This document shows, piece by piece, positions 1-32,203 of a stretch of DNA of 32,203 nt. A program made the position numbers and the translations under genes. How positions within the stretch are numbered: the stretch's first letter is position 1; every line of letters begins with the position of its first letter. Origin of the DNA: Methanobrevibacter sp. (lineage in GTDB: Archaea > Methanobacteriota > Methanobacteria > Methanobacteriales > Methanobacteriaceae); contig JAFRFB010000049.1 in assembly GCA_017434555.1 (NCBI GenBank), positions 1 to 32,203 of the forward strand. The letters are read 5' to 3'. The notes below the pieces were generated by a model. That model worked only from the letters and a program-made list of their open reading frames with translations, was not told the DNA's origin and made no database searches.

Positions 1-103
1 AAACGGGCAGTTTTTTTCACACTATTTTTTTTAAATTAACTTATTTTTCATTATCTAAATTGGATATGATTTTTTAACATTGCATTATTTTTAAAATCCA
101 AAT

Positions 104-451
104 ATGATTTCAAAAATCAACAAAGTTTTTGAAAGAGCCAAAATTAAAGCAACAAAGAGGTAAGATAAAATATCAAAATTAATGTCAAATTTAACTACAA
201 TTCTAAAATTAAATTCATATGAAAAACATCTTGAAAAGCAAAAAGTAATCCGTAATCCAAAAACAATTGGATACATAGATTATCTTTTAACATTAACATT
301 TGTATTAACTATTCAAAACTTATTTTCTGAAACCAGGCATATATCCAATTATACCTTTAGGGTTGCTCTTGAAGTTTCAGATTATCTCCTTGAAGCAGGT
401 AAGTTCGAAAGGTTTTATAGGAAATGCAGATTCATGACCTTCAAAAAATAA
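104..451 (+). pseudogene. broken ORF of unknown family
   Basis: An ATG at 104 opens a frame that is interrupted by a TAA at 161-163 and then continues in the same frame to a stop at 449-451. Reading through the stop gives about 115 codons, with a basic N terminus (FERAKIKATKR) and a mixed hydrophobic stretch (YIDYLLTLTFVLTIQ). The uninterrupted part could start at the ATG at 182, but no ribosome binding site precedes it. I do not recognise the family. It lies directly before a clearly decayed DUF3800 gene, so I infer it is a remnant in the same degraded patch. It could instead be a short real gene starting at 182. Confidence 0.3.
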
Positions 452-510
452 ATCTCACGTATAACTCTTCAAAAAACTGTTTTTCAATGATTAAACAAAA
501 AGAATGTGGT

Positions 511-809
511 ATGAATTATATTTATATTGAATCAGGCGATTTGGGTAGTGATTCAGATTATTTAATAATGTAGATAAATCAAAAAATAAGGAAAAGTTTC
601 GCCAAGAATTCAACAGCTTATTTGTGCCAAGTTTAAATAATCCTAAAAGCCATTCCATAACTATAGAACATGAAGATTCCGTTAATCTTAAAGGTTTGCA
701 AATGGCTGATGTGCTATCATGGTCTGTTTATCAAAGTATCGAGCACGAAAATAATGAATATGTTGATTTAATCAAAAATTTAATTGTAAAAAGAGTATTT
801 GAAGATTAG
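511..809 (+). pseudogene. DUF3800 domain gene, frameshifted and internally deleted
   Basis: The ATG at 511 starts MNYIYIESGDLG, which matches the N-terminal signature of DUF3800 proteins (YIDESGDLG) with the Asp codon missing. This frame stops at 571-573. A second frame, open from about 552 to 809, supplies the family's C-terminal part, including the GLQMADVLSWSVY segment (the usual LQxADxxAxxxxR-like region). Intact DUF3800 proteins are about 200-250 residues, so the central core is gone. The join therefore combines a frameshift near 560-575 with a large internal deletion. DUF3800 proteins are RNase H-like in fold prediction and often travel with mobile or defence genes; that is family knowledge. 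Loss of the acidic N-terminal motif residue argues against function. Confidence 0.7.
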
Positions 810-830
810 AGAACCCCAATGCCGAAATAA

Positions 831-890
831 TGTCGCCTCCAGTGGAGACGAAGCTTAGAGGGGCTGAACTTCTAGAAGTTTTTACCTCTT
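831..890. other. GC-rich pair of hairpins
   Basis: A short island much richer in G+C than its flanks. TCGCCTCC (833-840) can pair with GGAGACGA (844-851) around a 3-nt loop with one mismatch. AACTTCTAGAAGTT (867-880) is a perfect 14-nt palindrome, flanked by AGAGG (857-861) and CCTCT (885-889), which can extend the stem. It starts about 20 nt after the stop of the decayed DUF3800 gene. It could be a structured RNA, the terminator region of the decayed gene, or the end of a lost mobile element. No reading frame through it looks coding. Confidence 0.35.
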
Positions 891-1167
891 AAATCTACAA
901 TTAAATATATAATATCAGCCATTTTTAAAGTTTTGCAATATTTATTTTAAATCTAATTTTCCAAATCATTGTTTTAAAATCATATATGATGAGATATAGA
1001 TGATTTGGACTATTTTGAAAACTCTGTTGATTTGAAAGGTTATTACTTTATTTTTGATTTAATAAACTGTTAAGCGAGAACAAATTATAAGTAATTGATA
1101 TTTCAGAGGGTGTCATCATTATATCACTTAAATATTAATTTTTCATCTTTTTTTAGTAATGGATTAC
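891..1167. other. AT-rich non-coding stretch
   Basis: Together with 810-890 this makes about 360 bases without a convincing gene. It holds only short frames, one of which (about 985-1070) reads roughly 28 residues without a start codon and could be another gene remnant. No tRNA-like cloverleaf and no long repeats were seen. The T-rich part near 1138-1155 lies after the stop of the minus-strand gene at 1168 on the complementary side. Confidence 0.3.
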
Positions 1168-1509
1168 TTATATTTCTTCTATGTTCATTTTATTATTGCA
1201 TTCATAGGCATAAGCTTCTTGCTCTAATATGTTATTGTTTGCTTTGAACCATTTTTTGAATATGGCTTCTGGGGAGTTATTATTTTTAAGAAACCCTGTT
1301 GATACAAAAAGAGTTATTAATATTTCATCAAAACATCTGGATTTGTAATAACCTTTAACTTTTGTCATATAGAGACTATCATATCCATTTTCGTTAAGTT
1401 GTTTAATCAATTCATCGATAATGTTTTCTATAGCTATGGGAATTAAATCATTATTCACATATTTGCAAAGGGGAATATGAAAAACATATTTTTTGTCTAA
1501 TTCTTTCAT
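1168..1509 (-). CDS. hypothetical protein, 113 aa
   Basis: I do not recognise this protein. It is a soluble, mixed alpha/beta-looking sequence with no membrane segment or signal peptide. Notable stretches are YVFHIPLCKYVNN near the N terminus, GYDSLYMTKVKGYYKSR in the middle and a FKKWFKANNNILEQEAYAYE helix-like region near the C terminus. The start ATG at 1507-1509 has a good ribosome binding site on the minus strand (GGAGC, about 5 nt upstream), which supports real expression. It is separated from the AMMECR1 gene by about 60 bases and could be cotranscribed with it. Codon usage resembles the neighbours. Confidence is for being a gene, not for any function. Confidence 0.65.
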   Translation of the reverse strand: MKELDKKYVFHIPLCKYVNNDLIPIAIENIIDELIKQLNENGYDSLYMTKVKGYYKSRCFDEILITLFVSTGFLKNNNSPEAIFKKWFKANNNILEQEAYAYECNNKMNIEEI

Positions 1510-1570
1510 ATTTTGCTCCGAAATAAATTAAACTTTTAAATGGATATCTTAAACTGTAAAAATATGGATT

Positions 1571-2128
1571 TTATTTAAAAATTTGTCCTTGGAATTTGTA
1601 TACGTCACAGCTTTCATCCATCCAGCTGTCTGCACTGATTCCCGCTTTCATGCAGGTGTGGTCTAAAAATTCCTCTACATCAAATCCGTTTTCCGGAGCA
1701 ACTTGAGGTAAAAGCAATCCTCTTGCATATCCCTTTTGAATTATCAATCCGTCACGCCCAATTTCTATTTCATCAAAGTATTGTTTTGGATGGGCAACTT
1801 CAATTAGTTCCGGCAGGGTTAATACGGTTACTTCAAATTCCAATTCTCCATATTCTTCTGTTTTTAACTCAGGAAATCTTGGATCATCAAATGCAGCTGC
1901 AATAGCCACATCAATTGTTGATTCGATTAAACTTTTTACAGGTTCCGGATATCCGATACATCCTCTTAATCTATGATTTTTATTTAATGTAACAAATACT
2001 CCTAAATCTTCTTTCAATTCATCAGGACAATCCTGAGGGATTGATATTCTTCTATTTGTTTCTAAATATACGGATATTGCTTCTTTAGCTACTTCGAGTA
2101 AATATTGTCCATTTTCTTCACTAATCAT
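1571..2128 (-). CDS. AMMECR1 domain protein
   Basis: A 185-residue standalone AMMECR1 domain protein. The signature RLRGCIGYPEP lies at about residues 54-64, followed by the conserved AFDDPRFPEL segment (about 99-108) and a C-terminal part with FDVEEFLDHTCMKAG. Length matches the archaeal single-domain family (TIGR00296-like). The biochemical role is not established; in other organisms the domain occurs next to Memo and radical SAM domains, hinting at a modification or radical-related role. ATG at 2126-2128 follows GGTGAT with short spacing, a typical site here. It starts 8 nt after the tldD stop, so the two are probably one transcript. Confidence 0.88.
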   Translation of the reverse strand: MISEENGQYLLEVAKEAISVYLETNRRISIPQDCPDELKEDLGVFVTLNKNHRLRGCIGYPEPVKSLIESTIDVAIAAAFDDPRFPELKTEEYGELEFEVTVLTLPELIEVAHPKQYFDEIEIGRDGLIIQKGYARGLLLPQVAPENGFDVEEFLDHTCMKAGISADSWMDESCDVYKFQGQIFK

Positions 2129-2136
2129 ATTATCAC

Positions 2137-3507
2137 CTATTTGCTTCCTCCAACCATTGCGTCATTAATTCTTGTGTGCGGTCCGCCATCTCCTACAGGT
2201 GCGGTCTGTCCGTCTTTTCCACAGAAGCCAACACTTAATTTAAAGTCATTTCCTAAAGCTTCCACATTATTCAATGTTTCTAAAATATTTCCGGATAAGG
2301 ATACATCACGCAGCGGTGTTGTCAATTCACCGTTTTCAATTTTAAATCCTTCACCTGCGTTGAATTGGAATATTCCTTTACCGGTATCCACTTGTCCTCC
2401 TCTTGAACCTTTCAGATAAATTCCGTCATGAATATCTTCTATTAACTCTTCAAATGTCATATCTCCAGGCTGTAAGTATGTATTACTCATTCTTACTATT
2501 GGTGCATCACTTATAATTGACCTTGCATTTCCTGAAGATTTCATATCAAATTTGGATGCGGTTTCTCTTGAGGATAATAATGATATTAATTCTCCATCTT
2601 TAACCAGTTGATTAGGTTTTGTTTTTACACCTTCCACATCATAAGGATAATATCCAAATCCGTCTTTAATTGTTGCATCATCAAAGATATTTACTATGTC
2701 TGAAGCTATTTTTGTGTTTAACTTATTTTTGAGAATGGAATCGTTTTGCAATATCAAATCTGCTTCAGTAGCATGTCCCAATGCTTCATGTATCATTACC
2801 CCGGTTAATTCCGGATCAGCTATTATTTTAAACTTACCTGATGGAGCATTTTCAGCTTTCAGTAATCTGTTTGCCTTATCTCCTACTTTTCTTCCGAACT
2901 CTTCAATGTCAGCATTTTTAATTAATTCAAATCCTTTTACTCCGCCAATGCTGCCGTGTCCAAACTGGATTATCTGGCCGTCTGTTGCTGTTGCATTTAA
3001 AGCCATTCTCACACGGCTTGTTTTTACCTGAATCTGTGTGCCTTCACTGTTTAGGAAGAGTTCATTAGATTCAATATCTCCATAGCCTACGGTGGTACTG
3101 TTTACTTCATCAATATTTGCACTGTCGCTGGCTTCTTTCATTATATCCTGTTTTTCTTCAATGGATACGTCTTCAAATGGTATTTTAACATCGGTAGCTA
3201 TTTTATCTTTAATGATTTCACTTTCAGCCAGTTCAACATCTCCTTTCAGGGAGTTTGAAAGTTTAAGTGCAGTTTCTGTAATTTCATCAAATTTGGATAA
3301 GTCTGTTGTGTATGCAAATCCCCATGCACCATTATTAAGTACTCTGATTCTTGCAGAGATACTCATTCCTGTGTTTATTTCATCAATTTCTCCATCTTTC
3401 ATTAATATTGATGTACTGTTTCCCTTTCCTGCTCTAATGTCTATATAGTCAACTTTGGGAATTGTTTTTTCTATAACTTTTTCGAATAAGTTAATATAGT
3501 CTTCCAT
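2137..3507 (-). CDS. tldD: TldD-type metalloprotease
   Basis: Member of the TldD/PmbA zinc peptidase family. In E. coli TldD and TldE act together to trim unfolded peptides, for example in microcin B17 maturation and CcdA degradation. The zinc-binding motif [11 protein letters not shown] is at about residues 240-250 and is the catalytic HExxxH form typical of TldD; TldE/PmbA lacks it. The C terminus with [15 protein letters not shown] is also characteristic. A TTG at 3519 would add four residues, but GTGAT at 3511-3515 on the minus strand is a ribosome binding site for the ATG at 3505-3507, which I chose, giving 456 residues. No TldE partner is in this window. It lies upstream of the AMMECR1 gene in a tight pair and diverges from the flavoprotein gene at 3621. 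Confidence 0.88.
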
Positions 3508-3620
3508 TCTATCACTCAAAATGTTAAATCATTAAATACTTTGAATTTCATAATACTTAATATTTTTATAGTAGTATGAAAAAATATAACAATTGATATA
3601 ATTTAATTTGGTGATTTTTA

Positions 3621-4826
3621 ATGGTTATTATTGTTGGTACCGGTGCCGGAGGAGCAATTATTGCTTATGAACTGGCAAAAGATAATATTCCTGTAACAAT
3701 TATTGAGAAAGGCCCCTTTATTGATTCAAAAGATGCATTCAATTACTATGATGCATACAGTGATGATGTGGACTTGCTTACAACCACATGTATTGGTGGG
3801 GCAACGATAGTTTCAATGTCCAATATGGTTCGGGCATTGGATGAGGAATTGCATGACTATGATATAGATATCTCTAAAGAATATGAGTATGTTGAGGACT
3901 TGATTAATGTACATCAATTAGATGATTCACATATCGGCAAAGGAACCCAATTGTTTTTAGATGCTGGACGTGAACTTGGATTAAACACACTCAAAATGCC
4001 AAAGGCAATAAGGGAAGAGGATTGTATTCAATGTGGTAAATGTGCCTTCGGATGTCCTGCTGATGCAAAATGGTCTGGAAAGGATTTCGTTGAAATGGCA
4101 GTTGATGTTGGAGCAACATTAATAACTGATGCTGAAGTTTGTGAAGTAATTGTTGAAGATTCAAAAGCCAAAGGAGTTAAATATATAAAAGATGGAGTTG
4201 AAAAATCCATTTTTGCAGATACTGTCGTTTTATCTGCAGGAGCTATTGGTTCAGTATTAATATTGAGAAAAACCGGAATCGATGCTGGACGAGAATTATT
4301 CTTTGATCCTTTCGTAACTGTTGGAGGATATTTAAAAGATATAAATTTCAATACTGAAGTTCAAATGGCTGGTTTGGTTATAGGAAAAAGCTTTGTTTTA
4401 TCTCCTCATTTTTCATCATTCACTATTAATAATATTGAAGATGAACAGGTTGAAAATAAGGATATCTTAAGCATTATGGTTAAAACAGCCGATGATGGAA
4501 AAGGTTATGTTGATGATGATGGTGATGTTGTAAAAATCAACACAATCCATGATATTCAAGCTTTGGCTGAAGGTGTTGCCACTGCAGGGTTTATTTTAGA
4601 AAAAGCAGGTGTAGACCCATCATCCATTGCATCAACAGTTTATAGGGGAGCCCATCCTGGAGGAACTGCACCTATAGGAAAAATTGTCGATTCTAATCAG
4701 GAAACAGAAATTAAGGGTCTCTTTGTAAGTGATGCAAGTGTCTTACCAGTATCTCCTGGAAAACCACCTATTTTAACAATACTTGCTCTATCAAAAAGGC
4801 TTTCTGATTATTTAAAAAATAAATAA
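3621..4826 (+). CDS. GMC-type FAD oxidoreductase with a 4Fe-4S motif
   Basis: A 401-residue flavoprotein. The N terminus MVIIVGTGAGGA is a Rossmann GxGxxG site for the FAD ADP moiety, with the acidic end of strand 2 at IIEKG (about 28-31). The C-terminal third has the GMC-family segment HPGGTAPIG (about 349-357) and GLFVSDASVLPVSPG, where the GMC active-site histidine region lies. Between them, CIQCGKCAFGC (Cys135, 138, 141, 145) has the spacing of a ferredoxin-type 4Fe-4S ligand set, so electrons probably pass from FAD to a cluster rather than to oxygen. The substrate is unknown; it could be an alcohol or a polyol-like group. GGTGAT precedes the ATG. It diverges from tldD and converges with pyrI, 5 nt from its stop. 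Confidence 0.8.
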   Translation: MVIIVGTGAGGAIIAYELAKDNIPVTIIEKGPFIDSKDAFNYYDAYSDDVDLLTTTCIGGATIVSMSNMVRALDEELHDYDIDISKEYEYVEDLINVHQLDDSHIGKGTQLFLDAGRELGLNTLKMPKAIREEDCIQCGKCAFGCPADAKWSGKDFVEMAVDVGATLITDAEVCEVIVEDSKAKGVKYIKDGVEKSIFADTVVLSAGAIGSVLILRKTGIDAGRELFFDPFVTVGGYLKDINFNTEVQMAGLVIGKSFVLSPHFSSFTINNIEDEQVENKDILSIMVKTADDGKGYVDDDGDVVKINTIHDIQALAEGVATAGFILEKAGVDPSSIASTVYRGAHPGGTAPIGKIVDSNQETEIKGLFVSDASVLPVSPGKPPILTILALSKRLSDYLKNK

Positions 4827-4831
4827 GAAGA

Positions 4832-5299
4832 TTATTCGAATTGTTTTTCGATATCTTCATTTTTTATTAATTTTTCACAGTAATGGCATCTAAGTACTGG
4901 TGGCTGTGATTCAATTACTCTGAATTTTGAAGTAATCGGTTCATTTTCATAATTTGTAATGCATTTATTGTTGGTACATTTGATAATAGATGTAATTTCG
5001 TTTGGAAGAATTATCTTATCTTTTTTAATAACTTCATAGTCTCTAATAATGTTTATTGTTGCTTTTGGAGCTATTAATGCGATTTGATTTAATTCTTCAT
5101 GGTCAATTTCTCTATTTTCAATTTTTACAATGTCTTTTCTTCCAGTTTCCCCAGAAGAAACATTCATTGCCACAGTTACATTTATAACTTCTTCATCTGG
5201 AAGGCCTAGAATTTTAAGGATGTGAAGAGCCTTATTTGCTGTAATGTGGTCAATTACTGTACCATTTTCAATTGCTTTAATTTTCAATTCAGATTTCAT
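4832..5299 (-). CDS. pyrI: aspartate carbamoyltransferase regulatory subunit
   Basis: PyrI binds the catalytic PyrB trimers and transmits nucleotide control in pyrimidine synthesis. The N-terminal allosteric domain shows [19 protein letters not shown] (about 10-28). The C-terminal zinc domain has the expected CxxxxC and CxxC ligands at Cys108, Cys113, Cys138 and Cys141. I chose the ATG at 5297-5299 (155 aa, usual length); an upstream in-frame GTG at 5311 would overlap the GGAG ribosome binding site used by this ATG. It begins 1 nt after the flavodoxin stop, as the last gene of a minus-strand operon. No pyrB is in this window. Confidence 0.95.
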
Positions 5300-5300
5300 T

Positions 5301-5801
5301 TTATGCTCCACTGTACATTTTTAAAACCAATGTTTGAATAATTCCTTCAGTATCATTAATTATGTCTTCCGGGCTTTTGTCTTTTGTATTCAGTGAAAAG
5401 CTTTCTACAACTCTTGCTCCACGAAAGCTGACTTTTTCGTCAAGTCTTTCAAGGGTTGTTTCCTCGGATCCGTCTTTAGTCATGGTTGTAAATAATATCA
5501 CGTCTTTTCCTGTCCAATTGCATCTGTCAATCAATGTAATGATTGCTGGAGTAGGTTTGCCTGCCCATGTTGGTGTTCCAATATAAATTAAATCATAATC
5601 TGTTAAATCAAGCTTTTCGGGAGAAATTTCAGTTTTTGATTCCCTAAACGCATCAACAGATGATAACAATCTATTTGCAAAACCTTTTCTATTTTTTAAA
5701 TCTTTTATTCCTATTATATCAGCTTTCAAGTGCATTGATAATGTTCGAGCCATTACTTTTGTGCTGCCACTGTCTGAATAATAGATTATTAATGTTTTCA
5801 T
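5301..5801 (-). CDS. flavodoxin family protein
   Basis: A 166-residue flavodoxin-like protein. The N terminus [16 protein letters not shown] contains the phosphate-binding loop for FMN (SDSGST, about residues 9-14), and [14 protein letters not shown] (about 73-86) is the isoalloxazine-contacting loop. It probably transfers electrons or reduces a small substrate in the cytoplasm. GGAGGA lies just before the ATG. It is packed between argC (9 nt) and pyrI (1 nt) in a biosynthetic operon, which does not by itself reveal the partner. It could be a WrbA/FldA-like electron carrier or a menaquinone-independent flavodoxin-type oxidoreductase. Confidence 0.85.
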
Positions 5802-5810
5802 TTTTCCTCC

Positions 5811-6824
5811 TTATGGATGAAGACCGAAGTGTTTTAAACCAGTATTTTCTTCAATTCCAAGTATGATATTCATGTTTTGAATAGCTTGGCCGGAAGCGCC
5901 TTTTACAAGGTTATCGATAGCAGATAACATGACAATTCTTCCAGTTTCATCAATTTCAAATCCGCCTATGTGTACAAAGTTTGATCCTCTAACTGAACTT
6001 AAATGTGGAATTTCACCTTCATCCATTAATTTGATGAAGTACTCATCACCATATTCTTTTTCATAAACTTCTCTTAATTCTTCTTTTGTTATATCTTTAA
6101 TTAAGAAACTGTGGCTTGTTGTTTGTATTCCACGGATAACTGGGATTAAATGAGGTGTAAATGATACTTTAACATCATCAAAACCGTGCAATTCCTGTTG
6201 AATTTCTGACATGTGTCTGTGTGAAGTTATTTTATATGGATTTAAATTGTCGGCAATATTTGGATAATGGGTAGTTGCGGAAGCATTGACACCGGCTCCA
6301 CTAACACCACTTTTTGAATCTATAACTATCCTATCAACTAAATTGTTTTTAACTAAAGGATAGGATGATAAAATTGCACCTGTTGGGAAACATCCCGGAT
6401 TTGCAACCAATTTAGCTTTTTTAATTTCATCTCTGTATAACTCAGGAAGTCCAAATACTCCTTTGTTATCTTTATCAGTGTGTTCCATGCCGTACCATTT
6501 TTCATAAACTTCCGTGTCTCTGTATCTGTAGTCTCCACTTAAATCAACGACTTTTGTTCCGGTTTCTAAGATTTCAGGAACAATTTTCATTGATGCACCA
6601 TGAGGCGTTGCAGTAAATACAACGTCCACATCTAATTCGTCTGGTTCTTTATTGTTAAATACAAGTCCTGAATCTCTAATGTGTGGATGAATCTTATGTG
6701 CAGGAACTCCATCATATTGTCTTGATGTAATGTCTGTTATTTCCACTTCAGGATGGTTTAATAACATTCTTAAAAGTTCTCCCCCTGTATATCCACTTGC
6801 TCCAATTATTGCTACTTTATACAT
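5811..6824 (-). CDS. argC: N-acetyl-gamma-glutamyl-phosphate reductase
   Basis: ArgC reduces N-acetylglutamyl phosphate to the semialdehyde with NADPH, the third step of arginine (ornithine) synthesis. [16 protein letters not shown] (about 6-21) is the NADP-binding loop. [10 protein letters not shown] holds the catalytic cysteine, Cys145, and [11 protein letters not shown] (about 202-212) carries the conserved substrate-site histidine. The length of 337 residues matches the family. ATG at 6822-6824 follows GAGG. It lies 10 nt after ribL and 9 nt before the flavodoxin gene in the minus-strand operon. The other arginine genes are outside the window. Confidence 0.96.
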
Positions 6825-6834
6825 TTTTATTCCT

Positions 6835-7296
6835 CTATTCGCAGTTATCTAAAATTTTTCCTTCGAAATCGGTATTTTTAATCTTTTTAATAATCTTACA
6901 GCTGCTGTCCAATTCGTCCTGATGATAAACACTTACGCGTTGAACTCGAGCTTTAAGACCTCTATTATCAATTTCTTTTTGTAATTTACTAACGTTATGA
7001 GTTTGATCTGGTCCAATAGCTATTATGTCCGGGTCAATTTCTTCTACAATTTTAAAAATATCTCCTTCTTCGTTACCAAGATATGCTTCATCAACTGGTT
7101 TTAACATTTTAATCAATTCTAAACGTTGATTTTCACCAACAATTGGGACTCTTTTTCTTTTCTCTACAGTTGAGTCTCTTGCAACTACTACATAAAGTTT
7201 GGATTTATATCCTCCAAGGTTTTTTGCTTCCTGCAGGTAAATTCCATGTCCTGGATGTAATAAATCAAATGTTCCACTAGCCATTACCTTTTTCAT
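6835..7296 (-). CDS. ribL: archaeal FAD synthetase (FMN adenylyltransferase)
   Basis: A 153-residue nucleotidyltransferase of the RibL type described in Methanocaldococcus (MJ1179), which makes FAD from FMN and [21 protein letters not shown] contains the HxGH motif (His14-His17), and the nucleotide loop [10 protein letters not shown] is at about 91-100. Two C-terminal cysteines (Cys133 and Cys152) match the conserved pair known in RibL. GGTAG precedes the ATG. It is packed between hisA (4 nt) and argC. Generic cytidyltransferases share the fold, but length, archaeal context and the cysteines favour RibL. Confidence 0.88.
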
Positions 7297-7300
7297 TATA

Positions 7301-8038
7301 CTACCTCTTCTGGTATTTTAAAGCTTCTTTTAAATTAATTTTATCTTTGTAAAGTGCTGAACCGATTACAATTCCTTCAACACCACTTTCATTTAGTTTT
7401 TTAATATCTTCTATTGTTGTAATTCCTCCGGAATAAACAATAGGTAAGTCTACAGATTTTTTAAGTTCAATTACAGGGTCTGTGTAAAATCCACCCAGCA
7501 GGCCTTCAACATCAACATTTGTAAATAAGATACTGCCTGCGCCATGCTCTTTAAATTCATTTGATAATTCCACAGGGCTTTTATCCACTTTTTCCTGCCA
7601 TCCTTTAATGACAACCTTATTGTCTTTGCTGTCAAGAGAAATCATTATTCTGTCGCTGCCGTATTCATCTGACAATTGTGTAATAGTTTTTGGGTTTTGA
7701 ATTCCCATGGTTCCTATAATCAAACGTTCAATATCCAAATCAAGGAGTTCACGGGCATATTCGATACTTCTGATTCCACCGCCCAATTGGATCGGCACGG
7801 AAACTTCCTTCAATATTTTTTTAATTACCGGCAAACTGGTTTTTCCGTCAATTGTTCCATCCAAGTCAATAACATGGATATTTTTAGCACCTTCATTTTC
7901 CCAATGAAGAGCAACATTTTCTGGATTTTCAATTTCAACCATTTCACTGCCCGGTTGGCCTTGAACAAGCTGTACACATTTGCCGTTTTTAATATCTACT
8001 GCAGGCATTATTAACATTTCATCTTTATTGAATGACAT
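7301..8038 (-). CDS. hisA: ProFAR isomerase (histidine biosynthesis)
   Basis: HisA isomerises ProFAR to PRFAR in histidine synthesis. It is a TIM barrel with the phosphate-binding motifs QLGGGIRS (about 84-91) and YSGGITT near residues 203-209, and the catalytic aspartates fit Asp15 (MPAVDI) and Asp136 (ISLDS). Length of 245 residues is normal. HisF is a close relative but would have different motifs around the first aspartate (CLDVD). A short AGG is the only ribosome binding site before the ATG. It is the first gene of the operon and shares an 86-nt divergent promoter region with the AraC-family gene. Confidence 0.95.
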   Translation of the reverse strand: MSFNKDEMLIMPAVDIKNGKCVQLVQGQPGSEMVEIENPENVALHWENEGAKNIHVIDLDGTIDGKTSLPVIKKILKEVSVPIQLGGGIRSIEYARELLDLDIERLIIGTMGIQNPKTITQLSDEYGSDRIMISLDSKDNKVVIKGWQEKVDKSPVELSNEFKEHGAGSILFTNVDVEGLLGGFYTDPVIELKKSVDLPIVYSGGITTIEDIKKLNESGVEGIVIGSALYKDKINLKEALKYQKR

Positions 8039-8091
8039 TTGGATTTTTCCTGTAACTTTTTTATTATAATATAACTATTTGTTTTGAAATC

Positions 8092-8100
8092 TTTTATAAG
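8092..8100 (+). promoter_or_regulatory. TATA box of the AraC-family gene, leaderless start
   Basis: TTTTATAAG is centred about 29 nt before the ATG at 8125, so transcription should begin at or within a few bases of the start codon. No Shine-Dalgarno-like sequence lies between them, so the mRNA is probably leaderless. Confidence 0.55.
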
Positions 8101-8124
8101 TATTGATATTTATAATTATACTAT

Positions 8125-9066
8125 ATGAATGAAAATATGTATGATTTATTTGATGATGTTTTCATCCCTGATTTCACTATTGCCGGTGAAAATTTTAAAA
8201 AAACAATTGATTTGGGTGAATATGGTAAACTTGAAACGTATTCTTTATTTCCTGGGGTCATTTTAGCGTTCATTGATATAAATATTGAAAATTATGATGA
8301 TGTTTTTATAGAAAGCGAACTTCCTTCAAGATTATTGGAGATTAATCATTGTGCTAGCGGCAGATATGCATATACAGTCGGTGATGATAAAATAATCTAT
8401 TTTGGGAAAGGGGATTTGTGCATCAGTATTCATGAGTTGACAAAAACATTGCCTGATTTTCCTTTGGGTTTTTATAACGGTATAGAGATTTTCATTGATG
8501 TGGATGTTGCAAATGATTATATAAAAAATTATCTTCCTGATTTTGATTTAATTGACTTTTATGAAGAGTTAGAAAAATCTCATGCATATATATTGCTTAG
8601 GTCAAATGAAAAAATAGATCATGTTATCGGGGAGATATATGATGTTGATGAGAGAATTAAAAGAGATTATTTCAAATTAAAGTGTATTGAATTGTTATTG
8701 TTTTTTTCAATCACTGATTTAATACCTAATGAGGGTATTTCACTATCAAAAAAGCAAGTTGACATTGTTGAAAATGTTAAAAAAGATTTGATTCTGGATT
8801 TGGGAAGTAAAATAACTATTGATGATTTGGCAAGTAAATATGGAATCAGCAAAACCTCTTTAAAAAATTGTTTTAAGGAAGTTTATGGTAAACCTATTTT
8901 TAAATGGAGAAAGGAGTATAAACTTGATTATGCTTGTAAATTAATTAAAGAAGAAAAGTATTCTATTTCTGAAATATCAAAAATGGTTGGTTATTCATCC
9001 CCATCTAAGTTTTCCCAGGCGTTTAAGGAGTATGTGGGATGTACACCTTCCCAATACAATCAATAA
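8125..9066 (+). CDS. AraC-family transcriptional regulator
   Basis: A 313-residue regulator. The C-terminal 100 residues form the double helix-turn-helix of AraC/XylS proteins: first motif ITIDDLASKYGISKTSLKNCFK (from about 231) and second motif SISEISKMVGYSSPSKFSQ (from about 280), ending in the family hallmark FKEYVGCTPSQYN. The N-terminal 200 residues look like the sensor half found in Firmicutes regulators that precede YbtP/YbtQ-like ABC pairs. AraC proteins are common in bacteria and uncommon in archaea, so I infer transfer from a gut bacterium. Its position before the ABC/ECF genes suggests it activates them, possibly in response to the transported ligand. Confidence 0.9.
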   Translation: MNENMYDLFDDVFIPDFTIAGENFKKTIDLGEYGKLETYSLFPGVILAFIDINIENYDDVFIESELPSRLLEINHCASGRYAYTVGDDKIIYFGKGDLCISIHELTKTLPDFPLGFYNGIEIFIDVDVANDYIKNYLPDFDLIDFYEELEKSHAYILLRSNEKIDHVIGEIYDVDERIKRDYFKLKCIELLLFFSITDLIPNEGISLSKKQVDIVENVKKDLILDLGSKITIDDLASKYGISKTSLKNCFKEVYGKPIFKWRKEYKLDYACKLIKEEKYSISEISKMVGYSSPSKFSQAFKEYVGCTPSQYNQ

Positions 9067-9072
9067 TTTATT

Positions 9073-9104
9073 TTGTCTTTTTGGTATATTTATTGTCTTT
9101 TTAG
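9073..9104. promoter_or_regulatory. 20-bp-period direct repeat, candidate AraC-type site
   Basis: TTGTCTTTTT occurs at 9073-9082 and again at 9093-9102, exactly two helical turns apart, and a third copy is at 9228-9237. The pair ends about 10 nt before the TATA box at 9115. AraC proteins bind direct repeats with such spacing next to promoters, so this may be the activator's site. The T-richness means it could instead be, or also be, the terminator of the AraC gene. Confidence 0.4.
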
Positions 9105-9114
9105 TTCAAATAGA

Positions 9115-9122
9115 TTTATATA
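9115..9122 (+). promoter_or_regulatory. TATA box before the ABC/ECF operon
   Basis: TTTATATA is a consensus archaeal TATA box. Transcription from it would start near 9145 and leave a leader of about 140 nt that contains the DtxR-type box. A second, weaker candidate TTTTAAAT at 9217-9224 would place the start just before that box. Confidence 0.45.
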
Positions 9123-9252
9123 CTTAATAAATTTAAATTTATAATGAATATAGGTTTATTTAATTATTTTTTTTATTAAATAACTAAAATAACTCTTTTA
9201 TTTTTATTTTGATTAATTTTAAATGAGTTGTCTTTTTTGGTTATTTTTAATT

Positions 9253-9268
9253 TTTAGGTAAGCCTAAA
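9253..9268. promoter_or_regulatory. DtxR-type iron box 1
   Basis: TTTAGGTAAGCCTAAA is a 16-bp inverted repeat (TTTAGG-N4-CCTAAA) that closely matches the known DtxR/IdeR/SirR operator TTAGGTTAGCCTAA. It ends 20 bases before the start codon of the first ABC half transporter. A near-copy lies at 15634-15649. I infer iron (or manganese)-dependent repression by a DtxR-family protein encoded elsewhere. Confidence 0.7.
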
Positions 9269-9288
9269 TTTTATTTAAAGGCGATAAG

Positions 9289-11079
9289 ATGTCAGAAAGT
9301 AAAAGTAAAAATAAATTTATTAGGTTGCTTAGTTATTCTGGAAAATATAAATATCTGTCAATTTTAGGTATGATTTTTTCTGCATTAAGTGCAATTTCCT
9401 TATTAATTCCTTTTGTATACATTTGGAATGTAGTAAATGCACTTTTAACTGTAGCTCCGGAGTTTACTAAAGCACAAAATATTGAAGTTTATGCATTCAA
9501 TGCATTTTTTTATGCAATTTTAGGTATCATTCTAAATTTTGTAGGTTTGATGTGTACACATTTATCTGCATTTAGAAATGAAAGAAATATGAAAGATGCG
9601 GCTTTAAATCATTTGCTTAAGCTTCCTTTAGGTTATTTTTCAAATCATACAAGCGGAGGTTTAAGAAAAGTAATTGATTTTAGTACTGCAAAGACTGAAG
9701 GATTTTTAGCTCACCAGTTATTTGATTTAACTGGTGCGGTTGTAGCTCCAATTGCATTTTTGGTGTTGTTATTTAGTTTTGATTGGATTTTGGGATTGAT
9801 TTGTTTAATTCCAATAATATTATGTTTCTTATTTATGATTCCAATGTTTGTGGGAGAATCAAAAAATTTCATGATTGAATATCAGACATATCTGGAAAAA
9901 ATGAACGGTGAAGCTGTAGAATATATTAGGGGAATTCCTGTTACAAAAGCATTCCAGCAAAGTGTTTATTCTTATAAAAACTTTTTATTGGCAATTAAAA
10001 ATTATGCAAAGTTTTCAGCGGAATATGCATTTTCTACCCAGCTTCCAATGACTTCATTTACTGTATCAATCAATGGATTTTTCGCTTTATTGATTCCCGC
10101 AGGAATACTGCTTGCAGGATCTGTTGTTGATATAAAATTCTTATCAAATTTCCTATTTTACGTGATATTTACTCCAATCTGTGCGGTAATGATGAATAAA
10201 ATCATGATGGTTTCACAGGACTGGATGCTTGCAAGCAATGCACTTGATAACATTGAAGCTATCTTAAATGAAAAGCCATTAGCAGAACCAACTAATCCTC
10301 AAAAGCCTAAAAATCATTCTATTGAATTTGAAGGAGTCTATTTTGATTATGATGAATCTGAAAATGATGAACATATTCTAAATGATGTTAATTTAAAGAT
10401 TAATGAAAATGACTCTGTTGCATTGGTTGGTCCGTCAGGTGGTGGAAAAACCACAATCGCTTCTTTAATTCCAAGGTTTTGGGATGTTGGTGAAGGTTCT
10501 ATCAAATTAGGTGATGTTGATGTTCGTGATATTTCAACTAAGGAATTGATGGAAAATATTTCCTTTGTATTCCAAAATACTACTTTATTTAAAGATTCCA
10601 TTTTCAATAATGTAGCTATTGGTCGTAAAGGTGCTTCTAGAAGTGAGGTTTTAAATGCACTTGATTTGGCTCAATGTGGTGATATAATTGATGAATTGCC
10701 GGACGGAATCGATACGGTTATTGGATCTGAAGGTACATACCTATCCGGTGGTCAGCAACAAAGAATCGCACTTGCAAGAGCAATATTAAAAGATGCTCCA
10801 ATAATCATTTTGGATGAAGCAACGGCACTGGCTGATCCTGAAAATGAATACTTAATTCAAAAAGCCATTTCTGAAATTACTAAAAATAAGACTGTTATTA
10901 TGATTGCACATAGATTGTCGACGGTTAGAAATGTAGATAAAATTTATGTCGTTGACAATGGCAGAATCGTTGAGGAAGGAAATCATGATGTGCTGGTTGA
11001 AAAAGATGGACTTTACTCAAGAATGTGGGATGAATTCAATCAGTCTATCCAATGGAAAGTTAAAAGCGAGGCGATATAA
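9289..11079 (+). CDS. ABC half transporter, YbtP/IrtA-like
   Basis: A 596-residue half transporter with six membrane helices (about residues 15-330) fused to a C-terminal ATPase. The membrane part carries EYIRGIPVTKAFQQSVYS, a signature of the YbtP/YbtQ/IrtA/IrtB subgroup, which structurally resembles exporters but imports iron-siderophores. The ATPase has Walker A GPSGGGKTT (381-389), signature LSGGQQQR, Walker B IIILDEAT and the H-loop IAHRLST. It probably pairs with the next gene, whose ATG overlaps its stop by one base. A DtxR-type box precedes it. Substrate is inferred only: heme, a siderophore or another iron complex. Confidence 0.85.
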   Translation: MSESKSKNKFIRLLSYSGKYKYLSILGMIFSALSAISLLIPFVYIWNVVNALLTVAPEFTKAQNIEVYAFNAFFYAILGIILNFVGLMCTHLSAFRNERNMKDAALNHLLKLPLGYFSNHTSGGLRKVIDFSTAKTEGFLAHQLFDLTGAVVAPIAFLVLLFSFDWILGLICLIPIILCFLFMIPMFVGESKNFMIEYQTYLEKMNGEAVEYIRGIPVTKAFQQSVYSYKNFLLAIKNYAKFSAEYAFSTQLPMTSFTVSINGFFALLIPAGILLAGSVVDIKFLSNFLFYVIFTPICAVMMNKIMMVSQDWMLASNALDNIEAILNEKPLAEPTNPQKPKNHSIEFEGVYFDYDESENDEHILNDVNLKINENDSVALVGPSGGGKTTIASLIPRFWDVGEGSIKLGDVDVRDISTKELMENISFVFQNTTLFKDSIFNNVAIGRKGASRSEVLNALDLAQCGDIIDELPDGIDTVIGSEGTYLSGGQQQRIALARAILKDAPIIILDEATALADPENEYLIQKAISEITKNKTVIMIAHRLSTVRNVDKIYVVDNGRIVEEGNHDVLVEKDGLYSRMWDEFNQSIQWKVKSEAI

Positions 11080-12824
11080 TGTTATCTGAGTATTTTACAA
11101 AAAGATTTGGCCTTACAAAAGAGGGTTCAGATAATTTAGTTAAAGGAATTATTTATACGGCACTTCAAAATCTTTCGTTTATGTTTCCTATTGGACTTTA
11201 TGCACTTTTACTGTATATCTGGTTATCTACCTTAACCGGAGGAGAAATTATTGATCCTAATTTGGGAATTTTTATAGTGTTGATATTGATAGTTCTTGGA
11301 ATAATATTTGTATTTTCATGGAAACAGTATCATTTCGTATATAATACTACCTATGGGGAAAGTGAAAAGAGAAGGATTAACTTAGGCGAAAATTTAAGAA
11401 AGCTTCCATTGTCATTTTTTGAAAACAGGGATTTGGCCGATTTGACTTCAACAATCATGAATGACTGCACTGATTTGGAACATGTCTTTTCACATGCAGT
11501 TCCACAATTATTGGGTTCAATCATCTCATTAATTCTTGCGGCAATTGGTTTGTTCATTTTTGATTGGAGACTGGCCCTTGCACTTTTATGGGTAGTTCCT
11601 GTTGCTTTTGTAATATTATATTTCACAAGAATATGGATTCATAAAGGTGGAGAACTTGTAATGGGTGATTTGCTTGAATGCGGAGATTCAATGCAGGAAT
11701 GTATTGAATCAGTAAGGGATTTAAAATCATATAATTATGAAAATGAGTATTTATCTAGATTAAATGCTTCAACTAAAAAAATTGAACGATCAAGGATTAA
11801 AGCTGAGCTCATGACCGCTTCAGGAGTAATCACTGGAAACATGGTTTTAAAATTAGGAATAGTTTCTGTAATATTATTAGGGTCTTATTTGATAATGAAT
11901 TCCCAAATAAACATATTTACATTTCTGATTTTCTTAATAGCATCAGCAACAATATATGCTCCAGTTGAAAATGGATTAATGTTTTTATCTGAAATATTCA
12001 TGATGGATATTAAAGTTGAAAGAACAAAAGAAATAGAATCTTTAGTGATTGAAGGTGGTTTAACCGATTATTCATTAGATGGTTATGATGTTGAATTTGA
12101 TGATGTCAATTTTAATTACGATGATTTAAAAGATGTTTTAACAGACATTAACTTTACAGCCAAACAGGGAGAAGTAACTGCACTTGTCGGACCATCTGGT
12201 GGAGGTAAATCCACAGTTTCAAAACTCGCTGCCCGATTTTGGGATCCTGTAAGTGGAAAAGTTTCACTTGGCGGACAGGACTTGTCTGAGTTGGATTCTG
12301 AAAAACTTTTGGAAAACTTCTCAATAGTCTTTCAGGATGTAATTTTATTCAATAATACAATCATGGAAAATATTCGTGTTGGAAGAAAAGACGCAACGGA
12401 TGAGGAAGTAATCAACGCTGCTAGATTGGCAGAATGTGATGAATTCGTTGAAAAGCTTCCTGAGGGTTACAATACTGTCATCGGTGAAAATGGTGAATTA
12501 TTGTCTGGCGGTCAAAGGCAGAGGATTTCTATTGCACGAGCATTGCTCAAGGATGCAAATGTGATTCTTTTGGATGAAGCGACTTCATTTTTGGATGTTG
12601 AAAATGAGTCTAAAATACAAAAAGCGTTATCTCAATTGATTAAAAATAAAACCGTTATTATTATCGCTCACAGAATGCGTACAATAGCCAATGCAGATAA
12701 AATAGTTGTTTTGGATGATGGTAAAATTTCTGAGCAAGGTTCACCGGACGAATTACTGGCTAATGACGGTTTATTCAAGAAGATGGTCGACTTACAGAAT
12801 TTGAGTGGTGAGTGGAAAATTTAG
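11079..12824 (+). CDS. ABC half transporter, YbtQ/IrtB-like
   Basis: A 581-residue partner half transporter with an N-terminal six-helix domain (about 25-310) and a C-terminal ATPase: Walker A GPSGGGKST (371-379), signature LSGGQRQR, Walker B VILLDEATS and the H-loop IAHRMRT. The segment ECIESVRDLKSYNYEN corresponds to the EYIRGIPVTKAF region of the first half. The start ATG overlaps the preceding TAA, with GAGGCGAT just upstream, so the two halves should be made in equal amounts as a heterodimer. A hairpin at 12826-12844 follows the stop. Confidence 0.85.
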   Translation: MLSEYFTKRFGLTKEGSDNLVKGIIYTALQNLSFMFPIGLYALLLYIWLSTLTGGEIIDPNLGIFIVLILIVLGIIFVFSWKQYHFVYNTTYGESEKRRINLGENLRKLPLSFFENRDLADLTSTIMNDCTDLEHVFSHAVPQLLGSIISLILAAIGLFIFDWRLALALLWVVPVAFVILYFTRIWIHKGGELVMGDLLECGDSMQECIESVRDLKSYNYENEYLSRLNASTKKIERSRIKAELMTASGVITGNMVLKLGIVSVILLGSYLIMNSQINIFTFLIFLIASATIYAPVENGLMFLSEIFMMDIKVERTKEIESLVIEGGLTDYSLDGYDVEFDDVNFNYDDLKDVLTDINFTAKQGEVTALVGPSGGGKSTVSKLAARFWDPVSGKVSLGGQDLSELDSEKLLENFSIVFQDVILFNNTIMENIRVGRKDATDEEVINAARLAECDEFVEKLPEGYNTVIGENGELLSGGQRQRISIARALLKDANVILLDEATSFLDVENESKIQKALSQLIKNKTVIIIAHRMRTIANADKIVVLDDGKISEQGSPDELLANDGLFKKMVDLQNLSGEWKI

Positions 12825-12825
12825 T

Positions 12826-12844
12826 TGGGAAATTATTTTTCCCA
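12826..12844 (+). terminator. hairpin between the ABC pair and ECF genes
   Basis: TGGGAAA and TTTCCCA form a perfect 7-bp stem around a 5-nt loop, starting one base after the stop of the second ABC gene. The bases after it are only moderately T-rich, so it may reduce rather than end transcription into the ECF genes, or protect the upstream mRNA. Confidence 0.45.
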
Positions 12845-12889
12845 TATTATTCTCATTAATATGATAAAAAAATGAAGGAGGAAGATTTA

Positions 12890-13471
12890 ATGAGTGAAAG
12901 ATTTGCTGTAAAAGATTTAATCACTGTCGGTATATTTTCAGTGATAATGATTGTTTTAATATTTGCTTTTGGAATGTTGGGATATATTCCAATATTAATG
13001 ATAGGATTGCCTATTATAGCTGCGTTGATTTGTGGAATTCCATTTATGCTCTTTTTAACAAGAGTAAACAAATTTGGAATGGTAACTTTAATGGGTTTGA
13101 TTTTAGGAATTGTGATGTTTTTGTCAGGCCATACTTGGATACCAATCGTTGTTTTCACATTATGTGCATTAATTGCAGACATAATATTAAAAATGGGCGA
13201 TTATTCTTCTGTTAAAAATTCCATAATTGCGCATGGTGTTTTTATTTTAGGAGTATTTGGTAACATGTTGCCATTTTTCATATTGAGGGATTATTTCCTT
13301 GGTGCTATTGCTGAATCAATGGGAAATGACTATGTAAATGTTATTTCACCATTTTTAACATATGAATGTTTGATTGTACTGGTTATTTTAACTTTCATTG
13401 TTGGATGTATCAGTGCATATGTTGGAAAATTAGTTTTGAAAAAACATTTTGAAAAAGCAGGGATAGCCTAA
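12890..13471 (+). CDS. ECF transporter S component, Trep_Strep/MptD type
   Basis: A 193-residue membrane protein with about six helices. KFGMVTLMGLILGIVMFLSG with the following SGHTW, then LCALIADIILKMGDY and LPFFILRDYF, matches the Trep_Strep (TIGR02185, MptD-type) S-component pattern as I remember it. S components bind the substrate and work with a T component and ATPases. Members of this family were linked to heme uptake in Lactobacillus sakei and neighbouring work on ECF heme transporters. I chose the ATG at 12890 because GGAGG lies about 7 nt before it; an earlier in-frame ATG at 12872 would put the ribosome binding site inside the gene. Next come the T and A components. Confidence 0.82.
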   Translation: MSERFAVKDLITVGIFSVIMIVLIFAFGMLGYIPILMIGLPIIAALICGIPFMLFLTRVNKFGMVTLMGLILGIVMFLSGHTWIPIVVFTLCALIADIILKMGDYSSVKNSIIAHGVFILGVFGNMLPFFILRDYFLGAIAESMGNDYVNVISPFLTYECLIVLVILTFIVGCISAYVGKLVLKKHFEKAGIA

Positions 13472-13480
13472 AGTGATAAT

Positions 13481-14206
13481 ATGGAATTAGGACTTGATAA
13501 TCAGTTTAAAATTGATCCAAGAACAAAAATTATTCTTCTTGTAATAATAAGTTTCATGGTGTTTAATGAAGCACCATTGTATGTTAGTGGAATTTTAGTC
13601 TTAGTTCCATTTATTTGCTTATTTTTTTCTGATTACAAAAAAGCAGCTATAATTTATATTTTTTTATATGTGATTGCAAGGTATATTCAGATTTATCTGC
13701 TGCCAAATACAACAGGAATTGTATCAATACTTTTGGTGACTTTTAGCTACACTGCTTCAAGAATGCTACCTATCTTTGTCATGGGATACTATACAATCAC
13801 TTCAACAAAAGTAAGTGAATTTATAGCTTCTATGGAAAAAAGCAATGTTCCAAAAGAGATTATTATTCCTATTTCAGTTATTTTCAGGTATATTCCTTCA
13901 GTTTATGAAGAAATCAAGTCCATTACTAATGCAATGAAAATGAGGGGATTTGGATTTACAACCAAATCATTAAAATCTCCTTTAAAGCTGATTGAGTTTT
14001 ATATGGTTCCGATTCTAATTAGTGCTGTTAAAACAAGTGATGAATTATCTGCAGCTTCCCTAACAAGAGGTTTAAGCAATCCTGAAAAAAGAACCCATTT
14101 GATTGATGCTGAATTCAATAAATGGGATTATATTTTATTAATTGTTTCAATCATTGGTTTGGGCATATATTCATATTACTTTATTGGAGGTGTTGTTCTT
14201 GCTTAA
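13481..14206 (+). CDS. ECF transporter T component
   Basis: A 241-residue EcfT-like transmembrane protein. It has membrane helices in the first 110 residues and again near 170-185 and 215-240, and the two coupling motifs that touch the ATPases: MRG at 154-156 (in AMKMRGFGF) and TRG at 195-197 (in ASLTRGLSN). It joins the S component to the energising ATPase. The gene starts 9 nt after the S component stop and overlaps the ATPase gene if that begins at TTG 14199. Only weak complementarity to the rRNA lies before its ATG. Confidence 0.85.
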   Translation: MELGLDNQFKIDPRTKIILLVIISFMVFNEAPLYVSGILVLVPFICLFFSDYKKAAIIYIFLYVIARYIQIYLLPNTTGIVSILLVTFSYTASRMLPIFVMGYYTITSTKVSEFIASMEKSNVPKEIIIPISVIFRYIPSVYEEIKSITNAMKMRGFGFTTKSLKSPLKLIEFYMVPILISAVKTSDELSAASLTRGLSNPEKRTHLIDAEFNKWDYILLIVSIIGLGIYSYYFIGGVVLA

Positions 14207-15632
14207 TATGGATAATGTTTCATTTTCTTATGCTGAAGATGAAAATTTAGCTGATGTTAATTTAAATATTAAGAAAGGCGAAGTTATATTGCTATGTGGT
14301 GAATCCGGATGTGGAAAAACAACACTGACACGTTTTTTAAATGGCCTTATTCCAAATTTCTTTGATGGAAAAAGACAAGGTGAAGTTTATTTGGATAATA
14401 AAGCCATTAGTGAAATGCCAATATATGAAATATCAAAATATGTTGGATCTGTTTTTCAAAATCCAAAAACTCAGTTTTTCAATGTTGATACAACAAGTGA
14501 AATAACATTCGGATGTGAAAATTTAGCAGTTGAAAAATCCGAGATTGAAACTAGGTTAGAAAAAGTTGTAAATGACTTTAAAATAACACATTTACTTGAT
14601 AAAAATATTTTTAAAATATCTGGTGGTGAAAAGCAAAAAATTGCTTGTGCATCAATATCTGCAGTTTTTCCAGAAATATTTGTTTTGGATGAACCTTCTT
14701 CTAATTTGGATTCCAAATCAAGCTGGGAATTTGAGCAGATAATAAAAAAATGGAAATCTCAAGGTAAAACTGTGATTATTGCAGAACATAAATTATTCTT
14801 TTTAAAAGATGTCGTTGATAGAGTGATATTTATAAAAAATGGAAAAATCACATATGATTGGCATATTTCTGAATTTAAAAAATTAAATCATAGAGATTTA
14901 GGTTTAAGACAACTTGACTTGGATAATTTAACTGCTAAGAGAACAGATTATTATTCTAATAATGATGATTTTTTAGAACTCAAAAATTTCAATTTCAAAT
15001 ATAAAAAAGTACCTGCTCTGGATATTAATAATGTAAAAATTCCAAAAAATGAAATTATTGCAATAATTGGAAAGAATGGTGCTGGAAAATCAACGTTTGC
15101 AAATTGTTTGTGCGGTCTTAAAAGGTCATTTAAAGGTGAAGTCATCTTCGATAATCAAAGATTAAAAAGAAAAGACATGCTTAAAAAGACATATATGGTA
15201 ATGCAAGATGTCAATCACCAATTATTCACTGAAAGTGTGCTGGATGAGGTATTATTGAGTATGGATGAAGAAAATATGGATTTGGCTGAAAATATTTTAA
15301 TTAATTTGAATTTAATTCATCTAAAAGATAAACATCCTATGGCATTATCTGGCGGTGAAAAACAAAGGGTGGCTATAGCATCAGCAATAGCTTCTAAAAA
15401 AGAAATATTGATTTTTGATGAGCCTACAAGCGGTTTGGATTTAAAAAATATGATGAAAGTTTCTGAAAACTTAATTCATCTTCAAAAGTTGGGAATCACT
15501 TCTTTTATCATAACCCATGATTTTGAATTAATTATGGAAGCCTGTTCTCATGTTTTACATTTTGAAGATGGCAAAATAATTGATAATTATAAGGTCGATG
15601 AAGAAAAACTGAAAAAGTTTTTCTTAGAATAA
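14199..15632 (+). CDS. ECF transporter ATPase, two fused ATP-binding domains
   Basis: A 477-residue protein containing two ABC ATPase domains in one chain, replacing separate EcfA1 and EcfA2. Domain 1 has Walker A GESGCGKTT (34-42), signature ISGGEKQK and Walker B FVLDEPSS. Domain 2 has Walker A GKNGAGKST (291-299), signature LSGGEKQR and Walker B LIFDEPTSGLD. The start is uncertain: GGAGGTG at 14186-14192 is well spaced for TTG at 14199 and rather far from ATG at 14208. TTG would give an 8-nt overlap with the T component gene. A further upstream ATG at 14142 is unlikely because it lies deep inside that gene. Confidence 0.9.
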   Translation: MLNMDNVSFSYAEDENLADVNLNIKKGEVILLCGESGCGKTTLTRFLNGLIPNFFDGKRQGEVYLDNKAISEMPIYEISKYVGSVFQNPKTQFFNVDTTSEITFGCENLAVEKSEIETRLEKVVNDFKITHLLDKNIFKISGGEKQKIACASISAVFPEIFVLDEPSSNLDSKSSWEFEQIIKKWKSQGKTVIIAEHKLFFLKDVVDRVIFIKNGKITYDWHISEFKKLNHRDLGLRQLDLDNLTAKRTDYYSNNDDFLELKNFNFKYKKVPALDINNVKIPKNEIIAIIGKNGAGKSTFANCLCGLKRSFKGEVIFDNQRLKRKDMLKKTYMVMQDVNHQLFTESVLDEVLLSMDEENMDLAENILINLNLIHLKDKHPMALSGGEKQRVAIASAIASKKEILIFDEPTSGLDLKNMMKVSENLIHLQKLGITSFIITHDFELIMEACSHVLHFEDGKIIDNYKVDEEKLKKFFLE

Positions 15633-15633
15633 T

Positions 15634-15649
15634 TTTAGGTATGCCTAAA
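15634..15649. promoter_or_regulatory. DtxR-type iron box 2
   Basis: TTTAGGTATGCCTAAA differs from box 1 at one base, and the identity continues into the following ATTTTAT. It directly abuts the TATA-like TTTTATATAT at 15650-15659, covering the position of the BRE, so a bound repressor would block TBP/TFB access. It lies 2 nt after the stop of the ECF ATPase gene. Confidence 0.75.
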
Positions 15650-15659
15650 TTTTATATAT
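15650..15659 (+). promoter_or_regulatory. TATA box of the LolD/FtsX operon
   Basis: TTTTATATAT lies immediately after iron box 2. Transcription would start near 15680, leaving about 35 nt before the ATG at 15714, which is preceded by GGGAGA at 15701-15706. Confidence 0.6.
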
Positions 15660-15713
15660 GATGTTTTATAAATAAGAAAAATGAATATACTATTAATACG
15701 GGAGAAATTTTTA

Positions 15714-16418
15714 ATGAGCACATTAATTGAATTTAAAGATGTGGTAAAGGAATACAAATCAGGAGACCATGTTCTTCGAGCGATGGATAATGTCAATTTT
15801 ACAATTGACGAAGGAGAATTTGTCGTTATACTTGGGCCTTCAGGTGCGGGCAAATCAACTCTTTTAAACCTATTGGGTGGTTTGGATTCCACAACAAGTG
15901 GCCAAATCATTGTTAACGGTGAACATGTAGAAAACTTCAACGACAATGAATTAACTAAATATCGTGCTAAAAATGTAGGATTCATTTTTCAGTTCTATAA
16001 TTTAATCCCAAATTTAACCGCACTGGAAAATGTTGAACTGATGAAGGATATCGTTGATGTTAATATCAATGGTGAAGAGGTACTTAATTCAGTCGGTTTG
16101 GAAGGCCATTCCAATCAATTTCCTGCACAATTGTCTGGTGGGGAACAGCAAAGAGTATCAATTGCAAGGGCTGTTGCAAAACAACCAGCAATGCTTTTGT
16201 GTGATGAACCTACAGGAGCTTTGGATTCAAAAACAGGTGTTCTTATTCTAAATCTACTTCAGGATATGAGTAACAATAAAAATACTACTGTAATCATCGT
16301 TACTCACAATGCAATACTTGCTGAAGCTGCTGATAAGGTCATAAGAATTAAAAACGGACAGATTGAAAGTATTGTAATTAATGAAAATCCTAGAAAGGTT
16401 GAAGATTTAGAATGGTGA
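15714..16418 (+). CDS. LolD/MacB-type ABC transporter ATPase
   Basis: A 234-residue ATPase of the LolD/MacB/FtsE group. Walker A is GPSGAGKST (41-49), the Q-loop region reads [18 protein letters not shown], signature LSGGEQQR, and Walker [13 protein letters not shown], all typical of this subgroup. It energises the FtsX permease that begins 4 nt later. I chose the ATG at 15714, behind GGGAGA; an in-frame ATG at 15681 would sit before the ribosome binding site. These systems usually act on lipids, peptides or antimicrobials by mechanical force across the membrane rather than by classic transport. The iron box ahead of it suggests a role tied to iron state. Confidence 0.88.
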
Positions 16419-16422
16419 ATTT

Positions 16423-18693
16423 ATGCTTTCAAAAAAGATGTTAAGAGACATCGCGAAGCATAAAACACAGTTTTTATCTATTTTTTTAATGGCATTTTTA
16501 GGTGTGTTTGTCTTTGCCGGTGTCGGCGGTGAGTCAGTAGGTTTGGAAGTTAATGTAAACGAGTATTATAATGCTACAAATTTGGCTGACGGCTGGATTT
16601 ATTCAGCAAACCTTGATGATAATTTTGTAGATGAAGTGAATAATTTAAGTCCAACAAAGGACAGTGAAAGGCAGCTGGTCATCGATTCGGTGGGTGATTT
16701 TTCAAATGATCCCGAAATAACCCTTCATTTTCTTGAGAAAAACAATATTTCCACTTTTTATTTGATTGAAGGTGAAGATTTCAATATAAGTGATGGGGAT
16801 GGAGTATGGCTTGACAAGGAATTTGCCGATGCAAAAGACTTAAAAGTCGGAGACAATATTTCATTTGATTTCAACGGTGTTACAATAGAAAAAGAAATCA
16901 AAGGTTTGGGATATTCTCCGGAATATGTCTATCATGCTTCTGATGCTTCAGTAATTCCTGATTTCAGCAAAATGGGTTTTGCTTATTTGTCTCATGAAGC
17001 ATTTCCTTTAAGTGATGTTCCATATAATGTATTGTTGGTTGATTTTAATGGAAATGCAAGCGAATATGGGGATTTGCTTTCAGATAAATTGGATGGAAAG
17101 TATAATTCATTCATTGAACAGTCAGAGCATGTCAGCGTATCTCAGTTTTCAGAAGAGATGGATCAGCACAAAATGATGGGAGATATTTTCCCTGTTGTAT
17201 TCATATTAATAGCATTATTGATTCTTTTGACTACAATGTCTCGTATCATTTCCCATCAAAGGACACAAATAGGTATTTTAAAAGCTGTCGGATATAAAAA
17301 TCGGACAATAATGTTTCACTACATTTCCTATGGATTATGGCTGGTTCTAGTCGGATCAATTTTAGGTTTAATTATAGGGCCGTTAACCTTGCCTCAATTA
17401 TTCTATCCGTCAATGAGCTCAACATACATTCTGCCTGAATGGAAACCTGCATGGAGCATGACATTTATCTATGTTGCTCTAGCTATGATATTGATGTCAG
17501 TTGTCGTTTCCTATTTTGCTGTTAGAAGCATATCAAAAGAAAATCCTGCAGACACAATAAGGCCAAAAGCTCCTAAAGTTTCAACTTCAGGTTTTGTTGA
17601 AAAATTTGGATTTTGGAAAAAATTCGGATTCAATATTCGCTGGAACTATCGTGATGCTAAAAGAAATAAATTCCGTGCATTAATGACAATTGTAGGTGTT
17701 ATTGGATGTACCGCACTTTTGGTATCAGCATTCGGTATGTATGATGGCATGAACGATTTAAAGGAATGGGAATATAATCAAATCAACCATTATGATTCTA
17801 AACTTGTCATTGACGATGAAGCAAGCTTGTCTGAAATCAATGAAGTTGCCGATGAAGTCAAAGGGGATAAATTAATGGAAAGTGCAATCGAAATAGAATC
17901 GGGCAATTCTAAAAAATCGGCTTCACTTTTAGTGCTGAACGATACTGATTTGGTTACACCTACAGATTATGATTGGAATAAGATTGACATAGCTAATGAT
18001 GAGGTTTCAATTTCACAGAAAATGGCTGATTTGTTGGGTGTTGGTGTTGGAGATACTGTTAAATGGCATATTATGGGTTCAGACAAATGGATTAATACAA
18101 CAATTGACAAGATTCATGCAGATCCGATTTCACAAGGATTCATAATGTCCAGCGATAAGTTGGAAGACTTGGACTTAAATTACACCCCAACAAGCATTGT
18201 AACGGCTGAACATGTTGATAAAAATTACTCTGCAATTAAATCATCCAGTTCAATGAAAGACATGACTGCAAGTTGGGATGAATTGACCGAGTCAATGTGG
18301 CTATTGATTTATATATTGATATTCTTTGCAAGTTTATTGGCTGTTGTAGTGCTTTATAATCTAGGGTTATTGTCATTTACAGAAATTGAACGTGAAATAG
18401 CAACATTGAAAGTATTGGGTTTCAAAACTGGTGCTTTAAGAAAGCTGTTATTAACACAGAACCTATGGTTTACAGCCATTGGATTCATATTGGGTATTCC
18501 TGTTGGTTATTATATCTTGAAAATAATGTGGGAATCTTCAGGGGATTCATTTTACATATTGCCTTCAATATCAATTACCAATTTAGCTTTAACGGCAATA
18601 ATAACATTTTTCCTATCAATACTAGTAAACTTGATGTTTTCAAGAAAAATCAAAAGCTTAGATATGGTTGAATCACTAAAAGGTAATGAATAA
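16423..18693 (+). CDS. FtsX-like ABC permease, copy 1
   Basis: A 756-residue permease with an N-terminal membrane helix (about 15-35), a large external domain (about 36-250), three helices of a first FtsX domain (about 253-370), a further helix near 425, a second external domain (about 450-620) and a second FtsX domain (about 628-745). The motifs THxxQIGILKAVGYKN-like (HQRTQIGILKAVGYKN) and EIEREIATLKVLGFKTG mark the two FtsX cytoplasmic loops. It begins 4 nt after the ATPase stop. It is closely similar along its full length to the next permease, so the pair is a tandem duplication. Confidence 0.88.
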   Translation: MLSKKMLRDIAKHKTQFLSIFLMAFLGVFVFAGVGGESVGLEVNVNEYYNATNLADGWIYSANLDDNFVDEVNNLSPTKDSERQLVIDSVGDFSNDPEITLHFLEKNNISTFYLIEGEDFNISDGDGVWLDKEFADAKDLKVGDNISFDFNGVTIEKEIKGLGYSPEYVYHASDASVIPDFSKMGFAYLSHEAFPLSDVPYNVLLVDFNGNASEYGDLLSDKLDGKYNSFIEQSEHVSVSQFSEEMDQHKMMGDIFPVVFILIALLILLTTMSRIISHQRTQIGILKAVGYKNRTIMFHYISYGLWLVLVGSILGLIIGPLTLPQLFYPSMSSTYILPEWKPAWSMTFIYVALAMILMSVVVSYFAVRSISKENPADTIRPKAPKVSTSGFVEKFGFWKKFGFNIRWNYRDAKRNKFRALMTIVGVIGCTALLVSAFGMYDGMNDLKEWEYNQINHYDSKLVIDDEASLSEINEVADEVKGDKLMESAIEIESGNSKKSASLLVLNDTDLVTPTDYDWNKIDIANDEVSISQKMADLLGVGVGDTVKWHIMGSDKWINTTIDKIHADPISQGFIMSSDKLEDLDLNYTPTSIVTAEHVDKNYSAIKSSSSMKDMTASWDELTESMWLLIYILIFFASLLAVVVLYNLGLLSFTEIEREIATLKVLGFKTGALRKLLLTQNLWFTAIGFILGIPVGYYILKIMWESSGDSFYILPSISITNLALTAIITFFLSILVNLMFSRKIKSLDMVESLKGNE

Positions 18694-18696
18694 TTA

Positions 18697-18733
18697 TCTT
18701 TTAGTCTTTTCTTTTTTTTACTAATATTTAAAT
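18697..18733 (+). promoter_or_regulatory. T-rich terminator followed by a TATA box
   Basis: The T-rich run 18697-18719 after the first permease fits an archaeal oligo-U terminator. It is followed by ATATTTAAAT (18725-18733), centred 29 nt before the ATG at 18758, with no ribosome binding site between. The second permease therefore seems to have its own leaderless promoter. Confidence 0.5.
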
Positions 18734-18757
18734 CTTATTTTTTTCTTATATTATATT

Positions 18758-21019
18758 ATGTCATTATTTAAAAAGATGCTTAGGGACATTAAAGTTAATA
18801 AGACACAATTTATTTCTATATTTTTAATGGCCTTTATAGGCATTTTTGCATTTTGTGGAGTTTGTAGTGAGTATTACGGTTTGGAACAAACCAGTAGTGA
18901 GTTTTATTCAGACACTAATCTTGCCGATGGCTGGATTTATAATACCACAATCACTGATGGGGCAATAGACGAAATAAAAAATTTCACAACTGATTATGAA
19001 AAGCAGATGGTGGTTCAATCAGTTGGTAATTTTTCAAATGACCCCGAGATTACTCTGCATTTTGTAGAGGATAATGAAATATCTAAATTTTATACAACGG
19101 AAGGTGAAGATTTCAATTCATCTGATGATTCAGGTGTTTGGCTTGATAAAAGATTTGCCGATGCCTGGAACTTGACCGTTGGAGACAATATCACATTCAA
19201 ATTCAATGGATTAACTTTAGAAAAAGAAATTAAAGGTATAGGTTATTCTCCGGAATATGTTTATGAGGCTTCACCAACATCAATCATCCCTAATTTTAAG
19301 GATATGGGTTTTGCTTATTTATCTAATGAATCATTTCCTTTAAGTGATATCCCATATAACGTGTTGCTGGTTAAGTTCAATCAAAGTCCTGATGATTTTA
19401 AGGATTCTTTGGATGATTCTGTTGAATATCTCTCATATACTCAACAGTCAGATCACGTGAGTGTATCACAGTTCAATGAGGAAATGGCTCAGCATAAGAT
19501 GATTGGAGATGTATTTCCTATTGTATTCATTCTAGTTACTTTTTTAACATTATTGACAACAATGACTCGTATTGTTACTCATCAAAGAACCCAGATTGGT
19601 GTTTTAAAGGCAGTGGGATATAAAAATAGGACTATCATTTTGCATTTCATGTCTTATGGGTTTTGGTTGGTTCTGGCAGGTGCAGTTTTAGGTCTAATTT
19701 CAGGTCCGGCGATTATTCCTGATTTGTTTTATCCGACAATGACTTCCAGATATTCGCTTCCCGAATGGAATCCTGGTTTCGATATCAGTTTTGTTGTTGT
19801 GGCAGCTGCCATGGTAATATCTTCACTTTTGGTCAGCTATATTGCAGCCAGAAATATTTCAAAGGAAAATCCCGCAAATACCATGAGGCCAAAAGCTCCA
19901 AACATGTCTTCTTCAGGATTTTTGGAAAATTCAAAATTATGGACTAAACTAAATTTCAATCTTCGCTGGAATTATCGTGATGCTAAAAGGAATAACTTCA
20001 GGGCATTAATGGCAATAGTTGGTGTTATGGGTTGTGTTGCTCTTTTAATTTCTGCTTTCGGTATGAATGATTCAATGGAGAATTTAAAAACTTGGGAATA
20101 TGACGACATTTCTCATTTTGATTCAAAGTTAATCATCAAAAGCGGTGCTTCACTTTCAGATATTGATGATGTCCGTGAAGAAGTAAATGGTAGTACCATT
20201 ATGGAGCAAGCTATTGAAATAAAGGCTCAAGGAAATGAAAAGACGGCATCACTTCTTACATTAAATAACACGAATTTGATATCTCAGACAGATAAAAATA
20301 AAAATCCAATAAATTTGTCTGATACAGATATATCACTTTCAGCAAAAACAGCAGAAAGTCTAAATGTTGGTGTAGGTGATACTGTAGAATGGCATATCAT
20401 AGGTTATGATGATTGGGTGAAATGTAAAATAACAAACATTCATGGAGAACCTTTGTCTCAGGGAATAATTCTATCATCAGATAAGCTGGAAGATTTGGGC
20501 TTAAATTTCACTCCAACCAGTATAATTACCACAGAACATGTTGATGATGATTACGATTCAATAAAAAGTGTTTCTACATTAAATCAAATGGTAAGCAATT
20601 GGAATGAGATGATAGGCTCTGTCATGATGATGGTTTCAATTCTAATATTTTTTGCTGTACTTTTAGCTATTGTTGTGCTATACAATTTGGGAATATTGTC
20701 ATTTACAGAAATTGAGCGTGAAGTAGCTACTTTAAAAGTATTGGGCTTTAAAACTGCAGATTTAAGAAAGCTGTTATTGACACAAAACCTGTTTTTTACA
20801 GCAATCGGATTTATTTTGGGAATTCCTCTAGGTTTTTATTTAATGACATTAATGTTGAATGCCGCAGGTGAATCACTATATTATATTCCTTCATTAACTT
20901 TGGGAAATATATTGTTAAGCGGTTTTATAACTTTTGTCGTTTCAATTGTCGTTAACTTATTATTTTCAAGTAAAATTAAGAACTTAAACATGGTTGAAGC
21001 CCTTAAGGATGTTGAATAA
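18758..21019 (+). CDS. FtsX-like ABC permease, copy 2
   Basis: A 753-residue paralogue of the preceding permease with the same layout: helix 16-36, external domain, FtsX domain with HQRTQIGVLKAVGYKN, helix, second external domain and second FtsX domain with EIEREVATLKVLGFKT. By eye well over half the residues are identical; the FtsX loops are most conserved and the external domains, which face the ligand, least. It has no ATPase of its own nearby, so it probably shares the one at 15714. It appears to be transcribed from its own leaderless promoter, without an iron box, so it may be made when the first copy is repressed. Confidence 0.88.
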   Translation: MSLFKKMLRDIKVNKTQFISIFLMAFIGIFAFCGVCSEYYGLEQTSSEFYSDTNLADGWIYNTTITDGAIDEIKNFTTDYEKQMVVQSVGNFSNDPEITLHFVEDNEISKFYTTEGEDFNSSDDSGVWLDKRFADAWNLTVGDNITFKFNGLTLEKEIKGIGYSPEYVYEASPTSIIPNFKDMGFAYLSNESFPLSDIPYNVLLVKFNQSPDDFKDSLDDSVEYLSYTQQSDHVSVSQFNEEMAQHKMIGDVFPIVFILVTFLTLLTTMTRIVTHQRTQIGVLKAVGYKNRTIILHFMSYGFWLVLAGAVLGLISGPAIIPDLFYPTMTSRYSLPEWNPGFDISFVVVAAAMVISSLLVSYIAARNISKENPANTMRPKAPNMSSSGFLENSKLWTKLNFNLRWNYRDAKRNNFRALMAIVGVMGCVALLISAFGMNDSMENLKTWEYDDISHFDSKLIIKSGASLSDIDDVREEVNGSTIMEQAIEIKAQGNEKTASLLTLNNTNLISQTDKNKNPINLSDTDISLSAKTAESLNVGVGDTVEWHIIGYDDWVKCKITNIHGEPLSQGIILSSDKLEDLGLNFTPTSIITTEHVDDDYDSIKSVSTLNQMVSNWNEMIGSVMMMVSILIFFAVLLAIVVLYNLGILSFTEIEREVATLKVLGFKTADLRKLLLTQNLFFTAIGFILGIPLGFYLMTLMLNAAGESLYYIPSLTLGNILLSGFITFVVSIVVNLLFSSKIKNLNMVEALKDVE

Positions 21020-21069
21020 TCTATAATTTTTCATGATTAACTTATTAAAAAGTTTTAAATTAAGGCCAT

Positions 21070-21348
21070 TTACACTGGCTGGCCGTTAATGTTAACTAAT
21101 TTCCTTACATAACTTAATTCGGATAATTCAATAGTTATTGTATCATCAATTCTTATTTTGGAATAATCCTGTGGACTAACAATAATATCTCCATTTTCCA
21201 CTGTATCAATGATATACAAATAATCTTTCTCAGATCCTGCAGACAGTATCTTTTTATCGTTTACGTGAAATGTTTCCGTTGTTACCTGCCCGTAAACTAC
21301 AGACATTGCAAATAAAGCCATAATTAATATAGTCAATATTTTTTTCAT
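21070..21348 (-). CDS. small secreted hypothetical protein
   Basis: A 92-residue protein of unknown family. The first 20 residues (MKKILTILIMALFAMSVVYG) form a clean signal peptide with likely cleavage after VYG, leaving a mature chain of about 70 residues with many acidic residues and beta-strand-like alternation (IIVSPQDYSKIRIDDTITIEL). There is no membrane anchor or lipobox cysteine. It converges on the second permease and diverges from the gene at 21457. No cysteines or metal motifs are visible. Confidence 0.6.
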   Translation of the reverse strand: MKKILTILIMALFAMSVVYGQVTTETFHVNDKKILSAGSEKDYLYIIDTVENGDIIVSPQDYSKIRIDDTITIELSELSYVRKLVNINGQPV

Positions 21349-21456
21349 GTTATTTTGTATGTTTTTTGAAGTTTTAAATATTTTTATTTGAAAATTGGCA
21401 AAACTTTAAATACTATTTACACACAATATAATAATACTAATTTTGGAGAAATAATC

Positions 21457-21804
21457 ATGAAAACTCAAAGCATCTTAGATAAATTTGAAGCTGTATCTAC
21501 GACTGTTCATGTTATAGAAAAAGAAAATGGGGGATATTTTACATTCAATGAGTTTGGTGTTGTTCCGGTAAGATGTGATATTGAATATTTCTTTGTACCT
21601 GGCAAGGATGTAAAAGACTCATTTTATGTTGACACTGTTACTTTGGATACATCTGATGACTGCATTACCTTCGAATTAAAGGATAATGTTAAAGAAATGC
21701 TTAATCCTGATGATATCATTAATTTAGACATTGTTAAAATAACTCAAAATCAATATCTAAAAGCAATCAGGGATGATGAAAAGTTTTTAGACTTTTTTGA
21801 TTAA
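21457..21804 (+). CDS. hypothetical acidic protein, 115 aa
   Basis: I do not recognise this protein. It is acidic, soluble and beta-rich, with segments such as FTFNEFGVVPVRCDIEYFF and VDTVTLDTSDDCITFEL; it has two cysteines and no membrane segment. The ATG at 21457 is chosen because GGAGA lies about 9 nt before it and a TATA box TTTAAATA (21405-21412) precedes that; an in-frame ATG at 21388 lies before the promoter. It is followed by the ArsR operator region, so it probably ends its own transcript in the T-rich run 21806-21814. Confidence 0.65.
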   Translation: MKTQSILDKFEAVSTTVHVIEKENGGYFTFNEFGVVPVRCDIEYFFVPGKDVKDSFYVDTVTLDTSDDCITFELKDNVKEMLNPDDIINLDIVKITQNQYLKAIRDDEKFLDFFD

Positions 21805-21821
21805 TTATTTTTTTAGATTAA

Positions 21822-21843
21822 CATATCATAATATTGTGATATG
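21822..21843. promoter_or_regulatory. 22-bp palindromic operator for the ArsR-family regulator
   Basis: CATATCA and TGATATG are perfect inverted arms around TAATATTG, giving a 22-bp site with only one unpaired position. It ends 6 nt before the TATA box TTTATATATAA, where a bound ArsR/SmtB repressor would block initiation. ArsR-family operators are commonly such AT-rich 12-2-12-like palindromes near the promoter. Confidence 0.6.
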
Positions 21844-21849
21844 AAAATA

Positions 21850-21860
21850 TTTATATATAA
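21850..21860 (+). promoter_or_regulatory. TATA box of the zinc resistance operon
   Basis: TTTATATATAA is a consensus archaeal TATA box directly after the palindromic operator. Transcription is expected near 21880, with GTGAT at 21896-21900 as ribosome binding site for the ATG at 21905. Confidence 0.6.
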
Positions 21861-21904
21861 AAACATTATAAAATATGAAATAGATATAATTTAATGTGAT
21901 TAAA

Positions 21905-22282
21905 ATGTCAGAAAATAATAATCTTGAAAATAACAATGATGATATGTGTGAGGTATTCAACTCTCATGAGGATGTCATTGAACGTGTACAAGCACGTATG
22001 ATTGAAGAAGAGCAATATTCTGAATTAGCTGAGTTCTTTAAAATATTTGGAAATCCTACAAGATTAAAAATACTTTCATTACTTGCTGTTGAAGATTTAT
22101 GTGTTTGTGATATTTGTGATACATTAAATTTAAATCAAACTACTGTTTCAAATCAATTAAGAATATTAAGAGCAAATAATATTGTTAAATATCAAAAAGA
22201 AGGTAAAATGGCCAGATATTCCCTTACAGACCTTCACATTGAAATGATATATAAAATAGGTTTGGAACATATTTTAGAATAA
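21905..22282 (+). CDS. ArsR/SmtB-family zinc-type repressor
   Basis: A 125-residue metal sensor. The winged helix core reads FKIFGNPTRLKILSLL, then the recognition helix QTTVSNQLRILRANNIV. Both classic metal sites are visible: DLCVCDIC (alpha3, about 64-71) with an N-terminal cysteine (MCEV) suggests a thiolate site, and the C-terminal DLHIEMIYKIGLEHILE gives Asp109, His111, His122 and Glu125, the exact DxHx10HxxE alpha5 zinc site of SmtB/CzrA. It should repress its operon and release DNA when Zn(II) or Cd(II) binds. GTG at 21896 is part of the ribosome binding site, so I start at ATG 21905. The ATPase gene begins 17 nt later. Confidence 0.9.
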   Translation: MSENNNLENNNDDMCEVFNSHEDVIERVQARMIEEEQYSELAEFFKIFGNPTRLKILSLLAVEDLCVCDICDTLNLNQTTVSNQLRILRANNIVKYQKEGKMARYSLTDLHIEMIYKIGLEHILE

Positions 22283-22299
22283 ATTTAATGGTGTTTTAA

Positions 22300-24798
22300 A
22301 TGAAAGAAAATAAGTGTTATGAACCGGATTGTGATGAAGAAGAATGTCACAATCCTGAGCATTTCAATTTCATTTGTTTTGATCCTGATTGTGAAGAAAT
22401 TCCCTGTGAAAATAGAAATCACTTTGATAAGCAATTATTAAAAGATTTTCAGGAAAATACTGATTTAAGTGTTTATGATCACAGAGAAGAAATAGATTAT
22501 GATGAAGATGTTGATATAAGTATTTGTGGCTGTCCTGATTGTGCAGACGATGATGAGCATGACCACGATCACGACCATGGGCACTCTCACAGTCATGATG
22601 AGCATGGGCATCATCATGATGAAACGGATTCTTGTAGTGATGATGATTGTGGGTGTCATGATGAGCATGGCCACGACCATGAACATGGGCATCATCATGG
22701 ACATGAACATTCTCACTCTCATGAAGTGGATTCTTGTAGTGATGATGATTGCGATTGTCATGACCACGATCATGAAGAAAAAGATACATGTTCAGACCCA
22801 GATTGCGGCTGCCATGACCACGACCATGATGATGTTGATATAAGCATTTGTGGCTGTCCGGATTGTGCAGACGATGATGATGGCGATGAAGAAGAAGAGT
22901 TAATTGCTGAAGGTAAACCTTTAATATCAAACAGACCTATTCAAATCATCGTAGTGAGCGGTATTTTATTTGCTGCAGGCCATATCTTAGAATACCTATC
23001 ATTCAGTCCAACATTAGTAACACTTATTTTCATGATTGGCGCATTGATTGCAGGTTATGAAATAGCTATTTTAGCATATAAATCTTTAGTCAAAAGGCAC
23101 ACAGTCGGTCCGGCAATGCTCATGTGTATTGCTTGTGTTGCTTCATTTATCATAGGACACCCTGAAGAAGGTGCAGCAGTAACATTCCTGTATTATATTG
23201 CAGAATTCCTGGAGGATTATGCTGAACACAGAGCTAAACGTTCAATCAAGTCATTAGTTGAAATCGCTCCTGAAACCGCTAGAGTTAAAGTTGGGGAATC
23301 AGAGGAGTTAAGAAATGTTGATGATGTTAATATTGGTGAAATTGTAATTGTAAAACCGGGAGATAAGGTTCCTTTGGACGGTCATGTTATTTCCGGTTCT
23401 TCATCAATCAATCAGGCTTCAATCACTGGAGAAAGTGTGCCTGTTCTTAAGGAAGTCGGTGATGAAGTATTTTCAGGTACTGTTAATGAAGACGGTTATC
23501 TGGAAATTGTTGTTACCAAAAAGGCAAAAGATTCAGTCATTTCAAAAATCGTTACATTGGTTAAAAGATCACAGCTCAACAGGTCTGAAACAGAATCTTT
23601 AGTTGAAAAAGTGGCTAAGTATTATACTCCAGTCATGATGGTTGCCGCAGCATGCGTTGCATTCATACCTCCATTGTTATTTGGTCAGAACTTTGTTGAT
23701 TGGGTTTATAAGGCACTTTCACTTCTGGTAATTTCATGTCCTTGCGCATTCTTAATTTCAACACCTGTCGGGATGGTATCAGCAATTACTTCCGCTACAA
23801 GAAATGGTGTAATCATTAAGGGAAGTACCTATGTTGAAGAAATGAAAGACGTTAAAGCAGTTATCTTTGACAAGACAGGTACATTAACTGAAGGTAAATT
23901 GGAATTAAGTGAAGTGAAATTATTGAATGAAAACTGCTCAAAAGAGGATATTATAAAAATTGCATCATCCCTTGAACATCAGTCTTCACACCCTATTGCA
24001 CAGGCCATTGTAAACTATGCTACAATGAATGACATCGAATTTGAAGAAATTGAAGACTTTAAAAATATTCCGGGTAAAGGAATTGTCGGATTTATTGGTG
24101 GCGAGCAATATTATGCTGCTAATGAATCATTAATTGAAGGCAGTTTATTCAATATATCTCATGATGAGATAAATAAATATTCTGCTGAAGGAAAAACTGT
24201 TGTATTCATTGGTAATTCAAAAGAAGTCTTAGCTATTATTACAGTAGCTGATAAAATAAGAGATAATGCTTCTGAAGTAATCGCTGATTTAAATAAACAG
24301 GGTGTAAAAACAGTAATGTTGACTGGAGACAACAAAATTGCCGCCCACAAAGTTGCAGAAGAAATTGGAATAGAATATGTTTATTCCAATTTGCTTCCAG
24401 AAGACAAGTTAAACATTTTGGATATAATTAGAAATAAATTTGGTGATGTGGCCATGGTTGGTGACGGTATAAATGATGCACCTGCTTTAGCAAGAGCAAA
24501 TATTGGTATTGCTATGGGTGCAGCAGGATCTGACGTTGCCATTGAAACAGCTGACGTTGCATTAATGCAGGATGATATTTCCAAATTACCTTATCTTTTC
24601 TCTTTAAGCCGCAAGACAATGACAATCATTAAACAGAATATTACTGTTGCCATTGCGGTTAAACTGTTATGTGTAGTGCTGGCTATTTTGGGAATTATCA
24701 CATTGATGATGTCTGTCGGTTTTGGAGACTTGGGACTAACCCTATTGGTTATATTAAATTCATTTAGAATTGGAATGGTGAAAGATCCACTATTCTAA
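22300..24798 (+). CDS. P1B-type Zn/Cd-exporting ATPase with His/Cys-rich N terminus
   Basis: An 832-residue heavy-metal pump. Residues 1-200 form an unusual metal-binding extension: two 20-residue repeats CxxPDCxxxxCxNxxHF (6-22 and 26-42), two copies of DISICGCPDCADDD (72-85 and 180-193), and three DxCSDxDCxCHD repeats set in His/Asp-rich tracts (87-176). The pump follows: helices from about 213, the A-domain TGES, the membrane metal motif SCPCA (about 479-483), phosphorylation site DKTGTLT (Asp524), HP motif SSHPIA, and hinge GDGINDAP (from 721). It should export Zn(II), Cd(II) or similar ions. There is no HMA domain. GGTG precedes the ATG; the repressor gene is 17 nt upstream. Confidence 0.93.
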   Translation: MKENKCYEPDCDEEECHNPEHFNFICFDPDCEEIPCENRNHFDKQLLKDFQENTDLSVYDHREEIDYDEDVDISICGCPDCADDDEHDHDHDHGHSHSHDEHGHHHDETDSCSDDDCGCHDEHGHDHEHGHHHGHEHSHSHEVDSCSDDDCDCHDHDHEEKDTCSDPDCGCHDHDHDDVDISICGCPDCADDDDGDEEEELIAEGKPLISNRPIQIIVVSGILFAAGHILEYLSFSPTLVTLIFMIGALIAGYEIAILAYKSLVKRHTVGPAMLMCIACVASFIIGHPEEGAAVTFLYYIAEFLEDYAEHRAKRSIKSLVEIAPETARVKVGESEELRNVDDVNIGEIVIVKPGDKVPLDGHVISGSSSINQASITGESVPVLKEVGDEVFSGTVNEDGYLEIVVTKKAKDSVISKIVTLVKRSQLNRSETESLVEKVAKYYTPVMMVAAACVAFIPPLLFGQNFVDWVYKALSLLVISCPCAFLISTPVGMVSAITSATRNGVIIKGSTYVEEMKDVKAVIFDKTGTLTEGKLELSEVKLLNENCSKEDIIKIASSLEHQSSHPIAQAIVNYATMNDIEFEEIEDFKNIPGKGIVGFIGGEQYYAANESLIEGSLFNISHDEINKYSAEGKTVVFIGNSKEVLAIITVADKIRDNASEVIADLNKQGVKTVMLTGDNKIAAHKVAEEIGIEYVYSNLLPEDKLNILDIIRNKFGDVAMVGDGINDAPALARANIGIAMGAAGSDVAIETADVALMQDDISKLPYLFSLSRKTMTIIKQNITVAIAVKLLCVVLAILGIITLMMSVGFGDLGLTLLVILNSFRIGMVKDPLF

Positions 24799-24890
24799 TT
24801 TTAATTTTTTAAAATATCCAAAAAAATTATAAATAACAAATACTTCATATGTATTATTAACTAATTTAATTTTAAAAATGAGGTATGTAA

Positions 24891-25154
24891 ATGGATAAAA
24901 GAATTTTTAATCAGGTTTTAAAAAATAAATATGCTTTGGTTTTTGCAGCAGGCTTTGCAACTGCTGTTGTTGGAAAAGTATTGCTGGAATCTGATGCAGT
25001 AAAAGAAGTAACTTCTAAAGGTATGGATGCTGTCATGTCTGCTAAAAATGATATAGAAGAAACTTTTCAACCAAGAAATGAATATTCAGAAGATACTGTC
25101 ATCGATATAAATGCAGAAACTAAAAGAAAAATTAACATAACTGAAGATGAATAA
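24891..25154 (+). CDS. small membrane protein, PacL/DUF6110-like ATPase partner
   Basis: An 87-residue protein with one membrane helix (about 13-31, YALVFAAGFATAVVGKVLL), a charged helix (about 33-60) and an acidic tail. This layout resembles DUF1490/PacL proteins, which sit next to metal-exporting P-type ATPases in mycobacteria and help assemble them, and DUF6110 proteins of Firmicutes, as I remember them. The C-terminal metal-binding motif of PacL1 is not present. GAGGT lies before the ATG. It follows the ATPase by 92 nt and has a TATA-like TTATAAAT at about 24828-24835, so it may be expressed from its own promoter. Function as an ATPase partner is inference. Confidence 0.65.
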   Translation: MDKRIFNQVLKNKYALVFAAGFATAVVGKVLLESDAVKEVTSKGMDAVMSAKNDIEETFQPRNEYSEDTVIDINAETKRKINITEDE

Positions 25155-25182
25155 TCATATTCATTTTTTGCTTTTCAATATT

Positions 25183-25235
25183 AAAAAATAAAAAAGAAAA
25201 ATCTCATAAAATTAAAATGTTTTAATTTTAGAGAT
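25183..25235 (-). terminator. terminator of the nickel/peptide operon
   Basis: On the minus strand a long hairpin (arms of ATCTC plus an 11-nt AT stem, 25201-25235, perfect except one bulged A) is followed by a T-rich run (25183-25200). The hairpin includes the last codons and stop of the ATPase gene ending at 25228. On the plus strand the T-rich run 25161-25176 may end the gene at 25154. Confidence 0.7.
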
Positions 25236-25839
25236 TGTTTATTTCATCAAAGTGTAAAATATCATCACAAATTACTTCAAGCAATTCTTCGTCGTGGCTA
25301 ACAGCCAGTATGCCAATGTTATTTGCTTTACAATGTTTTATGAGTGCTTCCCATATTTGTACTTGCGTTACAGCATCAAGCATGGTACTTATTTCATCCG
25401 CAATGATGAATTTCGTTTTTGGATTAAGAGCTCTTAATATACTGAAACGTTGCAATTCTCCACCGGAAAGTTCATTGGGCCAACGTGTTAACCAGGTATC
25501 TTTAAGACCAAAAGTATCTTTTAACTCTTGAGTTGGGGTCCATGATTCATTCAGTACTTTTTCCATTTTCCATTTAGGATTCATGGTCTTTTCAGGATGT
25601 TGATAGATTAGTTGTACCGGATAAAAATCTTTATCTGGAATCGCTTTATTATCCATTGTAACTTCTCCGGTATAATTAGTGATGTATCCTGATAAAATTT
25701 TACACAATGTACTTTTACCGCTACCACTGTCTCCTATTAGGCCAATTATCTCATTATTATTAATGGATAATGAAACATCCTTTAATATTTGTCTTTTTTT
25801 GGAATATGAAAAAGTAATATTATTTGCTTTAAGATTCAT
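25228..25839 (-). CDS. nickel/peptide ABC transporter ATPase 2
   Basis: A 203-residue ATPase of the NikE/DppF type. Walker A is GDSGSGKST (36-44), signature LSGGELQR, Walker B FIIADEIST and H-loop AVSHDEEL. It is the second of two ATPases that power the permeases. An ATG at 25854 is possible, but GAGGAGG at 25848-25853 fits the ATG at 25839 (or 25842), so I start there; the gene then overlaps the preceding ATPase by about 11 nt. The stop is inside the terminator hairpin. The remnant at 31974-32066 is clearly a relative of this protein. Confidence 0.88.
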   Translation of the reverse strand: MNLKANNITFSYSKKRQILKDVSLSINNNEIIGLIGDSGSGKSTLCKILSGYITNYTGEVTMDNKAIPDKDFYPVQLIYQHPEKTMNPKWKMEKVLNESWTPTQELKDTFGLKDTWLTRWPNELSGGELQRFSILRALNPKTKFIIADEISTMLDAVTQVQIWEALIKHCKANNIGILAVSHDEELLEVICDDILHFDEINNL

Positions 25840-26776
25840 CATTAGCCTCCTCATATTTGAAACATCTAATCATAATGCCATCATGATTAATGAGTTTTGG
25901 TATGTTATTTTCACATTTGTCTAAACGTATTGGACAATTTTCATAGTATGGACATCCACTAACTTCATCTAGCGGTTGTACGCCTTCAGTTAACTTAAAA
26001 CCATTTCTTGGCAGTGAATCAATTAAAGCTTTAGAATATGGATGCAGTATATTATCAGTGTTTTTGAAATTTTCTGCTGTATTGATTTCAATAACATAAC
26101 CTGAATAAAATATTGCTATTCTATCTGCTGTTTTTAAGGCAACATCAATTTCGTGAGTAATTAATAAAATGCCTTTGTTATGTTCTTTTAAATTCTTTAT
26201 ATCCTCAATAGTTTCTTCAACACTTTTTTTATCAAGACCCGGTGTTGGTTCATCAGCAATCAATAAACTTGGATTGCCTATTAACGCTGTAGATAACAAT
26301 ACTTTTCTTGCCATTCCTCCGGAAAGTTCGAATGGGTATAAATCATCTACACTTTCATCCAACCCATATCTGTTGAATATTTCTCTTTGCCTTATTTTTT
26401 TCTCATCATGCTCTTTATCGTCTTTACATTCACCAATGGCCTGTTCAGATACTTTCATAAGAGGGTCTAAGAAATTAACCGATTGTGGTATTAAACAAAT
26501 TTCTTTTCCTCTTAATTTTTCCTTCAATCCCTGATTTAAAACCTCACCTTTATATTTAATCTCTCCAGTTACATTGGAGTTATAAGGAAGGATTCCTAAA
26601 ATTGAATGAGCTAGAAGACTTTTTCCAGAACCGCTGGAACCTAATACCGCAACAATTTCACTTTCATCTATGTCAATTGTCAAATCGGATATTACCTTGC
26701 TATCGTGCCTATTTAATCCTTGAACATATTGTGTAAATGATATTGATAGATTATTCACTTCTAATAATTTTGTCAT
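25829..26776 (-). CDS. nickel/peptide ABC transporter ATPase 1
   Basis: A 315-residue ATPase of the NikD/OppD type. Walker A reads GSSGSGKSLL (46-55), signature LSGGMARKVLL and Walker B LLIADEPTPGLD, all slightly off consensus but intact. The C-terminal extension typical of oligopeptide/nickel ATPases is present with a cysteine-rich segment (CPYYENCPIRLDKC). GGTGAT precedes the ATG. It begins 14 nt after the permease stop and overlaps the second ATPase by about 11 nt. Confidence 0.88.
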   Translation of the reverse strand: MTKLLEVNNLSISFTQYVQGLNRHDSKVISDLTIDIDESEIVAVLGSSGSGKSLLAHSILGILPYNSNVTGEIKYKGEVLNQGLKEKLRGKEICLIPQSVNFLDPLMKVSEQAIGECKDDKEHDEKKIRQREIFNRYGLDESVDDLYPFELSGGMARKVLLSTALIGNPSLLIADEPTPGLDKKSVEETIEDIKNLKEHNKGILLITHEIDVALKTADRIAIFYSGYVIEINTAENFKNTDNILHPYSKALIDSLPRNGFKLTEGVQPLDEVSGCPYYENCPIRLDKCENNIPKLINHDGIMIRCFKYEEANDES

Positions 26777-26790
26777 AATATCACCAAAAG

Positions 26791-27645
26791 CTATTTATTT
26801 GCCTGTGAAGGATCAAATAATCGTTTTAAATTGTCTCCTATAATATCAAACAATAATACAACTATAAGTAAAGCTAAACCTGGGAAGAATGCTAACCACC
26901 AAGCACCCATTGCAAGATAAGTCATTGATTCGGATAAGATTATACCAATTGCAGGTTCGTGTGGTGATAAACCAAATCCTAAGAATGTTATACTTGATTC
27001 GTGCATAATTGCATGTGGAAATACAAGTAATGTTCCTACAAATATTTGGGATAATATTAATGGTAAAATATGCTCTTTTGCAATCCATAATTTGCTTTTT
27101 CCAAATTTTTTAGATAAAGCAACATACTCGGATGTATTGATTTGCAATACTTCAGCTCTCAGTACTCTTGTTAAGTTTACCCAATGTGAAAATGCCACAG
27201 CCATTATTACACCAAATGCACCTTTACCTAATGCAATAGATATCATCATAAGTAATAATATGTGGGGTATTGATGCGAATAAGTCAATTAACCAGGATAC
27301 TACTGAATCACAGAATTTGTTAACACTTGCGACAAATGCTAAAATTGTAGCTATTATACTGGAAATTATTGAAGCGCCTATTCCAATCATAATACTTAAG
27401 CTTAAACCTTTTATTGTTCTTATGAACATATCTCTACCCATCCAGTCAGTACCAAAAATATGGTCAAATGTTGGGGGTTGCATTTTAATAGAGAAATCGG
27501 TTGGTAAATTTGCATTAATTAGTGTTCCGCAAATGAAAATGACTAATAAAACTAATCCTGTGAGGCCTATTGTTAAAAGGGTTTTTTGCCTTAAATTTAA
27601 TGAACTGAATAATCCTTTGTTATACCATGGAGTTTCACTCATCAT
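26791..27645 (-). CDS. nickel/peptide ABC transporter permease (NikC/DppC type)
   Basis: A permease of the DppC/NikC family with an N-terminal cytoplasmic tail, a first helix near 25-45, and the binding-protein-dependent permease core from about 90 to 280. The segment ALSKKFGKSKLWIAKEHILP is the EAA-type loop that contacts the ATPases. ATG at 27645 has GGAGTGA just upstream; a GTG two codons earlier would overlap that site. It overlaps the end of the first permease by about 11 nt, which suggests coupled translation. Confidence 0.88.
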   Translation of the reverse strand: MMSETPWYNKGLFSSLNLRQKTLLTIGLTGLVLLVIFICGTLINANLPTDFSIKMQPPTFDHIFGTDWMGRDMFIRTIKGLSLSIMIGIGASIISSIIATILAFVASVNKFCDSVVSWLIDLFASIPHILLLMMISIALGKGAFGVIMAVAFSHWVNLTRVLRAEVLQINTSEYVALSKKFGKSKLWIAKEHILPLILSQIFVGTLLVFPHAIMHESSITFLGFGLSPHEPAIGIILSESMTYLAMGAWWLAFFPGLALLIVVLLFDIIGDNLKRLFDPSQANK

Positions 27646-28630
27646 CCTCACTCCTTATTCTTGGGTCAACATATTGATAAATCACATCTGCAAGCAGATT
27701 TCCTACGAATACGAAAATAGCACTGACAATAACAATACCTAATAATAATGGGACATCAGATCTTAATCCGGCAGCAACAGTGGCCTGACCAATTCCAGGG
27801 TATGCGAATACCTGTTCAACAAGAATTGTTCCTCCAAATAATTCATTAAAAGACAAGAATTGTATTGAGATTGCCGGAAGTAAAATGTTTCTAATTCCGT
27901 GATTTTTTATTATTCCCCAGAAGCTTTCACCTCTTGCTTGTGCAAATAAGAAATAATCACTGTTCTTAACACTAATAAGTTTGTCTCTTGTATACATGGT
28001 AAGGGAAGCAATTCCCACAATACTTAATGTGATTGCAGGCAGGATTAATCTATATAACCATTGCCAAAAGGTAACTGTGTCTGATAATTGGCCAATAGGA
28101 ACCGAAAGTCCTATAGGGAACCAACCTAAATATACTGAAAAGACCATTAAAAGTACTAATCCTATCCAAAATGTTGGTGTTGACTGTAATATGTAACAAT
28201 AAGTTTTAATTGCTCTATCAACTAGTGTTCCTTCTTTTGCACCAGCAATTACACCTAATCCAAATCCTACAATTCCGGATATTATCCAGGAAACTACCAT
28301 TAAAGTCAATGATGCAGTGAATTTTTGAACGATTACTTCAGTTACAGGTACTCTATATATCAATGAAAAACCCATACTTCCTGATGCTAAAGTCTGAAGC
28401 CAGCCTATTACTCTTTCACTTAAAGATAAGTTTGTACCCCAATATTCTCCCACAATAGCCAATTGTTCTTGACTTACTATTCTTTGGCCAAGATAAGCTT
28501 TTACAGGATCAATCGGAGATAATTGTATCATTATAAAACTTATTGCTGCAATAACGATTAATAAAATTAATAGTCTAATAGCTTTATATCCAAAAAATTT
28601 AACTAATTTTTTACTGTTAATTTTAATCAT
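27635..28630 (-). CDS. nickel/peptide ABC transporter permease (NikB/DppB type)
   Basis: A 331-residue permease with six membrane helices. The early segment QLSPIDPVKAYLGQRIVS and the C-terminal LLADVIYQYVDPRIR are classic for DppB/NikB. The EAA-like loop reads AQARGESFWGIIKNHGIRN. The ribosome binding site (TGGAG) lies only one or two nt before the ATG, which is unusually tight. A hairpin between it and the binding protein gene may lower its expression relative to that protein. Confidence 0.88.
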   Translation of the reverse strand: MIKINSKKLVKFFGYKAIRLLILLIVIAAISFIMIQLSPIDPVKAYLGQRIVSQEQLAIVGEYWGTNLSLSERVIGWLQTLASGSMGFSLIYRVPVTEVIVQKFTASLTLMVVSWIISGIVGFGLGVIAGAKEGTLVDRAIKTYCYILQSTPTFWIGLVLLMVFSVYLGWFPIGLSVPIGQLSDTVTFWQWLYRLILPAITLSIVGIASLTMYTRDKLISVKNSDYFLFAQARGESFWGIIKNHGIRNILLPAISIQFLSFNELFGGTILVEQVFAYPGIGQATVAAGLRSDVPLLLGIVIVSAIFVFVGNLLADVIYQYVDPRIRSEDDE

Positions 28631-28653
28631 CTCCAGCGTGTAAAAATTTGTTT

Positions 28654-28697
28654 AAAAAAAAGAATTAAAAAATGATTTATTAAAAATAAATCATTTT
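28654..28697 (-). terminator. hairpin and U-tract after the binding protein gene
   Basis: A 13-bp perfect inverted repeat (28669-28681 with 28685-28697, loop AAA) is followed on the minus strand by a T-rich run (28654-28668). It sits between the binding protein gene and the permease genes. I infer partial termination or mRNA protection, giving more binding protein than membrane parts. Confidence 0.65.
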
Positions 28698-28706
28698 ATT
28701 TTATAT

Positions 28707-30329
28707 TTATTTTGTACTATTGGTAGAATTACTATCAATACGTTTCCAATCGTAGATGTTACCCCATATGTCTCCACCGTGTGGATAGATGAGGTGAGTA
28801 CTATTGGAAATATCTAATGAATCACTAACGAAGTATGTGTAATCCATTGTTCCAATCCATAAGAATGGGTAATTGGAATTAGCTTTTTGAGCTGCTTGAG
28901 ACCAGGTAGAGTATGAACTGTCAAGATCTTGAGTCATAGCTTGATCGATTAATGTATCTACACTGGTATCATTAAGTATTTCTGGGTTATCGTAACCTTC
29001 ACCAGCTACTCTTGAATCATATTGATGTTCTATTTCATATGGGTCAGCTGAACCGAATCCCCATACGACTCCTTCTTGGAATTTAACAGGGTCAATATCA
29101 TCCCAACTTCCACCTACAGGATTAATTTCAATACCAATTTCTTTTGCTTGTTCTGCAACAGCTACAGCAATAGTTTGTCTTTCAGTAGCTTTAGAATTGT
29201 AATATATTGAGAATGATGCTTTTTGTCCATCTTTTTCTACAATTCCATCACCATTTGTATCATTCCATCCAGCATTAGCAAGGATTTGTTTTGCTTGGTC
29301 AACATTACCGTCAGTAAATGTTGATTCAAATGCCCAAGGTAATTGGCTAGCTACACCGTTGTAGGATACATTACCGAATCCATTTAATGAACCTTTAACT
29401 AATTCTGATCTGTTTATACCAACGTTTAATGCTTCTCTTATTGCTGGGTCTCCAGTTACATTATTACCGTAAGTTAAATTATCGTCACCGATGATTTTTC
29501 CAGTATTGTTTTGAGTTGGTAGTGAAATTCCACGTACATCAATAGAATCAAAGTATTCTAAGTGATATCCTTTTACACTTTCATTTGCGTATGCTACTGG
29601 TACTTCAGCAATATCAACGTCACCGTTTTTAACTGCTGCAAATGCTGCATCAGAATCAAGGAAAAGGTTTGTTATTTTATCAAAGTATGGTTCTTTTCCA
29701 TAGTAATCAGGATTTTTTTCTAGGATGAATTGTTGTCCTTTATCCCATTGAGCTAATTTATAAGGTCCTGAACCAATTGGGTTTTTACCGTATGAATCTG
29801 CATTATAATTAGCTTCAGGAACAATTCCAACATCTGTTAATTTGTTAATGAAAGTTGAATCGGATTTGTTTAAAGTGAATACTACTTTAGTATCACCATC
29901 TGCTTTAGCTTCTAACATTGAACTTAAATCTGCCCCTTCACCTAATTCTTTTGCTTTGTTGTATGAGAATGCTACGTCTCCAGCTTTTAATTTATTACCG
30001 TCTGTAAATTTCACATCATCACGTATTTCAACAGTATATTCTTTAAAGTCGTCAGAAATAGTATAATTTGTTGCTAAATCATTTACAAATGTATTGTTTG
30101 CATCTCTTTTAAGAAGTGTACTTTGTATAAGAGGTTCTGTTCCAGAATCGTGATATCCCCAACCGTGCATTGGGTCAAATCCAAATTCAGGTTCTTCACC
30201 GTGAGCAGCAACACAAGCTACTAGTTCATTAGGAGCATGTTCGGTTTGTCCTCCGCCTAAAGCGAATGCTCCTATACCAATTATTGCAATAACAGCAATA
30301 ACTGCACCAATAATAATTTTTGTGTCCAT
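28707..30329 (-). CDS. nickel/peptide-type ABC substrate-binding protein
   Basis: A 540-residue family 5 binding protein anchored by an N-terminal helix (about 5-25, IIIGAVIAVIAIIGIGAFALGG) with no lipobox cysteine. After that, EEPEFGFDPMHGWGYHDSG (two nearby histidines) and EPLIQSTLLKRD match binding proteins often annotated as nickel transporters in methanogens and Clostridia, as I recall them. The fold includes TISDDFKEYTVEIRDDVKFTDG and a long C-terminal lobe. GGAG lies before the ATG. Nickel uptake would serve methyl-coenzyme M reductase (F430) and hydrogenases, but a peptide ligand cannot be excluded from sequence alone. Confidence 0.82.
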   Translation of the reverse strand: MDTKIIIGAVIAVIAIIGIGAFALGGGQTEHAPNELVACVAAHGEEPEFGFDPMHGWGYHDSGTEPLIQSTLLKRDANNTFVNDLATNYTISDDFKEYTVEIRDDVKFTDGNKLKAGDVAFSYNKAKELGEGADLSSMLEAKADGDTKVVFTLNKSDSTFINKLTDVGIVPEANYNADSYGKNPIGSGPYKLAQWDKGQQFILEKNPDYYGKEPYFDKITNLFLDSDAAFAAVKNGDVDIAEVPVAYANESVKGYHLEYFDSIDVRGISLPTQNNTGKIIGDDNLTYGNNVTGDPAIREALNVGINRSELVKGSLNGFGNVSYNGVASQLPWAFESTFTDGNVDQAKQILANAGWNDTNGDGIVEKDGQKASFSIYYNSKATERQTIAVAVAEQAKEIGIEINPVGGSWDDIDPVKFQEGVVWGFGSADPYEIEHQYDSRVAGEGYDNPEILNDTSVDTLIDQAMTQDLDSSYSTWSQAAQKANSNYPFLWIGTMDYTYFVSDSLDISNSTHLIYPHGGDIWGNIYDWKRIDSNSTNSTK

Positions 30330-30357
30330 TTTTTTTCTCCATTGAATTTATAAACCT

Positions 30358-30373
30358 AAAGTAATATCACTTT
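30358..30373. promoter_or_regulatory. candidate operator before the nickel/peptide operon
   Basis: AAAGTAATATCACTTT is a 16-bp near palindrome with one mismatched pair, about 29 nt before the start codon of the binding protein gene and downstream of a TATA-like sequence (about 30378-30392 on the minus strand). A nickel-responsive repressor such as NikR is possible but NikR sites are usually longer and more separated. Confidence 0.3.
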
Positions 30374-30574
30374 TTTTATTATTTATATTAATTAATTTAT
30401 TAACTAAAATAATACTTTTTTTATTAAAGATATTACAATAAATAATATTAATTTTAAAGTATTTAATAATTACTATTAAAATTAGTTTTATTTTTCAATT
30501 TTTCAAAATTTGATAAACAGTTGGTGATTAATTTTCATAACGGTTAAAAAAAATACCTATTCATAAATAATTAA

Positions 30575-30582
30575 TTTTATAT
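30575..30582 (+). promoter_or_regulatory. TATA box of the MATE gene, leaderless start
   Basis: TTTTATAT is centred 28 nt before the ATG at 30607 and no ribosome binding site lies between, so the mRNA is probably leaderless. It is in a 277-base AT-rich gap shared with the divergent nickel/peptide operon. Confidence 0.5.
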
Positions 30583-30606
30583 TCGAATAAATTTTAATAT
30601 TTACTT

Positions 30607-31977
30607 ATGTTAACTAATGAGTCATCAAATAATGTGGATATAATGCTTCACAATCCCAAAAAAGCATTAATCAAAATGTCTATTCCTTTGATAATCTCAT
30701 TATTCATAACAAGTTTTTATAATTTAATTGATGCGGCTTGGGTATCGGGACTTGGCGCTGATGCACTTGCCGGTGTTGGATTTTTCACACCAATATTCAT
30801 GATTTTAGTCGGTTTTGGAAATGGTTTAGGTTCAGGTGCTGCTTTTGCATTATCAAAATATCTTGGTGAGGAAAATAAACTAAAAGCAGATAATGCTTCC
30901 GTTCATTCAATCTTATTGAATATTATTGTTTCATTAATTTTGACTGCAATATTATTAATTTTTTTAAATCCTATTTTAAATGCAATGGGTGCAGGTCAGA
31001 CTATCGGTTATGCAAGTGATTATGGGGTAATAATCATTGTAGGTTCTATTTTCATTATTCTTTCAAATGCATTATATGGTATTTTTAGAGGTGAAGGAGA
31101 TACTACAAGACCTATGTATGCTATGGTTGTTTCAGCAATTCTAAATATGATTTTGGATCCGATTTTTATTTATTCACTAGATTTGGGAGTTAAAGGTGCG
31201 GCTGTTGCAACATTAATTTCATCAATTTTCGTGATTTTAATTTTGCTGTATTGGTTTTACATTAAAAAAGATACTTATTTAAAGCCTAATCTTTCCAGAT
31301 TTAGTTTTAAAATGGATATTTCAATGGATATAATTAAAGTAGGTATTCCTGCCAGTATTCAGCTTTTAAACAATGCATTTTTTGCAGCTGTTTTTTCAGC
31401 GCTTCTAACTTTTGTCGGCTCAACGGATTCCGTTGCTGTTTATTCGACAGGTTGGAGAATTGTAACTATTGGAACAACTCCTTTATTGGCTATTGGAACA
31501 GCATTAATCAGTGTTATCGCCCTTAATTATGGTGCAAAAAATTATAAAAACATTCAAATTGCCCATAGATATGCCATGAAAATATCCATAATCATTGCTG
31601 TAATTGTTGCAGTTATAACAAATGTCTTTGCAGGGGATATCGCATTCATATTTGCATCTGGCGGTACCAGTGTTAGAATAGCTCAGGAATTGGCTGGTTT
31701 TTTATCTTGGATTGTAATTTATTATCCGACAATGGCTGTTGGTGTAGCATCAACTTATGTTTTCCAGGGTATTGGCAGAGGAATAACTGCAATGTTTCAA
31801 ACGGTTATGCGAGAAACCGGTTTCACTATATTTTTTGCAGTTTTGCTTGGTGTTATTTTAGGTTATGGTGTTTGGGGCGCTTGGATGGGAATTGTTCTAG
31901 GTGAGGTCGTTTCAAATAATATAACTTTGGTCTGGGCGGATTTAACAATAAAAAAATTAATTAATATTAATGATTAG
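30607..31977 (+). CDS. MATE family efflux transporter
   Basis: A 456-residue multidrug and toxin extrusion type protein with about twelve membrane helices in two MatE halves. The N-terminal half has NPKKALIKMSIPLIISLFITSFYNLIDAAWVSGLG-like features in order (substrate cavity helix 1), and the RGEGDTTRPM segment after the fourth-fifth helix is typical of this superfamily. It would export cationic compounds using sodium or protons. It starts from its own leaderless promoter and its stop overlaps, tail to tail, the stop of a truncated ABC ATPase gene by 4 nt. The ligand cannot be told from the sequence. Confidence 0.9.
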   Translation: MLTNESSNNVDIMLHNPKKALIKMSIPLIISLFITSFYNLIDAAWVSGLGADALAGVGFFTPIFMILVGFGNGLGSGAAFALSKYLGEENKLKADNASVHSILLNIIVSLILTAILLIFLNPILNAMGAGQTIGYASDYGVIIIVGSIFIILSNALYGIFRGEGDTTRPMYAMVVSAILNMILDPIFIYSLDLGVKGAAVATLISSIFVILILLYWFYIKKDTYLKPNLSRFSFKMDISMDIIKVGIPASIQLLNNAFFAAVFSALLTFVGSTDSVAVYSTGWRIVTIGTTPLLAIGTALISVIALNYGAKNYKNIQIAHRYAMKISIIIAVIVAVITNVFAGDIAFIFASGGTSVRIAQELAGFLSWIVIYYPTMAVGVASTYVFQGIGRGITAMFQTVMRETGFTIFFAVLLGVILGYGVWGAWMGIVLGEVVSNNITLVWADLTIKKLININD

Positions 31978-32066
31978 GCACCATTAATATCTTTTAAGTA
32001 TATTCTATCATCACATATGGTATCTACCAAATCCATATCGTGACTTACAAGTAAAAAACCCATATT
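31974..32066 (-). pseudogene. C-terminal remnant of an ABC transporter ATPase
   Basis: The minus strand reads NMGFLLVSHDMDLVD followed by TICDDRIYLKDINGA and a stop. This matches the H-loop and C-terminal end of the ATPase at 25228-25839 (GILAVSHDEELLEVICDDILHFDEI), so it is the last ~31 codons of a second NikE/DppF-like ATPase. Homology stops abruptly at about 32066, where a GGGACTGTCC sequence begins, and an in-frame stop follows at 32082-32084. The Walker A and B regions are absent, so it cannot be functional as it stands. Confidence 0.75.
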
Positions 32067-32203
32067 GGGACTGTCCACTATTTAAATTTAATGTTGATGT
32101 GTAAAACTGGTGTTGTTATCAGTTGAAATTACACATTAGCTTCATTTCAAAAAGGAATAAATCCATATAAAATTTAAACCTGTTTAATCAAACAAAGACC
32201 ATC
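32067..32203. mobile_element. probable insertion sequence end
   Basis: Immediately at the break in the ABC ATPase gene the sequence becomes GGGACTGTCCACTATTTAAA. The GGGACTGTCC start resembles terminal inverted repeats of IS256-type and related elements. The remaining 137 bases carry no complete reading frame; a short minus-strand frame ending near 32174 could be the last residues of a transposase but is too short to support. The other end of the element is outside the window. Confidence 0.5.

Follow-up and report, generated by a model that had tools for sequence, protein, structure and literature searches.

Two paralogous FtsX-type permeases with separate predicted promoters beside an iron-boxed ATPase in Methanobrevibacter

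The window analyzed in this study, a stretch of 32,203 nucleotides, covers all of contig C67 from a Methanobrevibacter-type genome of 3.15 Mb, and holds a LolD/MacB-type ABC ATPase followed by two paralogous permeases, p1 and p2 (Table 1). A short leader containing GGGAGA precedes the ATPase, whose stop lies 4 nt from the start of p1; 64 nt separate the stop of p1 from the start of p2.

Table 1 Features of the ATPase–permease locus and neighboring genes, in positions of the window.
Feature	Position	Strand	Description
AraC-type regulator	8125	+	Neighboring gene
Heterodimeric exporter-fold ABC pair	9289, 11079	+	Neighboring genes
ECF transporter	S component 12890, CbiQ-like 13481, double ATPase 14209	+	Upstream of the ATPase at 15714
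Iron box TTAGGTATGCCTAA	15635..15648	.	Exact match to the IdeR/DtxR half-site consensus TTAGGNNNNCCTAA; relatives keep it 5' of the ATPase
TATA box TTTATATA of the ATPase-p1 operon	15651..15658	+	Directly 3' of the iron box; read from the sequence
LolD/MacB-type ABC ATPase	15714..16418	+	234 aa from ATG 15714; GGGAGA ribosome-binding site at 15700
Permease p1	16423..18693	+	756 aa, 8 TM helices, two external domains, two FtsX domains; iron-box operon
p1-p2 spacer	18694..18757	+	64 nt; T8 tract 18712-18719, TATA TTTAAATC 18727-18734, AT-rich up to the ATG; predicted leaderless promoter of p2
Permease p2	18758..21019	+	753 aa, p1 paralogue; own promoter, without iron box
ArsR regulator, then P-type ATPase			Neighboring genes downstream of p2, further on

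We compared the two permeases along their whole length and found 62% identity, with gaps at 4 positions, in agreement with the sequence-only reading, which had described them as alike throughout; the open reading frames also lie where that reading had placed them. Both carry two FtsX domains (PF02687) above the cut-off. The same reading held that the external domains (ECDs) differ most. Identity by domain within the window pair (ECD1 64.6%, FtsX1 63.8%, ECD2 52.7%, FtsX2 65.2%) upheld this for ECD2 but not for ECD1, which is at the same level as the FtsX domains; as a general rule the statement was dropped, only ECD2 being clearly more divergent in this pair. The ATPase matched Pfam ABC_tran, and its nearest NCBIfam model was LolD (221 bits, under the LolD equivalog cut-off of 308). 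The permeases fell short of the cut-offs of both LolCE (TIGR02212; 34.1 and 28.6 bits, cut-off 362) and the ADOP duplicated permease (TIGR03434; 46.5 and 52.1 bits, cut-off 622), and with scores so far under the family cut-offs, membership in the LolCE, MacB or ADOP families was ruled out for p1 and p2.

AlphaFold models of p1 and p2 (pLDDT 85.7 and 83.5, respectively) each contain eight TM helices along with two external domains, and a short helix occupies each of the two coupling positions; in the p1 model, the ECDs span about 41–250 and 443–624, and the short helices 280–289 and 656–664. The two permeases thus combine the FtsX transmembrane core of type VII ABC systems (the MacB/LolCDE/YbbAP superfamily) with, by AlphaFold and Foldseek, the large external domain after TM1 and the cytoplasmic coupling helix between TM2 and TM3 that mark this type, and the adjacent gene supplies a cognate ATPase of the LolD/MacB type. 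Foldseek ranked YbbAP first for both permeases, followed by BceB, LolE and MacB, with the YbbAP match extending over almost the full chain (E = 8.6e-23 for p1, 7.4e-21 for p2). In the Escherichia coli type VII system YbbAP-TesA (PDB 9GE6/9GE7; PMC12646458), as in p1 and p2, the permease is one internally duplicated chain that bears two external domains and two coupling helices. Identity between YbbAP and the window permeases is 12–14%, and the extra TM pair that links the halves of YbbP was not found in p1 or p2, where hydropathy gave 8 TM segments and the link at about 381–415 is not hydrophobic. Moreover, no TesA-like hydrolase was recognized beside either permease in the set of window genes scanned, and YbbAP is not described in PMC12646458 as an iron-regulated paralogue pair, unlike the predicted split between p1 and p2. 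LolCDE, MacB and HrtBA likewise share the FtsX-type transmembrane core and a LolD-like ATPase, but their permeases are half-size and dimerize, whereas p1 and p2 are fused double units.

These models indicate that each permease is probably a single-chain pseudodimer like YbbP. The choice between homodimers and heterodimers of the permeases is thus probably moot, and was dropped from consideration; by analogy with YbbP, each permease should form a complete transmembrane unit, and p1/p2 heterodimers would not be required. YbbAP pairs a single permease with two ATPases and has been proposed to take hydrophobic compounds out of the membrane (PMC12646458), an analogy that suggests extraction or mechanotransmission rather than import as the mode of action of p1 and p2.

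We then considered the control of the operon. The box TTAGGTATGCCTAA lies just 5' of the TATA box of the ATPase-p1 operon, and from 15635 it matches exactly the 14-bp TTAGGNNNNCCTAA, the consensus proposed for one IdeR dimer (PMC8464063). Within the window there is one other exact box, at 9254 before the ABC pair, and all remaining 14-mers differ by at least 2 bases. Genome-wide, the pattern occurs 23 times, versus 8 for the reversed control; three copies precede FeoB, and further boxes precede an FeGP-cofactor gene, a glutathione-peroxidase-like gene and transporters. The genome has one DtxR-family gene (Fe_dep_repr_C, 96.7 bits), the candidate cognate repressor of an IdeR/DtxR-type regulon with this operator at its promoters, and from these features we infer repression of the operon by iron. 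The DtxR family also includes manganese sensors, its single member here may respond to either metal, and the box may serve another metal sensor of this type. That it is a manganese (MntR-like) or general metal box, and that the split between the permeases follows another metal, nevertheless appears quite improbable: copies of the box stand ahead of FeoB in this genome and of FeoB-FeoA operons in relatives, one also heads the YbtPQ/Eqb-like importer cassette of the window, and TTAGGTATGCCTAA equals the IdeR half-site consensus.

Upstream of p2, TTTAAATC is positioned at −31 to −24 of the ATG and there is no ribosome-binding site, as would be expected of a leaderless mRNA. A TATA box at −34 to −27 of p2 was kept in 39/42 genomes (shuffled mean 8.7, maximum 17), ruling out a chance TATA in AT-rich DNA, and TTC at −15 to −13 and a ATATTATATC-like end are also conserved ahead of p2. 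A box with up to 2 mismatches was found within 100 nt of p2 in none of these 42 genomes. Together with the exact box on the ATPase-p1 operon, and a split that is kept across the genus, this result sustains the view that only the first permease belongs to the iron-box operon. The sequence-only reading had further given p2 its own TATA box and a leaderless start after a T-rich terminator; the TATA box, the missing ribosome-binding site and the T8 tract are all present in the window, but the T tract is not kept across relatives, and a conserved terminator between p1 and p2 was ruled out.

A survey of 67 congeneric genomes revealed a relative of p1 (E <= 0.001) in 64 of them, and promoters and boxes were read at 40 loci first and then at 20 more; several of the MAGs are 75–90% complete, so that gene absences there are soft. 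In a tree of 103 permeases, p2 (43 rows) formed a clade at 100%, as did a third permease, p3 (10 rows), while p1 (41 rows) formed a clade at 99%, four diverged copies included. p3 follows p1 by 1–3 nt in 10 genomes, and one more genome has the same order. The box was present at 37/43 p1-adjacent ATPases, and 4 of the remaining 6 are inside a box-FeoB-FeoA operon. The end of the box lies a median of 61 nt from the ATPase start, a TATA-like hexamer begins 2–4 nt from the box end in 32/39 boxed loci, and the distance from the ATPase to p1 is about 5 nt in relatives. Read at the level of promoter sequence, the predicted iron split, with a boxed ATPase-p1 and an unboxed p2, is conserved in related Methanobrevibacter genomes across dozens of species.

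The close spacing of p1 and p2 on one strand, 64 nt apart in the window and 64–72 nt in several relatives, would also suit a single operon in practice, in which read-through from the iron promoter is topped up by the p2 promoter and both permeases are iron-repressed. We regard this arrangement as unlikely, since the p1-p2 gap extends to 3.7 kb with other genes in between in several relatives, p2 is found on another contig in four genomes, and its core promoter stays conserved. In many cases the gap contains a 73-aa ORF, without a family assignment, that has a TATA-like element of its own.

In the four genomes concerned (G015, G036, G040 and G053), ATPase-p1 is located behind two boxes, FeoB, FeoA, small ORFs and a P-type ATPase; the FeoB-FeoA operon ORFs were read in G015, G036 and G053, and G040 was assigned by the matching spacing of its boxes and P-type ATPase. 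A box-free ATPase precedes p2 in G036, G040 and G053, and directly precedes it also in G025, G031, G038 and G046. Thus, among ATPases directly before p2, 1/8 was boxed and 7/8 were box-free, versus 37/43 boxed for p1-adjacent ATPases (Fisher's exact p about 1e-4, relatedness ignored). The boxed exception, G027, has the start of p2 directly behind the ATPase and no p1 was found in this genome; the pair is possibly the product of a p1/p2 deletion, and it sits uneasily with the reading we prefer.

Most loci in other Methanobacteriaceae genera consist of one permease and a boxed ATPase (L178, L181, L184, L185, L189, L203-L206, L208 and L211-L215, a few of which are the same contig twice). This distribution makes iron control look like the ancestral state and p2 the derived one; judged from these sequences, p2 seems to have been freed from iron regulation. 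A p1-derived group with Methanosphaera copies among its members is also without a box, which indicates that the box was lost more than once.

The sequence-only reading had also proposed that one ATPase serves two permeases under different iron states. Separate predicted transcription units with a box on p1 only are seen genus-wide. That the permeases share the ATPase is plausible, given that some 19 genomes carrying p1 and p2 have a single ATPase at E <= 1e-70, and G008 carries p1, p2 and its sole ATPase of the family on one 2.27 Mb contig. Copies of the ATPase that are 81–94% identical adjoin p1 or p2 orthologues. Furthermore, the coupling-helix regions (p1 274–296 and 652–676) contain 0 fixed p1/p2 differences versus 36 over the whole protein, with about 2 expected for their length, which lends slight support to a shared ATPase. 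A separate p2-specific ATPase lineage was rejected, as p2-linked ATPases formed no clade of their own in a tree with most branches poorly resolved. The proposal of two iron states is weakened on two counts, namely that the ATPase is itself behind the iron box and that a 66% identical ATPase exists in the same genome. This second copy forms an ATPase-permease pair on contig C35 (66% ATPase and 49% permease identity) without a box; the ATPase at 15714 may thus not be the exclusive one in this genome, and the pair, like that of G027, counts against the preferred reading. It could also point to p2 using another ATPase, such as the C35 copy, or having an ATPase-independent role, and p2 has no adjacent ATPase in several loci. 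We consider either of these improbable, given that some 19 genomes with both permeases, G008 among them, hold one family ATPase, that ATPases directly before p2 are 82–88% relatives of the one at 15714, and that the coupling-helix regions lack fixed differences.

Because the putatively shared ATPase is iron-boxed, p2 activity in iron-rich cells would depend on basal or other ATPase. A strictly repressed ATPase would give p2 no motor in such cells; repression may be leaky, p2 may count chiefly as iron declines, or a different ATPase may take over. The box-free ATPases beside a lone p2 would fit a need for ATPase in iron-rich cells.

We favor, with a probability of roughly 0.68, the reading of the locus as a type VII ABC system from Methanobacteriaceae whose ancestral ATPase-permease pair was iron-repressed and gained a second, diverged permease outside iron control. 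An Fe2+-loaded repressor of the DtxR/IdeR type would probably occupy the box beside the TATA box, shutting off the ATPase and p1 when iron is plentiful, and iron shortage would open the ATPase-p1 operon; p2 would be transcribed without a leader from a core promoter of its own, whatever the iron state. Each single-chain permease is predicted to recruit two copies of the same ATPase via near-identical coupling helices, and to extract or push a membrane or envelope substrate through its own external-domain pair, probably not as a classical importer. More tentatively, and with odds we place below even, the genus may use an isoform switch, in which iron supply sets the dominant permease on a common ATPase made mainly at low iron, and constitutive p2 is a standby; with falling iron, it would gain its motor and compete with p1 and, in genomes that have it, p3.

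To our knowledge, type VII ABC machines in archaea are functionally uncharacterized, and full-text literature searches for Methanobrevibacter together with FtsX permeases, or together with iron limitation and transcriptomics of ABC transporters, found no papers. A conserved iron-linked system with two or three interchangeable permeases would offer a testable entry to the iron response of gut and rumen methanogens, and a case of paralogues parting by promoter change while probably keeping one common motor.

Two further loci show partial likeness to the region. The equibactin genes eqbH-L with the DtxR-like EqbA (PMC3672683) resemble the window cassette at 9289-15632, directly 5' of the ATPase-p1 operon, in predicted DtxR-type control and in the kinds of ABC genes, although no FtsX permease is described among them and the window has no NRPS. 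The Campylobacter P19/FTR1 locus 1649-1656 (PMC6083913), an iron-uptake locus, is similar in gene content, with two ABC permeases and one ATPase; both permeases are together there with FTR1, P19 and thioredoxins, whereas here p2 has its own promoter.

We identified a complete second ATPase-permease pair in the window's own genome (Table), whose ATPase and permease were 66% and 49% identical, respectively, to their window counterparts; no iron box was found at this pair.

Among related genomes, a third permease, p3, formed its own clade and began 1–3 nt past the first window permease (p1) within the iron operon in 10 genomes (loci L049, L050, L052, L058–L062, L065 and L084); at L163 the p1–p3 order was the same, and the contig ends inside p1. 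In G027, a relative in which no p1 was found, a gene of the second permease (p2) type lies directly behind the iron-boxed ATPase (L104), and this gene is possibly a p1/p2 deletion fusion. The p1–p2 gap of many relatives (L047, L051, L052 and others) carried a conserved 73-aa ORF (MVEVTAESKYMDLLNEYPLLKTDLVKKN...), preceded by a separate TATA-like element; this ORF was absent between p1 and p2 in the window. The genes for the ArsR-type regulator and the P-type metal ATPase 3' of p2 were retained in many relatives.

Coordinates of features at the permease locus and elsewhere
Feature	Location	Position	Remark
ATPase-permease pair, same family	L046 (G000:C35)	802-3787 (oriented)	complete
ArsR-type regulator, then P-type metal ATPase	window	21896-24798	
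Iron-boxed ATPase, then p2-type gene	L104 (G027)	6529-9551	
Exact iron box (second), then ABC pair + MptD-type ECF transporter	window	9254-15632	
AraC/HTH_18 regulator	window	8125-9066	adjoins boxed importer cassette

The boxed cassette upstream, whose gene arrangement resembles that of the equibactin genes eqbH-L, is probably a metallophore importer. It occupied the same site in some relatives only; several conserved it together with the AraC/HTH_18 regulator, here encoded in an archaeal genome.

An iron box also preceded an FeGP-cofactor (Hmd) biosynthesis gene elsewhere in the window's genome (L120, G000:C91), a position hinting that Fe-hydrogenase cofactor making may be influenced by iron status.
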